Shown piece by piece: positions 1-64,000 of a stretch of DNA of 64,000 nt (positions are counted from its first letter, which is position 1; every line of letters begins with the position of its first letter). The stretch is from a virus. The stretch lies in the IMG/VR virus record IMGVR_UViG_3300034101_002201, positions 32,348-96,347 of that record. One strand, 5' to 3'. The notes under the pieces are model-generated. The model was not told the DNA's origin and did no database searches. It saw only the letters and a list, made by a program, of their open reading frames with translations. A program made the translations under genes and the position numbers.

Positions 1-171
1 GCTAGACAAACTATTACTATAGGCAAAGTATATGGTAATAATGTAAAAAAAGATATCTGGATTACACCAGAGTTATTAAAAGAATTTGAAGAAGAATCTA
101 ATATTGAATCATGTTTTGAACAAGCAATAATATACAATTATGACAAAAAAGAGCAAGCCAGAACTATTTAA
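1..171 (+). CDS. Partial CDS, C-terminal 56 residues, unknown
   Basis: The window opens inside a coding frame that stays open from base 1 to a TAA at 169-171. The visible 56 residues contain WITPELLKEFEEE followed by a Lys/Glu-rich tail, and no domain is recognisable. The next gene starts 32 bp before this stop, the tight overlap typical of the whole + strand block. The N-terminus lies outside the window. Confidence 0.7.
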   Translation, partial: ARQTITIGKVYGNNVKKDIWITPELLKEFEEESNIESCFEQAIIYNYDKKEQARTI

Positions 172-655
172 CCAGCAATATCAAAAAGAATGGTCAGAAA
201 CTCACAAATACAAGCACATTCATACTGGTGAATATTGCACATTTGAAGCGTATGTTGCCGAATATATAGTTTTGAGAAGATCAGAGAAATTGAATCTTGG
301 CAAACCTTCATATAAATTTTGGACCAAGGGGGATCCTCTCCACTGGTTATGGAAAAAACAACATGGTGCCGCTGTTCAACTCAAAAAGAAATATAGTGAA
401 GAAGCTATATTACAAGCTATAAAATCAAAAGACTTTGATAAACTATTGGTACTTGGGATACAAAATGGTCGTGGATATAAAATTAATCCAGAAGCCGAAA
501 AAGTAGTTGCAAAATATCAAAATAAGATTGAAGAAGAACAAAATAAACCTAAAGTCAATCTTGAAGTCAAAGAAGAAAATACGCCGCTTGAAACTAGATC
601 GTCTAGTGGCTATAATACAAAAAGGACAACTTTGAACCAATTGAGGAATTTATGA
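140..655 (+). CDS. Hypothetical charged protein, 171 aa
   Basis: I do not recognise this protein. It is Lys/Glu-rich and soluble, with no membrane segment or signal peptide. Residues 60-80 hold an aromatic patch (FWTKGDPLHWLWKKQHG). The last 45 residues are low-complexity, charged and probably disordered. It overlaps the preceding partial gene by 32 bp and shares an ATGA with the RecA-like gene downstream, so the three are probably co-translated. A role in recombination or replication is possible from position alone. Confidence 0.7.
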   Translation: MTKKSKPELFNQQYQKEWSETHKYKHIHTGEYCTFEAYVAEYIVLRRSEKLNLGKPSYKFWTKGDPLHWLWKKQHGAAVQLKKKYSEEAILQAIKSKDFDKLLVLGIQNGRGYKINPEAEKVVAKYQNKIEEEQNKPKVNLEVKEENTPLETRSSSGYNTKRTTLNQLRNL

Positions 656-1758
656 GCAAAACCAAGAAGATAACGGGCAAGTTTGCAGAAGATTCGGTCA
701 GCAATTCCATAGTAAGCAAATATGGAGATGTTGTTAGGAGTGGAACAGAAGTTCTTCAGAATATAAATAGTCTTGGTGTTATAGGCATATCTCCAGCCCT
801 TGATATTGCTTTGGGTGGCGGATTAAGAGAGGGGTCTGTTGTAGTAATGACAGGAGATCCAAAGAGCGGAAAGACCACCACAGCCTTGCACTTTGCCGCC
901 AAATGTCAAAAGCTTAGTAAGAGAATCATTTATATAAATACAGAAGGCAGACTATCTAAGCAGAACTTTGATGGTATAAAAGGTCTAGAACCAGATAATA
1001 TCATAATTATAGAATCAACAGACGAGAGGGTTCTATCAGCAGAAGACTTCCTAAATATTATTGAGTTTTATATTAACAATGATCCCGGTTGTCTAATCAT
1101 CACTGACTCATTATCTAATATGGTTCCAGCGTGTGAATTAGAGGGAGAAGTGAGAACTGGGGTAAGAAATGCTTTGCCTAGATTACTCTCAATGTTTTTC
1201 AAACGTATTAGTGGTACGCTTATGAAGAATAAGACTATACTAATTTGTATTACTCACAACATTGCTAATACTGGCGGATCTCCATATGCACCACAAAAGA
1301 TGGCAGACTGTGGAAACATGTTACAATATCAAGCCGGTACAAATATGGTAATTACTCATCGCGGAAAATGGCAAGTACCAAAGGATACCGGTGTTCATGT
1401 TGGTCAAATAGCCAACTGGGTAATAAAAACATCAACTGCTGGCGGTAGGCCAAATAGCACAGCAGAAAGTTGGATCAAGTATGGGGTTGGTGTTGACGAA
1501 GTACAAGAAGTTGTTCAGATTGCTTGCGAATTTAGACTTATAAAAGCTTCTGGAGCTTGGTATACTATACAGTGTGCCGTAGATGATCCCACTGACCCAA
1601 TCATTAGCAAAACTTTACAAGATAATAATATTGGCAATACTTCAGAAGAGATAGAAAGATTTTTTAAGTTTCAAGGCGTAAATAATGTTTCTGAGTTTTT
1701 GAATAATAATCCATCTATTGCTGAATTCATCTATAGTAAAATTAAGGAGTTGCATTGA
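652..1758 (+). CDS. RecA/UvsX-like recombinase
   Basis: This is a RecA-family strand-exchange ATPase of 368 aa, the usual RecA size. Residues 40-60 carry the RecA-like lead-in to the core (ISPALDIALGGGLREG). The Walker A loop GDPKSGKT is at about 68-75 and the Walker B strand CLIITDS at about 147-153. A catalytic-Glu-like YINTEG lies at about 94-99. In phages such proteins drive recombination-dependent replication and repair, with SSB and helicase. It lies in an operon with a Vsr-like endonuclease, the replicative helicase and the primase. The start ATG overlaps the previous stop (ATGA). Confidence 0.88.
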   Translation: MSKTKKITGKFAEDSVSNSIVSKYGDVVRSGTEVLQNINSLGVIGISPALDIALGGGLREGSVVVMTGDPKSGKTTTALHFAAKCQKLSKRIIYINTEGRLSKQNFDGIKGLEPDNIIIIESTDERVLSAEDFLNIIEFYINNDPGCLIITDSLSNMVPACELEGEVRTGVRNALPRLLSMFFKRISGTLMKNKTILICITHNIANTGGSPYAPQKMADCGNMLQYQAGTNMVITHRGKWQVPKDTGVHVGQIANWVIKTSTAGGRPNSTAESWIKYGVGVDEVQEVVQIACEFRLIKASGAWYTIQCAVDDPTDPIISKTLQDNNIGNTSEEIERFFKFQGVNNVSEFLNNNPSIAEFIYSKIKELH

Positions 1759-2177
1759 AAGTATCCGGCATAAATGGAAAAGAATATGTATGGAATTTAA
1801 CTGGATACGATGTCTTTAATGACGATGCTCGTAAAAGATCTAAATACCATATACGTGCTAGAAATATCTTAAAAGAGATATACAATAGCTATAGAATATT
1901 AGAAGAAGTAAAGCTGCCGGGAAGCACAGCACTACACAGAAAATCTGTTCTGTACCTTGACTTTTACATTCCTTCTATTAAACTGGGGGTTGAGGTTCAT
2001 GGAGAGCAGCATTATGAATATAATCCATTTTTTCATAAGAGCAAAGCAGACTTCATAAAAGGTCAGGTGCGTGACGATGATAAGATAAGTTGGTGTGAGT
2101 TGAATGGAATTGAGTTAATAACCCTAAAATATTCAGAAAGTGATGATGAGTGGCGAAAAAGAATTAAAGGCATCTGA
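1755..2177 (+). CDS. Vsr-like small endonuclease
   Basis: This 140-residue protein starts at TTG, chosen because AGGAG lies at 1746-1750 and the TTGA overlaps the RecA-like stop. It contains the Vsr/PD-(D/E)XK-like core: D69 in a strand LDFYIP, E80 and H82 in VEVHG, and H86 in EQHY. A basic/acidic helix (QVRDDDK) and a C-terminal strand ending in ITLKYSE follow. The E-x-H-G-x-x-H pattern is closer to Vsr repair nucleases and Vsr-like homing endonucleases than to restriction enzymes. It may be a repair nuclease working with the recombinase, or a free-standing mobile endonuclease beside recA. A related core is in the gene at 25042-25809. Confidence 0.65.
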   Translation: MKVSGINGKEYVWNLTGYDVFNDDARKRSKYHIRARNILKEIYNSYRILEEVKLPGSTALHRKSVLYLDFYIPSIKLGVEVHGEQHYEYNPFFHKSKADFIKGQVRDDDKISWCELNGIELITLKYSESDDEWRKRIKGI

Positions 2178-2622
2178 CAAGTTAGCAGAATATATAGCAT
2201 CAATTAATGATTATATAAATCTAACTAATACCAAGTTTTCATCTTTTAGAGAAGAGTACTTAGTTGTTGCAGATATGTCCTCTGAACAACTGAGGAAACT
2301 TACACAAGTAGAACTCTTTGATGCCGCGTATCTTCTATATGGATATGCAACATATATTCAAGATGAAATAAGTAAAAACAAAGTTGCATTAAACTGGTGC
2401 AATGATCAAATGGAAAAACTGATTGTTAAAAATAGTCAAGAATTTGGTCAATATACCAAACATGAATCTAAGAAACATATACTAGCAAATACAAATTCTT
2501 ATGCAGCTTCTCTAGAAAATATGAGAGAAGTAGCAGAAGCTAGATTGCAATCGCTAGATGGTAAAGTGTTTGAATTAAAAAGAAAAGCAGATATACTACT
2601 TGAGAAAGGTAAACGATCATGA
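2146..2622 (+). CDS. Hypothetical helical protein
   Basis: This soluble, strongly helical protein of about 158 aa has no recognised domain. The frame offers GTG-ATG-ATG at 2140, 2143 and 2146. I chose the last ATG because a weak AGAAAG sits at 2135-2140. It overlaps the upstream endonuclease gene by 32 bp. The second half (about residues 80-155) has heptad-like spacing of Leu and Ala with Lys/Glu, suggesting a coiled coil. Its place between the recombinase and helicase genes suggests a replication or recombination accessory, such as a loader. That is inference only. Confidence 0.65.
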   Translation: MSGEKELKASDKLAEYIASINDYINLTNTKFSSFREEYLVVADMSSEQLRKLTQVELFDAAYLLYGYATYIQDEISKNKVALNWCNDQMEKLIVKNSQEFGQYTKHESKKHILANTNSYAASLENMREVAEARLQSLDGKVFELKRKADILLEKGKRS

Positions 2623-3038
2623 GTATGAATGATTTCATAAACATGCTTAACGATGAGCAAAAACAAGCCCTATTAAAAGCACTTGTTGGAGATAGTCCCA
2701 CCGTTGCAAGCGTTCCAGTAGAAGTAAAAAAAGAAAGTATCAAGCAAATACAGTCTTCAACGCCAACTGCCAGCGTCAAAGAAGATTTTACAATGTACAG
2801 GCAGGACGATAATTCCAATGTAAGGAGAAAGGAACCAGTGAGAGCTAGAAAGAATGAATGGCAAGATACAGGAGAATCTCGGGACATAGAAACTCCACAA
2901 TTTGAACGTACTCCACGTAAGCGTCAACCATATAAAAAGATAGAAGTTGAATGCCACGCTTGTGGGAAAACCTTCAAAGAAGACCCTAAGTGTATTCATG
3001 GCGACTATTATAGATGTAATAGGTGTACTGGTAAATAA
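2619..3038 (+). CDS. Small zinc-ribbon protein
   Basis: This 139-residue protein starts at an ATGA overlap with the preceding gene. Residues 1-25 form a short helix (MSMNDFINMLNDEQKQALLKAL). The middle is basic and low-complexity. The last 30 residues hold a clear four-Cys zinc ribbon: CHACGK followed about 20 residues later by CNRC. Ribbons of this kind usually bind nucleic acid or a protein partner. Sitting between a recombinase and a DnaB-like helicase, it may be a replisome accessory or helicase loader. No specific family is recognised. Confidence 0.7.
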   Translation: MSMNDFINMLNDEQKQALLKALVGDSPTVASVPVEVKKESIKQIQSSTPTASVKEDFTMYRQDDNSNVRRKEPVRARKNEWQDTGESRDIETPQFERTPRKRQPYKKIEVECHACGKTFKEDPKCIHGDYYRCNRCTGK

Positions 3039-3039
3039 C

Positions 3040-4506
3040 ATGGAAGTCAAACTAACTGATATTGGATCAGAAAGAGCCGTTTTAGCTGGACTATTGCAGC
3101 ATGGCATAGATGGATATGTAGCTATATCTGATGTAGTGAGTCAAGATACATTCGGGCATTTGAACAATCAAATATTGTTTAAGTGCATTGAAAAGGTTAT
3201 TCTCAACGACCAGAAAGTAGATATACCATCAATACTGTCCGCAGCAGATCAGTTAAATCTTTCTGAAAGCATAAATACAGATCAAGAGTTGAAGTACATA
3301 AAGTCTTTAATGGACTTCCCGATCAATAAAGATAATGTTTTTAGCTTTGCCATACAGATGAAGAAGTTTGAGTTTGCACGTAAGATAAAAGGTCTTACCG
3401 CAAAAATCCATAAAGATGTAGATAATGTTACTGGTGCTGAGTCTATAAATGAGATTATACAAATACTTGAGAATCCAGTTACTGACTTCTTGAGAGAAGA
3501 TGATAGCGGGGATCTTCCAGAAAAGATTGGCAAGGATGCTAAAGATTACATACAGTTTCTGGAAGATAATAAGTGTGACATTATAGGCATTCCAACTGGC
3601 TTCAATAAGTATGATGAAGCAATTGGTGGTGGATTACGAAGGAAGTGTGTTGATTTAATATCAGCACGACCAAAGGTTGGAAAAAGCGTATTCGCTGATA
3701 ATGTAGCATTAAATGTATCTTCTGGTGGCGTTCCAGTATTGATGCTAGATACGGAAATGAGCAAGGAAGATCACTTAAATAGGTTATTAGCAAACATCAG
3801 TGGAGTACCGATCAACGAAGTAGCTACTGGTAAATTTACAGAAGACGAAGAAAAACGAAACAGGGTAATGGAAGCAATTGAAAAGATTGAGTCTATACCT
3901 TATAGTTATGTTAGCGTGGCTGGAAAACCATTTGAGCAAATACTTAACCTAATTAAGCGATGGGTTATGCAAGAGGTCAAAATGGGGGACAATGGCAAGA
4001 CAAATAACTGTTTGATTATATATGATTACCTTAAGTTGATGTCATCTACTTCTATTACTAATAATATACAAGAATACCAAGCACTTGGTTTTCAAATTAC
4101 GTCGCTACATAATCTTTGCGTCAAGCTTGACATACCATGCTTGTCCTTTGTACAATTGAACCGTGACGGCATAACAAAAGAAAGCACAGACGCTGTTTCT
4201 GGATCAGATAGATTGATTTGGCTATGTACGTCATTTAGCATATTCAAAATCAAGTCTCCAGAAGAACTAGCAGAAGATGGACCAAATGCTGGAAATAGAA
4301 AGCTTGTGCCAATTGTTTCAAGGCATGGTGGAGGTTTGGATGATGGTGATTATATTAACATGGTAATGCAGGGATCTCATGCCAAGTTAAGAGAATTGAA
4401 AACACGCAATGAATTTAAGAATCAGCCAATTGGAGATACTGGTATGGTGAATCAAAATACATTAGATAAGCTAAAAATTAATGGACTTGCAGAAGATCAA
4501 GAATAG
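3040..4506 (+). CDS. DnaB-like replicative helicase
   Basis: This 488-residue protein is a RecA-fold hexameric helicase of the DnaB/gp41 type. The N-terminal half begins with the DnaB-like line SERAVLAGLLQHG. The motor domain has the Walker A loop ARPKVGKS at about 209-216, the acid-rich strand VLMLDTEMS about 30 residues on, and Walker B LIIYDY at about 325-330. SFVQLNRDG and SDRLIW near the C-terminus match the sensor and arginine-finger region. The frame is open from 2947, but I place the start at ATG 3040, 1 nt after the previous stop, because the protein aligns with DnaB from there. It pairs with the primase gene that overlaps it. Confidence 0.88.
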   Translation: MEVKLTDIGSERAVLAGLLQHGIDGYVAISDVVSQDTFGHLNNQILFKCIEKVILNDQKVDIPSILSAADQLNLSESINTDQELKYIKSLMDFPINKDNVFSFAIQMKKFEFARKIKGLTAKIHKDVDNVTGAESINEIIQILENPVTDFLREDDSGDLPEKIGKDAKDYIQFLEDNKCDIIGIPTGFNKYDEAIGGGLRRKCVDLISARPKVGKSVFADNVALNVSSGGVPVLMLDTEMSKEDHLNRLLANISGVPINEVATGKFTEDEEKRNRVMEAIEKIESIPYSYVSVAGKPFEQILNLIKRWVMQEVKMGDNGKTNNCLIIYDYLKLMSSTSITNNIQEYQALGFQITSLHNLCVKLDIPCLSFVQLNRDGITKESTDAVSGSDRLIWLCTSFSIFKIKSPEELAEDGPNAGNRKLVPIVSRHGGGLDDGDYINMVMQGSHAKLRELKTRNEFKNQPIGDTGMVNQNTLDKLKINGLAEDQE

Positions 4507-5521
4507 TCTTAACGAGCAGTCAGAAGAAGTATTCTCAAAACTAGGTATGAAATACGAAGTTTTAGGGGATAACATCTATTGTAATTGTCCTGTTCATGAA
4601 GGCAGCGACAACCCAAGAGCATTTTCATTCTCTAAAGATAAAGGTATATGGAAATGTTGGACTAGAGATTGTCAGCAACAATATAGGAATGACATATTTG
4701 GAGTTATAAGAGGATCACTTTCAAAGGAGAGCGGAATAGAGGCTGAATTTTCTGATGCTCTAAAGTGGGCGTGTAATTTTCTAGGCATCAAAAAGGGCAG
4801 AAGTTCATCTCAAAAACCAACTGTAAAAGAACCAGTAAAAGAAGATGACTTCAGTAAACTAGTAAATACAATAAACTCTAGTATCAAGTTAGATGATAAC
4901 TATCCAGCAATTGAAATAGAAGAATGTGTAAAAACGCCATCACAATATTTCATATCAAGGGGATTCAAGCCAGAAACTTTAATACATTTTGGCGTTGGAG
5001 ATTGTTATGATCGTGGATCAAAATTACATGAAAGATCTATTATACCTATACATAATGATTCTGGTGACAAAGTAATAGCTTGTATCGCAAGATCTATAAA
5101 AGACTATAGAAGTCCAAAATTTCTTCTAGATCCAAAGGGATTTGACAAGAGATATTTTTTTTATAACTATCATCGTGCCATAGAGGGTGTGAAACAAACA
5201 TCATCATTATTTCTAGTAGAAGGACAAGGCGATGTTTGGAGATTATATGAAGCTGGTATTACTCAATCAATGAGTATTTTTGGTAGGAGTCTTAGTAAAG
5301 AACAAGAACTAAAACTGTCTAAAATGCCTCTAACGCATATAATAGTCTTACTAGACAACGATCAAGCCGGTCGAGAGGCAAAGGTTCAACTCCAGAGACA
5401 ATTGGGTAGAATGTATAAGTTATCTTTCCCCAAGATACCAACCAAAGACGTTGGCGAGATGAGAGTCGAACAAGTAAAAAATATTATCATACCACAGGTT
5501 AGAGGAATAATAAATGGTTAA
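4481..5521 (+). CDS. DnaG-like primase
   Basis: This 346-residue protein synthesises RNA primers for replication. The N-terminal CHC2-type zinc finger is visible as C36-P-V-H39 with partner C59 and C64 (WKCWTRDC). The Toprim core follows: LFLVEGQGD with the catalytic-type Glu at about 247, then LLDNDQAG with D292 and D294. It is shorter than bacterial DnaG (about 580 aa) and lacks the C-terminal helicase-binding domain, as usual for phage primases. The gene overlaps the helicase gene by 26 bp, consistent with a helicase-primase pair. Confidence 0.87.
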   Translation: MDLQKIKNSLNEQSEEVFSKLGMKYEVLGDNIYCNCPVHEGSDNPRAFSFSKDKGIWKCWTRDCQQQYRNDIFGVIRGSLSKESGIEAEFSDALKWACNFLGIKKGRSSSQKPTVKEPVKEDDFSKLVNTINSSIKLDDNYPAIEIEECVKTPSQYFISRGFKPETLIHFGVGDCYDRGSKLHERSIIPIHNDSGDKVIACIARSIKDYRSPKFLLDPKGFDKRYFFYNYHRAIEGVKQTSSLFLVEGQGDVWRLYEAGITQSMSIFGRSLSKEQELKLSKMPLTHIIVLLDNDQAGREAKVQLQRQLGRMYKLSFPKIPTKDVGEMRVEQVKNIIIPQVRGIING

Positions 5522-6254
5522 AATTATTGGTATTTCTGGTAGAAAACAATCTGGAAAAAATACTGTAGCAAATTACATTAATGGTCAGGTTTTAAAAGAA
5601 AGATCTATGATAAATGACTTTGCTATTGGCAATGATGGAAATTTACTAATAAATACTCAGGATATAACTGGAACAAGTGGATATGGAATTTTTGACGTTA
5701 CCAGAAAAGACAATGTTTTTATTGACTATGCTGAAAGAGAATTATGGCCTTATATAAAAGTATATCATTTTGCCGACTACCTAAAAGATATGTGCGTTAA
5801 TTTATTTGGACTCAATTCTAAGAATGTATATGGCAATGATGATCAAAAGAATGAATTTACGCCATTCTTATGGGAAGATATGCCAACAGAAACAAATAAA
5901 ATTGGATATATGACCCACAGGGAGTTTTTAGAGTACTTTGGGACTAAAATAATAAGAAGAGTAAAATCAGACGCTTGGGTATATGCAACAATCAACAAAA
6001 TACTAAATGAAGGTTCTCAGTTGGCTATTGTTCCAGATGTTAGATTTCCAAACGAAGTCAAGGCTATTAAAGACAATGGTGGAATTGTTATAAGATTAAG
6101 TAGAAATATATTCAATAGCGATTCTGAATCGGAGTCATCGTTAGATAGTGATAAATTTGATTGGCACAATTTTGATCACGTTGTTGATAATCACAATATG
6201 ACACTAGAAGTTCTATGCGATGAACTTAAAAACAATACTTTTTGGAGAATTTAA
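5514..6254 (+). CDS. Deoxynucleoside monophosphate kinase
   Basis: This 246-residue P-loop kinase is of the phage dNMP kinase type (T4 gp1-like), which phosphorylates dNMPs to feed phage DNA synthesis. The nucleotide-binding loop GISGRKQSGKNT lies at residues 6-17. The conserved line HREFLEYFGT with a following IIRR lies near the middle, and VPDVRFPNEVKAI near residues 180-195 is a family hallmark. It overlaps the primase gene by 8 bp. The C-terminal 40 residues are acidic and end in a short helix. Substrate range cannot be read from sequence. Confidence 0.82.
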   Translation: MVKIIGISGRKQSGKNTVANYINGQVLKERSMINDFAIGNDGNLLINTQDITGTSGYGIFDVTRKDNVFIDYAERELWPYIKVYHFADYLKDMCVNLFGLNSKNVYGNDDQKNEFTPFLWEDMPTETNKIGYMTHREFLEYFGTKIIRRVKSDAWVYATINKILNEGSQLAIVPDVRFPNEVKAIKDNGGIVIRLSRNIFNSDSESESSLDSDKFDWHNFDHVVDNHNMTLEVLCDELKNNTFWRI

Positions 6255-7274
6255 ATGTTAGTAACCTATATACGATCTTCTAGTTATAATAATTATGCGT
6301 ACTGTCAGATGCAGTACTTTATAACATATGTGCTGGGACATCAACCCGACAGTGGGAAAAAAGCTGAACTAGGGACAATAGTTCATAAGGTTATGGAAGC
6401 ATTAGCCCAACTTAAAAAGTACCAACAAGATAATCCTAAGAAAGCAACATTAACAATAGAAGACGATGCCTTAAAAACAGTATCTGTCAAAAAAAATGAT
6501 TTTCTTAAAAGCTCTACTGTGGAAAATTTGCTATCCAGAAGTTTTGATTTTTATACTGGTGGATCTAAGCACACTTTTACTAAAAGCGATAAAGATTTGT
6601 GCTTAAAGCTTGTTTGGGATACATTAAAATATAACGACGGGCAGTTTGATCCTAGGCTTAGAAAGATAGTTGCAGCAGAACCTCATTTTGATATACCGAT
6701 TGATGAAGATTGGGCTTTTTACGAATACGAAGTAAATGGTCAAAAGGTGAAGGGGCAATTAGCAATTAAGGGTACAATTGACTTAGTAACAGAAACAGAA
6801 GAAGGTATTATTGAAGTAATTGATTGGAAGACAGGTCGTAGGCTGGATTGGGCTACGGGTGAGGAAAAAACATATGGAAAATTATGTTCAGACCCTCAGT
6901 TATTGCTATATAATTATGCAATTTCTAAGCTTTTCCCACAATATAAGCAGTCAATAATGAGCATCTTTTTTATTAAGGATGGTGGTCCATTTTCCATGTG
7001 TTTTGACAAAGCTGATGAAAAAAGATTTTTGGAGATGCTAAAGGAAAGATTCCTAGACATTAAAAATAATGAAAAACCACAGCCAATTTCACCAAATAGA
7101 GAAAATTGGAAATGTACCAAATTGTGCCATTATTGCAAAAATAACTGGCCGGGAACAGAAACCAACATGTGTATATATATAGAGAATAGCATCAAAACCA
7201 AAGGTATGGAAACTACAATTGATAACTGTACAAAAGAAGGATTTCAGATAGGGTTTTATTCAGCACCCGGATAA
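6255..7274 (+). CDS. Cas4/AddB-like PD-(D/E)XK Fe-S nuclease
   Basis: This 339-residue protein has the Cas4/RecB-family nuclease layout. A conserved His lies in TIVHKVMEAL (about H44), a metal-binding Asp in GTIDLV (D176), and the active-site line EVIDWKTG has D190-W-K192. DPQLLLYNYAI is the QxxxY motif. Four cysteines at the C-terminus (C287, C291, C294, C306) with another near the N-terminus (YCQMQY) match the [4Fe-4S] cluster of AddB and Cas4 enzymes. A DNA-end resection or recombination role fits beside RecA, helicase and primase. It starts directly after the dNMP kinase stop. Confidence 0.82.
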   Translation: MLVTYIRSSSYNNYAYCQMQYFITYVLGHQPDSGKKAELGTIVHKVMEALAQLKKYQQDNPKKATLTIEDDALKTVSVKKNDFLKSSTVENLLSRSFDFYTGGSKHTFTKSDKDLCLKLVWDTLKYNDGQFDPRLRKIVAAEPHFDIPIDEDWAFYEYEVNGQKVKGQLAIKGTIDLVTETEEGIIEVIDWKTGRRLDWATGEEKTYGKLCSDPQLLLYNYAISKLFPQYKQSIMSIFFIKDGGPFSMCFDKADEKRFLEMLKERFLDIKNNEKPQPISPNRENWKCTKLCHYCKNNWPGTETNMCIYIENSIKTKGMETTIDNCTKEGFQIGFYSAPG

Positions 7275-7283
7275 AGGAAAAAT

Positions 7284-8141
7284 ATGAGTAAATTGCTAAG
7301 TATAGGAATGTCAACTTATGATGATTTTGATGGCGTTTATTTTAGCGTACAAGCATTGAGATCATATCATAAAATTTTAAATGACATTGATTATGAAATA
7401 ATAATAATAGACAATAATCCAGACAGCGAACACGGTAAGATGGTAAAGGGTTTGATAGGCTGGGTTGGCAATAATGGAAAATATATTCCATTTAAAGATA
7501 AACAAAGCACTTCCGTAAGAAATGAAATATTCAAAAATTCATCTGGCAAATACACAATTTCTATCGACTGTCACGTTTTAATAGAAAATGGTGGATTAGA
7601 ATCATTATTAACTTACTACATGCAAAATCCAGACTGCAAAGACATAATTCAAGGCCCAATGCTATATGATAATTTAAAACAATACTCTACACACTTTTCT
7701 CCAGAATGGAGAGGACATATGTATGGTATTTGGGGGACAAATGAGGATGGATATAATTCTGGTAAACCTTTTGAAATACCAATGATGGGATTGGGATTAT
7801 TTTCATGCGAAACAAAAAATTGGCGTGGATTTAGTGAACATTTTAAGGGTTTTGGTGGCGAAGAAGGATATATACACGAAAAGTTTAGACTTAATGGCGG
7901 CAAAGCAATGTGCATACCACAACTAAAATGGATACATCGTTTTGGTAGGCCATTTGGAGTCAAGTATCCGTTAATCTTAGAAGATAGAATATGGAATTAT
8001 TTTGTGGGGTGGATAGAATTAACCAAAGATCCGAATCATCCCATGGTAACTGGTGCTTATAATCACTTCAAAAATTCTATACCTGCGGGTAGTATAGACA
8101 ATATTTTATCTAATGCTAAAAAACTTATTTTAGGAGAATAA
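7284..8141 (+). CDS. GT-A (family 2-like) glycosyltransferase
   Basis: This 285-residue protein has a GT2-type nucleotide-sugar-binding half. It opens with LLSIGMSTYDDFDGVYFSVQ, then the strand YEIIIIDNNPDSEHG, and a DxD-like ISIDCHV at about residue 95. The second half contains GFGGEEGYIHEKFRLNGGK, the pattern around the GT2 catalytic acid (ED/EE), and a His-rich stretch WIHRFGRPFG. It lies apart from the large glycosyltransferase block at 14,755-25,085 but may serve the same pathway. RBS AAGGAAAAAT precedes the ATG. The acceptor is unknown. Confidence 0.75.
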   Translation: MSKLLSIGMSTYDDFDGVYFSVQALRSYHKILNDIDYEIIIIDNNPDSEHGKMVKGLIGWVGNNGKYIPFKDKQSTSVRNEIFKNSSGKYTISIDCHVLIENGGLESLLTYYMQNPDCKDIIQGPMLYDNLKQYSTHFSPEWRGHMYGIWGTNEDGYNSGKPFEIPMMGLGLFSCETKNWRGFSEHFKGFGGEEGYIHEKFRLNGGKAMCIPQLKWIHRFGRPFGVKYPLILEDRIWNYFVGWIELTKDPNHPMVTGAYNHFKNSIPAGSIDNILSNAKKLILGE

Positions 8142-8142
8142 T

Positions 8143-9150
8143 ATGCCAATTCCACAACGTAGTAAAGATGAAAATAAAGATAAATTTGTTTCTAGATGTA
8201 TGGGAAATGAAACGATGAAAAAAGAATATCCAGATTCTCAACAGAGAGTTGCAATATGTATAGATCAAGCAACATCTGACTGCGGATGCGTTGAGGCCGC
8301 AGACTTTAAATTACAAATGGAAGCATATGGATATGAAGAAGAATTAACAGAAGAAAATCTACACATACCATTAGAAGCAGAATATGAAGACTTTGGCGAA
8401 GAAACAGAAGAATATGACATAGCAGCAGAAAAACCGGGATTATGGGAAAATATAAGAAAGAAAAAAGATAGAATGGGTAAGAAATACAAACCCGCCAAAC
8501 CCGGAGATCCAGATCGTCCAGATCCAAAGTCATGGAAAAAGGCACAATCAGACGGTGGTGACGAGATGGCTTTAGAACAAATACAGAAGATGCATGATCA
8601 ATTGATGGAAATAGTAACCAAATTAAAAGTCATGTCACTACCAGTAGAGTTCCAAGATTGGACTAAGGATATGATTTCTAAGGCAGAGATTTATATACAG
8701 AATGTATATGACTTTGTTAAGTATTATGAGCCGGGAAAATATGAAGATGAATATGTAGAAGATCCATCAGAAGTCAAGACAGAAGAACCAGAAATGGAAG
8801 AAGGTTCATATGAATATCAAGATCCGCAAACTGGCGAGGTATATACTTACAAACGACGAGGATATTATGAAAAAAATGGTAGAACACTTTTATATTTAGG
8901 AGAAGCAAGCGAATATCAAGGCAGAAAAGTTACTCTGAATAAACCATTCAGAACTTCTAATGGTCCTAAAAAGTTTGCAGTATATGTCAAAAATGAGAGT
9001 GGAAATGTCGTGATTGTTAGATTTGGCGATCCAAATATGACAATAAAGAAAAACATTCCAGAAAGACGTAAGAGTTTTAGAGCCAGACACAATTGTGACA
9101 ATCCGGGTCCAAAATGGAAGGCCCGATATTGGGCTTGTAAGAGTTGGTAA
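8143..9150 (+). CDS. Modular phage protein with three short conserved motifs
   Basis: The function is unknown. The 335-residue protein is a string of three short motifs that I know as recurrent in environmental phage proteins, separated by acidic linkers. Residues 1-47 (RSKDENKDKFVSRC ... AICIDQA) match a small N-terminal module common in phage head or protease-related proteins. Residues 104-130 (GLWENIRKKKDRMGKKYKPA) are a second module. The C-terminal 40 residues (RRKSFRARHNCDNPGP, then ARYWACKSW) are a third, with paired Cys suggesting a metal site. The Asp/Glu-rich middle suggests a scaffold- or adaptor-like role. It follows the glycosyltransferase gene by 1 nt. Confidence 0.65.
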   Translation: MPIPQRSKDENKDKFVSRCMGNETMKKEYPDSQQRVAICIDQATSDCGCVEAADFKLQMEAYGYEEELTEENLHIPLEAEYEDFGEETEEYDIAAEKPGLWENIRKKKDRMGKKYKPAKPGDPDRPDPKSWKKAQSDGGDEMALEQIQKMHDQLMEIVTKLKVMSLPVEFQDWTKDMISKAEIYIQNVYDFVKYYEPGKYEDEYVEDPSEVKTEEPEMEEGSYEYQDPQTGEVYTYKRRGYYEKNGRTLLYLGEASEYQGRKVTLNKPFRTSNGPKKFAVYVKNESGNVVIVRFGDPNMTIKKNIPERRKSFRARHNCDNPGPKWKARYWACKSW

Positions 9151-9168
9151 TAGACAACGGGGGTTCTA

Positions 9169-9816
9169 GTGTTAGATAGCATAAAAGACATAGATCATAT
9201 ACTTCAAAGTAAAAAAATAAATGACCTCAAATATACAGAAAATCCTAAAAAATTTAATGTAAAATATGGTTTAACATGGAAGGATATACTAGAACCCCCA
9301 CCGTCAAACGATAGCTTAATAGTTGCAGATGAATTAAATTATCTGTCTAGATTAACACCTAATCTTTCAAACTCTCAAATAGATTTGATAAAAATTGTCG
9401 ATGATGACCCAAAACACTTATTTAATCAAACATTGTATAAACGTGGTTTAGAATTTCCAGAGGATATATTCAACAAATATTACAACATTATAGATGATTA
9501 TATCTTAGCAGTTAAATATCATTTTAACAGGGTAAAACCAGAATATTTAGGAAATATACTGGGAAAAAAAATAAACGTTATCGAATCCAAAACCACAAAA
9601 ACGCCATCATATCCATCTGGACACACTTGTTATGCCGTGTTAGCATCGATTTTATGTTCTAGATTGTATCCAGCTTTAATAAATGAATTCAGAGAAAATG
9701 TTAAAATAACTGCATACTGTAGAGAAATGCAGGGTGTACATTATCCATCGGATAATAAAGCCTCTATTATTTTTACAGAGTCCATTTTTGATCAGTTGCA
9801 TAAGATACTTGGTTAG
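9169..9816 (+). CDS. Soluble PAP2-type (class A acid) phosphatase
   Basis: This 215-residue protein starts at GTG (no good ATG is available). It has the three PAP2/vanadium-haloperoxidase motifs in order: K-x4-R-x-K-P (KYHFNRVKP) near 124, PSGH with H152, and R185-x5-H191-x3-D195 in REMQGVHYPSD. Those residues bind phosphate and form the phospho-His intermediate in this family. No membrane helix or signal peptide is visible, so the enzyme should act in the cytoplasm, unlike most PAP2 lipid phosphatases. The substrate is unknown; a nucleotide, sugar phosphate or inositol-type phosphate are candidates. It directly precedes the polymerase gene. Confidence 0.72.
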   Translation: MLDSIKDIDHILQSKKINDLKYTENPKKFNVKYGLTWKDILEPPPSNDSLIVADELNYLSRLTPNLSNSQIDLIKIVDDDPKHLFNQTLYKRGLEFPEDIFNKYYNIIDDYILAVKYHFNRVKPEYLGNILGKKINVIESKTTKTPSYPSGHTCYAVLASILCSRLYPALINEFRENVKITAYCREMQGVHYPSDNKASIIFTESIFDQLHKILG

Positions 9817-9824
9817 GCTATAAT
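9796..9824 (+). promoter_or_regulatory. Sigma-70-like promoter before the split polymerase
   Basis: A TTGCAT box at 9796-9801 is separated by 17 bp from a perfect TATAAT at 9819-9824. It lies at the end of the phosphatase gene and in the short gap before the polymerase N-half (RBS TTAGGAGA at 9848-9855). Spacing and -10 match the bacterial housekeeping consensus. Confidence 0.55.
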
Positions 9825-9859
9825 AAGCTTGACCATCGCTACTTGCTTAGGAGATTGCT

Positions 9860-11491
9860 GTGAATTGGTTCCCATTGAAGAATTTTACTCATTATAGTTT
9901 GCTAAAAGGTTATTCGAAGCCAGAGGAACTGTCAAAAAAATGCAAGGATAATGGATATCCAGCATGTGGCATTTGTGATTATAAGACATTATCTGGTGCG
10001 GTTGCTTTTTATAAAGCCTGCAAAAAACATGGCATAAAGCCCATCATTGGATGTTCATTTGATTTTGCTACACTTTTTGCCAAGAATAAAGATGGATGGT
10101 ACGAGTTGATTGAGATGGTTTCGTCATTAGATGAAAATGGTAAGTTGCCAGAACAATATGAAAATATAGATATTAGTAAAAATCTGATTAGTATCTATAA
10201 TGCTCCTACTGAGTCAATGCCTATTAGTTATTACACTAATAGAGAAGACGCAAAACTTCACAGAGTATTATTATGTTCTGATATGAAGACTACGCTACCA
10301 AAAATAAAGAAAAGCATTAGGCCAGACAACAATGGTGGTATCAATGTAGACTCAAAATATCCACAAGAGCATATGGATAAATTAGTGTATTTCATGCAAG
10401 ACTCTTTTTATGTCAAAGATAAGGATGAATCCAAGAGTCTAGATACGTCTAAACTAAAAGAGATTTATGACCAGTGCGAAGACTATAATATTCTCAGCAA
10501 ACCAATGTTGCCTAAATTTGAATGTCCAAAAGGGGCATCAGAAGAAGATTATCTCAAAGAACTATGTCGTATTGGCTGGAAGAATATATTAATAGATCAA
10601 AACAAAGTATCAAACGAAGAAGATAAGCAGAAGTATTTGAGTAGATTCAAGGAAGAGTTTGACGTTATTAAAGATGCTAATCTATTCGGATATTTTCTTA
10701 TTGTGCGTGATATTATCAAACACGTTAATGATATGGGTTGGCTATCTGGCCCCGGTAGAGGATCTGCCGCAGGTTGTTTAATCTCATACTTAATTGGTAT
10801 CACAAAGATTGATCCAATAGAGTTTGACCTTCTATTTGCAAGATTTTATAATGCTGGACGAAATAGTGCTGATCATATATCTCTACCAGATATTGATATA
10901 GATGTTCCCGGTACTAAACGTGATGAAATTATTGCATATCTAAAAGATAAGTATGGTAGCAGTCGAGTTAGCCAAATGTTAACATTCGGCAGACTTCAAG
11001 GAAAGAGTGCTATTAAGGAAGTTTTGCGTGTTAATGAGGCTTGCTCATTCTCTGAAATGAATGCTATAAGTAACTGCATACCAGATGAAGCAAGAATCTC
11101 AGACCAATTAGCAGAAATGGATGATGAAGATCGATCTATTATTAAGTGGGCTTTAATCAATAACTCTGATGATTTAAAAGATTTCTGTAGAATATCAGAA
11201 GATGGAAAACTTGAGGGAGAGTATGCTGCGTATTTTGAGCAAGCTATTCAGATAGAAGGAACTTTCAAAACTCAAGGAAAACATGCGGCTGGTGTTGTGA
11301 TTTCAGCAGAACCTTTACAAAAAGTATGCCCAATGGTAAAACAAAAAGGATCATCAGAAAAGGTGGCTGGACTTGAAATGGCAGACTTAGAGGCACTGGG
11401 TCATGTAAAGTTTGACGTTCTAGGAATCAATTTGCTAGATAAAATCATGAAAATTCAAGATATAATAAAAGGGGAAACATGTTATTCTTAG
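9860..11491 (+). CDS. dnaE: DNA polymerase III alpha, N-terminal half (PHP and palm)
   Basis: This 543-residue protein is the N-terminal half of a C-family replicative polymerase. Residues 1-65 are a PHP domain (SLLKGYSKPEEL, then KKHGIKPIIGCSF) in which the usual metal-binding H-x-H and D-H are replaced (KNFTHYS, ICDYK), so it is probably inactive. The palm contains GPGRGSAAG at about 295 and LPDIDID with D346 and D348. The third catalytic Asp is D519 in VKFDVLG. The ORF stops shortly after, where normal DnaE continues into the fingers; the last residues (GETCYS) look like non-native tail. The rest of the enzyme is encoded at 12823-14394. Start GTG, RBS TTAGGAGA. Confidence 0.88.
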   Translation: MNWFPLKNFTHYSLLKGYSKPEELSKKCKDNGYPACGICDYKTLSGAVAFYKACKKHGIKPIIGCSFDFATLFAKNKDGWYELIEMVSSLDENGKLPEQYENIDISKNLISIYNAPTESMPISYYTNREDAKLHRVLLCSDMKTTLPKIKKSIRPDNNGGINVDSKYPQEHMDKLVYFMQDSFYVKDKDESKSLDTSKLKEIYDQCEDYNILSKPMLPKFECPKGASEEDYLKELCRIGWKNILIDQNKVSNEEDKQKYLSRFKEEFDVIKDANLFGYFLIVRDIIKHVNDMGWLSGPGRGSAAGCLISYLIGITKIDPIEFDLLFARFYNAGRNSADHISLPDIDIDVPGTKRDEIIAYLKDKYGSSRVSQMLTFGRLQGKSAIKEVLRVNEACSFSEMNAISNCIPDEARISDQLAEMDDEDRSIIKWALINNSDDLKDFCRISEDGKLEGEYAAYFEQAIQIEGTFKTQGKHAAGVVISAEPLQKVCPMVKQKGSSEKVAGLEMADLEALGHVKFDVLGINLLDKIMKIQDIIKGETCYS

Positions 11492-12153
11492 AAGATGTAA
11501 AAAAGAATTTTCCAAATTTGAAAAATATTTTTGAAGTTGGAGCGCATCGTGGTGGTGATATATTTGATATAATTTCTATTTGGCCAGACGCTAATATATA
11601 TGCCTTTGAAGCAGATCCTACTAACTTTTCAATACTGAACAACAAGTTTGCTGAACGTGATAAAGTTCATACATATCATATGGCAGTAACAGATACTAGC
11701 GGATCTGTAACTTTCAATAGATATTATCCACTTGACACTATAAATGATGAAGATACTTTTGTAGGACAAAATTGCCAAAATACTGGGCAAGGTTCTATTT
11801 TAAAACCCGGTAAAGGGATGAAAGAAATTTTCAAAGTCAATAATGTTTATCAGACCTTTGATGTAGAGTCTATAAGCCTTTATGATTTTTGTAATAGATT
11901 CAATGTTGATTCAATAGATGCAATCTTTATGGATGTACAAGGTGCAGAATATAATGTATTTATTGGTTGTGAGAGTATGATTGATACATTGCAGGCGACT
12001 ATCTTCGAATGGTCTAAAAACTACATAATGTATGAAGGAGAGACATCATTCGATGATATAGCTAATTTTTTAAATAAGAACGGGTTAACTGAAACCAGTC
12101 GAGAATATCAGTTTTTTGAAATATCTGGAGACTCACTATTTGTGAGAAAATAA
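11479..12153 (+). CDS. FkbM-family methyltransferase inserted in the polymerase locus
   Basis: This 224-residue SAM-dependent methyltransferase is of the FkbM type, usually an O-methyltransferase on sugars or small molecules. Motif I is FEVGAHRGGD (about 18-27), followed by YAFEADP with the acidic ribose-binding residue, and the hallmark MDVQGAEYNVF at about 152-162. Its ATG overlaps the last codons of the polymerase N-half, with RBS AAAAGGGGAAAC. Its stop overlaps the exonuclease start (TAATG). By function it belongs with the glycan genes at 14,755-25,085, not with replication, so its position inside a split dnaE suggests insertion of a gene cassette. Confidence 0.82.
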   Translation: MLFLEDVKKNFPNLKNIFEVGAHRGGDIFDIISIWPDANIYAFEADPTNFSILNNKFAERDKVHTYHMAVTDTSGSVTFNRYYPLDTINDEDTFVGQNCQNTGQGSILKPGKGMKEIFKVNNVYQTFDVESISLYDFCNRFNVDSIDAIFMDVQGAEYNVFIGCESMIDTLQATIFEWSKNYIMYEGETSFDDIANFLNKNGLTETSREYQFFEISGDSLFVRK

Positions 12154-12833
12154 TGGCTAATAGGGACTATATTATATTTGACTTTGAAACAGGATCACGC
12201 AATCCACATCGCACTCAGCCAACACAAATTGCTGCTATTGCTTTAGATGGAAGAACATTACAGATGAAGGGGCAATTCAATAGTGAAATTAAGCCTATTT
12301 TTGATGATGAAAAGGCTATAGCGGCTGGTTTTGATCCCATACAAGATGAAGCTTTAAAGATAACAAAGAAAACAAGAGAACAGTTAGAATTAGCACCATC
12401 TTTAAAAGCAGTATGGACTAAGTTTACAAAGTTCGTTGATCAGTACAATTGGAAGGGTGAAGCATTTTTTAATCCTATTCCAGTTGGTTTTAACATCATT
12501 GGCTTTGATATGCACATTATAAATAGACTGTGTAAAGAATTTGGACCTTGGGACAAGGAGAGAGAGCAGCAAAAACTATTTAGTAGAGTCTATAAAATAG
12601 ATATCATGGATAGTGTATTTGCTTGGACTGAAAGCGATCCAAGTGTTAGATCTATAAGTATGGATTCACTACGCGAGAGAATGGGGTTAAGCTTTGATAA
12701 TGCTCACGATGCTTTACAGGACGTTAAGGATGAGGCAAATATATTCATTAAAATTATGAAAACTCATCGTGCGGTATATCAAAATATGAACTTTGACAAG
12801 GCATTTGCTGACGGAAATTTGTATGTTAAATGA
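12153..12833 (+). CDS. DEDDh 3'-5' exonuclease (DnaQ-like)
   Basis: This 226-residue exonuclease has all DEDDh catalytic residues: D10 and E12 in FDFETG, D119 in IGFDMHI, and H185 with D190 in AHDALQDV. The family includes DnaQ, the proofreading subunit of DNA polymerase III. It lies between the two halves of the polymerase gene, overlapping the methyltransferase stop by 1 bp and the polymerase C-half start by 11 bp. With the PHP domain of the polymerase degenerate, this protein is the obvious candidate for proofreading. Free roles in repair or RNA decay cannot be excluded. Confidence 0.82.
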   Translation: MANRDYIIFDFETGSRNPHRTQPTQIAAIALDGRTLQMKGQFNSEIKPIFDDEKAIAAGFDPIQDEALKITKKTREQLELAPSLKAVWTKFTKFVDQYNWKGEAFFNPIPVGFNIIGFDMHIINRLCKEFGPWDKEREQQKLFSRVYKIDIMDSVFAWTESDPSVRSISMDSLRERMGLSFDNAHDALQDVKDEANIFIKIMKTHRAVYQNMNFDKAFADGNLYVK

Positions 12834-14394
12834 TTTAGATTATAATGATAAAGCAACTTGGCAACTGTTTGCAGAAGGCAAGACTAAGGGGATCTTTCAA
12901 TTAGAAAGTAACCTTGGAAAATCATGGTCCAAAAAGTTAGCACCGACCAATATAGAAGAATTATCAGCACTAATTGCTATTATTAGGCCGGGAACCTTAA
13001 AAGCAATTGTTGATGGTAAAAGTATGACACAGCATTACATTGACCGTAAGCACGGTAGAGAAGAAGTAACATATCTTCACCCCGCATTAGAAGAGATTTT
13101 AAAGCCAACATATGGTGTTCTTGTATATCAAGAGCAGTCCATGCGTATAGCTGAGAAAATAGCTGGCTTCAATTTACAGGAGGCAGACGTTCTTCGTAAG
13201 GCCATTGGAAAGAAAAAAGCTGACCTCATGAATGAAGTCAAAAAATCATTCATAGCCGGTGCAGAACGTGTTGGAATCGTAGGCAAGGAGAACGCTGAAG
13301 AAATCTTTGGATGGATTGAGAAATCATCAAGATATGCATTCAATAAATCTCACAGTGTTTCATACGCTGTATGTTCTTATTGGAGTGCATATTTTAAGGC
13401 TCATAATACCAAGGAATTCTTTTTGTCTTACCTGTTCTACGCGAATGAAAAGCAAGACCCTCATCAAGAAGTTTATGAATTAATATCTGAGGCCAAACTA
13501 TTTGATATTGAGACAAGAACTCCAAGTTTGATCAACTTTGAAAGAAAGTTCAACATTAAGCGTGGTAAGATATACTTTGGTATTAAAGATATCAAGTCAT
13601 TAACTGGTGCGACGGGAGACAAGTTAATAGAGACTATAAATGAAGCTGAGAAGACTTTGAGTAAGACGGTAAAAGAATTTACTTGGCTTGAAATCCTACT
13701 TTTCATAGGATCAAATATTAGTTCTACTGCATTCAAAGCTTTAGCTTCAATAGGATTTTTTAGAAATTTCAAGGGTAATGTTACTAGGAACAAAGCCCTT
13801 TATGATTATGAAATTTACAGAACTCTCACCAAAGCAGAACAGACTTGGATATTAAATCATTATGATGATAAAAAATGGGATTCTTTCGTAGATTGCTTGA
13901 GAGATTTAGCACCGACCAAAAAAGAGGGCGGTGGAACTAGCAAAGCTGACAGGAAGCAGGCTATAGAAAATGAGATACAACTATTAGTAAGTCCACCATA
14001 TGATCTAGAAGATGATCCAACTTGGATTATAGATCAAGAGGTTAAATTTCTCGGATGTCCAGTTACAATGACAAAAGTAGAAACATCTGACACTTCTGCT
14101 GCTAACACAACTTGTAAAGAAATAATAAATGGTAAAAAGGGAAAAGATATGTGCATAGTAGCTAATATCCAAAGATTATCAGATTATACCATTAATAAGG
14201 GTGAATCTAAAGGTCAGGTGATGTCATTTTTAACTATAGAAGATGACACCTGTATTCTAGATAGCGTGATAGCATTTCCAAAAGTAAGAGAAAAATACAA
14301 ATATATAATGTATGAAGGCAACAATTTAATATTCTGCGGATCAGTTAGTGATAAAGATGGTTCTTTTATAATTGAAAAAATACATGAAGTGTAG
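12823..14394 (+). CDS. dnaE: DNA polymerase III alpha, C-terminal half (fingers and OB fold)
   Basis: This 523-residue protein continues DnaE from where the N-half stops. It begins DLDYNDKATWQLFAEG and runs into GIFQLES, then the fingers with KHGREEV, YQEQSMRIAEK, LRKAIGKKK and FNKSHSVSYA. The last 80 residues look like the OB-fold domain (VANIQRLSDY ... SFLTIEDD). I chose ATG 12823 instead of the in-frame 12793 because alignment to DnaE starts there, though the RBS is weak. It carries none of the three catalytic Asp residues, so it must pair with the N-half to work. No beta-clamp or tau-binding region was identified with confidence. Confidence 0.87.
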   Translation: MLNDLDYNDKATWQLFAEGKTKGIFQLESNLGKSWSKKLAPTNIEELSALIAIIRPGTLKAIVDGKSMTQHYIDRKHGREEVTYLHPALEEILKPTYGVLVYQEQSMRIAEKIAGFNLQEADVLRKAIGKKKADLMNEVKKSFIAGAERVGIVGKENAEEIFGWIEKSSRYAFNKSHSVSYAVCSYWSAYFKAHNTKEFFLSYLFYANEKQDPHQEVYELISEAKLFDIETRTPSLINFERKFNIKRGKIYFGIKDIKSLTGATGDKLIETINEAEKTLSKTVKEFTWLEILLFIGSNISSTAFKALASIGFFRNFKGNVTRNKALYDYEIYRTLTKAEQTWILNHYDDKKWDSFVDCLRDLAPTKKEGGGTSKADRKQAIENEIQLLVSPPYDLEDDPTWIIDQEVKFLGCPVTMTKVETSDTSAANTTCKEIINGKKGKDMCIVANIQRLSDYTINKGESKGQVMSFLTIEDDTCILDSVIAFPKVREKYKYIMYEGNNLIFCGSVSDKDGSFIIEKIHEV

Positions 14395-14443
14395 AGTGTT
14401 TTATTGGTTTGTTGTTGCTAATATATTAAGATAGGAGAAAAAA

Positions 14444-14755
14444 ATGAATATGTGTTCCTTTACGGGATATTTGGTGGAAAATCCAAGAATCTCAATGGTT
14501 GGCGATGTTGTTTTAGCTGAATTTTTAATGGTAATCTATACCTATCGGAAAACAAAAACCGGGGAAAAAAACAGAATACCAACTTATATAAATTGCGAGG
14601 CATGGCATACAGGTGCTGAAACACTAGAAAAATATGCCATTAAAGGAACTAAATTAGTGGTTCATGCTTCTGCTAAAAATGTATCTAAAGAAACAAGCGA
14701 TATAGTTTTTAGAATTAATGAGTTCGATTTTTGTCATAAGGACTTTGAAGACTAA
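14444..14755 (+). CDS. ssb: Single-stranded DNA-binding protein
   Basis: This 103-residue OB-fold protein has the SSB signature: an N-terminal strand CSFTGYLVENPRI, a strand VVLAEFLMVIYTYRK, then NCEAWHTGAETLEKYAIKGTKLVVHASA. It is shorter than bacterial SSB and lacks a glycine-rich linker; its tail (CHKDFED) is short but acidic, as expected for partner binding. It protects template strands and recruits replication proteins. A 49-nt gap separates it from the polymerase C-half, and RBS ATAGGAGAAAAA is strong. Its stop overlaps the next start as TAATG. Confidence 0.8.
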   Translation: MNMCSFTGYLVENPRISMVGDVVLAEFLMVIYTYRKTKTGEKNRIPTYINCEAWHTGAETLEKYAIKGTKLVVHASAKNVSKETSDIVFRINEFDFCHKDFED

Positions 14756-16425
14756 TGAGAAAACCAAGAATTTTATTTTGTAGCGAAGCCACCTTTTTAA
14801 ATACTGGATACGCAACATATACTAGAGAAATATTAAACTATTTATATAGTACAGGCAAGTACGATTTAGCAGAAATGTCCTGCTACGGTGAGCGAAATGA
14901 TCCAAGAGCTAAAGATATACCTTGGAAATTTTATGGAGTTGTTCCAGACGCTAGTTGTTCAGAAGAAGAAAAAGCTCAATATGCACAAAATGCAACTGCA
15001 CAGTTTGGAGAGTTTATATTTGAAAATGTCTGTTTAGATTTCTTGCCAGATATCGTATGTGATATCAGAGATTTTTGGATGTTAGATTTCGCAGAGAGAT
15101 CTCCATATAGGAAATATTTTAAGTGGTGCATTATGCCCACAGTAGACGCAAGACCTCAAGCTAGACAGTGGGTATCAACATATGCTTCCGCTGACGCATG
15201 TTTGACATATTCTGAATGGGCTGGCGAAGTATTAAAACAACAATCTGGTAGTAAAATTAATTACATTGGCATTTCTCCACCGTCAGCACATCATGCCTAT
15301 CAACCAATAGCAGACAAGCAAAACTTAAGACTTGCTTATGGAATAGATCCAAACGCAAAAATTATAGGTACTGTTATGCGTAATCAAAGACGCAAGCTTT
15401 ATCCAGATTTGTTTCAAGCATTCCGCACGATGTTAGACAGTATAGAAGATAGTTCTAATTACTATTTATATTGTCATACTAGTTATCCAGATCTTGGATG
15501 GGATATTCCAGAATTATTACAACAATATCAACTATCATCTAAAGTATATTTTACATATATATGCCCACAAACAAATAAGCCGTTTGCGTCCTTGTTCAAA
15601 GGTGCCATAATCCAATCTCCATTCACTGGTCAGTTTGGTGCTTCATTATCAAATGTAAAAAATGGTGTTGAATACGAACAATTATCAGAGATTATAAATC
15701 TGTTTGATCTATATGTACAATACGCAAACTGCGAAGGATTTGGTTTACCTCAAGTCGAAGCCGCAGCGTGTGGTATACCAATTATGGCTACAGATTATTC
15801 AGCTATGGAAAGCGTAGTAAGAAATCTAAACGGAACACCATTAACGCCAAAGGCTTTGTATAAAGAGTTAGAAACTGGATGTTTACGTGCAGTACCAGAT
15901 AACCAATTGGCCGCACAAAAATTTAAAGAATTTTTCGAAAAACCAGCTAGTATAAGAAATAAAATGGGTTTTGAGACTAGGCAGTTATTTTTACAACATT
16001 ATCAATGGGATAAGAGCGGAAAAGCTTGGGAAAATTATTTTGATAGTGTTGAAATTTCTGATACGTTTGATAATTGGAGAGGACCGGTTCAGATCAGACA
16101 ACCACAACCTAAACCAACCAATTTGCCAGAAAACATTACGCATCAAGATATTGCTAAGTGGTTAATTTTAAATGTTCTGTGCGACTCAAGCAAAATTAAT
16201 ACATATTTTGAATCTAGACTAGTAAGAGATTTACTATATAGAAGTTCAACATCTGTAACGGGTGGTATGTACTTTAATGAAAGTTCTGCGTCTTTTGACT
16301 CTAGAACAGTTCGTAATCCATTTGATTTTGATACTGCTTATGACCACATGGTATCACTATGTACTAGACGTAATTTTTGGGAAAATCAAAGACTAGAAAT
16401 GCTAAAACGTAGAGGAATGATATGA
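14755..16425 (+). CDS. GT-B (GT4-like) glycosyltransferase, 556 aa
   Basis: This is a retaining GT-B-type glycosyltransferase and the first gene of the glycan block. The N-terminal Rossmann half starts RILFCSEATFLNTGYATYTREIL. The C-terminal half has the donor-binding line CEGFGLPQVEAAACGIP with the E-x7-E motif at about residues 326-345. The last 110 residues extend past the GT-B fold (LLYRSSTSVTGGMYF onward) with no recognised domain. It starts at TAATG after SSB and overlaps the next glycosyltransferase by ATGA. Donor and acceptor are unknown. Confidence 0.78.
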   Translation: MRKPRILFCSEATFLNTGYATYTREILNYLYSTGKYDLAEMSCYGERNDPRAKDIPWKFYGVVPDASCSEEEKAQYAQNATAQFGEFIFENVCLDFLPDIVCDIRDFWMLDFAERSPYRKYFKWCIMPTVDARPQARQWVSTYASADACLTYSEWAGEVLKQQSGSKINYIGISPPSAHHAYQPIADKQNLRLAYGIDPNAKIIGTVMRNQRRKLYPDLFQAFRTMLDSIEDSSNYYLYCHTSYPDLGWDIPELLQQYQLSSKVYFTYICPQTNKPFASLFKGAIIQSPFTGQFGASLSNVKNGVEYEQLSEIINLFDLYVQYANCEGFGLPQVEAAACGIPIMATDYSAMESVVRNLNGTPLTPKALYKELETGCLRAVPDNQLAAQKFKEFFEKPASIRNKMGFETRQLFLQHYQWDKSGKAWENYFDSVEISDTFDNWRGPVQIRQPQPKPTNLPENITHQDIAKWLILNVLCDSSKINTYFESRLVRDLLYRSSTSVTGGMYFNESSASFDSRTVRNPFDFDTAYDHMVSLCTRRNFWENQRLEMLKRRGMI

Positions 16426-17534
16426 AAGTATTGTATATAGGACATTACAAAGAAAATAGCGGTTGGTCTAAAGCTGCGATAGATCTTATATTATCTATTG
16501 ATAGTGTTGGTATAGATATAACTTGTAGGAGTATAAAACTAACTGACAACGAATTCACATTAAACAATAGGATATTAGAACTTGAATCTAAGCCTATAAA
16601 TAATATTGATTTTTGCATACAGCACGTATTGCCTCATCATTTGGTTGGAAGTTCAAAATTTAAACGAAATATATCATATTATGTTTCTGAGTCTGATACA
16701 TTGAGATATAACAATTGGCATTCCAATCTCAATTTAATGGATGAAATATGGGTTCCAAACCATACACAGCTTGAAAATATGAAAACTGATGGATTTAATA
16801 ATATATCATATGTTCCTCATGCATTTGATTTATCTAAATACAACAAAAACACAGAAACAAAGATAGATTTTAGTGGAATAAATGACACATTTAAATTTTA
16901 TTATATTGCAGATTTAAACGATAGAAAAAATATAGAATCTGTTATAAGATGCTTCCATAGCGAATTCCATAAATACGAGCCTGTGTCGTTGATACTAAAA
17001 ATTAAAAAATTTGGAGTTAGCGGACGAGACTTGCAAAAATACATGAATGAATTGTGTAAAAGCATAAAAACTAATTTAAGAATATATCCCAAAATAGAGG
17101 ATTATCATGAAGAATTAGTTATACCAGAAGACTTAAAAGATTCTGATGTGGACGCTTTGCATAGGTCTTGCGATTGTTTGATAAACACTACTCATGGTGA
17201 GGGTTGGTCTATACCATCTTTTGATGCTATGTGTTTTGGTAAAACGCCAATATGTGGAAATGAGGGCGGTCCAAAAGAATATATACGAGATATAAATGGC
17301 GGAACTCTAATAAATGGAGTACACGGCATTTGTGAACATTCAGATCCGGCGTTTCCAAATATTTTTACAGGTAGAGAAACTTGGTTTGTACCAGACGAAA
17401 AAGAAATTAAGTCTGCTATGAGATTTTACTATAATAATCGAGATACAATAGACAGATCGCGTGGATTGAGAGATGCGGAAGCATTTTCATATACAAGCGT
17501 CGGTAACAGAATAAAGGAAATTCTAAATGTATAA
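16422..17534 (+). CDS. GT-B (GT4-like) glycosyltransferase, 370 aa
   Basis: This protein has a GT4-like layout. The N-terminal half begins VLYIGHYKENSGWSKAAIDLI, with a glycine-rich loop and an acceptor-side HVLPHHLVGSSKF. The C-terminal donor-binding half has GEGWSIPSFDAMCFGKTPI followed by GNEGGPKEYI, matching the GT4 region where the first Glu is replaced by Ser/Asp. It is cytoplasmic, with no membrane helix. ATGA overlap upstream and 8 bp overlap downstream place it in one translation unit with its neighbours. Confidence 0.75.
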   Translation: MKVLYIGHYKENSGWSKAAIDLILSIDSVGIDITCRSIKLTDNEFTLNNRILELESKPINNIDFCIQHVLPHHLVGSSKFKRNISYYVSESDTLRYNNWHSNLNLMDEIWVPNHTQLENMKTDGFNNISYVPHAFDLSKYNKNTETKIDFSGINDTFKFYYIADLNDRKNIESVIRCFHSEFHKYEPVSLILKIKKFGVSGRDLQKYMNELCKSIKTNLRIYPKIEDYHEELVIPEDLKDSDVDALHRSCDCLINTTHGEGWSIPSFDAMCFGKTPICGNEGGPKEYIRDINGGTLINGVHGICEHSDPAFPNIFTGRETWFVPDEKEIKSAMRFYYNNRDTIDRSRGLRDAEAFSYTSVGNRIKEILNV

Positions 17535-18519
17535 TAATACTGTAGAAAGAATTGTTGACATTGCCAATTCAAATAAACCAATGAGATATAATATTCTTAC
17601 ATTTCCAACCCATGAAAGATATGAAACTCAACTGTGTAAAACTGGGCATGAATTTTATTCTTTTACCTCTGATAGATTTAAGAGATGGAACACATCGCAG
17701 GTAGAAGTTCCTAGTAATTATCATATTTTACCCGATAATCAAGTATGTGGATATTTGAAGTATGATTTTATCTTAGTTCAGAGTAAATTTTGGCAGTTTC
17801 AAGTTGCTCAACAAATTAATCAACAGCTAAGTATACCAATTATATGTTTAGAGCATACTCTACCAACCCCTCAAACAATGACATTTGATCAAATAAATTC
17901 AATGAGGCAGATGTCTGGCGATGTAAATATTTTTATATCTGATTTTTCTAAGAAAGCATGGAATATAAATGGGGCAGTAATACATCATGGCGTTGATACC
18001 AATGTATTCTGTAAGCAAAATATAGATAAAAAATTAGAAATATTAACGGTAGCAAATGACTTTATAAATCGTGATTATTGTTTAAATTATAGCGGATGGA
18101 AGAGAGTAACAAACGGATTAGATGTAAATATTATTGGTGACACAAAGGGGTTATCATCACCGGCAAAATCTATTGATGAACTAGTTAATGCATATAATAC
18201 TTGTTCAATATATTTTAATAGCTCTACGTTAAGTCCAATACCTATGTCTTTGTTAGAAGCTATGTCTTGCGGATGTCCAGTAGTATCAACGGCGACATGC
18301 ATGATACCAGAGATAATAAAAAATGGTGAAAATGGATTTATATCTAACAATGAAGAAGAGTTAAGGTCATATATAGACTATTTATTGAACAATCCAGAGG
18401 AGCGAGAAAAGCTAGGAAATAATGCTAGACAGACCGTGATTGATAAATTTTCTGAATATGAATTCATTCAAAAATGGAACGAATTATTCGATAAAGTATA
18501 TGAGGAAACAACAAAATGA
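17527..18519 (+). CDS. GT-B (GT4-like) glycosyltransferase, 330 aa
   Basis: This is the third GT-B enzyme in a row. The N-terminal half contains YNILTFPTHERYETQLCKTGHEF. The C-terminal half has MSLLEAMSCGCPVVST (about residues 239-255), then EIIKNGENGFIS, the clear donor-binding signature of GT4 enzymes with the E-x7-E region. The C-terminal helix (KFSEYEFIQKWNELFDKVYEE) is typical of the fold. It is likely to add a sugar to the same acceptor pathway as its neighbours. Confidence 0.77.
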   Translation: MYNNTVERIVDIANSNKPMRYNILTFPTHERYETQLCKTGHEFYSFTSDRFKRWNTSQVEVPSNYHILPDNQVCGYLKYDFILVQSKFWQFQVAQQINQQLSIPIICLEHTLPTPQTMTFDQINSMRQMSGDVNIFISDFSKKAWNINGAVIHHGVDTNVFCKQNIDKKLEILTVANDFINRDYCLNYSGWKRVTNGLDVNIIGDTKGLSSPAKSIDELVNAYNTCSIYFNSSTLSPIPMSLLEAMSCGCPVVSTATCMIPEIIKNGENGFISNNEEELRSYIDYLLNNPEEREKLGNNARQTVIDKFSEYEFIQKWNELFDKVYEETTK

Positions 18520-18932
18520 AAATACAAATTTTGACAGATATAAAAGACTCTATTGATGGTTTCAATCCTGTTTTTTTAAATGAGAATGGTTTATCTGCTA
18601 ATATAGCAGAAAATTCTGCAACAGAAATTATTATGAATGGAACAGTTGAACTAGTTCCATATGAAAAACTAGATAATATTTTACTAGATCTTAAAAAGCT
18701 AGTAAGAAAAGGTGGAAAAATAGTAATGAATGGGGTAGATGCTAGTTGTGTGTCCAGAGATTTTGTGACCGGTATCATAGATATAAAAACATATAATGAT
18801 GTGATTTTTTCTAGAATGTCAGTACATGACTCCAAACAATTGGGCAATAAATTAAAATCTCTAGGATTTGTAATTGACAAAATCTTGCTAAGAGGATCAA
18901 TATATGAGCTACATGCTTCCAGACCCCAGTAA
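18516..18932 (+). CDS. Small degenerate methyltransferase-like protein
   Basis: This 138-residue protein resembles the second half of a class I methyltransferase: VPYEKLDNILLDLKKLVRKGGKIVMNG (about 48-75) matches the region where a SAM enzyme has its 'kPGG' turn. The glycine-rich SAM-binding motif I is absent from the N-terminus. It could be a truncated or repurposed methyltransferase, or a partner of one of the full methyltransferases nearby. ATGA overlap links it to the upstream glycosyltransferase. Confidence 0.5.
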   Translation: MKIQILTDIKDSIDGFNPVFLNENGLSANIAENSATEIIMNGTVELVPYEKLDNILLDLKKLVRKGGKIVMNGVDASCVSRDFVTGIIDIKTYNDVIFSRMSVHDSKQLGNKLKSLGFVIDKILLRGSIYELHASRPQ

Positions 18933-19647
18933 ACAGACAAGCTGTAAAAGTTGTTCTTTTGCTGTTTATGAGGAAAAGACACAAACCGATTGCTTACATA
19001 ATAGAATATCTAAATTCAAAGAAGATGTTATAGCCGCCTATGATGATGATAAGGAATTCTTTGTTATAAATAGAAAATGCAATTTCTACAGACATAAAGA
19101 TTGGAACGATGGAAAGCCAGAGATAGACAAAGCTGTTAAAGAATCTTCTATAAGTTTTGATTTATTAATCGATTGTGATAACATAACTGAGTCATATATA
19201 ACTAAAATAATTTCTCAGTTAAAATGTTTGAATTATCCCATAAATAGACTAAAAATAGTCTTATATCATTCCCATCTTTTAGAACAAAATAAAAGAACTT
19301 TGATATCTCAGATTTATCAAAATTTTCCACAAATAACAGCGTCGATGTTTTTTGACAAAAAGCTGTTTTTATATGAATTTCTAATGAGAACTAAAAATAG
19401 ATTTCATATATTAATTGATGCAAATAATATAGATCAGATAAGTTCAGCAATTTATGAGATCAATAATGCAATAAATACAGAGCTTTTAAGATGCACTGTC
19501 TTCAAGTTCAAAGATTCTTGTGCCATATTAAATTCACTTTATAAGATGGTATCATTTTATATAGAAAGCGGTGAATACGTCGATATAGTAGAAAAAGTTG
19601 TTGACGAATCCAAACAGCAAGGATTATATATTGAGAAGGATACATGA
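18904..19647 (+). CDS. Cys-cluster protein with GT-A-like second half
   Basis: This 247-residue protein has a likely zinc-binding N-terminal module: C14-x2-C17, a third Cys about 13 residues later (DCLHNR), and a fourth in RKCNFYRH. From about residue 78 it resembles a GT-A nucleotide-sugar fold: SFDLLIDCDNITESYITKII, then NRLKIVLYHSH, and a FHILIDANN strand. A DxD-type site may be the IDCD or IDAN segment but is not clear. It overlaps the preceding gene by 29 bp, with RBS AAGAGGATCAAT. Function is unproven; it probably belongs to the glycan pathway. Confidence 0.5.
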   Translation: MSYMLPDPSKQTSCKSCSFAVYEEKTQTDCLHNRISKFKEDVIAAYDDDKEFFVINRKCNFYRHKDWNDGKPEIDKAVKESSISFDLLIDCDNITESYITKIISQLKCLNYPINRLKIVLYHSHLLEQNKRTLISQIYQNFPQITASMFFDKKLFLYEFLMRTKNRFHILIDANNIDQISSAIYEINNAINTELLRCTVFKFKDSCAILNSLYKMVSFYIESGEYVDIVEKVVDESKQQGLYIEKDT

Positions 19648-20381
19648 AAAAGAAAATAAAACAAAATATTCAAACTAATGAAGAATTAATTAGTATAGTT
19701 TTGTTATGCGATTTACCGGGATATAGAATGAAGTCATATGGTCCAACATCTTTAATAAGTATTCATAACAAAAAACTAATTGATTTTCAGATAGATGCTA
19801 TCAAAAAAACTTTTGACAAATTTGAAATAATAATTTGTGTAGGGTTTGAAGCTGAAAAAATATGCAAATATATAAGACAAAAATACAACAATATGAGCAT
19901 AAGAATAGTAGAGAATCAAAGCTTTAATTCTTCTAATTCTTACGAATCTACTAGATTATCTATCAATAACACCATGAACAAAAAAGTTTTAATATGCAAT
20001 GGCGAATTATTGATAAATAAAAAAACTCTTAAATTATTAGATCTCAATAGAACGTGTGTTCTTATTGAAAAGAGTACCTCAGAGAATCTAGACATTGGTT
20101 TAAATATGAACAGCAATAAAGAGGCACAGCACTTCTCGTTTGGTGCTTATCAAACTTGGTCAGAAATGGTATATCTTTGTGGGAATGATGTCGTAGAGCA
20201 TATAAGAAAAGTTCTTAGTCATCCAGATAGCAAAAAAAAGTTTATATTTGAGGCTCTTAATGAGTTAATTAGATCCAATTTTACTATTTTATGTATAGAT
20301 AATAAGTTTCCTGTTCAAAAAATCAATAATATAAAAACCTATCACAATATAAGGGATAATAATGAGATTTTTAGTATTTGA
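19644..20381 (+). CDS. Nucleotidyltransferase-like protein (LicC/GlmU-type fold)
   Basis: This 245-residue protein resembles sugar-phosphate or choline-phosphate nucleotidyltransferases. The N-terminal strand VLLCDLPGYRMKSYGPTSLI occupies the place of the usual L-A-G-x-G-x-R loop, followed by LIDFQIDAIKK and EIIICVGFEAEKI, the typical Rossmann continuation. NSSNSYESTRLS and VLICNGELLIN match the region with the metal-binding Asp, but here the acid is Glu. The degenerate loop makes activity uncertain. If active it would supply an NDP-sugar or CDP-alcohol to neighbouring transferases. ATGA overlap upstream. Confidence 0.55.
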   Translation: MKKKIKQNIQTNEELISIVLLCDLPGYRMKSYGPTSLISIHNKKLIDFQIDAIKKTFDKFEIIICVGFEAEKICKYIRQKYNNMSIRIVENQSFNSSNSYESTRLSINNTMNKKVLICNGELLINKKTLKLLDLNRTCVLIEKSTSENLDIGLNMNSNKEAQHFSFGAYQTWSEMVYLCGNDVVEHIRKVLSHPDSKKKFIFEALNELIRSNFTILCIDNKFPVQKINNIKTYHNIRDNNEIFSI

Positions 20382-21177
20382 TTACTCTTCGTATTGGTCT
20401 ACTGAACCACACTATTTCAACGCCGCATTAAGAAATATCGGCGTAGAATCAAATATGTGGAATACTAATCTTAGTGTATATGATAATTTTGATACATATA
20501 AACCAGACGTATTTATTGGTCATGCTCTAAATCTGCCAAGAGATTTCATTCAATATTTAAAAGACAGTAACAACCAAGAAATTAAAGTGTTATTGAACAT
20601 TAATGACATAAATGCTAATAATATTGGGCTATTAGCTGAAAGGTTAAATGAAAATAATATTAAATTTGTATTTTTTGGTACACGCGAGACTAGTACCAGT
20701 GATATAAAATTTATCAAGATAATGCCATCGGCTGATGTATTTATACCAATTGCCAAAAAGAAGTTTGAGATTGATAAAGCTATATTCGTATCTCAAGAAG
20801 ATCAAATTCCAGAATATGATGGCGTATACCATATTCTAACTAATAACCAAGCAATAAAAGATAAAGTAGATATTTTCTTGCCTGTCTTAGAACTTAACAA
20901 ACTTTTTGTCAACTACAAAGAAATTGTTTTTAAAGATGCGTCTTTCTTAGAATCTCAGATAGTTTTTGATGCAATAAAAAATGGTAATAAAATCGTATTT
21001 GATTTTAAGAATAATAGCTATACTGACAAAATTACAGAAATTTTTAAAGGCGAAAAATTTAGTAGTTCGGTCAAAAATAGACACACATGTTTCCATAGAT
21101 TAAAAACATTATTGTCTCAAATTTCACCACCAGAAGAAATACTTAGTAGACTAAACGATAGGATCAACTCGTTATGA
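20362..21177 (+). CDS. Hypothetical protein, possible GT-B-like half
   Basis: This 271-residue protein is not clearly recognised. The N-terminus (RFLVFDYSSYWSTEPHYFNAALRNIG) resembles the first strand and helix of GT-B enzymes, and YKPDVFIGHALNLPRDFIQYL looks like an early Rossmann segment. No donor-binding E-x7-E motif is visible. It may be a diverged glycosyltransferase or a sugar-binding partner. It overlaps the preceding gene by 20 bp with RBS AAGGGATAAT and the next by ATGA. Confidence 0.5.
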   Translation: MRFLVFDYSSYWSTEPHYFNAALRNIGVESNMWNTNLSVYDNFDTYKPDVFIGHALNLPRDFIQYLKDSNNQEIKVLLNINDINANNIGLLAERLNENNIKFVFFGTRETSTSDIKFIKIMPSADVFIPIAKKKFEIDKAIFVSQEDQIPEYDGVYHILTNNQAIKDKVDIFLPVLELNKLFVNYKEIVFKDASFLESQIVFDAIKNGNKIVFDFKNNSYTDKITEIFKGEKFSSSVKNRHTCFHRLKTLLSQISPPEEILSRLNDRINSL

Positions 21178-21884
21178 AATTTTTACTACAATTTCCAACG
21201 CTTGGAAGACCAGAAAAATTTAGTTTTTGCTTAAAGAAGTACCTTGAGCTTTTTAGCAAAGAAAATGAATTACATTTTAATATTAATTGTGATAGCTCAG
21301 ATGTTACAATGAATAATGACATAACGGTAAATACAATTAAGTATATTCTGGATAGATATGAGAATGTTAACTACAATATAAATTTTGATGATAATACCAC
21401 CAAGATCAGTGCTATAAATGATCATATTGATGATAAAGATTTTGATATAGTAATTTGCGTGTCTGATGACATGATACCCATCAAGAGTGGATGGGACAAA
21501 ATTATATCCTCAAGTATGGAAAAACACTTTCCAGATACATATGGGTGTTTACACTTTAACGACGGCTTACAGGGAAATAATCTAATAACTTTATCCATAC
21601 TTGGCAAAAAATTGTATGATTTTTTTGGATATATTTATCATCCAGATTATAAAAGTTTATATTGTGATAATGAATTCACGAATCAAGTATATTCTATGAA
21701 TAAAGTAGCATATATTAATGAAATAGTTATTATGCATGAACATTATTCAAAAAATGGCAGCATGAATCATAACGACTATGATTATGCCGCACAAAAGACC
21801 CTATCATTTGCTGGAAGAGATGCTTATGTATTCCAACAAAGAGCCGCCCTTAACTATCCCAAGCAAAGAATTACTAATGACTAA
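21174..21884 (+). CDS. GT-A-like glycosyltransferase
   Basis: This 236-residue protein looks like a GT-A enzyme. The opening strand is KFLLQFPTLGRPEKFSFCLKKY, the place of the nucleotide-sugar-binding start. A metal-binding DxD-like VSDDM lies near residue 99 after DFDIVICVS. The C-terminal part contains HEHYSKNGSMNHNDYDYAAQK, a His/Asp-rich stretch typical of the acceptor side. It overlaps the next gene by 8 bp. Family assignment is by fold pattern, not by close similarity. Confidence 0.65.
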   Translation: MKFLLQFPTLGRPEKFSFCLKKYLELFSKENELHFNINCDSSDVTMNNDITVNTIKYILDRYENVNYNINFDDNTTKISAINDHIDDKDFDIVICVSDDMIPIKSGWDKIISSSMEKHFPDTYGCLHFNDGLQGNNLITLSILGKKLYDFFGYIYHPDYKSLYCDNEFTNQVYSMNKVAYINEIVIMHEHYSKNGSMNHNDYDYAAQKTLSFAGRDAYVFQQRAALNYPKQRITND

Positions 21885-22512
21885 TAAGATTATATGCTTT
21901 TCACTTTGGGGTGATAATCCAAAGTATACAATGGGAGCTATAAAAAATGCCAGATTAGCACAGGAAATTTATGAGGGCTGGAAATGCAGATTTTATATTG
22001 GAAATGACGTATCAAACAAAATTATAGATCAATTAGATTCTCTGAATTGCGAATTGGTACATAAAGATGATACCGGATGGAATGGCATGTTTTGGAGATT
22101 TTTAGGTGCAGATTCTGAAAATATATTTCTATCCAGAGATACTGATAGTAGATTAAATACTAGAGAAAAAGCAGCAGTTGATGAGTGGTTAAAAACCGAT
22201 AAAGATTTTCATATTATGCGAGATCACCCTTATCATCAAACGGAAATATTAGGAGGAATGTGGGGTTGTAGGAATGGAATTCTAAAAGGCATAACTGAAA
22301 TGATAGACACGTATGATAAAAAAGAATACGATAATGCATATCAAGTAGATCAAAATTTTTTGAGACAGGTAATTTATCCTATGATAAAGTACAATAGTAC
22401 TGTGCATGATGAATTTTTTGAACGTATACCGTTTCCATCAAATGCTACTCAACGAGCTAGATCTTATTTTGTAGGACAGGTGTATGATGAAAATGATATT
22501 CCTCAATTTTAA
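21877..22512 (+). CDS. GT-A-like glycosyltransferase (GT8/32-like)
   Basis: The frame is open from 21778, but the true start is very likely ATG 21877, giving 211 aa: TNKIICFSLWGDNPKYTMGA is a natural N-terminal strand of this enzyme type and the upstream segment lies inside the previous gene. Key features are NARLAQEIYEGWKCRFYIGNDV, then LSRDTDSRLN with the metal-binding DTD at about residue 86, and MRDHPYHQTEILGGMWGC. The pattern resembles GT8/GT32-like enzymes and phage proteins of unknown specificity. Nothing in it indicates a membrane location. Confidence 0.65.
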   Translation: MTNKIICFSLWGDNPKYTMGAIKNARLAQEIYEGWKCRFYIGNDVSNKIIDQLDSLNCELVHKDDTGWNGMFWRFLGADSENIFLSRDTDSRLNTREKAAVDEWLKTDKDFHIMRDHPYHQTEILGGMWGCRNGILKGITEMIDTYDKKEYDNAYQVDQNFLRQVIYPMIKYNSTVHDEFFERIPFPSNATQRARSYFVGQVYDENDIPQF

Positions 22513-22523
22513 AAGGATGCAAG

Positions 22524-23153
22524 ATGAATAAATTAACAGAACTTGGAGTTAGATACGGAACTGATAAGGTGGATGGAAATCATACATTTGCTGGAGAGTG
22601 CTATACGGATGTTTATCATAGATATTTGAATCACTTGCGTGACCAAAAATTTAATTTCTTAGAAATAGGAATAAGAGATGGTTGTTCTCTTAAAATGTGG
22701 TCAGAATATTTTCCAAAGGCTTCTATTATAGGATTAGATATTAATCCGACATGTAAACAATATGAGGGTGGAAATGTTCATGTAGAAATTGGATCTCAAA
22801 GCGATCCAGAGTTTTTACAAACATTAATTGATAAATACAAAACTTTTAATGTTATACTTGACGATGGAAGTCATATAAATACATTAACATTAAAGTCATT
22901 TGAAATTTTAAATGATTATGCTACTGATTTCTACATCATAGAAGACTTAAGAAATTCATATGAAAATCTTACCAATGATATCGCCGGGTGGCCGGGAATG
23001 CATTTGAACAAAGATCTAAATCCAAGAAATGATATAACAAGAACTCAGTTCAATGATACGTTTTTAGATTTGATCAAAACAATGGATTACAGAAGTGGCA
23101 AGTATAAATCTATTAATTTTCACGCTCAGATACTTGTATTGGAGAAAATATAA
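22524..23153 (+). CDS. Class I SAM methyltransferase (demethylmacrocin-type)
   Basis: This 209-residue protein resembles the sugar O-methyltransferases of the MycE/TylE and cephalosporin-hydroxylase-like group. YGTDKVDGNHTFAGECYTD near residue 10 is the family lead-in. Motif I is FLEIGIRDGCSLKMW, with the acidic partner in IIGLDINP. NVILDDGSHINTLTL carries the likely metal-binding Asp and His residues. Such enzymes methylate sugar hydroxyls, which fits its place among glycosyltransferases. RBS AAAAGGATGCAAG precedes the ATG. Confidence 0.75.
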   Translation: MNKLTELGVRYGTDKVDGNHTFAGECYTDVYHRYLNHLRDQKFNFLEIGIRDGCSLKMWSEYFPKASIIGLDINPTCKQYEGGNVHVEIGSQSDPEFLQTLIDKYKTFNVILDDGSHINTLTLKSFEILNDYATDFYIIEDLRNSYENLTNDIAGWPGMHLNKDLNPRNDITRTQFNDTFLDLIKTMDYRSGKYKSINFHAQILVLEKI

Positions 23154-23155
23154 TC

Positions 23156-23773
23156 ATGTTTTATTCTCAGTATGGAGAAGAAAAGATATTATCACAATTC
23201 TTTGGTGATAAAAACAACGGATTCCTAGTAGACATAGGGGCAATGGACGGAGTAACATATTCTAATTCAAGATATTTAATAGAACATAAGTCGTGGTCTG
23301 GCATACTAGTAGAACCACACCCTCTGTACTATAAAAATTTATCAGATTTGTACAAAGACAATGATAAAATTAGTATACTGAATGTTGGATGTTTTAATGT
23401 TGAAAAAGAAGTCGATTTTTACATTTACTCTACAGGCATTGATTCGTCTGTATCAACCATGTCTGATGTCTTTAAGAAAAGAGTCATAGACCATCATGGG
23501 GATAAATTTAGAGAAACAATAACCGTAAAAACGCAAACATTAAATAATATCATTTCTAACAATGTCGTAGATTTTCTTTCTATAGACGCAGAAGGTGTAG
23601 ATATGGAAGTTTTAGCATCAAATGATTGGACAAAGAATAGGCCAAGATTAGTTTGCGTAGAACACAGTATGGATATTAATGTACTATTAAATTTTATGAT
23701 GCACATAGAATACTCTGTATACTCTAAAACTGATGGAAATACATTTTTTATTAGTTCAGAGGAAAATATATGA
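23156..23773 (+). CDS. FkbM-family methyltransferase
   Basis: This 205-residue protein is a second FkbM-type O-methyltransferase. It opens SQYGEEKILSQFFG, typical of the family, followed by FLVDIGAMDGVTYSNSR (motif I), ILVEPHPLYYKNL with the acidic ribose-binding residue, and the hallmark LSIDAEGVDMEVL near residue 143. It is not a close copy of the FkbM gene at 11479. It likely methylates a sugar in the glycan made by this cluster. It begins 2 nt after the preceding stop. Confidence 0.82.
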   Translation: MFYSQYGEEKILSQFFGDKNNGFLVDIGAMDGVTYSNSRYLIEHKSWSGILVEPHPLYYKNLSDLYKDNDKISILNVGCFNVEKEVDFYIYSTGIDSSVSTMSDVFKKRVIDHHGDKFRETITVKTQTLNNIISNNVVDFLSIDAEGVDMEVLASNDWTKNRPRLVCVEHSMDINVLLNFMMHIEYSVYSKTDGNTFFISSEENI

Positions 23774-24600
23774 AAACATTGCTGATACAAGAAGCCGGTA
23801 GACACAAAGTAAATAGCAACTTTAGAGAGTGTTTATCTTTACAGAGAGCTATGCAAGATCAAAATCATGACGCAGAAGTATGGGGGCTTGGTCATGATAA
23901 CTACACTAAAACGCCAGATTGGGATTCTTATGACTTGATTATTAATTTAGAGAATCACGATGAAACTAACTGGATTCCAGATTTATCTAAAGCAAAGACT
24001 AAAAAATTTATTTGGTCTATTGATGCACATTGTAAAGGTATTCAGAGCTATATGAAAACATTTTATGATGGGAAATATGATCTAATATTGCAATCTACTC
24101 CAGAGTTTTTGAATGAACATAGCGTATGGTTTCCAAATTGTTATGATGATGATTTGATAATGCCTCTTGGTATAGAAAAAAGACACGATGTAGGTTTTTG
24201 CGGTATGATAAATAATAGAGGCGGATTAATAGATATTCTAAGTTCATTTTTTGCTTTTAGATTAGATGAAAAAGTATTAGGACAAAATATGGTTCATTCT
24301 ATCAATTCATACAAAGTCCACTTTAATGCTAATATTTCTATTGATATCAACTATAGAAATTTTGAAACGATTGGATGCGGAACTTGTTTGTTGACAAATT
24401 ATAACCAATATTATGATAAATTAGGATTCATAGATGGAGTGAACTGTCTAATCTATAAAGATGTAAATGAGATGATAGAGAAAATAAAAATGGCATTAAA
24501 TAATGATAATCTAAGATATAATATAGAGCAGGGCGGTTTAGAACTAGCAAAACAGCATACATACAAAAAAAGAATAAAGATTATAGAGGAGCTTTTATGA
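23770..24600 (+). CDS. CgeB-like GT-B glycosyltransferase
   Basis: This 276-residue protein matches the CgeB/YkvP-type glycosyltransferases (GT1-like, C-terminal Glyco_trans_1_2 pattern). The N-terminal half is LLIQEAGRHKVNSNFRECL. The donor-binding half contains DVGFCGMINNRGGLIDIL, then HFNANISIDINYRNFETIGC and a GTCLLTNY line, and ends with EQGGLELAKQHTYKKRI. It overlaps its neighbours by ATGA at both ends. Relatives are widespread in phage and spore-coat glycosylation clusters. Confidence 0.75.
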   Translation: MKTLLIQEAGRHKVNSNFRECLSLQRAMQDQNHDAEVWGLGHDNYTKTPDWDSYDLIINLENHDETNWIPDLSKAKTKKFIWSIDAHCKGIQSYMKTFYDGKYDLILQSTPEFLNEHSVWFPNCYDDDLIMPLGIEKRHDVGFCGMINNRGGLIDILSSFFAFRLDEKVLGQNMVHSINSYKVHFNANISIDINYRNFETIGCGTCLLTNYNQYYDKLGFIDGVNCLIYKDVNEMIEKIKMALNNDNLRYNIEQGGLELAKQHTYKKRIKIIEELL

Positions 24601-25085
24601 ATTTAGGAATATATATTGATACTATGCTTGACACAAGTAAGCTTGAGAAAATAAATAATTTTATAGATTTTGCTATAGAAGATAGGCTTTTTGATGATAT
24701 AAGTATCTTTTATGATAACATAGGGCATAATCCATTCAACACAAAATGTGGAATGTTCAATTCAACAGAATTGTGGAGTTTCAATGGAACTCTAATAGTT
24801 ATGTCTCTAGAGTCTCTAAAGACCACATTGAATATTGTTAATAACATTAACGTAATATATTACTATAATTGGGATCAAAATATTAACATTTTAGATCTAG
24901 TCATTAATTCTAGCAGAATTAAAAATATAATATGTAGGACTGAAAAAGATCAAAAGGAAATATTTAGATTAACTGGTAAGAAACCAATCGGCATATCAGA
25001 CAACTTCCAAGATATACTAGAAATACTATTAAGGTGTAAAGATGAATACAAATCAAATAATAATGATGTATACAAAGCAGCATAA
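24597..25085 (+). CDS. Hypothetical protein at the end of the glycan block
   Basis: This 162-residue protein has no recognised domain. The opening LGIYIDTMLDTSKLEKI resembles a Rossmann strand-helix, and the last 40 residues (NIICRTEKDQKEIFRLTGKKP) resemble a GT-B fragment, so it may be a single-domain derivative of a glycosyltransferase. Its last 44 bp overlap the following endonuclease gene. Its composition is like its neighbours. Whether it is a complete protein or a remnant cannot be told from the sequence. Confidence 0.55.
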   Translation: MNLGIYIDTMLDTSKLEKINNFIDFAIEDRLFDDISIFYDNIGHNPFNTKCGMFNSTELWSFNGTLIVMSLESLKTTLNIVNNINVIYYYNWDQNINILDLVINSSRIKNIICRTEKDQKEIFRLTGKKPIGISDNFQDILEILLRCKDEYKSNNNDVYKAA

Positions 25086-25809
25086 AAGTACTTACGAAAT
25101 TGCTGAGACATTTAATACTTATCCAAATAGGATTCGAAGAATCCTAATAAAGAGCGGTGTATCATTAAAAACTAAAAGCGAAGCTCAAAAAAATGCTATA
25201 GATAATGGCACTGCTATACATCCAACTAGTGGAAAAAATAGAACAAAAGAAGAAAAATTAAAGATTAGTTTTGGACTTAAAAAATACTGGGAAGAAATGT
25301 CAGAAGAGATGTATGAGTCTAGAGTTGATCAATCTAAAAAAAGGTGGGAAAAATTGTCTGAAGTTGAAAAAGATAGAATGATGAGTGCTGCTATCAAAAG
25401 CATACAAGTGGCTGGTAAAGAAGGGTCTAAACTAGAAAAATTTCTATATGAAGAAATAACCAAGGCCGGTTATTCTGTTCAGTACCATAAAAAGCATCTG
25501 ATACAAAATCACAACATGGAACTGGATATGTACATACCATCACTCAAGGCTATAATAGAGGTAGACGGCCCATCTCATTTCTTGCCAATATGGGGTGAAG
25601 AAAAGTTACAAAAACAAATAAAAGCTGATACACAAAAAAGTGGGCTTTTACTCAGCAAGGGAATGGTCATCATACGAATAAAAAACTTATCTGACTCAGT
25701 ATGTTTGGCCGATAAAGAAAAGTTGAGACTTGACATTGTGAATTGCTTGGGTACAATAGAAAAGTCGTTTCCCAAAAAAGCAGAAAGGTACATAGAGATT
25801 GAAATATGA
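25042..25809 (+). CDS. HTH/NUMOD-like Vsr-type endonuclease, likely homing type
   Basis: This 255-residue protein has three parts. Residues 1-40 are a helix-turn-helix (STYEIAETFNTYPNRIRRIL). Residues 55-130 are a basic region with a NUMOD3-like line (GKNRTKEEKLKISFGLKKYW). The C-terminal part has a Vsr/PD-(D/E)XK-like core: LDMYIPSLKAIIEVDG with D162 and E173, then PSHF and a QIKADTQKSGLL helix. HTH and NUMOD modules joined to a Vsr-like nuclease are typical of free-standing homing endonucleases in phages. RBS AAGGTGTAAAG at 25031-25041 fixes the start inside the preceding gene. The core resembles the smaller protein at 1755-2177. Confidence 0.72.
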   Translation: MNTNQIIMMYTKQHKSTYEIAETFNTYPNRIRRILIKSGVSLKTKSEAQKNAIDNGTAIHPTSGKNRTKEEKLKISFGLKKYWEEMSEEMYESRVDQSKKRWEKLSEVEKDRMMSAAIKSIQVAGKEGSKLEKFLYEEITKAGYSVQYHKKHLIQNHNMELDMYIPSLKAIIEVDGPSHFLPIWGEEKLQKQIKADTQKSGLLLSKGMVIIRIKNLSDSVCLADKEKLRLDIVNCLGTIEKSFPKKAERYIEIEI

Positions 25810-26561
25810 GTGATATTGAAACTATTTTTGATAAAGTTGAATTAGCTTCACCGAGTAATACCGATACATCAGTAAAAAATGTTGTGATGAACAATGCCCC
25901 ATCTATGCTTAGTACAGAATGGCATGACTATGCTATGACATTATTCCATGAAACGGAAATGGTTGATGGTCATCCTCTAGTTGCTGGATTAAGGCGTGTA
26001 GCAGAAATAGTACTGGGGCCAATTATGTTTAGTGGCCCAACTCAGGTATTTCCAGTTCAAAGAGAAGATCATCACGGTAGAGCAACAGTAGTATTTACAG
26101 TTCAATTTGATAATGGTATGAAGTATTCAGAAGTGGCAGATTCTTGGGAAGGGAATACTGATGATATGTTCTGTGCCTTTGCGGTGGCTATTGCTAGCAC
26201 CAGAGCAGAAGCAAGAGCTTTACGTAAGGCACTAAAGATTAAGGGTGTTGCTGCCGAAGAATTAACTAAGAAGGATACAGCAAAGATCGTCAGAGATATT
26301 TCTAATACTAAGAATGCTAGTGAGGGTGAGTATGACGATCAGAGTAGAATGAGTGATGCACAATACAACTTTATTGATGTAAAGTGTAAGCAACTTAACA
26401 TCGATGGAGAGAAGCTATTCGCATCGTTTAAGGTGGATAGCGGAAAGAAGGTTTCTAAGAAGATCGCTAGTGATATCATAGATTCACTAAACGATTACCA
26501 GCGTGATAAGAGTTCAATTCCACAAGATATAATAGGCTATCAACAGGAGTGGCGTAAATGA
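25806..26561 (+). CDS. Putative single-strand annealing protein
   Basis: This 251-residue protein has features of phage annealing proteins of the Rad52/ERF/RecT type: a substrate-binding core with the strand ATVVFTVQFDNGMKYSEVAD and the helix ASTRAEARALRKALKI near residues 135-150, a pattern of aligned Ala and Arg that recurs in these families. The C-terminal 75 residues (SDAQYNFIDVKCKQLNID ... DIIGYQQEW) resemble the tail module often attached to such proteins. No family was confirmed. If right, it would pair with SSB and the Fe-S nuclease in recombination. ATGA overlaps on both sides. Confidence 0.45.
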   Translation: MSDIETIFDKVELASPSNTDTSVKNVVMNNAPSMLSTEWHDYAMTLFHETEMVDGHPLVAGLRRVAEIVLGPIMFSGPTQVFPVQREDHHGRATVVFTVQFDNGMKYSEVADSWEGNTDDMFCAFAVAIASTRAEARALRKALKIKGVAAEELTKKDTAKIVRDISNTKNASEGEYDDQSRMSDAQYNFIDVKCKQLNIDGEKLFASFKVDSGKKVSKKIASDIIDSLNDYQRDKSSIPQDIIGYQQEWRK

Positions 26562-26893
26562 AGATTACATATACTACAAAGAACGGGCGATTACAGGCAG
26601 AACTAGAAGGTGAATCACAGAAGGACTTATTTAATGAACTAAGTAAGTTCCAAGAAGTGTTTGAAGAAACCACATGCGGAAAGTGTGGCTCTGATGATAT
26701 TCGATTCGTGGTGCGTACAGTTGATGACAATCAGTATTATGAACTACGATGCATGAAGTGCGGTGCTAGGCTAGCATTTGGTGTTAATAAGAAGGGTGGC
26801 GGGTTATTTCCCAAGCGTAAGGATGCAGAAGGAAATTGGCTACCAGACAGTGGATGGGTTAAGTGGAATCCAAAGACGGAGAAGGCAGAATGA
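26558..26893 (+). CDS. Zinc-ribbon protein, 111 aa
   Basis: This small protein has one clear zinc ribbon: CGKCGSDD at about residues 41-48 and CMKCGARL about 28 residues later. The following segment (GVNKKGGGLFPKRKDAEGNW) is a basic stretch that recurs in phage proteins beside annealing or replication genes. The N-terminal 35 residues look like a short beta-alpha unit (KITYTTKNGRLQAELEG). It overlaps the putative annealing protein gene by ATGA, so a role as its partner is plausible. Confidence 0.65.
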   Translation: MKITYTTKNGRLQAELEGESQKDLFNELSKFQEVFEETTCGKCGSDDIRFVVRTVDDNQYYELRCMKCGARLAFGVNKKGGGLFPKRKDAEGNWLPDSGWVKWNPKTEKAE

Positions 26894-27171
26894 GATGTTT
26901 AGCAATACTATTTATGCTGATAGGGATATCAAATGAGGGATTTGCTAATTATCCAGTTTACATTGTACCACAATCGGTTCCTATTGTTCAGCAACCGGTG
27001 GTTGTCCAAACTATGGTGTACCAAGCACCGCAGTTAATCGTTACGGTTCCTGTGCCAGTAGTAGTGTATCCTCAACCAATTATTGATCAAAGAATTTATT
27101 GGGGGTATCCTTACTATACAACAACACCTATGCCGGTCGAAAGACACAGACATAGGTGCTGGAATTACTGA
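26890..27171 (+). CDS. Small secreted Pro/Val-rich protein
   Basis: The frame opens at 26863, but the start is best placed at ATG 26890 (ATGA overlap with the previous stop), giving 93 aa. It begins with a typical signal peptide: MRCLAILFMLIGISNEGFA, with a likely signal peptidase I site after GFA and no lipobox Cys. The mature part is almost entirely Pro, Val, Gln and Tyr (PVYIVPQSVPIVQQPVVVQ), ending with RHRHRCWNY. A phage-encoded exported protein so close to the terminator might act on the host envelope or on superinfection. Function is unknown. Confidence 0.65.
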   Translation: MRCLAILFMLIGISNEGFANYPVYIVPQSVPIVQQPVVVQTMVYQAPQLIVTVPVPVVVYPQPIIDQRIYWGYPYYTTTPMPVERHRHRCWNY

Positions 27172-27179
27172 TGATTTGG

Positions 27180-27203
27180 GGGGCGGGAAACCGCCCCTTT
27201 TTT
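27180..27203 (+). terminator. Rho-independent terminator between converging blocks
   Basis: A perfect 7-bp GC stem (GGGGCGG at 27180-27186 and CCGCCCC at 27191-27197) with a GAAA tetraloop is followed by six T at 27198-27203. It ends the + strand gene block exactly where the - strand block ends. The opposite strand lacks a U-tract, so it works mainly for the + strand. Confidence 0.9.
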
Positions 27204-27919
27204 CATAGATACTCTAATGTAAAATATAGTCCATAGTTTTGTTTGGCACCGGGAGTATCTGGTTCCGAACTAATAGCTAAATACCAATCATGTCTTAACG
27301 CCTCATGGGTATCCCCTTGATTAAATTCCCATTTTAGAATAGACTGATTGCCTTCACCGGATAATGTATTCTTTCCGCTAACTCCGGGTGATGGAGTAAG
27401 TGAAAAATCTGACATAATTTGACCGCCAGTAAATAATCTCCATGAATACTCTGAATTTGCCCTATGACTTAAACTTCCCGCTGATTGATTTGTAGCCGGA
27501 TGCCTTGCTTCATAGATCCACGTTGAAACTCCAGAAGCTTGTTTTGATATATCGTTTCTATCAAACACCCTAAGCTTACAATTCTTAACCGATACTGCCT
27601 GTGTGTGTGTAAATCTAATGTTTAGTGGGCATTGATTGTTTGGCAAGTTATTCAAAGAAAGAGTATTTCCATCCTTGGCTTTTACTTGACCATTTTGAGT
27701 AGAATTTCCACTAGTCAACATGGCTGTATTTTGTAATTGCGTACCAACAACAGTTCCGCTAGAGTTAGTAATCCATGTGGTAGACTGCTGAGATTGTACT
27801 GGTACAGAAACTCCGAAACCAGCACCAAAAAACCCTAATCCACTTCCTAATAAGTGAGGTATTTCTTCCGGTACTCCGTCTACACCAATTACATTCCCAT
27901 AAAATTTGATTTCAGCCAT
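27203..27919 (-). CDS. Virion structural protein, last gene of the tail block
   Basis: This 238-residue protein is not assigned to a family. It is rich in Ser, Gly, Asn and Thr with short beta-strands, typical of a virion decoration or tail-tip component, with no membrane segment. The N-terminus is MAEIKFYGNVIGVDGVPEE, and there is a Gly-rich turn (GLGFFGAGFGVSV) at about residues 28-40. Its ATG follows a strong RBS (AGGGGAGAA) and a TATAAT-like box 33 nt upstream, so it may be transcribed separately from the rest of the block. Its 3' end meets the + strand block at the terminator. Confidence 0.65.
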   Translation of the reverse strand: MAEIKFYGNVIGVDGVPEEIPHLLGSGLGFFGAGFGVSVPVQSQQSTTWITNSSGTVVGTQLQNTAMLTSGNSTQNGQVKAKDGNTLSLNNLPNNQCPLNIRFTHTQAVSVKNCKLRVFDRNDISKQASGVSTWIYEARHPATNQSAGSLSHRANSEYSWRLFTGGQIMSDFSLTPSPGVSGKNTLSGEGNQSILKWEFNQGDTHEALRHDWYLAISSEPDTPGAKQNYGLYFTLEYL

Positions 27920-27952
27920 AAAATTCTCCCCTTTTTAGTAGGTTTACAGTAT

Positions 27953-27961
27953 ATTATACAC
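27953..27961 (-). promoter_or_regulatory. GTGTATAAT box before the last tail gene
   Basis: On the - strand GTGTATAAT lies 33 nt before the start at 27919, directly after the stop of the upstream gene. The same nine bases occur at 61103-61111 before the tail tube gene. No good -35 box is seen, so this may be a -10-driven phage promoter. It is inferred from only two copies. Confidence 0.4.
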
Positions 27962-27966
27962 CTTTT

Positions 27967-30900
27967 TTAGTTAGCACTAATTTCTAGATTTAAATATTGG
28001 ACATATGGATCGAATGGTAAATATGTTCCCCCATTACCGTTTTCTGTTGAGCAAAGTATGTCATTTACGAAGAATAGAAAAATATCATATTTTCCACCGC
28101 CAATATCCGTATTTGCTGATATATTATTAGATAACGCTACAGAGGTGGTTTTACTAGTTCTTACATAGCCATCCCCGTCGCCGTTACCATTATTGTCTTT
28201 TACTGATAAAAGCTGCTGTTTGTATAAAACTGGTTCTTCATCTTTCTTGACTTTTTCTCTAATTTTTAATGACTTTAAATATATCTCAGCTGCTATTACT
28301 CCGTCTGTTCTGCTAATAGATCCTTTTAATCCTTTTGGAAAGTTTGAAAATGGATTTGATGGAAATTCTCCAGCTTCTTTTAGTTTTAATTTAGTAATTT
28401 CGCCATTTGAGCCAATAGTTTCCACTTCATATATAACCTGACCAGCGAAAGTAACTGTATCGCCTACAGCATATCCGCCACCGGCTTTTTCTATATTTAT
28501 ATCCGCCCCTTCATATCCACCAAGATATCTTTGTATATATGTGAATCCGCCTCCGGTCAATAGCATATTTCTTCTAATTGGATTTTTTACATATTCTACT
28601 TTGGTTGTAGGAGTTACAACTATACCCACCGATAGACTTGGTTGTGAAAAATCTAATTTGCTACTGTTTGAATTAAAATGCAATGGCGTGAAGTATCTTC
28701 CATCATATATAGTATTTGGACAATGATCATATACTTTCGCCCATAATCCAACAGTACCAAATGAATCATATCTATTATCATCTCCGCTACTTCCCCACTG
28801 TACATTTTCTAATGTTTTACTCGTACCGCCAGTATCAGTACTCCAACTCATTCCGCCTATAATAGTTATATCAGGACCATTATTACCACCCCCGCTAACT
28901 ACTCCGTATCCATTATAACCATAGTGGTTATTTGTTATTAATGATAATTGACCACCATTTGGCAAACTAATAGTTTGTTTTGCTGCTAATATTCCAACGA
29001 CATTAGATCGTTCGTCTGTAAAATCGGGATCAATCCATTTTGGAAAAATACCCGGCCCATCATCTGGCTTATCTTTTCTTGCTGGTTCAACAATAGATCC
29101 AGTTTTATAATCAATTAGATATCTGTTAAAACCAATTCTAGAAGTGATATTAACTCCATTTTCACTGTATAGAGTTTTTTGCTCTTGAACATTAATTCTT
29201 TTCCATAAATTACCTAAAAATAAATGTCGCTCATTGTTGCCAAATGGATAATATAAAGTATTTGCCAAATCAGCAAAATTGCCATTTACACTTTCAGTTT
29301 CACCCCTATCGTTTACTTTAGTTCCAAGAGATTGAAAAGAACATAATGCTAAATTGAGTGATAATGCAGTAAATTGAATTTTATTTGGGTTTACTGGTGT
29401 CAAATTGAACAAATCTTTACCACTAGAATCTTGTATCCATTCCCCCTTTTGACCCGGTGAAGATTTTAAATAATCAATCATTGCGCCAGCATAGTTAATA
29501 TCTTTAGAATAATCTATTTGCCACAACTTTGGCATATAAAGTGAAGGATTACCAGATGCATTCAATGCTATTTGTGCTGGCAAATGGAATAAATTAGAAT
29601 CAAATACTTGAAATAGCGATACTCCTTCAGCGAGAGGGTCTGAAGCCTGACCTTCAGCAGTAAAATCTAATTTATCTCCACCAGTATATATAAAACTATT
29701 TGGTATTTTACCAGCAGATGTGTATGTATCAACATAGTTTTTTAATCTACCAACACTGCTAGATGTATAACCATCCGAATAGTATATTCCCCAACTATTT
29801 CTACTATTAACAGAAAAATGATCATTAAATTCTGGCTCATCATAGGGAATTTGAGAATAATTAGTTTGTGTTAAAACTGAGTACGGTTTTTGTGCATGAT
29901 TTGTATTATTGCCGCCAATAGACGTAGGAATAACATCAGCATCATAAACCGGTAAATATCCAGTACTGGGTAAAAAAGAAATATTCTTTTGAAAATTAGA
30001 CACTTTATTAAAATCTGTGTCTACAACAACTGCGCCATTGTCATCTATTTTTGCACTCTCTGGATCTATATTTAACATGTTTAATGCGGCTATTTTATTT
30101 AAATCATTAGCTCCAGAAGCCGCGCTAGTCAAAGCGATTTGAGTTGCAAAATATGGATTGACTGTTCCAGATAATGCTCTATAAAATTTATGTCTAACGC
30201 TTTCAGCATAATTTACAAGAGGCAAAGTAATTGGTCCAAAATCAACTTGTGTTTGATCTGTACTATCTCTAAAAAATGAATTTGCTTGCACGATATACTT
30301 TTGTATGTCTGATAGTTTAGACTCAAATTTTTTAGTAACAGTTTTTGGTAAACCGAACCCCATAGGAATCCAATCTGTGCCAATTAAACTGCATATTACT
30401 ATTTCTCCTTTAGTATATGATCTTGGGGTTCGATTAGTTACTATTATTTTTTCTACTTTTGCTTTCTCTCCACACCCAATGATATTTGGTCCAAATAAAT
30501 TTGGATTACTATCTTCAACGCTAAAAGGTATCCCACTTCCCCTCTTGCATTCTCCTAAAAATAATGCTCCTGTATAATATTGCGAAGCATCATCTATATT
30601 AGATGGCAGATCTTTCAAAGATACACCATCTATATCACTGATAAGTCTAACTAACATTTGTTGAGTACCAGCCTCCCACTGACCCAAAGCGTCGTTCCAA
30701 GCTGTTCTAAGCTTACCGGCAACTGTATTTGCTGGATTTTTCGCACCACCTTCTGCCGGTAATGCATATTGGCCGGTTCCTAATTTTTTAGATTCTGAAT
30801 AACTAAATGGCAATCCGGCAGCGGTTCTAGGAACATCTGCTATATTAAAAGATGCACCATTATGTGCCACTCCTCGACTTGTATTTACTTTAGCACCAGC

Positions 30901-31434
30901 ATTAAAATACAATCTTATAGATGTATTTCTGTTACAATCTAGAACAGAATAGTCTATATCAAATGTTATACAACCAGAGGAACTTGTCTGTATTTGGGAC
31001 CACAAAAAGTTGACCGCGAATACTACTTCCGAAGATAATCCGTGTGGAAGACCTTTTTGTATTTTATCAAATCTTTCTTGAAATTCTTTTATATCGCTGG
31101 CAGCAGAACCGCTAGGAGTATACCATAAATTTGATTCACCTCCACCAGATGTGCTTTTAAGATAATAATCTTTTGCAACATTGTCATAAGCCATGATTTG
31201 CAAATCTTCACCATCGCCCAGCAATTTATCTTTTGGAACATCTCCATCAAAGTATTCTGTTATATCTTTTGACAAGATTTTTTCACCAGTTTTACTTTTT
31301 TCTATACCGAAGTTTTCTATACTATTTCTAGTATAAGAAGCCAAACCAATATTTTGTAATACAGCATCATCAACTATGTAAGAATGGTAGTTTTGTACTG
31401 CCCCTCGTCCAGATCTAGCAAAAAAATTGCTCAT
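27967..31434 (-). CDS. Large virion structural protein, 1155 aa
   Basis: This is a large beta-rich protein, probably a tail-tip or baseplate component by position downstream of the tape measure. The N-terminal 100 residues end in QIMAYDNVAKDYYLKS, then a Gly/Ser-rich linker. Near residue 990 there is the module GGGYAVGDTVTFAGQ with GSNGEITKLKLKEAGEFPSNP, a beta-domain known from phage structural proteins. Most of the length is low in Cys and rich in Asn, Ser, Gly and Tyr. RBS AAAAAGGACATAAA precedes the ATG. No catalytic motif was found. Confidence 0.7.
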   Translation of the reverse strand: MSNFFARSGRGAVQNYHSYIVDDAVLQNIGLASYTRNSIENFGIEKSKTGEKILSKDITEYFDGDVPKDKLLGDGEDLQIMAYDNVAKDYYLKSTSGGGESNLWYTPSGSAASDIKEFQERFDKIQKGLPHGLSSEVVFAVNFLWSQIQTSSSGCITFDIDYSVLDCNRNTSIRLYFNAGAKVNTSRGVAHNGASFNIADVPRTAAGLPFSYSESKKLGTGQYALPAEGGAKNPANTVAGKLRTAWNDALGQWEAGTQQMLVRLISDIDGVSLKDLPSNIDDASQYYTGALFLGECKRGSGIPFSVEDSNPNLFGPNIIGCGEKAKVEKIIVTNRTPRSYTKGEIVICSLIGTDWIPMGFGLPKTVTKKFESKLSDIQKYIVQANSFFRDSTDQTQVDFGPITLPLVNYAESVRHKFYRALSGTVNPYFATQIALTSAASGANDLNKIAALNMLNIDPESAKIDDNGAVVVDTDFNKVSNFQKNISFLPSTGYLPVYDADVIPTSIGGNNTNHAQKPYSVLTQTNYSQIPYDEPEFNDHFSVNSRNSWGIYYSDGYTSSSVGRLKNYVDTYTSAGKIPNSFIYTGGDKLDFTAEGQASDPLAEGVSLFQVFDSNLFHLPAQIALNASGNPSLYMPKLWQIDYSKDINYAGAMIDYLKSSPGQKGEWIQDSSGKDLFNLTPVNPNKIQFTALSLNLALCSFQSLGTKVNDRGETESVNGNFADLANTLYYPFGNNERHLFLGNLWKRINVQEQKTLYSENGVNITSRIGFNRYLIDYKTGSIVEPARKDKPDDGPGIFPKWIDPDFTDERSNVVGILAAKQTISLPNGGQLSLITNNHYGYNGYGVVSGGGNNGPDITIIGGMSWSTDTGGTSKTLENVQWGSSGDDNRYDSFGTVGLWAKVYDHCPNTIYDGRYFTPLHFNSNSSKLDFSQPSLSVGIVVTPTTKVEYVKNPIRRNMLLTGGGFTYIQRYLGGYEGADINIEKAGGGYAVGDTVTFAGQVIYEVETIGSNGEITKLKLKEAGEFPSNPFSNFPKGLKGSISRTDGVIAAEIYLKSLKIREKVKKDEEPVLYKQQLLSVKDNNGNGDGDGYVRTSKTTSVALSNNISANTDIGGGKYDIFLFFVNDILCSTENGNGGTYLPFDPYVQYLNLEISAN

Positions 31435-31448
31435 TTTATGTCCTTTTT

Positions 31449-34400
31449 TTATGCTGGCGGTGTAAATTCATCATCATTAATCGTAAAATTTTCGTCTTCA
31501 CAAAGTCTATTTATTGCTCTAAAATCAATAGTTCTATGATTATGTGCTATATTCGAATGAAATGGTTCGTTAGAAAATGGAACATATAAATCTGATAGTC
31601 TTGAAGCACCTGTATTATACATAGCTTGTTCTCTTTGAATATTGCTATCAAATCTATTTGCGGTATCATATATATTAGTTTCTGGTTGCATAGAAACAGA
31701 ATTAGAAGACTGACTAGTTGTACTAGAACCAGCTGAACCAAAATTACCACCAAAATTTCCTAGGGCTGGAGCATATGAAGATGTCTCATATTTTACAACA
31801 GAAGCAACAATATGATCTGATAATATGGGCGGATTTGGTATTATTCCTTCGCTAGCAAACATATTTACAGCACCAACCATATTAACGCTAGTTTGTGCTT
31901 TTCCTATGCCCTTTCTTATAAGAGCATTTCTTTCATCCCTTGATCTTTGTCGTTCTCTACTTATTTTAGAAATAAGATCTTGTTTTTGTTTTTGTAGTTT
32001 GCCAAAACTAGCTGTGTAAAGGTCTAATTTATATGTAGTCTTTAAACCGCCTTCTGATACATCGACTTGCATACTAGTAATAATTGGCCCACCATCAATT
32101 AAAGCTTTACCTAAAGAGCCGGATGGTATAGTTGGAACTACAAATCCTCCGCGTTCAGATAAGAGCATTAAACTATTAGAAAATTCTGCTTGTATTCTTC
32201 CAGCATCCTGCATCAATTGATATCCAGCATAATTCCAAGGTGCTAAATTTTCATCTTTTGAAAACTCTATTCTTCCACCCACCTTAGAATATACAACAGC
32301 TTGAGTATCCAATTGAGAAGAAATCCAAGGTCCATAGCATCTATCGTTAGAAATTAATGGTAATACAACTAAATCTGGATATACTGGAGAAGGCGAAGAC
32401 ATTTGTACTTGTTGAGGTAAAGCAAATTGTAAAGATGCTTTTGCTTTTTTAGAAGCTAACCAAGCTATACTTCTAGCTTCTGCCGAAAACGTTTTACATC
32501 CAATATCTCTTCTTAAAGCATCGCTATCCGGCCCTTTACAAAATGCTGGTTCTGAAAATTCTGGTAAACCTTTTACAACATCCATAGTCAAATAATGTTT
32601 TACACTGTATGCATTATCTTTTTGATTTATTGCATCTCTAAATCTAGAATCTTTGGTCGGTATCGCTTTTCCGGGTAATGTGATTAAAGCATATACATGA
32701 TCAGTATCTAAATCTTCAATTTCAGTTTTTATGATATTAGAATTAAGTGCTGGTTGAAATTTTCTATCAAAGTCTAATGTAGTGACGGGTTCTCCAGCTT
32801 CTATATTCGGGGTATATAGCATTTCAAGGAATCTAAATGAGCTTATAAAGACTCCGGTTCCGGGAACCAAATCTTCTGGACTGTCACCCGGAACATTATT
32901 TTTCCATCCAGAACATGGTACAAAAATTTTCCTAGGTTTTGATGCTTTGATTCTTGGATCACCAACTTGACCATAAACGCTTATTGATCTTTCCTTTGTC
33001 TTGGGTGGCATATAAAAGTTATCGTCTACAGTGCATTTTATGAAAGAACATTGCTGGGGTTTTTCTCTGTCATTATCTTGTCTGTCATCATCGGCGGCTT
33101 CGTAACTTTCAAATTCAGTATTGTCTGCATGAACATTGTCTAAAAATTCACATAGATCTGGAACCATACCTTTAGCAGTAATAAGCTGTTGAGTGAAATC
33201 TTCAGAATTAAAATGGCTAAAGTCTAAATGTTGACTATGATCAAATCTGACATATGCGGATAATCTTCCGTCTTCATTCAAAAAGTTTGTTGCATCTTGT
33301 GGTATCAACATTTGGTTAACAGCTTTAGGAATAACATTGTCAGGCAAGGATTCAATCTGAGCTTTTGTCAGAGTATTTTCATACAATTCAAATGGAAGAT
33401 ATCCACCTAAATTAGTAGGAGAATAATTATATTCGTATTTATCAGATATTGGATTAAAATTAGCCCTCAATGCTCCACCATACTTATTATATATAGGATT
33501 TCCTGAGCCATTTAAAAATCCTTTTATGAAATTGCTTGAGCCGGTTTCGTTGTAGTCTTCTACCAAAGCTTGAGTAAAAGTTGAAGTAAATTCAAAACCC
33601 GGAATAGATGAAAATGCTCTTGGTTTAAATCCAAATGGACCAGACGAATATTCACCATACTGTGGCGATGAATTCCAAGTTATTTCATTACTATATTTTA
33701 AGTTAACCTTATTAGGAATTTTTACCAAAAACTTTTTACCTAAATTTTCATCTGCAATTTTTTTCAAAAAATTGTATACTTTCAAGGCATTTTCTGTTCC
33801 TTTTTTGGCTAATCTAGGCAATACAACATTTATCTTATGCAATGACTCTTCTATTTCATTTAATAGAGCTATATTTGGAGGAGATTGATCTAGAGCTTTT
33901 TTCATCTCATCGTAGTATTGTTTTTCTTGAGGTGTTAATTTAGCATAATTTTCAACTATATCTTCCAAAAAGTTTAATTGCGCTTCTTTTATATCTTGAT
34001 AGTTTGAACCATCAGCACCTCTGACCATTGCAACCCCATCTATCATATGAGTAATGGCAGATTGCAAAGTTGTTAGCCCACCTTCTGGAATACCAAGTCT
34101 ACTCATACGTTTATAATACAGTGGATATCCATATGGTGGATTACATGGACTTTTAGGCAATTCATCTTCATCAAATGGAGAACCTCCACCACTAACATAA
34201 GTATCAAATACAGATCTAGGAACAGTAACAGCATAGTTATTTGAAATATTAACTGGAACGTTAGCAAAAGATGGTGTTTGACTTAAAGCTGCACCTTCGG
34301 CAACATCGCTGTCTTCTATACTTTCTAAATAAGTATCGTTATATTGTTTTAAAAAGTCTTTCCAGCATTCATATGATATAGATGCACATCTTAATTCCAT

Positions 34401-36221
34401 TTCTGTGGCTACATAATATGCTCCTACGCCTTGAGCATTTAATCCAGTTGTATCTAATAATATTTGTTGGTATGATCCCCAACCCTTTGGTATTGTAACA
34501 GCATTTTTACCTAAAGTACCATAATATGGTAAAATTTGTTGTTCCAATTGCGTAGACAGTCTCCACTGAGATGGCGAAGATTCTGCATCGGTTTCCGCCC
34601 CCCTTCTTTTCCTTACCGATACAAAATCTCTATCAGCATTGGCAGAAAAACAATACATATCTACTTCTTGCGCACCAACTACAAATTTATCAGTTGTTAT
34701 ATTTGATAGTTCGTATCCAACATCTTGATTTTCTACTTCAACACCCATAGCTAATAAATTATCAAGAAAAGATTTAATAGCACCATATTTAGGTGGTTTT
34801 GATCTATCTATACTATCTACTCTAATTATTCCAGCTATTATATCTTGCGGTAATGCAGATTTATTGTAGTCATATATATATTGACAAGCGGGGTGGTCAA
34901 TGATTGGCAAAAGCGTAACAAATAGATCTCTGCTTACAACATCGCAAATCTCTAAACAAAAATCTAATATACTTATTTGATCAAAATCAATAAAATAAAA
35001 TGGAGGTAAAGCTGGTAGACCGCTAAAATCAACGACGTAATTGTATCCTCTGAAGTTTATCTTCCCTCCAAAACTATTATTTTTATACTCTTGTGGCAAT
35101 GCAATGTCAATTTCCATCAGAGCTTTAATAGCTTGAGATACTCTATAAAATGGCATACCCTGAGTACTTCTTCTAGCAAAACCAGTACCAGTTATAGGAA
35201 ATGACGTATTTGATGATCCAAAACTTCCAGTTTTAGATGAATAATACGTATCATTGTTGGTATATACAAATGTTCCAGAAGTTGGATGTACGGTCTTTTT
35301 TAAGACACCGCTTTCTGGCAACAAGTTTTTTATTTCGTCTATAGTTTCTTGAGAAGCATTATATTCCAAAAAACCATATAGATTAATAATATTTTGTGTA
35401 CCGTAAACACTACCGGCATAATTATTAAAAATTAAAATTGCATTAGATAAAATTTCGCGTGGATCTACAACCTGTACGGAAAATAGAGGATTACCATTTG
35501 AGCCTCTGTTTTGCAAATAAGATTGTAGGATACCACCAAATACTATATGATTTTCTCCTCGCCTGTCGTTGCCGGGGGCTAAGTAAGAAGACAAATCAAC
35601 AGCTTGGCCAGTGTCTGTATCTACAAAATTATTATTTGGTAAAGATTGTATAGAATTATTTACTAAGTCACCATATGTTGGAAATGGAAATGGCGCGGGG
35701 CCAACTCCAGTATATGTGCTAACGCCATTATTATATAGATCATCAAAAGTTTTTCTATATGTCTGTTCAACGGTAGCCAAATTTGCACCAAATTTAAAAA
35801 ATACTGGAGATCCTGCTATTGGTGGTGCAAATTGATCATGAACTCCATTATGATATACATCATCACCAAGACCTTGAGGGGTTGCGTCAGATCTATTAAA
35901 TTCATCATTTATTAATTCGACTGATAACGTAGAACTGGTATCTCCAAATCCACCATTCATACTAAAACTGCGCACTGACGCACCAAGAAATGTTTGCTGT
36001 TGTAATCCCCTGTTTTGAAGAGTCCATCCACCAACCGATAGACTTTGTGGTATAACAAGTCCAGCAGAAGGCCAGCTTGGACCGTAATATCCAGAAGATT
36101 GAATTATACTATTATTATTAATACCATTATATGCCTCTGTGACTTGATTGGATTGATAGGAGGGATCAAGTTGAACAGGGACTGTAACGGGGTTAACTTC
36201 TGGAACTGGATCTATAGACAT
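31449..36221 (-). CDS. Baseplate hub-like structural protein, 1590 aa
   Basis: Its position between the giant tail protein side and the block end suggests a tail-hub or baseplate component. Near residue 227 the segment HIVFGGILQSYLQNRGS, followed by FSVQVVDPREIL, resembles the beta-barrel repeat of phage baseplate hubs. Residues 770-840 contain a helical stretch (LTPQEKQYYDEMKKALDQ), and near residue 1460 there is a coiled-coil-like run (KLQKQKQDLISKISRERQR). Both ends are Ser/Asn-rich and probably flexible. RBS AGAGGATAATA precedes the ATG. No enzyme domain was seen. Confidence 0.65.
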   Translation of the reverse strand: MSIDPVPEVNPVTVPVQLDPSYQSNQVTEAYNGINNNSIIQSSGYYGPSWPSAGLVIPQSLSVGGWTLQNRGLQQQTFLGASVRSFSMNGGFGDTSSTLSVELINDEFNRSDATPQGLGDDVYHNGVHDQFAPPIAGSPVFFKFGANLATVEQTYRKTFDDLYNNGVSTYTGVGPAPFPFPTYGDLVNNSIQSLPNNNFVDTDTGQAVDLSSYLAPGNDRRGENHIVFGGILQSYLQNRGSNGNPLFSVQVVDPREILSNAILIFNNYAGSVYGTQNIINLYGFLEYNASQETIDEIKNLLPESGVLKKTVHPTSGTFVYTNNDTYYSSKTGSFGSSNTSFPITGTGFARRSTQGMPFYRVSQAIKALMEIDIALPQEYKNNSFGGKINFRGYNYVVDFSGLPALPPFYFIDFDQISILDFCLEICDVVSRDLFVTLLPIIDHPACQYIYDYNKSALPQDIIAGIIRVDSIDRSKPPKYGAIKSFLDNLLAMGVEVENQDVGYELSNITTDKFVVGAQEVDMYCFSANADRDFVSVRKRRGAETDAESSPSQWRLSTQLEQQILPYYGTLGKNAVTIPKGWGSYQQILLDTTGLNAQGVGAYYVATEMELRCASISYECWKDFLKQYNDTYLESIEDSDVAEGAALSQTPSFANVPVNISNNYAVTVPRSVFDTYVSGGGSPFDEDELPKSPCNPPYGYPLYYKRMSRLGIPEGGLTTLQSAITHMIDGVAMVRGADGSNYQDIKEAQLNFLEDIVENYAKLTPQEKQYYDEMKKALDQSPPNIALLNEIEESLHKINVVLPRLAKKGTENALKVYNFLKKIADENLGKKFLVKIPNKVNLKYSNEITWNSSPQYGEYSSGPFGFKPRAFSSIPGFEFTSTFTQALVEDYNETGSSNFIKGFLNGSGNPIYNKYGGALRANFNPISDKYEYNYSPTNLGGYLPFELYENTLTKAQIESLPDNVIPKAVNQMLIPQDATNFLNEDGRLSAYVRFDHSQHLDFSHFNSEDFTQQLITAKGMVPDLCEFLDNVHADNTEFESYEAADDDRQDNDREKPQQCSFIKCTVDDNFYMPPKTKERSISVYGQVGDPRIKASKPRKIFVPCSGWKNNVPGDSPEDLVPGTGVFISSFRFLEMLYTPNIEAGEPVTTLDFDRKFQPALNSNIIKTEIEDLDTDHVYALITLPGKAIPTKDSRFRDAINQKDNAYSVKHYLTMDVVKGLPEFSEPAFCKGPDSDALRRDIGCKTFSAEARSIAWLASKKAKASLQFALPQQVQMSSPSPVYPDLVVLPLISNDRCYGPWISSQLDTQAVVYSKVGGRIEFSKDENLAPWNYAGYQLMQDAGRIQAEFSNSLMLLSERGGFVVPTIPSGSLGKALIDGGPIITSMQVDVSEGGLKTTYKLDLYTASFGKLQKQKQDLISKISRERQRSRDERNALIRKGIGKAQTSVNMVGAVNMFASEGIIPNPPILSDHIVASVVKYETSSYAPALGNFGGNFGSAGSSTTSQSSNSVSMQPETNIYDTANRFDSNIQREQAMYNTGASRLSDLYVPFSNEPFHSNIAHNHRTIDFRAINRLCEDENFTINDDEFTPPA

Positions 36222-36235
36222 TATTATCCTCTATT

Positions 36236-36628
36236 TTAACGATACTGTCTACTGTAAATTTCAAATCTGACGGAAGCCTCCTGCAAAAAAGACCAAACAT
36301 TAATCTTTAAAGCATTAGATTCTCCAGCCACGCCAAAATCAGACATGGCATTTCCAGCCGATGCAGAATTACTAGAATAATGTATGTATGGGTTAAAAAG
36401 ACTAAAATCATTTATCCCATAATAATTGTTTACTTGTCTAGAATAATTACCATTAGATAAATCTGTATTTTCAGAAAAATTTAAACCATTTGGGGCTACT
36501 ATACTACGACCAACAAATGTTGCTTTAGGTTGTGGAGTAGTGGTAGTATCAGTTCCATCTACTGCCCCAAGTAAAATATGTGAAACATCAAACGGCTCAT
36601 TTAATTGATTTTCGCTATATGTTGGCAT
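36236..36628 (-). CDS. Small virion protein, 130 aa
   Basis: This is a small, Ser/Asn/Tyr-rich protein between two large tail-block genes. It ends with a basic strand (SVRFEIYSRQYR). No signal peptide, Cys pair or known motif is present. Its gene starts 2 nt after the upstream stop and ends 14 nt before the next start, so it is translated with its neighbours. A decoration, adaptor or tail-tip role is likely but not shown. Confidence 0.6.
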   Translation of the reverse strand: MPTYSENQLNEPFDVSHILLGAVDGTDTTTTPQPKATFVGRSIVAPNGLNFSENTDLSNGNYSRQVNNYYGINDFSLFNPYIHYSSNSASAGNAMSDFGVAGESNALKINVWSFLQEASVRFEIYSRQYR

Positions 36629-36630
36629 GA

Positions 36631-38499
36631 TTATCTATTAAGCTCATAGGTCCAATTTAAATTTAAAGAGTATCTTCCGGCTTGAGCGTCCCAAGTTTCA
36701 GTTGGTGGAGAAAGAAAATATTTTCTTATTCCATATTCCTTAGCTGGGCTATAAGCTGATATTAAATTGTTTATTTGGGATCTAAAAGGATCATTTAAAG
36801 TTGGTTTTGATAGAACGGAAAAAGTTCTTATCCTGTCAACCAAATTTGTGCTAACGCCAGAATTATAATATGTATCAAATACTAGTTCTATACTTAGATT
36901 ACGCTGATATTCTGTTCTACCACCGATGTATTGTAAAACTGGTCCAGTTTGCCTACCTAAAACCGGTATAACGGCAAAAACATCTCCGGGATAAGTATCA
37001 GAATAGTTTACATTAGAAGATATTACACCGCTAATACTTTCAGATAATAATGGGCTTCTATTGTCGTACTCAAAGCTATAGGATATTTCTCCTAAAAACT
37101 CATTAGCATTTATACTAATTGATAGTGGCTGTGGATTTAAAACCACAGATGTAGTATTTTGTGCGCGTTTATAAACATAAGAATTAATACCATACATTCC
37201 ACCGCCAGTTATTTGATGTAATTTATTTCTCGCATTAGCATATGCATTATTAAATAATGAATTATGTGGTAAATCATTTCCGCCACCATATATTGTTGCC
37301 GACGCGGATTTGCTGCTTAAACCTTTAATATTTCCTTCAATAGAAACTTTTGTTAAAGTTTTGGTCCTAGCATCGTCACTTAATACTCTAGATAAATTTA
37401 ATCTATAATCTTCGTATGCTGAATCTTGAGATAAGATCCAAGAATCAGAAACAGTATAAGATCCGCCCGTTTGATCTATTGATTCTGTTCGTGAGTGATT
37501 AAATCCTCCATACTTGCTAGTTGCTAAATTTAATAAATTCTTTCCAAAATATGAATTTAAATCATTATCTTTAAAATCTGGATATTGTTCATATCCAGAA
37601 CTATTATTTCCACTATTTTGATCTCTATCTTTTAGTATAACTTTAAATATAAAGTCTCTGGCTTGTTTCCAAGCTGGCATACTCTCATTTTGAGTATGCA
37701 TTGTACGCCCGGTGGCAGTGACATTTCTAGTTAATCTATAACCTCTTATAGATTTAATATGATTTTGTGGATTATACGCATAAAAAACATTAGATGTATC
37801 TGTATTTCCTTTTCCCTCTTCTGGCTCTATTGACCAACTCTCGCTATAATCTTCTACAAATCCTCCGTATGTATCAATTTGTGTATTTATATTTTGTCTG
37901 GTATACTGTTGATTCATCAAATGATCGTCAAGATTATTAGAAGTTGAAGTAATCATACTAGGTGTTATTAATCCATCAGAAATAATATTTTCTGAACCGT
38001 CTAGTAAAACTTCTGCTCGTAAGTTTATTGTATATCTACATAAATCAGTATATCCACCTTCTTCAAAACTTATAGACTGAACGGTTGGATAAAAAATTAA
38101 AACTGGCTCATCACTCAAGCTACTTGGTGTATTTAATTCAGAGTCTAATGAGGCTGGATATAATTCAACTTTCTGACCATCATTTTTAAACAATTCTCGT
38201 AATAAATTTTGTTTTACTATGATAGATGACATAGCGTGGGCTAAATCTACCATTTCCCTAGCTGGTCTAGTATAATTTGCAGTAAAAGAACCAACCGGAG
38301 ATGCTGGGCCGGTATGTAAGCTTCCGCCACCGGTTATATAATACGGTGATCCTTGATCTGGTAATATTGTACCATTTAAAACAATATCATAAAAACTACC
38401 TAAAACACCATTTTTGTTTCTAATGGCATTTTGAGTGATAGAAATAAATGGCACCGGCCTTATAACACACTGATTGGTGTTTTGGTATACTACTAGCAT
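36631..38499 (-). CDS. Virion structural protein, 622 aa
   Basis: This beta-rich protein lies directly after the 3,955-residue protein, overlapping its stop by 1 bp (TAATG). The N-terminus (MLVVYQNTNQCVIRPVPFIS) and the segment LIFYPTVQSISFEEGGYTDLC (about 130-155) resemble tail-tip or baseplate wedge proteins, and residues 430-520 have a strand-rich ALSIS/LGEISYSFEYDN pattern. It lacks a recognised enzymatic motif. A role in linking the giant protein to the hub is inferred from gene order only. Confidence 0.6.
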   Translation of the reverse strand: MLVVYQNTNQCVIRPVPFISITQNAIRNKNGVLGSFYDIVLNGTILPDQGSPYYITGGGSLHTGPASPVGSFTANYTRPAREMVDLAHAMSSIIVKQNLLRELFKNDGQKVELYPASLDSELNTPSSLSDEPVLIFYPTVQSISFEEGGYTDLCRYTINLRAEVLLDGSENIISDGLITPSMITSTSNNLDDHLMNQQYTRQNINTQIDTYGGFVEDYSESWSIEPEEGKGNTDTSNVFYAYNPQNHIKSIRGYRLTRNVTATGRTMHTQNESMPAWKQARDFIFKVILKDRDQNSGNNSSGYEQYPDFKDNDLNSYFGKNLLNLATSKYGGFNHSRTESIDQTGGSYTVSDSWILSQDSAYEDYRLNLSRVLSDDARTKTLTKVSIEGNIKGLSSKSASATIYGGGNDLPHNSLFNNAYANARNKLHQITGGGMYGINSYVYKRAQNTTSVVLNPQPLSISINANEFLGEISYSFEYDNRSPLLSESISGVISSNVNYSDTYPGDVFAVIPVLGRQTGPVLQYIGGRTEYQRNLSIELVFDTYYNSGVSTNLVDRIRTFSVLSKPTLNDPFRSQINNLISAYSPAKEYGIRKYFLSPPTETWDAQAGRYSLNLNWTYELNR

Positions 38500-41400
38500 T
38501 ATTTTCCTCTGATACGTAATGGTAATGATTCAGAAATAATCGTTGTCCCGCTAGTCACAAGCATTAATCCAGATTCAGATATGCTTCTTGGGTATCCGCT
38601 TGCAAACATGGATAATCCAGACGGCATTGCGCCAGAAGCGAAGCCTAATATTGCACTATTATACATTCCTAATGTATTATACACATTTGCCGACACATCT
38701 ACTCTGGTATATAGGGGTAATGAACTACTTGGCAAAGCGTTGGTTCCAAAAGAATACAATAGAAGACCTGTTTTCTTAGGGGTGCCAGACTTGTATTCAC
38801 CAATTACTGCCTCTATATATGGTCTATGTGTTATAAAGCTTTGCGTAGAAGGATCTTGACCAGAAACCTCTAAAAATATATATCCATCTTTTGTTGCGTA
38901 AACATCATTAGATGTAATAACAGGTACATTGGGATCACCCGCATTATAGAATTTAATTCTAGCTTCTTTATTTTCACTTACTTTATCACCAAAGACTCTA
39001 CCCTCTATCCAAGCATTTTCATTTCTGGTAGATGGCGGATTTTGTCTTAACATTATATCTTTGTCATAAACAATGCCAGATGTATTCCAATATTCATTAC
39101 CAACAAATATAGTATAATCAGCATCACTTCTGTAAGGTCTAGTAAGATATACATTTGAGCCATATTGTTCATTTTCAAGTCTACTTGGCGATGTGTCTTT
39201 TTCAACGAATTTCCAATCTCTAGCTCTCCTATTTGCCCAATCAGAAAATCCATACTCATATGTATAAACTGCCCCAGCTTTTGGTATATATGAATATTGT
39301 TGATTACCATAGTTTTGTCTATTTCCAGAAATACCAAGATCTATTACCTGTCTTGTAGTAATGTCAAAGGATTCATCAAAGTACTTTCTACCAAACTCTC
39401 CTCTTGTAATAATTTGTTCATTTCCATATGAATGACCGGGAGCGCCAATAAGCATTATGTCATTATTTAAATACAATGACTCTCCAAATCTATCAGATAC
39501 AATTGACACTCCGCTATTTTGTCCCATCAATGAATCTGGTTTTAATTTTTTAACGCACTGCCAAGAAATATTTACATCATCAACACCAGATCCATTCCCA
39601 GTTTTTTCAAAGACATATACAGCACCACCGCCACCATTCTTTCCTAACGATAATTGACTTGTTGTACTCCAAGGATTTATATTTTCTGATTTAAATGCCG
39701 AGAATGGAGAACCAATAATAACTTTATTTTCTTGTATGGAAACAGAATAACCAAATAAATCTCCGGGATATAGATCTGGAATTTTATCTAAATCCATATA
39801 ATCATATCCTTTATCTTTCAATAGTTCTGGTAATCCACCATCAATTGTGGCATCAACATAAAGATTACCACCTATTACTCCACTAAATCGTGGATACATA
39901 CATCCAGTTTGTAAAATACTTGCGAAGAAACCACTGATAAATTCATTTTTTGTTTCTTCTATTTCTTTTTGATCTGTCAAATCTGCCCAAGGTATATCTG
40001 GTCTATCTGTGACGTATTCAGAATTATAAGTACTTTCTTTATTATTTATGTGAGAGTAGCTTGGACTTCCAAATGACGAATTACCACGGAAGAAAGATAC
40101 TAAACTTTGCATACTATTATCATTAATAAAGTATTTAGCTGGACTTCCTCTTTCTGGAGAAATTAATTTAGTTTGAACATTATATTGTCTACCTAATATA
40201 TCTGTTGGTGCAAAATAAGTTTCTGGATACAAACTTCGTATAAAGCGTCCAGCGTCCTGTCTAAACACGCCTTCCGAATCTACCAAGAATTGACCTTGAA
40301 TTAAATTAGGATCAGATAATAATGTAATTCTAGATCTATTATATCCAGCCTCAAATGATGACCAGATTTCTAATTCTTGTGCGGCGACTACTGGCCCATC
40401 ATCTATTAAATTAAGACTAAGACCTTCTAGTTCACACAGTTCTGTGGAACTGCAATATTTAGCACATTCTGTACTAATAGGTCGAATAACTTCTATCTCT
40501 GATGTACTGCTAGGAATACGATCAGATATCTTCTGTTGCTCATATCCAACTACAACATCATACTCAGAAAATCCTACAACATTTCTGGTAGATATCATAG
40601 CTCCAGATATTCCAACAAGTCTAGTTGTTCTTGGTCTAGGTTCAGATACTAAATTAAGGCTATTGGTATATCTAGTATTGCATCCAATGTAGATGTTGAT
40701 TTCACTAACATTTTCTGCCACTTGCACTTGTAGAGTTTCTTCTGTATCTGCCGGTAGTACGAAGGCAAATGCTGGCGTAAGTGTTTCTCCACTAATATAA
40801 TCTCCATTATCATTTATATAAGATAATGAAGATTGCTCTGGAAAGCTTGTATCTGGACAGGGGTGACGGGGAGTTCTAAATACATTTTCTATAACAACAT
40901 ATAGTGGCACTCTTTCTGTTGGAGTTTCTTGCAAGGTTTTAAAATATAATTCATATCCAGAGCAAGCAACGACGGGAAAAGATACCTTACAAAATCCTGT
41001 ACGCATTTCCCAAAAATCATTTACTGCTATTTTTGGTACAAGATCATTTACAGGAGAATATGAATAAGCTAATGGGATAGAACTTGGTCCTAATTTTATC
41101 GGTGTAAAGTCTATTCTTCCATTCATTATAGGATCTTGAGACTCTCCAAATGAAACAAATGGTCTAAATTTACTAATGTAACTATCAGAATTAAGACCTA
41201 GAGAAAAATCTTGTACAGAAGCATACTTGTCTAAATAGTTCAAATATATTGGTTTCATTTGAACATTAAGTGCGGTCAATAATTTTTCTATATTTTTAAT
41301 ACTTGATATGTTTTGATCATATGTAATAACTAATTTTTTATTCAAACTAGTTGTCCTACTATTTCCCTTTAACCACAATTTAATAGCTTGTAATTCATCT

Positions 41401-44400
41401 GCATATTCTGGACTAGTAATATCATTTAGAGGATTTGCTATCCAAGCAACATCTATGCTATCGTGTAAATCTTTAGTCGGGAATCCCTGTATAACATCGT
41501 TATTTCCTCCCAATACTCCATACAAAATAGATTTTGGATAAGCATCTATGAAACTAGTCCTGTTAGGCCATTGATTTTCACCGCCAATTTGAGCAACTGT
41601 AGAATAAACTCTCTGTTTAGTCTTAGTGTCAATATGAGAAACTAAGTTAACATAGAAGTTCACATTTTGATCTAAATAGCTATCATATATAAATTGCTTT
41701 GATTCACTATTAATTCCTAATAAAACGATTGTGGAAGTATCGTTTTCATAATATGGTTCTTCTACGCAATAGTAGCCCCTTGGAGAGACTTCTTCTTCTT
41801 CTGAATATGGATCTATTTTTACTCTAGATACGGCTTTTGCTTGTAAGACATAACCTTTACCATCAAAGTCTTGGGGTTTATAAAACACGGCTTCTGGATC
41901 TAAATTATAGGCAAAGTTATATTGTAAAGATGAGTAGTCACTATTTCCACTATCCCATATAAAATCTAATTCTGGCTTTGCTCTTCCACCAAATTCACCT
42001 CTTTCATTACTATCAGTTCTCTTTTCTATTATTGGTATACTAATAGTCTTTTCTGGAATTTCTGGAATAGTTATAGTTTGCATAGTTTTTTCTGCTGCAA
42101 CTAATAATGGAATTGGTTCTTGATTTTTTGTTGGCTTTGGTGGTGGTGGTGTATCATAGCCACAGTCTGGCACATAAGATCCAAAAATTAAAGGCCAATT
42201 ATATGAATAGATGACCGTTACAAATCCCTTTGGTGTTGGTTTGCAACATAAATCTTTCCATTCTGCCCGAATATCACCATAATGCTGAAGCGGCATTTCA
42301 CATCTGCTTTGAATTTGTATTTTCTCGGGTGGATCACTACAATCTGTGACCTTAGCACATCTCATTTGCTCAAAGAAATTAGGATAATAAATCTTAATAT
42401 CTGCTACACCGCTACCTATTAAGTTGGTTCTAGCTACATATGTATCAGTACATCCAAAGGGAACAAAAGATGGAACTATATTATTGAATGATGAATATCC
42501 ATTTGGTAATGATTCATATCTATTTCTAGCTTGGACTAACCTCATGCGAGAATTTAGTCTTTCTAGAAGAGTATTAAGAATTTTATTAGATTTAGAGTAC
42601 TGACCATCTGCTTCCCATATTGGATCATTACCAACAAGTACTAGATTTCTATCACCAAGTGCTAGCCAATTAGATATCTTATCAAAAACTTCATTACTTA
42701 AAGCGTTTGCTGAAGGTGTAACAATAAATATTAAACCTACACCTTGAGGAATTTCTGGATCATCAAAATCAGTCTTAACAAAATGTTTGTCTGCAAAGAC
42801 ATCTTTTACGTAATCAAAGTGTCCCGAATCAGCAGTCTTATTAGACATACTAATCATTTCATGTAAATTGCCAAATTTTCCATACTCTATTACGCCACTA
42901 TGTGGATAATATTTTCTTGATTCAAAAATTTTAACAGATCCAGCATTAACAGTCGCGGGCCAAGTGGGCTTAATACTGTCATTTCTATATTGTGGTCTAA
43001 ATTTCTTTTGTCTACCTTTTATGAATTTTTCGCACATACAGGTATAATAAATATCAGCATCGTTTGATAGATTCATGCTGTCCGTTGGAGATCCAACTAT
43101 CAACTTAGTTCCATCTTCATTTAAGTCTAGACTATACCCAAGCCTTGGAGTTGGTGCTGCCAAAGAATTGATAAAGGTCCAAGACCCTATTGGCGCATTA
43201 TCTTGATATGTATATTTGTATACTTGTTCGTATTCTTTAATGTCATAGTCTAGTCTAACTCTAAATTTATCCTCTGGACTTAAACTAAGATATAATTTTT
43301 CAGCATCTTCAATTCTTCCGGGAGACTGTAAATATTGTTGTAGTTCTGTTGAATATTTTGGCTGTTTAGACTGTACCCAATAAGGTATATTTAGATATAA
43401 GTATATTTTTGAGTCTGGCTTATATTCATATACAGTAACAGCATCATTAATATAAGGAGATCCAACAGCTATAACATCAGTATCGTCACTTATGGTTACA
43501 GCGTGACCAAACCTATCTGGATGAGAATAAGTTACATTTGGGGATCTTATTTCTTGAATCAAATTCCAAGATCCACTTTCTTGTTCAAAAATGTAAACAC
43601 GACCACCACTTTCTGGAGGTATAGTAAATGAGGGGTTGGCACTAGAATTAAATGATCCAACATTATTGGAAATAAATCTCTTACCATTTACTTCATTTAT
43701 GAAGTTGAAATCTAAAATTTTATTTAAAGCACCCTTAGACAATTCGATCCAATCTTCATCTTGACCAAATTCTGATGTAAATACAATGGCTTCCCCGCTA
43801 GATGGCATATCTGTATCAAGAGTCTTTACGCCACTATCGTGGCTATATTTTTTATAGTAGTCTACGAATCTACTGAGTGCTGGATCTAATGCTCCAGATA
43901 GCGATGCGCTATTATCTATGCAAATAGATAGTAATGGTGGAATATTGTTGTGTACTTTATTTTCATCATAAGGAAATGCTGTTAAGAATGAGGATTGAAT
44001 TCCACTAAATATTTGATTTATTTTTTCTTCTGACGGTACTTTGCCTCTATTTCTACTAATAGTAGATAGACTAATAAAATCTGGCTTATCTGGAAATTCT
44101 GATACACTGAGATTTGGATCATCAGCTATGGGCTGAATAATCATTAGCTTAACATCAAATTTGACAGATGGTGTGCTAAAATATTTGTATACTAAATCTT
44201 TATTTGTTATTTCTGCAACTACTTCTTCATATCCTTTATAACTATTAGGATATCTACCGGGTAATCTATACGAAAATTCATCTGTGAATAACATTACGCC
44301 AATATTCACTGTGTCAGGTTCTGTAAATGATAATGATCGCGTCCACTTGGCACTCGGTCCACCAACAACGATGATATTTCTTGAGTCATGACCAAGTGAC

Positions 44401-47400
44401 TTTCTTCCACTATCTATTGCTAAGTCTAAAGAATGTCCAAATTGTCTTCCCTCTTGACCAACATTCCAATATGTTTTTAAAATGTTAAATCCGGCAGGCA
44501 AGCTACCATCAAAGTCATTTGATTCAACTATTACAGAATAATCTCTTAACATTTCATTTGGAAGTGTCAATATTCCACTTAATTGCCAAGGAGATTTATG
44601 CTTGTCTGTGGGCCAAGAATAACCAGTTGGCCTATCTTCTCTACGATAAATAAATACAGAGCCTGCTTCTTGTAGAGTCTTTGTTCCTCCGATTTCATTT
44701 GAATCTGTTATAACTAAATCTCTCTTGGGCGCACCAACTATTAAAATGTTATCTTTAGAAGCTATGGCTTTGCCAAACTCATCTCCAGATGCAATGTAAT
44801 TAGTGGGTGGAATAATCTTTATGCCACTATTGTTGAAGAATGTGTCAGTATTAGCTATTGAATTATATTCTATTTCTGTAAATTCACTAGGAACTTCTAC
44901 AAAGTCTTTCGATCCATATCTACCTACCACAGTAACAACGTAAGGATAATTAGGAATTAAACCAGAATATTTTCTAATACCATAAAAATGTCCACTATAC
45001 ATTAGGTCAGTATCAAATGTAGTTACCGTTTGACCAATATTGTTTGTCTTTGTACTTTTAAAAGCTCCGCTCGGCAAAGATAAGTTCGTGTAAGTATACT
45101 GAGGTCTAAATATACCACCGTCTACACAAACCTCTGGTTCATACCAATCGATGCCGTGAATAGTAACAAAATCTTCTTCGCATCTAGCATTATTGCCATC
45201 TTCACATATCCCGCGACAAATTAAAGAAACACCTCGTATATCATCATCAGCATCTATTGTGGCATAAGAATTATCAAACGATGTTATTCCATCTCCAACA
45301 TTATTTTTATCCCATCTTATTGATGCCATGACGGGATCAGCGGATTCATAAGTCAGATAATTTATAGTATATAGGCTACAAGTTTGTGTTAATAAATTTT
45401 CTTGGATAGCAGCAGTGACCAAATTCATCGAAGCGTTACCAGATTGGTATACGTATGGAGAATTTGTGAAAAGTGGCATTGAACCACTAATATATCTATT
45501 ATCTACTAATTGTAAACCTCTGATATAGAGCGGTATCTGCAATTCTGGAGTAATATCAGTAAAAGATGTCAAAGATAAAGATTCAAATAGTATATCTGTT
45601 TCGCCATTTGCGTACAATGGCATTGATATCTCTCTCATCGGCGCGCCACTAACATAAAAAGTCAATGGCCTAGGAGCAGAATCAAACGATCCAAATAATT
45701 GTGGACCGCTGAATACGTCTATAGTAGCAAAAGCCGAAGTAAACAAATTAACAGAATCAGAAGACCAAGTAGATCCAGATGTATAAAAATCAACATTTGC
45801 GTCATGTCTAGGCCACTTTGATCCACTAGTATATAATGTTACGCCAGAAAATGGTACAAAATTTATACCACTATTAAATAAAGTAATTGTATCAAATGAA
45901 TATTGCTTACTCACAGAATACATATTCATTGTTGTATTCTTACCAGATCCCACTACTAGTGCTTGGCATTTAATATTGGCATTATGTATTTTTACTTTGC
46001 TCTTAAATGGTTGTCCACTTGGATATACAATATCATACTGTAAAAACATAGAATTAATATCTGTATTAAGATATCTATCATTAAATTCTCTAGCAATTGC
46101 TTCTGATTCAAACGATGACCAACCTTCTGAATAATCAAAAATGCTATTTTGATTAAAGACAGTTTCAATAGTTCTTATACAGCCGGATGGTTCAAGATAA
46201 TGAGTTTGTCTTGTAACGAGTCCAAAGTCTTGATTTGGTTTAAATGGATGGTTCTGAGAGGGTGTATACAAACTTACTATTAATTTAGGACCAAGTTTTT
46301 CATCATTCCAAATAACGTTTCCGCTGGATTCATATTCTAGTGTGGTTTGTACTGATATGCCACCATCTCTAAATCCATAACCTCTAGGAAGATTTTTGAC
46401 TATCCTTTGTGGAACTCTATAAAATCTATTTGCATCATCGCTGTCCAAGTCAGCTATATTAAATCTTAAAAAGTCATTCTCTATTTGAGTGTGGTAACAT
46501 ACTCCAGAAAGATTAACATCATCTGGTAATGACTTATTAGTAAATTGTGAATAACCAGATCCATGATGATTAAGTTCATGTGTTATATAATCAGAACCAA
46601 CCCTTACAGTCCAAACATCAAATGCTGGAGAAAAGCTACAAGTTCTAAAAGCACCTAAACGCCAATCATCTATATTATTATCTACAAATGACCATAATTT
46701 ATATCCATCATTATTTTCATCTGCATCTGTCCAAAATTTTTGTCTTATAGTTTCAAAAAATTTGGAAATACTAAAATACTTGTAAACACTATCTCTATTA
46801 GCAGAGGGAACATATTTTTCTGGGCCGGGATAGTATATTTGAGCCGGTATATTGTTAGTAATATTAGTTTGATTGCCATATAAAGAATTAGCAATAGGAT
46901 GATTTTTTGTTGAAGTAGTAGAAATACCAAACTCATGAACAAACATTTTCATTCCAGATCCAATGTTGGAATGACCGATTAATAACTTGTTTCCACTTGG
47001 ATTAAACCCAGTGGAGGTATTAGTAATAGCAGCTCCCCTTGCGTGATTAAAAATTCCAGTTTTTATTTCATTATCTGTATATAGACTAATTCTGTTTGCC
47101 AAAGATGGAGAAGGAGATCCAAATTCTCTGAATGTGACTATTGCCGATAGTGGGTACTGGTATTCATAATATGGTAAACTATCCTTAGCCTTTGATATTG
47201 TTCCATTATTTATTAGATATGCACATAGATAACCGTTTTCATATCCAAGATAAAAACCATTTGTTTTTTGTGAATTAATCTGTGAAACTAAAATACCAGA
47301 GTTAAAGAAAAAGTCATTCGAATGATAGTCGGGTGTAAATCTAATATAAAAAGCAAAACCATTATTTGTGTTTACATTTCCAAAGTCTAAATGAGCATTT

Positions 47401-50366
47401 GCACCAGACACTCTTACGGCGTTGTCATAAGCATCGCAAATCTTACCATATAGAGGATGACCTATAAAGTTGTTGCTACCACTAGATAGCAATGTCCAAT
47501 CCAATGATGAATAATTACCAGTATATCCTACTAACTGATTAGTGAAAATATTATTATTTTTGAATCTAAGTCCAAGATTTTGATATTTTTCACAATTGCC
47601 CACATATTTTCCACTCAAAGAACCAAGTCCACTACCAAGTGGTAATGAAAATATATTAGAACCACTATCATAATTGAAATTAAAGTAACCAGATAAAAAT
47701 GGTCGTTCAATTTCTGGATTATAAAATGAGTAATCAAATTCTGCCGCACTAAACGGACCATTTGTAATTGAGCCAGTTACCCCTCTCCATCTACGAGAAT
47801 AGTTAGTTTTTAATGTTGGATAATTGAGATAACCGTGGGGAATATTTTCTATCTTAGATAGTTGAGTTGAATATCCTAAACCGTGATTATGCTTTCTATC
47901 TGATGCCGAATTGTAATTAGAAGGCATCAATGTGAATTCTCTTTTTGTCATCTCTCTTGATTGATCACCACCGATAGTAATCATGGACAAAGCATTAGAT
48001 GGAGTATAATTTACAATTAATTTAATACTACAAATTTTTGCTCCGGTTGGCAAGGGTGATATATCAACATATAAGTTTTCAAACATGGATGCCGATGTAT
48101 AGGATATTGTGTCATATCCAAAATAGTTTTGCTCATTGTAAATTTTCAATGGAAAAGTATATTCTTGAAACTGAACACCAGTTACCCTTGGACACATCAG
48201 CCAAGCAACGCCATAAAATACATCAGCAATATTTGATTTTTCAATAGAAGTCAAATTATTTGAATTAGATACCGTAACAGTATCTATCAGCTTAAATATA
48301 TCAGACTCTAGTGTTGGATATGTATATTTTAATTCTTCTTGAGCAAAAATTGTTCTTGCTTTATCAAGCACATTATTTTTACTTTGTATTAATGCATTTT
48401 CTGATATTTCTTTAGCAAATTCTTTGCTATATTTTGAAAACTGAACTTGATGTTTTGAATTAGTAATTACTTTATATTCTGATAAATTCTTAGTTGTTGT
48501 TTTGATCTGGTTTAGGATTGTACTATTTGGTTTATAAACATCAATATCTTGTATTGTATAATGATCGCCTAGACTTGTGATATCTTTTTCATAATACTGA
48601 GATTTGTTTGATATAGCGTCAAATGACATAGATAAATCATCGATATCATAAAAGCCAGATATTTTTGGTATATCTTGGATTTTATACGATATTGTATCAT
48701 CATTTTGTAAAAATCCGCCAATTTTTTTAGTTACATTCAAAAGCTTATCATCACTATAACCAACAACATCAATAACATAATCTGGAATACTTGAGTTAAT
48801 TTTACTAGCTATTACTTTTAGCTCAACGCTTGTTACATTAAAATATTCATCATTATTTTTTAACAACTCATATGCAGCATTGTTAAATGCGGGATTATTT
48901 CCTCCAAAGTCAAAAGCCCCACCAACAAAACCCTTGGCATCTATAAATGGTAAAGTATTAAACTTAACAACTAATTTCCCGCTTGGATAAGAATCTGCAA
49001 GACCAGAGAGCATTATAAATTGATCTCTAGAGTCTGTACGGATTTTATTGACTAGTATATTAGCATGTTCTAGAGTAGTATTTTCGTATCTGTTTTCTTC
49101 TTCATCAAAAGCAATCCATTTACTATTTTTAGTTGGATATATCCCATTATCATATTGATATAGCATCATTTCTGATGGACCAAGAACTCGACTTATTGTT
49201 CTTGGTGTGTAACTAGATAATTGATATATCGGTAAAAATGATTCAATTGCTAAGTTTTCTGTACCGCTGTTTCCAACTTCTACGGCAGAAATTTTTAAAT
49301 AATTAAGTGGATCAATTAGTGGATTAAACTGCGGATAAGTAGACAAACAAGTATCTTCGTATCCCTCGTCAAATTTTTCAGAAAATGGTGATTGTTCGCA
49401 TTTTGCGCTAATAGAAAATGATAGTGTATATCCGCTTGGCTGATTTATTAATGGATAACTATTTTGCCACTGATAAGATGAAACTAGATTATTTGTTTTA
49501 GTATCAGAAATATAGGTAGTATATCCGGTATCTGGTTTTATGTTTATATCATTATATGATATTATTAAATTGCCAGATGGGTCTTGAAATTTTACATCAT
49601 AAATTTTGTAATATTGTGGCTTTCTCTCCATATAATTGCTATATGGTGCAAATGCTCTTATAGCAAAATAACTTTGCTTCGCTATCAAGTTTGGCTTGCT
49701 GACAGAAAATTTATATACTATGTCTCCGCTAACTAGTAGATTATTTGGAAATACATAAGAAACTTCATCATCTGTAATGAGATATCCGTTATTACGATTC
49801 GAAGTATAGTCACCTATAAAAACACCTTCATCTACAGCACCGTCGTGTCTAACTGGATATTCAGTTGATAAATAATCATAATTTTCGAGAAGAATTGAAT
49901 TACCATTTTCTGTTATCAAATTTTCAAAATTAGTAATTTTTACATCAACTGGAGAATTATCATATTTTGTAGAAAACTGAGCAAAACCGCTGGGAAACAA
50001 TTTTTGAGTAGCAATAAATCCTGCGGAGCCAAAAAATTTATCAGCATATTTTATACTGTATTTACTTGAAGACCCATTTCTTGATCGCAAAGTTCCATCT
50101 AATATGCTAATAAATTTTAAATCACTATTACGTCCACCTAATCTTGATATTGGAGATAAATTTGAATTTTCTCTTAGTCTTACACCACCAAAAAAACTAA
50201 GGCGTGTTGCACCATTAGCAATAAATTGTGTGTTAGCTCTTATTTTAAAAACTGAACCGTTTTTGTGATTTATTGGTCCAAGTACAGATGAATTTTTAGC
50301 AACTAATTTACTAGTAGCTTTAATTCTTTCGTAATCGGTAGGTACTAAACAAATCTCACAAGTCAT
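38499..50366 (-). CDS. Giant tail/adhesion protein with FG-GAP blades, 3955 aa
   Basis: This is the largest protein in the window, next to the tape measure, so probably a tail-tip or fibre protein that contacts the host. Around residues 980-1130 is a LamG/concanavalin-like lectin segment (GNVNTNNGFAFYIRFTP). Seven FG-GAP-like units lie at about 1862, 1975, 2284, 2410, 3535, 3626 and 3739 (e.g. DEFGKAIA...ILIVGAP, LGYSLDLNEDG...LIVGSP). A VWA/MIDAS-like segment (D-N-S-A-S at about 2149) lies between units 2 and 3. Two Rossmann-like segments are at about 2545 and 2970, with a proline-rich linker near 2740. Arrays of short LPLYxxG-like repeats occur at about 1490-1650 and at the C-terminus. RBS TAGGAAATAAA. 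Confidence 0.8.
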   Translation of the reverse strand: MTCEICLVPTDYERIKATSKLVAKNSSVLGPINHKNGSVFKIRANTQFIANGATRLSFFGGVRLRENSNLSPISRLGGRNSDLKFISILDGTLRSRNGSSSKYSIKYADKFFGSAGFIATQKLFPSGFAQFSTKYDNSPVDVKITNFENLITENGNSILLENYDYLSTEYPVRHDGAVDEGVFIGDYTSNRNNGYLITDDEVSYVFPNNLLVSGDIVYKFSVSKPNLIAKQSYFAIRAFAPYSNYMERKPQYYKIYDVKFQDPSGNLIISYNDINIKPDTGYTTYISDTKTNNLVSSYQWQNSYPLINQPSGYTLSFSISAKCEQSPFSEKFDEGYEDTCLSTYPQFNPLIDPLNYLKISAVEVGNSGTENLAIESFLPIYQLSSYTPRTISRVLGPSEMMLYQYDNGIYPTKNSKWIAFDEEENRYENTTLEHANILVNKIRTDSRDQFIMLSGLADSYPSGKLVVKFNTLPFIDAKGFVGGAFDFGGNNPAFNNAAYELLKNNDEYFNVTSVELKVIASKINSSIPDYVIDVVGYSDDKLLNVTKKIGGFLQNDDTISYKIQDIPKISGFYDIDDLSMSFDAISNKSQYYEKDITSLGDHYTIQDIDVYKPNSTILNQIKTTTKNLSEYKVITNSKHQVQFSKYSKEFAKEISENALIQSKNNVLDKARTIFAQEELKYTYPTLESDIFKLIDTVTVSNSNNLTSIEKSNIADVFYGVAWLMCPRVTGVQFQEYTFPLKIYNEQNYFGYDTISYTSASMFENLYVDISPLPTGAKICSIKLIVNYTPSNALSMITIGGDQSREMTKREFTLMPSNYNSASDRKHNHGLGYSTQLSKIENIPHGYLNYPTLKTNYSRRWRGVTGSITNGPFSAAEFDYSFYNPEIERPFLSGYFNFNYDSGSNIFSLPLGSGLGSLSGKYVGNCEKYQNLGLRFKNNNIFTNQLVGYTGNYSSLDWTLLSSGSNNFIGHPLYGKICDAYDNAVRVSGANAHLDFGNVNTNNGFAFYIRFTPDYHSNDFFFNSGILVSQINSQKTNGFYLGYENGYLCAYLINNGTISKAKDSLPYYEYQYPLSAIVTFREFGSPSPSLANRISLYTDNEIKTGIFNHARGAAITNTSTGFNPSGNKLLIGHSNIGSGMKMFVHEFGISTTSTKNHPIANSLYGNQTNITNNIPAQIYYPGPEKYVPSANRDSVYKYFSISKFFETIRQKFWTDADENNDGYKLWSFVDNNIDDWRLGAFRTCSFSPAFDVWTVRVGSDYITHELNHHGSGYSQFTNKSLPDDVNLSGVCYHTQIENDFLRFNIADLDSDDANRFYRVPQRIVKNLPRGYGFRDGGISVQTTLEYESSGNVIWNDEKLGPKLIVSLYTPSQNHPFKPNQDFGLVTRQTHYLEPSGCIRTIETVFNQNSIFDYSEGWSSFESEAIAREFNDRYLNTDINSMFLQYDIVYPSGQPFKSKVKIHNANIKCQALVVGSGKNTTMNMYSVSKQYSFDTITLFNSGINFVPFSGVTLYTSGSKWPRHDANVDFYTSGSTWSSDSVNLFTSAFATIDVFSGPQLFGSFDSAPRPLTFYVSGAPMREISMPLYANGETDILFESLSLTSFTDITPELQIPLYIRGLQLVDNRYISGSMPLFTNSPYVYQSGNASMNLVTAAIQENLLTQTCSLYTINYLTYESADPVMASIRWDKNNVGDGITSFDNSYATIDADDDIRGVSLICRGICEDGNNARCEEDFVTIHGIDWYEPEVCVDGGIFRPQYTYTNLSLPSGAFKSTKTNNIGQTVTTFDTDLMYSGHFYGIRKYSGLIPNYPYVVTVVGRYGSKDFVEVPSEFTEIEYNSIANTDTFFNNSGIKIIPPTNYIASGDEFGKAIASKDNILIVGAPKRDLVITDSNEIGGTKTLQEAGSVFIYRREDRPTGYSWPTDKHKSPWQLSGILTLPNEMLRDYSVIVESNDFDGSLPAGFNILKTYWNVGQEGRQFGHSLDLAIDSGRKSLGHDSRNIIVVGGPSAKWTRSLSFTEPDTVNIGVMLFTDEFSYRLPGRYPNSYKGYEEVVAEITNKDLVYKYFSTPSVKFDVKLMIIQPIADDPNLSVSEFPDKPDFISLSTISRNRGKVPSEEKINQIFSGIQSSFLTAFPYDENKVHNNIPPLLSICIDNSASLSGALDPALSRFVDYYKKYSHDSGVKTLDTDMPSSGEAIVFTSEFGQDEDWIELSKGALNKILDFNFINEVNGKRFISNNVGSFNSSANPSFTIPPESGGRVYIFEQESGSWNLIQEIRSPNVTYSHPDRFGHAVTISDDTDVIAVGSPYINDAVTVYEYKPDSKIYLYLNIPYWVQSKQPKYSTELQQYLQSPGRIEDAEKLYLSLSPEDKFRVRLDYDIKEYEQVYKYTYQDNAPIGSWTFINSLAAPTPRLGYSLDLNEDGTKLIVGSPTDSMNLSNDADIYYTCMCEKFIKGRQKKFRPQYRNDSIKPTWPATVNAGSVKIFESRKYYPHSGVIEYGKFGNLHEMISMSNKTADSGHFDYVKDVFADKHFVKTDFDDPEIPQGVGLIFIVTPSANALSNEVFDKISNWLALGDRNLVLVGNDPIWEADGQYSKSNKILNTLLERLNSRMRLVQARNRYESLPNGYSSFNNIVPSFVPFGCTDTYVARTNLIGSGVADIKIYYPNFFEQMRCAKVTDCSDPPEKIQIQSRCEMPLQHYGDIRAEWKDLCCKPTPKGFVTVIYSYNWPLIFGSYVPDCGYDTPPPPKPTKNQEPIPLLVAAEKTMQTITIPEIPEKTISIPIIEKRTDSNERGEFGGRAKPELDFIWDSGNSDYSSLQYNFAYNLDPEAVFYKPQDFDGKGYVLQAKAVSRVKIDPYSEEEEVSPRGYYCVEEPYYENDTSTIVLLGINSESKQFIYDSYLDQNVNFYVNLVSHIDTKTKQRVYSTVAQIGGENQWPNRTSFIDAYPKSILYGVLGGNNDVIQGFPTKDLHDSIDVAWIANPLNDITSPEYADELQAIKLWLKGNSRTTSLNKKLVITYDQNISSIKNIEKLLTALNVQMKPIYLNYLDKYASVQDFSLGLNSDSYISKFRPFVSFGESQDPIMNGRIDFTPIKLGPSSIPLAYSYSPVNDLVPKIAVNDFWEMRTGFCKVSFPVVACSGYELYFKTLQETPTERVPLYVVIENVFRTPRHPCPDTSFPEQSSLSYINDNGDYISGETLTPAFAFVLPADTEETLQVQVAENVSEINIYIGCNTRYTNSLNLVSEPRPRTTRLVGISGAMISTRNVVGFSEYDVVVGYEQQKISDRIPSSTSEIEVIRPISTECAKYCSSTELCELEGLSLNLIDDGPVVAAQELEIWSSFEAGYNRSRITLLSDPNLIQGQFLVDSEGVFRQDAGRFIRSLYPETYFAPTDILGRQYNVQTKLISPERGSPAKYFINDNSMQSLVSFFRGNSSFGSPSYSHINNKESTYNSEYVTDRPDIPWADLTDQKEIEETKNEFISGFFASILQTGCMYPRFSGVIGGNLYVDATIDGGLPELLKDKGYDYMDLDKIPDLYPGDLFGYSVSIQENKVIIGSPFSAFKSENINPWSTTSQLSLGKNGGGGAVYVFEKTGNGSGVDDVNISWQCVKKLKPDSLMGQNSGVSIVSDRFGESLYLNNDIMLIGAPGHSYGNEQIITRGEFGRKYFDESFDITTRQVIDLGISGNRQNYGNQQYSYIPKAGAVYTYEYGFSDWANRRARDWKFVEKDTSPSRLENEQYGSNVYLTRPYRSDADYTIFVGNEYWNTSGIVYDKDIMLRQNPPSTRNENAWIEGRVFGDKVSENKEARIKFYNAGDPNVPVITSNDVYATKDGYIFLEVSGQDPSTQSFITHRPYIEAVIGEYKSGTPKKTGLLLYSFGTNALPSSSLPLYTRVDVSANVYNTLGMYNSAILGFASGAMPSGLSMFASGYPRSISESGLMLVTSGTTIISESLPLRIRGK
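38502..38770 (-). repeat. C-terminal LPLYxxG-like repeat array
   Basis: The last 90 residues of the giant protein hold about six diverged copies of a hydrophobic-Tyr/Phe-x-Ser-Gly unit: LLLYSFG, LPLYTRV, LGMYNSA, LSMFASG, LMLVTSG, LPLRIRG, spaced about 12-20 residues apart. The same unit occurs in an internal array. Confidence 0.6.
45409..45890 (-). repeat. Internal LPLYxxG-like repeat array
   Basis: About ten copies of the short unit seen at the C-terminus occur here, e.g. ITLFNSG, VTLYTSG, VDFYTSG, LTFYVSG, MPLYANG, IPLYIRG, MPLFTNS. Spacing is about 12-25 residues. They suggest a repeated beta-strand stack in the fibre. Confidence 0.6.
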
Positions 50367-50374
50367 TTTATTTC

Positions 50375-53300
50375 CTAAGCCATTCTAGGCACAATTCCCG
50401 GATTACTCTTTAATTCACCATCTGTAGTTGCTCTAAGTGTATTAATTTTGTTCATTATTTCAGTTAAGATTTCATTCTTTACAGATTGTGATACACTAGC
50501 TAAAGCCTGCATACCAGTTAGATTTATATTTACATTGGTAGCATCTAATTTGATTTTAATTTCTGTACTTTTTAGGGCTTCAATATTTTTAGTTAAATCT
50601 CGGTTAAAAGTATTAAGAGCAGCGGTAAATATAGACATGGAATCAGAACTAGAACTTGGGCTTGGGCTTGGGCTTTCTGCATTCTTGCTACCAAATCTCC
50701 TATATCTAACCATTCCTCCGTCTGCCATCATCGCCGTTCCATTATTAGATACACCACTCGATCCATTGTTCATCGCTTGTAAAACACGTAAATTATTGCC
50801 TCTCTGAACAGCATTTCTATTAACTACAAATTCACCCGGAGTTAACATAGCTGGTATAGTATCTGTTCCCCTAGGTACAAATATACCATTACTAGCATAG
50901 AGTAATCCACCCTTTGCCATACCAACCGCATTTCCAGCTTCTCTGCCACGATTAACAACGTCTGCCAATTCTAATTTAGCAGCATTTACTATTACAGTCT
51001 CTGTCTGTACTTGCATTTCTGCCATTTCTGTTCCTAGTTGACCAGTTTCTCCAAGCATACCGCCTAATTGACGCAATCTGGATTTACTAGCTTCTTCTTC
51101 TGGTGTTGTACCAGATAATACTTGTGCTGCTCTTGCATCTCTTACACCCATGGAAGACAATGCAGCACCGGCAGCGGCTTCTGATAGACCTCCGGGACCG
51201 GCAAGTTGTTGACCATATAAAGTTTGTACGCCAGCCTCTTGTTGTCTTTGAATGTCCATAGACGCAGCACCAAGAGCCTGCGATCCATACAATTTCATTA
51301 GTCTTTCATCGCCACTAGCGATAGCAGCAGTAGCACCAACGGCAGATTGCTTTTTAAAGAACTCTTCTACATCACCCTTAACAAGAGATTCTAAAGAATC
51401 TTTTTCAAGTTTATTCTTTTCTTGAGTAATCTTGAGTTGATCTTCTTCTAGCTTGATTAATCCACGTATTGTTTCTATTTGAGTTCTATATGCTTTTTGT
51501 AAATCTTTTTGTGTTTCATCAGCTTCGACACCGGCAACACCCTGCATACCATTACGCTGGCTTTTTCTGGACTCTATATTACCAAACGCCCCACCAATTT
51601 CAGCATTCCTTCTTCTCAATTCTCCTATGTCGCCACTTTTCATAGCAGTTAAACCTAAACGAGATCCTTCAACATTAGATTTAGCTAATAAATTTCCTTT
51701 TCGTTCTTGGTTTGTTACTGCGCGACCACCATATTTTGCTTCAACTTCTCGCCCCTCCATTGTCAAGTCTAGAGCTTCTTGTTGAGCCTGCACTAAATTG
51801 CGTTCAGCTTCAATCCTTTGTTTAGTAAGTGATATCAGTTGTTGATTTATTTTGGCGGTTTGTTCAGCAACCTTTTTCGCTTCTTCAAGTGTCTTTTGAC
51901 CAGCTTCGTCAAGATATTTTTGAAACACACTAAGATCGCCACCTCTTAGTTTTGTCATATCATCATTTGATAGCTTGACATTACCAAGTACGTCTTGCAT
52001 TCGTTTTCTTACATCTTCACCTATACCAGCATTTTTTAATTGCTCGTCTAAATTCTTAGCAAACTTATCAGTGAATCCTTCTGCATTTAATCCACGGAAA
52101 TCAGCTTTACTAAAGTCTTTTTTAACTCCTTCGAATATTTCATTATAATTTGCAGATACGGCAGCAAAAGCTGCGGCATTTTCTTTAAACATTTGTACAG
52201 ATTTATCAGTAGCACCTAATTGTTCTAAATTTGCTGCAACATCATTGATAGCAGATTGAACATTTTTAGGATTCATGGCCTGACCAGCTTCGCTGAATGC
52301 CGCTTCAAGAGTTGCAACACCTTGAGTAATTGGAGTAGATCCAACTTCTAAACTATCTGCAAAAACAGATAAAGATGCAGCGGCAGCATTGGCAGTAGCT
52401 ACTGGGCCTCGCAAACCTAGATTTAACGCTTCAAATGCTTTTTTAGCTTTTGCAACTTCTTTGGCTATATTATCGAAGCCCTGTTTTAATTGAGTACTTC
52501 CTTGATTTACGAGAGAAAAATATAAACCGGGATTATTTTTCTTGATGTCTTCCATGACATCTTCAAATGATCCACCGGCTACAGCAAATTGTCTAGATAA
52601 AGCATTTATTGCTGGGGTACTTTGTTGTATTAATGCTTCTTGAGCTTTTTTATCGCCAGCAGACAATTCTTTATTTTCTTTGTCTATTCTTGTATTCCTC
52701 TGTTTGCCAGATTCTAACCCCATATAACCAGCTAGACCTAGTGTGCCAACTCTAGCTGTGCCACGCAGAAAACCCCCAACCATGCCACTCTTATTTTTTT
52801 CATTATCTGCAATAGCCTTTTTACTAGTTTCGCTATTTTTCATTACTTCTTGACCAGCCATGGCATTAGATGCTATAGCCTGAGAAGCCGTTATAGTTCC
52901 ATTCTCTAAGTCTTTCATTGCTTTAGTAACAGCTTCAGATCCATCGTTTAATGCTTTTTGTGTTTTTACTCCTTGAGCTTGCGCCGCAGCTAATGAACGA
53001 ATACTATCAGCTGTATTTCCACCAAATAAAGTTCCAATACCTATAGCAGCTTCTTTAATGTATGGTCCTATAATTGGAAGTTCGCTTCCTAATTTAAGAG
53101 CAGATGCTGTTGCTACTCCGACTGCTAATCCAAATGGACCAAAAAGTGAACTTATTCCAATTATAGTAGACCCTAAACCATTTATGGCTTCGGAGCCAGC
53201 TGCTTCTATGGCATTTGATTTAGCTTTTTCTACATTGCCATCTTGAATAGCCTTGTTAGCTTGACCTTGATAATCAACAAATGAGTCAATAACAGAAGTT

Positions 53301-56300
53301 ATTGCGGTAAATGCTAATCCTAAACCTATTGCTGGGCCACTCAATTTATTTAAATTTGTCAAACCCTTACCAGCTAAACCGCCAGCTTGTGCTGACACAG
53401 AAGCACCACTACCAATTACAGATTTGGCTGGGTTAGCTATTGTGGCAGATGCGCCCTTATAAAATTGAGAACCAGCCTTCGTAATCGTACCTCCAGCGGT
53501 AGATAATCCACTCTTTACCGCACCAACTCCGGGTATCTTAGATAGTGCATCCCCGCCAACACTCAAAGTTCTTCCTAATGCGCCACTGGCCTTTGTTGCA
53601 ATACCTTTGGAAGAACCAAAAATATTAGAAAATGTTGCATTTGGACTGTTCAATCCTGCACTAAATCCTCTGCCAATATTAGATTTATTTATAGCAGTGG
53701 CGGCTGTGGCACCTCTAGTAATTAAACTTTTTCCAGTATCTATAGTTGCTTGAGTTGCCCGTCCAGCTAATCCTATTCCTCTACTTAAACCGGCACCACC
53801 CGGAGCATCTACTCTTCCAGCCATTCCTCTTTTAAAGATGGTAGAAAAACTTTTTAGACCGGGAATTCCTCCTTTAATAGTAGAAAATAAATCTGTGAGC
53901 GATTTGGCACCACTCAAAAAATCTAAAGCATTTTGAGCTACCATTTTAGCTGTAGCTAAAGATAATTGTATATTCATTTGCTGTAGAGCTATAATAGATA
54001 TACCAATAGTAGAAGCTAAATTGCTAAAAGTGTTTAATAAAGTAGCACCGACTCTTTCAAATGCTGAACTATTTTCATCAATAACCGGAGTCAAAGAAGT
54101 GAGTGCAGCTTGTACAGCCGTTAATCCACCTAAAGAAAAATATAATGATTGTCCAAAATTCTGTACAAAGCCAGATGATTTGTTCTGAGATTCAGCATTG
54201 CTATCTACCGCTTTTGTTTGCGCGATTTGTGCTTTTGTTAAAGCTTCTGCTTGTTGAGTTAAAGAGTCTAATCCAACGAATGCAACTATGCCGGGATTGC
54301 TTTTGCTACTTGCCGGTTGCGCCCCAGCCATTGGTGTACCACTAGCAAATTTTTGAACAATTCCTCCGCTGGCATATCTTCCAACTTTATTCATACGGTT
54401 TAGATTACCGTAACCAATATTCTGGGCGGATGAGCGATTAATAACAAACTCGCCGGGGGTTAATAGGGCGGGAACGGTGTCAGTTCCAACTCCACCGCCC
54501 TTTGCAAACTGTTGCACATCCATCCAAAGATTTTTACGCCCCATCATATCAACAAGCTTGGAACTATTGATCTTAAATCGTGAACCGGGCTGTAGTGTAA
54601 ATTCACTTTCTGATTCTGGGGGTTTTTGATAAAATGTTTCCATTTTACCAGTTCTGGGATTCAAGGCTTGTTTAGAACCACCAACTTTTCTACCACTTAG
54701 TTGTTTCTCAACATCAACTCCCATAGCGTTCTTTTTAGTCATGATGGTCATCATTGCTGCCCATTTGTCTTCTGAGCGATCAGCATTATCCAAGAACATT
54801 TTGGCTTTATTCATTTCCTTACTAGTAGAAAGGAAACCAGATAGTTTAAATGTTCTTCCAATTATTTTTTTGGCTTCTTGATCATAATACTTTTCTCTAT
54901 CAAATAATCTAGTACCTTCTGGAATTTTAGGATTTTTATTAAGTCCAGTTTGGTTTGCCATCGAATCAAATGCATTGCGGGATATGGAACTATATAATAG
55001 TTTTGGTGCAGCAGATCTTAAAGATCTCATATCACGAATTTTATCAGCAGTTTCTTTTCTGTCGGATGAATATAAAGAGTTTCCTTCAAAGAAACTTTGT
55101 AGAGTGTTTTTAGGATCTCTAGCAACACCCCCGCCTTTGGCAAACTTTTGAATAAGTCCACCAAAGAACTTCTTTCTTGGTCCTTTTGGATTATCAAATT
55201 CTGATCTACCCTTACTAGTTCCTTCCATAGAAAGAACTCTTTTCTTCAGTGCTTGAAATGTTCCACTAGTATTAACTTGTTCAGCAAGAGTATTCATTGT
55301 TTTTCTAGATGCTATATCATTCAATATGCTACTATCTAAAGTCTTTTTAGCATCGGTTGGCTTGTCTGCTAGTTCTGAAAATGCTTTAAATTGCCCCAAA
55401 TGACTACCAATACCCATGGGAAAATCGAAAGCATCTCTATCTTGTTTGCCTCTATTTGCATCAAATGGCGCACCAAGACTACTTACAGCCGCTTCAAAAA
55501 TTTTGCCAGTAGCATCTTCTAATCCTATTGATTTAATTACATTTTGGTTAAAAGCACCAATAGCGGTTGGAAGGCCAACGGAAGAAGCTAATTGAGAAGC
55601 TACGTTTGGTATTATGCCTGTATAAGCATTTGTAAGAGAAGTTTTTATACCTTGTTCAACAGAAGAGTCTGAATTTTTTGTAGAAGGGAAAGACACCCCC
55701 TTAGTTGTAAATGTTTGTCGGTTTTTACCCCCAAAAGCTATTCTACTAACTAATTTTTCTAATCTATTTCCGAAAGTTAATCCATCTGGAGCTTCTTTGC
55801 GGTCCATTAAATTTTGTAGTTTACCGCTTTTATCAGTAAGTTTTAAGTTTCCAGATATGCCACCAGCAAGTTGATTATTGTTAGATAATGTAGCAAGAAT
55901 ATCTTTTACAGTAACAGTTCCTTTACCAGTAGCCTGCGAATCCATAGGATTTAAAGCTATTGCTCCAACAGTTCCGCCCATAGCATACCGATTATTATTC
56001 ATCGCCGCAAGTGTACCAGCACCCATTTTATTAACGCTACTCTTGCGTATAACAAATTCGCCGGGAGCTAACATCGCAGGAACAGTATCACTATTACCGG
56101 TGCCGGGAACTAAACCGCCTCTTGCAAATCCAAGAACTTTTCCGCCCTTATTATATGTTCGTCCAGATGTAGCACCGCTCATTATTCCACCAAAAAATCC
56201 ACCTAAACCTTTGGCAACTTTAAAAGCTGCTAATGCTGCTAGCATTGGAAGTAAAGGCTTAATAGAATCTGCGATCTTAATTAATGCTGAAGCTAAAGAT

Positions 56301-57499
56301 AGAGCAGAATTAGCCATGATTTGAAATGTAGAAGTTTCAGTAACACTGCGGATTAACGCAAGGAACTCTTCTCTAACTTTCATAATCCTAATGGCAAGTG
56401 CGGCTTGTGCTGATGCGGCATCTTGTGTTAAAGAATCACCAGCCTTCATGGCAACATTAAGAGCGGACTGAGCGGTAGAGAATTGCTGTAAAAGTGGAAG
56501 AACTTTACCAATCTGTCGGAATCCACCAAGCTCTTCAGCAATACTAATAAATGTAAGATCGCCCTCCCCCAATCCAGACAAAGCTTCACTTAATCGTCTG
56601 ATGGCTTCATATGGGCCAACGAACTTGCCATTAAGATCCACTAATTCCACGCCAAATTGTTTTAAGAATTCAATAGTTTTGGGACGTTGAATACGTGTAA
56701 AAATAGTACGTAAACCAGTACCAATACTTTCAGCACTTTCTCGCGTTGTGGCTCTAACACTAGTAAATAATGCTAATAGTTCATTTAAGTCACCGCCCGA
56801 TGCCTTAAACACACCACCTGTTCTACGAACAACGTCAATTAAGTCGCTGGCTTCTACGGCAAATGCACCGGCAACAGCATTGATAGAACCAAGTTGCTTT
56901 TCTAATGCTCCAACACCCTGACCAAATTGAGCAAGAATAGCAATAGCACCTTCTGCTGTTTCTGTTATACTATCAAAGTTAGGAGCAAGAGCAGCTTTTG
57001 CTAATGTTCTTAAGGCAATAGAAGTATCTTCAGCTGTTAGACCGGCTTGAGCTAATACGGTAGAAACTTCTAATAAATCTGACGAAGCGACACCAAAACC
57101 TGTAGATAAATTAGTTATCTGCTTAGTAAGACCACGAAGCTGGCTTATACTTTTGCCTGTTACTTGGCTTACTTTAATCAATTGGCGTTCAAAATCAATA
57201 GCTGTCTCTACCGCACTCCCAAGAGTACTAGTAAATAAACTAACTGCCCTAGTTGCAATAGAAAAAGCAGCAAACCGCCTAATAGAAAGGGCAAATGCTT
57301 TACCCATTCTTTCGGCGGCTGTTGTTGCTTGATTAGAGGCTTGAGCTACTTGCTGAATTTGCTTTTGAGCTTGTACCGCCCCCTGTACTTGTACATTGAC
57401 GGTAACGCCCTGTAATTGTTGTTGTATTTGTTGTACAACTTGTTTAACATTATTAGGAGCTTGTAGCTGTAATTGTGCGGTCAGTACGAACTTGGACAT
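50375..57499 (-). CDS. Tail tape measure protein with inserted cargo-like domains, 2374 aa
   Basis: This is the tape measure that sets tail length. The N-terminal 350 residues are the TP901-type core (RAVSLFTSTLGSAVETAI, then VSQVTGKSISQLRGL). The C-terminal half is long, helical and Ala/Gln/Lys-rich. The D-T-V/I-P-A-x-L-x-P-G-E-F-V motif, common in tape measures, occurs three times (about residues 470, 1010 and 2215). Between copies 1 and 2 is a PD-(D/E)XK-like segment (IFEAAV at about 665, FDFP at about 690, TDAKKT at about 717) and an ADP-ribosyltransferase-like segment (GFLSTS at about 890, ESEFTLQPGSRFKI at about 963). Hydrophobic stretches lie near 1450-1500. RBS AAGGAGAATT. Confidence 0.85.
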   Translation of the reverse strand: MSKFVLTAQLQLQAPNNVKQVVQQIQQQLQGVTVNVQVQGAVQAQKQIQQVAQASNQATTAAERMGKAFALSIRRFAAFSIATRAVSLFTSTLGSAVETAIDFERQLIKVSQVTGKSISQLRGLTKQITNLSTGFGVASSDLLEVSTVLAQAGLTAEDTSIALRTLAKAALAPNFDSITETAEGAIAILAQFGQGVGALEKQLGSINAVAGAFAVEASDLIDVVRRTGGVFKASGGDLNELLALFTSVRATTRESAESIGTGLRTIFTRIQRPKTIEFLKQFGVELVDLNGKFVGPYEAIRRLSEALSGLGEGDLTFISIAEELGGFRQIGKVLPLLQQFSTAQSALNVAMKAGDSLTQDAASAQAALAIRIMKVREEFLALIRSVTETSTFQIMANSALSLASALIKIADSIKPLLPMLAALAAFKVAKGLGGFFGGIMSGATSGRTYNKGGKVLGFARGGLVPGTGNSDTVPAMLAPGEFVIRKSSVNKMGAGTLAAMNNNRYAMGGTVGAIALNPMDSQATGKGTVTVKDILATLSNNNQLAGGISGNLKLTDKSGKLQNLMDRKEAPDGLTFGNRLEKLVSRIAFGGKNRQTFTTKGVSFPSTKNSDSSVEQGIKTSLTNAYTGIIPNVASQLASSVGLPTAIGAFNQNVIKSIGLEDATGKIFEAAVSSLGAPFDANRGKQDRDAFDFPMGIGSHLGQFKAFSELADKPTDAKKTLDSSILNDIASRKTMNTLAEQVNTSGTFQALKKRVLSMEGTSKGRSEFDNPKGPRKKFFGGLIQKFAKGGGVARDPKNTLQSFFEGNSLYSSDRKETADKIRDMRSLRSAAPKLLYSSISRNAFDSMANQTGLNKNPKIPEGTRLFDREKYYDQEAKKIIGRTFKLSGFLSTSKEMNKAKMFLDNADRSEDKWAAMMTIMTKKNAMGVDVEKQLSGRKVGGSKQALNPRTGKMETFYQKPPESESEFTLQPGSRFKINSSKLVDMMGRKNLWMDVQQFAKGGGVGTDTVPALLTPGEFVINRSSAQNIGYGNLNRMNKVGRYASGGIVQKFASGTPMAGAQPASSKSNPGIVAFVGLDSLTQQAEALTKAQIAQTKAVDSNAESQNKSSGFVQNFGQSLYFSLGGLTAVQAALTSLTPVIDENSSAFERVGATLLNTFSNLASTIGISIIALQQMNIQLSLATAKMVAQNALDFLSGAKSLTDLFSTIKGGIPGLKSFSTIFKRGMAGRVDAPGGAGLSRGIGLAGRATQATIDTGKSLITRGATAATAINKSNIGRGFSAGLNSPNATFSNIFGSSKGIATKASGALGRTLSVGGDALSKIPGVGAVKSGLSTAGGTITKAGSQFYKGASATIANPAKSVIGSGASVSAQAGGLAGKGLTNLNKLSGPAIGLGLAFTAITSVIDSFVDYQGQANKAIQDGNVEKAKSNAIEAAGSEAINGLGSTIIGISSLFGPFGLAVGVATASALKLGSELPIIGPYIKEAAIGIGTLFGGNTADSIRSLAAAQAQGVKTQKALNDGSEAVTKAMKDLENGTITASQAIASNAMAGQEVMKNSETSKKAIADNEKNKSGMVGGFLRGTARVGTLGLAGYMGLESGKQRNTRIDKENKELSAGDKKAQEALIQQSTPAINALSRQFAVAGGSFEDVMEDIKKNNPGLYFSLVNQGSTQLKQGFDNIAKEVAKAKKAFEALNLGLRGPVATANAAAASLSVFADSLEVGSTPITQGVATLEAAFSEAGQAMNPKNVQSAINDVAANLEQLGATDKSVQMFKENAAAFAAVSANYNEIFEGVKKDFSKADFRGLNAEGFTDKFAKNLDEQLKNAGIGEDVRKRMQDVLGNVKLSNDDMTKLRGGDLSVFQKYLDEAGQKTLEEAKKVAEQTAKINQQLISLTKQRIEAERNLVQAQQEALDLTMEGREVEAKYGGRAVTNQERKGNLLAKSNVEGSRLGLTAMKSGDIGELRRRNAEIGGAFGNIESRKSQRNGMQGVAGVEADETQKDLQKAYRTQIETIRGLIKLEEDQLKITQEKNKLEKDSLESLVKGDVEEFFKKQSAVGATAAIASGDERLMKLYGSQALGAASMDIQRQQEAGVQTLYGQQLAGPGGLSEAAAGAALSSMGVRDARAAQVLSGTTPEEEASKSRLRQLGGMLGETGQLGTEMAEMQVQTETVIVNAAKLELADVVNRGREAGNAVGMAKGGLLYASNGIFVPRGTDTIPAMLTPGEFVVNRNAVQRGNNLRVLQAMNNGSSGVSNNGTAMMADGGMVRYRRFGSKNAESPSPSPSSSSDSMSIFTAALNTFNRDLTKNIEALKSTEIKIKLDATNVNINLTGMQALASVSQSVKNEILTEIMNKINTLRATTDGELKSNPGIVPRMA
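50818..50868 (-). repeat. Third DTVPA...PGEFV motif copy in the tape measure
   Basis: Encodes TDTIPAMLTPGEFVVN. It precedes the Ser/Pro-rich linker and the C-terminal helix, and is followed by the AMNNGSSG-type loop seen after the other copies. Confidence 0.6.
54438..54485 (-). repeat. Second DTVPA...PGEFV motif copy in the tape measure
   Basis: Encodes TDTVPALLTPGEFVIN, preceded by FAKGGG and followed by NIGYGNLNRMN. It lies just after the ADP-ribosyltransferase-like segment. Confidence 0.6.
56050..56092 (-). repeat. First DTVPA...PGEFV motif copy in the tape measure
   Basis: Encodes SDTVPAMLAPGEFVIR, preceded by FARGG and followed by KMGAGTLAAMN. It lies just before the PD-(D/E)XK-like segment. 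Confidence 0.6.
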
Positions 57500-57531
57500 A
57501 ATTCTCCTTTACTGATGCCACACAACTCTAT

Positions 57532-58425
57532 CTATTCACTTTCCGTTGCTGTTGACTTCTTTTTTTTAGTGGGTTTTTCGTCATCTTCTGAGTCATCAGA
57601 ATTTAACTTAATTTCTTTATCGTTATCATCTACGTAGGTTAAATCTGGAATATAATTGCCATTTTCGTCAAGAACGTTACCATCCTTGTCTACTCTCTTA
57701 CCATCTCCATTTAACCAATAACCCTGCTTATCTATTCTACGACCGTCTGTATCTACTGTTTCTCCCTTGTCATTTACAAGGCTTAAATCCTCATTAACAA
57801 AGTGGAACATCTTGAGAAATTTATTCTCTGGAAGTTTAGCCTCAAAATCCTTATCTACAGAATACATCATACCGGCTAGAGCAGAAGCGGCCATAAATGC
57901 AACTTCGTCATCTGACCTTTCTTTATAGTCATCCATATCATTATACACTTTCTGACCATTTTCATAATATGTACAATTTGCTACTAGGTAATCAAACCTT
58001 ACATTATCAGAAATGGCCTCGGCTGTGTTTTGTTCAAGACTGATTTTTTCCGCAATTAAGTCCCTTAATTCATTTCTTTTAATTCTCATATCAATGGCTA
58101 TTTTTTTGCCTTCAGAAGCTTTTAGCTTTTTGCCAGAAGATCCACTGACATAAAGCCTTTTTTCTAAATCTGCTATTTCTTGAACTACTTTTTTCTGTTC
58201 CTCGTCTTTGCCTTCATCCCAAATACCTTGCTGTTTCATGAACTTTTCTAGTTCTTTTTTGGTCATAATTCCATCTCTAACACAATCTGTCCAAGCCTTT
58301 GCTCCAACTCTTTGTGCTTGTGATATTAATGAGCTACTTGGACGTTTAACTACTAACTTAGTAACTTCTTCTTTTCCACTCTTTGTTCTTTTTACTTCTA
58401 CTATTTTTTCCTTTTCCTGTAACAT
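57532..58425 (-). CDS. Tail-assembly protein, second paralogue
   Basis: The frame extends to TTG 58437, but GGAGG sits inside that extension just before ATG 58425, so the start is 58425 (297 aa). It lies directly upstream of the tape measure gene, the usual place of tail-assembly chaperones. Its N-terminal 160 residues resemble the protein at 58802-59833: IMTKKELEKFMKQQGIW, then a helical stretch and NCTYYENGQKVYNDMDDY. Residues 220-265 are acidic repeats of the form D-x-D-G-x-x-x-D (RVDKDGNVLDENG), possibly Ca-binding. The tail is Lys/Glu-rich. No -1 frameshift signal was identified. Confidence 0.65.
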   Translation of the reverse strand: MLQEKEKIVEVKRTKSGKEEVTKLVVKRPSSSLISQAQRVGAKAWTDCVRDGIMTKKELEKFMKQQGIWDEGKDEEQKKVVQEIADLEKRLYVSGSSGKKLKASEGKKIAIDMRIKRNELRDLIAEKISLEQNTAEAISDNVRFDYLVANCTYYENGQKVYNDMDDYKERSDDEVAFMAASALAGMMYSVDKDFEAKLPENKFLKMFHFVNEDLSLVNDKGETVDTDGRRIDKQGYWLNGDGKRVDKDGNVLDENGNYIPDLTYVDDNDKEIKLNSDDSEDDEKPTKKKKSTATESE

Positions 58426-58437
58426 CGTTTCCTCCAA

Positions 58438-58791
58438 TTATTTGTTATTAGGGTTTATCACTGGTATTTTCATCTGATATCTCATCCACTCTACTTCATA
58501 CTGAGCTAATTCAGCATCAATATTTCTTGCTTGATTATTGCCACGATCTAAAATTTCTGACCGTACTTTGTTATACATGGTCTTCATTTCTTCTTGGTCT
58601 TTTGTCAATGGCTTTCCATCTATATTATTCCATAGAAAACCAAAATTTTCTTCTATTGTACTTAAAGCTCCTATCATAGTAGTTTGAATTTTTTTTTTCA
58701 AAATCTTTGATAGTCTGTCTTTAGAATCACTTTTATATTTTGATTCTCTAATTTTTTTGTAATCTTGGGGTGTAATATTTTCCGAGTCCAT
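58438..58791 (-). CDS. Hypothetical tail-block protein, 117 aa
   Basis: This small basic helical protein lies between the two assembly paralogues. A conserved-looking line, LSKILKKKIQTTMIGALSTIEE, is followed by FGFLWN. It probably forms a short helical bundle, perhaps a cofactor in tail assembly. RBS AAGGAGAAAAA is strong and its stop abuts the next gene's RBS. Function is not established. Confidence 0.65.
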   Translation of the reverse strand: MDSENITPQDYKKIRESKYKSDSKDRLSKILKKKIQTTMIGALSTIEENFGFLWNNIDGKPLTKDQEEMKTMYNKVRSEILDRGNNQARNIDAELAQYEVEWMRYQMKIPVINPNNK

Positions 58792-58801
58792 TTTTTCTCC
58801 T

Positions 58802-59833
58802 TTATCTTCCCATGAGCTTGTTACTAGCCATCATCTTTAAATTTTGTTGTTGATCTGGCAAGTCTTGTTCAGAAACTGAACCTCTAGATTGTATAGTTTT
58901 ATTTCTTTGTGCTTTTATCATATTTCCAACTGGCCCATTTAACATTTCAACATTTTTTCGTTTTGTATCATTATTAGAAACTACATAAACTTCTGAAGCA
59001 TTCTTTATTTTATCATTTTGAACTTCATTATCTAGTTCTCTTTCTAATCTTTCCTTTTCTCTCTTCTTGGATTGTATAATAAACCAGCCATCAAGCATAT
59101 CATCGTCATCTATAACGTTTTTTTCTGGACAGTCTAAAGATTCTTGTATATTATCATACATCTTAGACCACACCAGCAGACTCTTTTGATTATATGTTAA
59201 TTCTGTATTCGGTGGGTTGGAAAATAAAGAAATATTGTTATCTTTAATAATCCATAATGATTTCCAAGGATCGTTTCTAGCTAATTCTCTAGATTTTGTA
59301 TCTGACACAAAACTATTCTGCCATTCATCAACAATATATTGTAAAGAGATATCTTCAAAATCATATATTTGATTATCACGATATGTGGTATTTTTTATTA
59401 TCCATGCTAATTTTTCCGCCGATGCTACCCCCTCACATGTATTTTGATGATATAAGTGTTTTTTATGAATATGCAATGATAATTGAGTTTCTGCGGATCT
59501 AAGATATGATCTAATTTTTTTAACAAGTTGATCATCAATTCGTGAATTAAAAATTTCAACTTTTAATTTTTCTATATCCTGCTTGATTCCTTCTTCTATT
59601 TTATCATCTACGGCGGTCCAAAGGTCATTTTCAAGCATCCAAGAATTCATATCATCTTCTGTCATAATTTCTTCAGAATAAGCTTTGTAGTAAGCTTCGT
59701 CATAAACTTTGCAAGCTTTAAAAGATTGTTCAATAGTTTGTGGTCTAATCTCAAGATCTATCTTATTATGAGATATAAACACTTTGCCGCATCGTATCAT
59801 AGAAATTAATAACTCCCGCTCATGATATTTCAT
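58802..59833 (-). CDS. Tail-assembly protein, first paralogue
   Basis: This protein of about 343 residues starts at ATG 59833 (an in-frame GTG at 59848 has no RBS). Its first 200 residues resemble the protein at 57532-58425: EEIMTEDDMNSWMLENDLW, a helical stretch with IRSYLRSAETQL, and NTTYRDNQIYDFEDI. The C-terminal 100 residues are Lys/Glu/Asn-rich and probably disordered. It lies between the tail tube and tape measure genes, where assembly chaperones are found. Its start codon is buried in a hairpin (59812-59858), which suggests low or regulated translation. Confidence 0.65.
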   Translation of the reverse strand: MKYHERELLISMIRCGKVFISHNKIDLEIRPQTIEQSFKACKVYDEAYYKAYSEEIMTEDDMNSWMLENDLWTAVDDKIEEGIKQDIEKLKVEIFNSRIDDQLVKKIRSYLRSAETQLSLHIHKKHLYHQNTCEGVASAEKLAWIIKNTTYRDNQIYDFEDISLQYIVDEWQNSFVSDTKSRELARNDPWKSLWIIKDNNISLFSNPPNTELTYNQKSLLVWSKMYDNIQESLDCPEKNVIDDDDMLDGWFIIQSKKREKERLERELDNEVQNDKIKNASEVYVVSNNDTKRKNVEMLNGPVGNMIKAQRNKTIQSRGSVSEQDLPDQQQNLKMMASNKLMGR

Positions 59834-59858
59834 GTAGAAAATTCTCACAAGCGGGAGT
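59812..59858 (-). promoter_or_regulatory. Hairpin over the start codon of the first tail-assembly gene
   Basis: In the - strand mRNA ACUCCCGCU (59858-59850) pairs with AGCGGGAGU (59820-59812). The pairing extends inward by five more pairs (UGUGA with UCAUG, including two G-U), giving about 14 pairs. The loop, with a possible inner UUUC/GAAA pairing, contains the AUG at 59833. No U-tract follows either arm, so it is not a terminator. A translational control or RNase processing element is likely. Confidence 0.6.
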
Positions 59859-59897
59859 CATGTTTTGTATCCTTGAAAGTCCTAAATTATTATTTAA

Positions 59898-61067
59898 CTA
59901 TGCTTGAATTACACCAGTGATAGCTGGTTTGTAATCTTCAAAATCATCAGCATCGGCGGGATCCTTTAGCTGAGTAACATATAAGGAATTATATGTACTA
60001 TAACTATATGTTGTAGTTACATTACCACCACCAGCATCACCACCGGTATAATTAACTGATGCTAATCTATTTTTCCCGCCTAAATTGAACATTGTGCCAT
60101 CATGCATTCTAATTAAAATTCGCTCCTGTGCGCTATTGTTACCAACATTGATAGTATTAGCATATTCTGGTCTACCGTCTTCATAAGCACTTACGAAGTC
60201 GCCAGATGTTGATAAAACTTCAAATTCGCAAGTAACTTCTACTGGGAAATTAGCAAATCTATAATATGGTGTTTTTCTTCCAAGTTCTTGAATACTATCT
60301 CGCCCTAAATCGGTACTAATTGTACAAGTTTGTACGTGTACTCTCGGGGTGCTTGCTGCACTATTCCAACCGTTCCCAGCTGATGAACCATTAACACCCT
60401 GTATGGAAACTGGTAGAATTGAATTTTTTATATCTACATTTTCTCTTCTTTGAACGCCACCATATGGTGTTCCAGCGGTTAAATTTGCTGGCACATCTCC
60501 CTCAAACTTATCAGCTAAAGTCGAGCTAAACTTTGATCCGGGTGTATTCCAGACCTTACTGTTACCAACTAATGTTACTGATTCTGTGCAGTTTCCATCT
60601 ACTGGTAAAGTATAGCTTATACTGCTTACATACATACCAGACATGAATACTTCAATAGGAGCAGCAGAAGCCGCGCCACCAACGTTATCATACGAGTCAT
60701 TAAAAATACCAAGAATTACATTAGCTCTTTCTTTAGATCTTGCAACAAGCGAAGATCTTTCGCTAGTATCAGATACTGAGTCTTTTACTCCGCTAGTTGC
60801 TAAATGATAAACTAGTGGATAACCATCAAGAACTTTTTCTAATGTAACTTCAATTTCTGGTAAACCTTCTATATTTTCATAGATTTCTACTTGACCCAAT
60901 TCGAAAACTTGTTCTAGATTAAAAGATGTATTTACACCTACGGTTTGAACACCGTGTACTTCGGAAACACCTCTTACTTGAAGTACGCCATTGACGTCAG
61001 CGTATAATGGCTCAATTGCTACGGCCTGACAGGCGTAGAAGATTCTATTATTAGGGGTAGCGGGCAT
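59898..61067 (-). CDS. Tail tube (major tail) protein
   Basis: This 389-residue protein lies before the assembly proteins and tape measure, the standard place of the tail tube. It is beta-rich and Ser/Gly/Val/Thr-rich. The strand sequence PYYRFANFPVEVTCEFEVLSTSGDF near residue 270, and an N-terminal FYACQAVAIEPLYADVNG segment, fit the tube-protein beta-sandwich. SISYTLPVDGNCTESVTLVGN at about 155 also fits. RBS ATAGGAGAGAATT is strong, and a GTGTATAAT box lies 35 nt upstream. High expression is expected. Identity is based on position and fold pattern only. Confidence 0.65.
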   Translation of the reverse strand: MPATPNNRIFYACQAVAIEPLYADVNGVLQVRGVSEVHGVQTVGVNTSFNLEQVFELGQVEIYENIEGLPEIEVTLEKVLDGYPLVYHLATSGVKDSVSDTSERSSLVARSKERANVILGIFNDSYDNVGGAASAAPIEVFMSGMYVSSISYTLPVDGNCTESVTLVGNSKVWNTPGSKFSSTLADKFEGDVPANLTAGTPYGGVQRRENVDIKNSILPVSIQGVNGSSAGNGWNSAASTPRVHVQTCTISTDLGRDSIQELGRKTPYYRFANFPVEVTCEFEVLSTSGDFVSAYEDGRPEYANTINVGNNSAQERILIRMHDGTMFNLGGKNRLASVNYTGGDAGGGNVTTTYSYSTYNSLYVTQLKDPADADDFEDYKPAITGVIQA

Positions 61068-61102
61068 AATTCTCTCCTATTTTAAGTTGGAAGCTCTAGT
61101 TA

Positions 61103-61111
61103 ATTATACAC
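61103..61111 (-). promoter_or_regulatory. GTGTATAAT box before the tail tube gene
   Basis: On the - strand GTGTATAAT lies 35 nt before the start at 61067 and 5 nt after the previous stop. The same box with nearly the same spacing is found before the gene at 27919. It would give a separate transcript for an abundant virion protein. Confidence 0.45.
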
Positions 61112-61116
61112 TAAAA

Positions 61117-62094
61117 TTATATTGTAGTATCTATTGTTTCTGTTGTTAAGCGTACTATTCCGGCGAAAAAACTATTACTAATTACTTTCATACTTTGTAA
61201 ATTAGCATTTTTAAATCTCAGTTGTCCTCTTCTGTAATAATTTTCTATTAAATCTGGATATCTTAATGCTCCAGATACCGGAAATCCTTTATAATCTAAC
61301 GGAAATGCTCCGCTTTGGGATATTTTGTTGCTATCAAACATATATATAGTTTTTTCATTTTGTAAGGATATTATATCTGTTAGTTTGTTTCTGGTATATT
61401 CGTCTTCTGCGAAACAGTGGAATAAGACATCTGTTTCGACATATTGACCACCACCAAGTTGATATGGCCTCAAACTACGCCTAGGAACTATTTCAACAGC
61501 TATAGCTGGAAGTTGAACTCTAACTTCAGCTGGAATATCGTATTTACCCTTGTTCAAAATATTAAAACTACTGTCTAAATTCAGAGAAGAGTATTGCACT
61601 TCTGACAACCAAGGTAAACTATTAGCATATATTACATTGATATATTTATAACTATATTCTGCTTTTACAATACTTCCAGTTGGTATTGGGTTATTAAAAA
61701 TAATACGACCATTATAATAATCAACTTTATGTGCATATGTACCAGCCGTTGTAGACGGATAGAATGTACCATTGACATAAACACCAGATATGCCGGGTAT
61801 GGTATTGTTAGAGCCAACAATTGGAGAGGGGTTATAGGAAACGCCGCTTTGCCATACCCAATTTTTTCTAAAACCCTCCCAAGCCTTACCACTAGGAAAT
61901 GCTGGACTAGAAGAAGGTCTAAGTTTACTATAGTCTTGACTATCTGGAGATAGCTCATTGAGAGTAACATTCATATAGTTACCCTTCTCAAGCAATGACC
62001 AATCTAAAAATTCAATAAGATTATCTTGTATTTCATTATTTAGCGTAGAATCAAATACGCTATTAAAACCTTTAAGATTTAGATGATTGCTCAT
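61117..62094 (-). CDS. Virion protein between neck and tail tube, 325 aa
   Basis: This protein is placed where phages encode tail terminator or tail-completion proteins. It is mainly beta-structured, with a segment VYVNGTFYPSTTAGTYAH (about 102-119) and a helix VLFHCFAEDEYTRNKLTDII near residue 225, followed by GFPVSGALRYPDLIENYY. The start ATG overlaps the previous stop (ATGA). No family was confirmed; a neck or tail-completion role is inferred from order. Confidence 0.6.
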   Translation of the reverse strand: MSNHLNLKGFNSVFDSTLNNEIQDNLIEFLDWSLLEKGNYMNVTLNELSPDSQDYSKLRPSSSPAFPSGKAWEGFRKNWVWQSGVSYNPSPIVGSNNTIPGISGVYVNGTFYPSTTAGTYAHKVDYYNGRIIFNNPIPTGSIVKAEYSYKYINVIYANSLPWLSEVQYSSLNLDSSFNILNKGKYDIPAEVRVQLPAIAVEIVPRRSLRPYQLGGGQYVETDVLFHCFAEDEYTRNKLTDIISLQNEKTIYMFDSNKISQSGAFPLDYKGFPVSGALRYPDLIENYYRRGQLRFKNANLQSMKVISNSFFAGIVRLTTETIDTTI

Positions 62095-62747
62095 GGGCCA
62101 CCTAAAATATTTTGAAAGATAGATGCTATAGCTTTTTCTTGTTCTTGACCCAACAAAGATCTAGTAATAAAGTTATTATCAGATGTTCCAGAAAATTGAG
62201 GTGGTATTCTAAAACTTCCGCCCTTGACCATGTTTCCTAATCTAGATCTTCCGATTCCATTTTTAGGATTATATTCATAACCAACTATTATCACTTCGTC
62301 GCCGCGAGTCAATAGCCAATTAAGCCAGTGTAAATCTCCAGAAAAATTTAGATCTCTGTAAACTGTGTGACCTTCTGGTAAAGATAATAAGTTTTGAAAG
62401 TCTGATGGCTGAATATACAATTCCAAGCCGCCGTTTTTCAGTTTCTTATCATATTTCTTAATAGACATTGTTGTAGAATTGACTACTGATTGTATAATGG
62501 CATTTATTATAGAACTTGCACTTATAGTAATTCCAAATTGACCAATAAGATTTCCAGAGTTGAGTGCTTGTATTTCTGGTTGTGAATTTATCCATTGTGG
62601 AATTAGTTTTTTAACTTCGTCTAAAATTTTGGATGAACTCTTGATTAATGCACTATTTAATTTTTCAGATAGTGCTTCATTTATTTTTTTCTCTATTTCG
62701 TCTACTGAGTCAATTAGTTTTAATGATATTGTCATGCTCTTATCCAC
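62091..62747 (-). CDS. Tail-completion/connector-like protein, 218 aa
   Basis: The reading frame starts at GTG 62747 or ATG 62735; neither has a strong RBS. The N-terminal helix SVDEIEKKINEALSEKLN is followed by SSKILDEVKKLIPQWI, typical of HK97 gp10-like connector proteins. GGSFRIPPQFSGTSDNNF near the C-terminus fits the same group. It overlaps the neighbour by 16 bp upstream and 4 bp downstream. Confidence 0.55.
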   Translation of the reverse strand: MDKSMTISLKLIDSVDEIEKKINEALSEKLNSALIKSSSKILDEVKKLIPQWINSQPEIQALNSGNLIGQFGITISASSIINAIIQSVVNSTTMSIKKYDKKLKNGGLELYIQPSDFQNLLSLPEGHTVYRDLNFSGDLHWLNWLLTRGDEVIIVGYEYNPKNGIGRSRLGNMVKGGSFRIPPQFSGTSDNNFITRSLLGQEQEKAIASIFQNILGGP

Positions 62748-63214
62748 AAGCAGGAGAAATATCTATTTTGTCTAAGACCCATTGGTATATGTTCACCAAA
62801 TCTTTCGAACTTCATTTCTTTGTAGTCTTTGATATCTTTGTGTACAATCAAAAACTTAGATTTTAATATGAGTGGTAAATCTTTCATCATGCCTATTGTC
62901 TGAATGCCGTTGTTTGGTACTTGAATGCCATTAGTAACATTGATCCATTCTTTTGGATTCCAATAAACTTTTAATTTAATGTCTACTAACTTTTCAACAT
63001 CCCTAATTATTTTATTTCCACGCTCATAATCGCCCTCTCGCAATCTATGAACATTTATAGAATTTTTTTCTGGAATATTATTATTTGGAGTATAAACTAT
63101 TTCTTCTACTTGATCAACCATTACAAGCTGACACATGACCCCGAAAATGTCGAATGTAGAATCTATGACATCAAAATATTTATCAAATACACTTTCTGGT
63201 ACATTTACTGGCAT
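62732..63214 (-). CDS. Neck/head-tail completion-like protein, 160 aa
   Basis: This small protein in the connector group is recognised by position rather than sequence. It opens VNVPESVFDKYFDVIDSTFDIFG and contains VYWNPKEWINVTNGIQVPN around residue 85. It is mixed alpha/beta, acidic in the first half and basic at the end. RBS AGGTGAAAC precedes the ATG at 63214. Its 3' end overlaps the next gene by 16 bp. Confidence 0.55.
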   Translation of the reverse strand: MPVNVPESVFDKYFDVIDSTFDIFGVMCQLVMVDQVEEIVYTPNNNIPEKNSINVHRLREGDYERGNKIIRDVEKLVDIKLKVYWNPKEWINVTNGIQVPNNGIQTIGMMKDLPLILKSKFLIVHKDIKDYKEMKFERFGEHIPMGLRQNRYFSCLWIRA

Positions 63215-63221
63215 GTTTCAC

Positions 63222-63734
63222 CTATATAGATATGTTTATAGCTTCTACTTCTTCTTCGCTCTGAGATTCTAATATAAATTTTTTAATAGTAGCATAACTA
63301 TTGCTCATGGTAGCTCGGGCTTGACCATACTGTAACATCAAAACTGTTAACTGCTGCAAAGATAATGGATGAGAATTACCCTCTAAATCTACTATAGAAA
63401 CAGGATCATTCATGCCAATTAAGGACGCCTCTTTCGCTAACGTGAATGCTCCACTTAGCAAAGCAACGTCAGATATATCTATTCCAAGGCGGTATCCATC
63501 TGGAGTTTGCCAGCCAGTTTTAAGTTTTACTTTCCAAGACTCGTCTAATAGATTAATTTTTTCTAACTTCGCCTTATCAAGAGGCCACGCATCTATAATA
63601 TTACTAATTTGCAACAGTTGAGATTCGGATGGAGTATTATTTTCCAAATACTCTAGATCAATAGTAGAATTTCTTTCCACTATAGCTTTGATAGGTATAA
63701 TATCTTGCAGTTTTTTTAGTAAAATATTTAACAT
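63222..63734 (-). CDS. DUF4376-like phage protein, 170 aa
   Basis: The C-terminal half matches the pattern I know as DUF4376, found in phage tail-fibre and related proteins: LKTGWQTPDGYRLGIDIS, then VALLSGAFTLAKEASLIG, IVDLEGNSHPLSLQQLTVLM, and a final helical SNSYATIKKFILESQSEEE. The N-terminal 60 residues are helical and acidic. It overlaps the partial gene at the window edge by 7 bp. In this place it is likelier a connector or small tail component than a fibre. Confidence 0.5.
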   Translation of the reverse strand: MLNILLKKLQDIIPIKAIVERNSTIDLEYLENNTPSESQLLQISNIIDAWPLDKAKLEKINLLDESWKVKLKTGWQTPDGYRLGIDISDVALLSGAFTLAKEASLIGMNDPVSIVDLEGNSHPLSLQQLTVLMLQYGQARATMSNSYATIKKFILESQSEEEVEAINISI

Positions 63735-64000
63735 TCGTATGTACCCATGATTCCATAATTTCCAAGTAACCTGTTTCCATAAATTATCGGTGTGCCGAAC
63801 GTTGCTTTTTCTATTCCGTAGAATTTTTCATAACCAACTGGCTTACAATAAATAGAAGCAGATAGTGTTTTTTTAGTACCATCTTGACTGTCGCCGGAAA
63901 GCATATCGGTAGTAACTAAACCGGTAGTATTTGACAACACAACGCTAGAGTAATTGTAAAAATAAGCATCATTATCTATATAGTATAATATATCATCATA
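63728..64000 (-). CDS. Partial virion protein, C-terminal 90 residues
   Basis: The frame is open from the right edge (64000) to a TAA at 63728-63730, so the N-terminus lies outside the window; an internal GTG at 63940 is not needed as a start. The visible part is Tyr/Ser/Gly-rich (LLGNYGIMGTYEC) and looks like a beta-structured virion or neck protein. No family is recognised. Confidence 0.6.
   Translation of the reverse strand, partial: YDDILYYIDNDAYFYNYSSVVLSNTTGLVTTDMLSGDSQDGTKKTLSASIYCKPVGYEKFYGIEKATFGTPIIYGNRLLGNYGIMGTYEC

What the first reader, a model, noticed from the sequence alone, without database searches (positions are those of the whole stretch)
38499..50366. Seven FG-GAP-like blades with a MIDAS-like insert in integrin-alpha order
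In the 3,955-residue protein I count seven FG-GAP-like units, at about 1862, 1975, 2284, 2410, 3535, 3626 and 3739. A D-N-S-A-S (D-x-S-x-S, MIDAS-like) segment lies between units 2 and 3. Integrin alpha chains carry their I (VWA) domain inserted at that place in a seven-bladed propeller. A second long insert (about 1,100 residues) separates units 4 and 5. If this is one propeller, it would be an unusual phage adhesin and may bind a host surface through a metal site. The order of strands around the MIDAS-like segment could mean a permuted or atypical VWA.
Basis: partly seen in the sequence, partly recalled or inferred. Interest (0 to 1): 0.85.

Follow-up and report, generated by a model that had tools for sequence, protein, structure and literature searches.

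The report
Integrin-like propeller in phage tail protein
A giant tail protein of an uncultivated family of phages contains a seven-bladed propeller of the type found in animal integrins, with a conserved metal-site-like domain plugged into its second blade and a fast-changing 1,000-residue arm after its fourth, which makes it a likely cell-surface binding device that can now be tested.

Summary
The 3,955-aa ORF (38499-50366, minus strand), directly after the tape measure gene, has seven FG-GAP/Cage units. All seven are conserved in about 60 non-redundant relatives from uncultivated phages, and profile comparison relates them to one another (controls far lower). AlphaFold2 models of the two halves, made separately, both find integrin alpha chains as their best solved structures. 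This is most likely one integrin-type seven-bladed propeller, but closure of the ring was not modelled.

Insert 1 (residues ~2009-2249) lies inside blade 2, between strands B and C, not between blades 2 and 3 as in integrins. Its DNSAS motif is real and kept as [DE]x[ST]xS in nearly all relatives, at the end of a strand of an alpha/beta domain, but none of 55 members matches Pfam VWA and profile comparison with real VWA domains, native or permuted, finds only the motif. It is MIDAS-like, not demonstrably a VWA.

Insert 2 (~2496-3528) holds two tandem DUF4350/GIFT-like domains and beta-rich stretches, and is the fastest-changing part in most close pairs. Best reading: a tail-tip adhesin with conserved platform, conserved metal-site-like domain and variable binding arm. 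Function is inferred.

The parts
38499..50366 (-). giant tail-module protein, 3,955 aa, next gene after the tape measure
   Evidence: synteny kept in relatives
44559..44861 (-). residues 1836-1936: candidate N-terminal closing strand (SGIKII) plus blade 1 (FG 1864-1865, P 1880, C-D strands)
   Evidence: the closing-strand role is inferred
44343..44483 (-). residues 1962-2008: blade 2, strands A and B (FGHSLDL, VVGGP)
43620..44342 (-). insert 1, residues 2009-2249: alpha/beta domain in the B2-C2 loop of blade 2
   Evidence: AF2 secondary structure; insertion site
44274..44285 (-). TDEF, residues 2028-2031; D/N at 2029 in 59 of 60 sequences
43902..43916 (-). DNSAS, residues 2151-2155; conserved as [DE]x[ST]xS
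43539..43619 (-). residues 2250-2276: blade 2, strands C and D (GGRVYIFEQ, WNLIQEI)
43155..43517 (-). residues 2284-2404: blade 3, with a roughly 70-residue mostly helical insertion after strand C
42882..43154 (-). residues 2405-2495: blade 4
39783..42881 (-). insert 2, residues 2496-3528, after strand D of blade 4
42432..42854 (-). residues 2505-2645: first DUF4350/GIFT-like alpha/beta domain
   Evidence: 33 of 45 members match DUF4350, best E 1.1e-4; the window member scores below the curated cut-off
41181..41654 (-). residues 2905-3062: second domain, homologous to the first
   Evidence: hhalign probability 96, E 2.4e-9
40467..41186 (-). residues 3061-3300: most variable segment in most close pairs of relatives; beta-rich
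39042..39782 (-). residues 3529-3775: blades 5, 6 and 7
   Evidence: PDB hits are integrin alpha headpieces
50375..57499 (-). tape measure protein (context)
36631..38499 (-). conserved 622-aa neighbour, present after the giant gene in the relatives whose downstream gene was fetched

Best explanation
The protein is a phage tail-tip component built on one integrin-type seven-bladed beta-propeller (residues ~1836-3775). Two domains are inserted in loops that open on the same face of the propeller: a conserved alpha/beta domain with a MIDAS-like [DE]x[ST]xS site in the B-C loop of blade 2, and a 1,000-residue arm (two DUF4350/GIFT-like domains plus beta-rich stretches) between blades 4 and 5. The propeller is the platform; the alpha/beta domain probably makes a conserved metal-dependent contact; the variable arm probably reads host-specific surface features. 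Shown: seven units, their conservation, insert positions, motif conservation, relative rates of change. Inferred: ring closure, metal binding, adhesion, tail-tip location.
For: Seven mutually recognisable units kept across about 60 relatives. Foldseek against PDB: the model of units 1-4 hits integrin alphaX, an I-domain integrin, at E 5.4e-8, probability 1.00, 665 columns; the model of units 5-7 gives integrin alpha chains for ranks 1-15 (best E 2.0e-4); a profile search of PDB sequences lists only integrin alpha chains (best E 0.0042). The motif residues are among the most conserved polar residues of insert 1. Gene order tape measure - giant protein - ~600 aa protein is kept. Insert 2, above all 3061-3300, is the least conserved part in most close pairs, while blades and insert 1 are conserved. 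Integrin-type Cage/FG-GAP blades: PMC3192720.
Against: Foldseek TM-scores are low (about 0.1-0.2) and rmsd high, so the hits show local similarity, not a superposable whole. The ring was never modelled in one piece. alphaM headpieces (also an I-domain integrin) are not among the 50 best hits of the unit 1-4 model. No metal-binding or adhesion evidence exists. The third MIDAS piece (threonine loop) was not identified. The place of the protein in the virion is unknown.
Confidence: 0.55

Rival explanations
1. Structural tail component: the propeller and insert 1 hold subunits of the tail tip together, and the DxSxS residues cap a helix or stabilise a loop without metal. Host binding is done by insert 2 or by other proteins.
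For: Insert 1 and the blades are conserved between close relatives, which fits an internal contact at least as well as a variable receptor. D is replaced by E in 12 and D2029 by N in 8 of 60 sequences.
Against: Acid, hydroxyl and serine character at three spaced positions is kept almost without exception, more than expected for a capping motif; the site lies at the end of a strand in an alpha/beta domain, the usual place of ligand or metal sites.
Confidence: 0.3
2. Insert 1 is a circularly permuted VWA domain: the strand ending in TDEF corresponds to VWA strand 4 (TDG), and the strand ending in DNSAS to VWA strand 1.
For: D/N at 2029 and [DE]x[ST]xS at 2151 are two conserved sites at the ends of two strands; the best fold hit of the unit 1-4 model is an I-domain integrin.
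Against: No Pfam VWA match. Permuting the alignment does not raise the similarity to true VWA domains: 32 columns, probability about 1.4 in native and permuted order. No equivalent of the VWA threonine loop was found.
Confidence: 0.2
3. Tail enzyme: insert 1 or insert 2 cleaves a host surface polymer.
For: Alpha/beta domains are common in hydrolases; weak local fold hits to carbohydrate-binding modules in the second half.
Against: No conserved histidine in insert 1; no enzyme family matched over its cut-off in Pfam.
Confidence: 0.1
4. Two or more separate partial propellers rather than one ring.
For: About 1,030 residues separate blades 4 and 5; the two halves were modelled apart.
Against: The same seven units in relatives; a conserved strand (YSGxKL) precedes blade 1 and no equivalent D strand was recognised after blade 7, the pattern of a ring closed by the N-terminus.
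Confidence: 0.12

Closest known systems
Integrin alpha N-terminal propeller with alpha I domain (e.g. alphaX beta2, PDB 4nen)
   Same: Seven FG-GAP/Cage blades; an alpha/beta domain with DxSxS inserted near blades 2-3; by geometry on the face of the 4-1 and 2-3 loops
   Different: Phage insert is in the B2-C2 loop inside blade 2; not a recognisable VWA; a second giant insert after blade 4; the integrin calcium loops were not searched for systematically and none was seen by eye; no beta subunit known
Bacterial integrin-type beta-propellers (PMC3192720)
   Same: Seven FG-GAP/Cage repeats in prokaryotic proteins
   Different: In the passages read, that survey concerns the propeller only and describes no inserted alpha/beta domain in the bacterial ones; not phage proteins
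Phage receptor-binding propellers: phi11 Gp45 (five blades), PhiKZ gp131C (seven blades), PRD1 P2 (PMC4901313)
   Same: Propeller as platform of a phage host-recognition device, or proposed as such
   Different: Not described there as FG-GAP/integrin type; no inserted MIDAS-like domain is mentioned in the passages read
FG-GAP repeat proteins of jumbo phage Phosso and of uncultured Caudovirales (BFVD A0A6J5S3H5)
   Same: FG-GAP units in phage proteins
   Different: Phosso has long runs of many repeats and shares only the repeats

Membership tests
Integrin-type seven-bladed beta-propeller | seven FG-GAP/Cage repeats (FG ... P ... G) | tested here: met
   blade 2 has a 250-residue insertion where the Cage pattern (PMC3192720) allows 2-15
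Integrin-type seven-bladed beta-propeller | fold closest to integrin alpha propellers | tested here: met
   best PDB hits of both half models, local similarity only
Integrin-type seven-bladed beta-propeller | single closed ring | tested here: inconclusive
   only half models possible; N-terminal closing strand inferred
Integrin-type seven-bladed beta-propeller | calcium-binding loops in the later blades | not tested
   no clear DxDxDG seen by eye in the aligned blades
Integrin alpha with I domain | insert between blades 2 and 3 | tested here: not met
   insert lies between strands B and C of blade 2
VWA / MIDAS domain | DxSxS at the end of a strand in a Rossmann-like domain | tested here: met
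   strict DxSxS in the window and many relatives, [DE]x[ST]xS in 59 of 60
VWA / MIDAS domain | match to the VWA family profile | tested here: not met
VWA / MIDAS domain | MIDAS strand is the first strand of the domain | tested here: not met
   three strands of the insert precede it in the model
VWA / MIDAS domain | threonine and distal aspartate of the metal site | tested here: inconclusive
   candidate aspartate D2029 conserved; no clear threonine
VWA / MIDAS domain | divalent metal binding | not testable with these tools
   needs protein
DUF4350/GIFT-like domains in insert 2 | profile match | tested here: inconclusive
   33 of 45 members match at E up to 1, best 1.1e-4, window member 0.0011 and below the curated cut-off

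The most novel reading that the evidence does not exclude
A phage lineage independently built an integrin-like, metal-dependent adhesion head: a seven-bladed integrin-type propeller with a permuted MIDAS domain in blade 2 and a variable ligand-reading arm on the same face, used to grip the host before DNA ejection.
Probability: 0.2. Interest if true: 0.85.

Novelty: new variant of a known kind. Interest (0 to 1): 0.58.

Why it matters
Integrin-type propellers are known in animals and bacteria, and propellers are known in phage receptor-binding proteins, but in the library searched I found no report of a phage tail protein that combines an integrin-type propeller with an inserted MIDAS-like alpha/beta domain and a large variable arm. 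If confirmed it would show a similar adhesion design outside animals, give a concrete binding hypothesis for an uncultivated phage lineage found in many metagenomes, and separate a conserved metal-site-like part from a variable, possibly host-range-setting part of one protein.

Tried and rejected
Pfam, PHROGs and PDB sequence searches with the single protein: only FG-GAP_2. Phages in GenBank: no orthologue, only FG-GAP repeats in Phosso. Direct scans of viral contigs with the protein found nothing; the neighbouring 389-aa gene (called the tube gene here, by position only) opened the lineage. VWA by Pfam and by profile comparison, native, permuted, duplicated and reversed: rejected as a demonstrable relationship. 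Homology of insert 1 to the alpha/beta domains of insert 2: not supported. SGNH hydrolase reading of the motif: rejected, no conserved histidine. Other DxSxS motifs at 577 and 3724: not conserved. In six related phages without a match, the genes after the tape measure lack the propeller, so the module is not universal in the lineage.

Full report
What was checked. The window is part of a 96,347-base virus record. The ORF at 38499-50366 (minus) is 3,955 aa and directly follows a 2,374-aa tape measure gene (Pfam PhageMin_Tail E 1.1e-25; PHROG tape measure families). Pfam finds FG-GAP_2 in the giant protein at E 1.6e-15 with four stretches. No cultivated phage in the collection searched has an orthologue.

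Relatives. A scan with the protein itself found nothing, but the conserved 389-aa gene upstream (called the tube gene here, by its position) gave 80 loci. Of the first 40 records, 19 carry the propeller region; of the second 40, none. An alignment of 16 orthologues then found 75 viral loci and 3 loci in bacterial MAGs. Two of the three MAG loci are 97.6-100% identical over the whole protein to IMG/VR contigs, so those are most likely phage contigs binned with bacteria. Sixty non-redundant sequences, the window included, were aligned. The order tape measure, giant protein, ~600-aa protein is kept; in several relatives the giant gene is split in two adjacent ORFs just before the propeller part.

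Seven blades. The FG-type glycine and the following proline are kept in nearly all relatives for blades 1-6, and the glycine for blade 7. One search looked at the wrong columns for the glycines of blades 2 and 4 (its line 'all seven: 0 of 52' is that mistake); those two, at 1977 and 2410, are invariant in A3. Profile comparison of the units gives probabilities up to 98; 84 control comparisons with other stretches of the same protein reach 8 at most; the weakest pair is units 4 and 7 with 8-15. A strand conserved as YSGxKL precedes blade 1 and no D strand was recognised after blade 7, the layout expected if the N-terminal strand closes the ring; this is inference.

Structure. AlphaFold2 on residues 1760-2640 with 60 sequences gives mean pLDDT 80, with most blade and insert blocks near 90; on residues 2641-3838 with 52 sequences, mean pLDDT 78.8 and pTM 0.44. 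The second model has integrin alpha chains at ranks 1-15 (best E 2.0e-4). A profile search of PDB sequences lists only integrin alpha chains (best E 0.0042). TM-scores are low, so these are local similarities.

Insert 1. The segment after the alpha/beta domain (GGRVYIFEQ...WNLIQEI) matches strands C-D of blades 1, 5 and 6 (probability up to 96), while the segment before it (VNIGVMLFTDEF) matches none. Insert 1 therefore lies in the B2-C2 loop, not between blades 2 and 3. In a four-stranded antiparallel blade the B-C loop and the D-A loop are on the same face, so insert 1, insert 2 (after strand D of blade 4) and the integrin I domain would open on the same face; this is geometry, not measurement. 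The model has strands at 2018-2027, 2068-2078, 2098-2102, 2145-2150 and 2192-2197 with helices between. The DNSAS motif follows the strand 2145-2150. Across 60 sequences position 2151 is D or E in all, 2153 S or T in all, 2155 S in 59; 2029 is D or N in 59. N at 2029 never occurs with E at 2151.

Is it a VWA? No member matches Pfam VWA. Against an alignment of 12 true VWA domains taken from bacterial genomes, the profile comparison aligns only the 32-column motif with probability 1.4, and permutation does not extend it. A permuted VWA is topologically possible, since a doubly wound four-strand sheet keeps its order when the two halves are swapped, but it is not shown.

Insert 2. Residues 2505-2645 match DUF4350 weakly (33 of 45 members, best E 1.1e-4; the window member is below the curated cut-off); residues 2905-3062 are homologous to them (hhalign 96, E 2.4e-9). 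Weak fold hits to carbohydrate-binding modules appear in the second model. Between relatives of about 63-95% identity, insert 2, above all 3061-3300, is the most variable part in most pairs, whereas the blades and insert 1 are conserved; in two pairs the stretch 1101-1250 varies even more. This suggests that insert 2 reads the variable host feature, and insert 1 something common to all.

Literature. Integrin-type propellers in bacteria are described (PMC3192720), as are propellers in phage receptor-binding proteins (PMC4901313). VWA/MIDAS proteins of haloarchaeal tailed viruses are cobaltochelatase-like or AAA-ATPase partners, not tail adhesins, in the passages read (PMC8651126, PMC7911831). 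Searches for FG-GAP with phage tails, VWA/MIDAS with phage tails and integrin-like phage proteins found no report of this combination in the library.

Verdict.

Noticed in passing
window 50375-57499 (-), residues ~855-998 of the tape measure protein: The tape measure protein has a sub-threshold match to ADP-ribosyltransferase exoenzymes (PF03496, E 0.0052), with STS and ExE patterns by eye, and repeated GGxV...DTVPAxLxPGEFVI motifs around such segments (phrog_35029, 3 stretches).
   Followed up: no
window 9860-14394 (+): DNA polymerase III alpha is split in two ORFs (PHP plus NTPase part, and finger part) with an FkbM methyltransferase gene and an RNase_T-type exonuclease gene between them; no Rfam match there.
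   Followed up: partly
L110, L111, L112, L117, L118: The giant gene is split into two adjacent or overlapping ORFs just before the propeller part, showing that the N-terminal and propeller parts can be separate proteins.
   Followed up: partly
residues ~1480-1730 and 3860-3955 of the giant protein: Repeats of the type LPLYTSG occur on both sides of the propeller module, by eye.
   Followed up: no
window 14755-24600 (+): A run of genes that look like glycosyltransferases and FkbM-type methyltransferases, by eye.
   Followed up: no
L005 7407-8228 (same virus record): A trypsin-family protease gene in a phage genome (Pfam E 1.1e-16).
   Followed up: no
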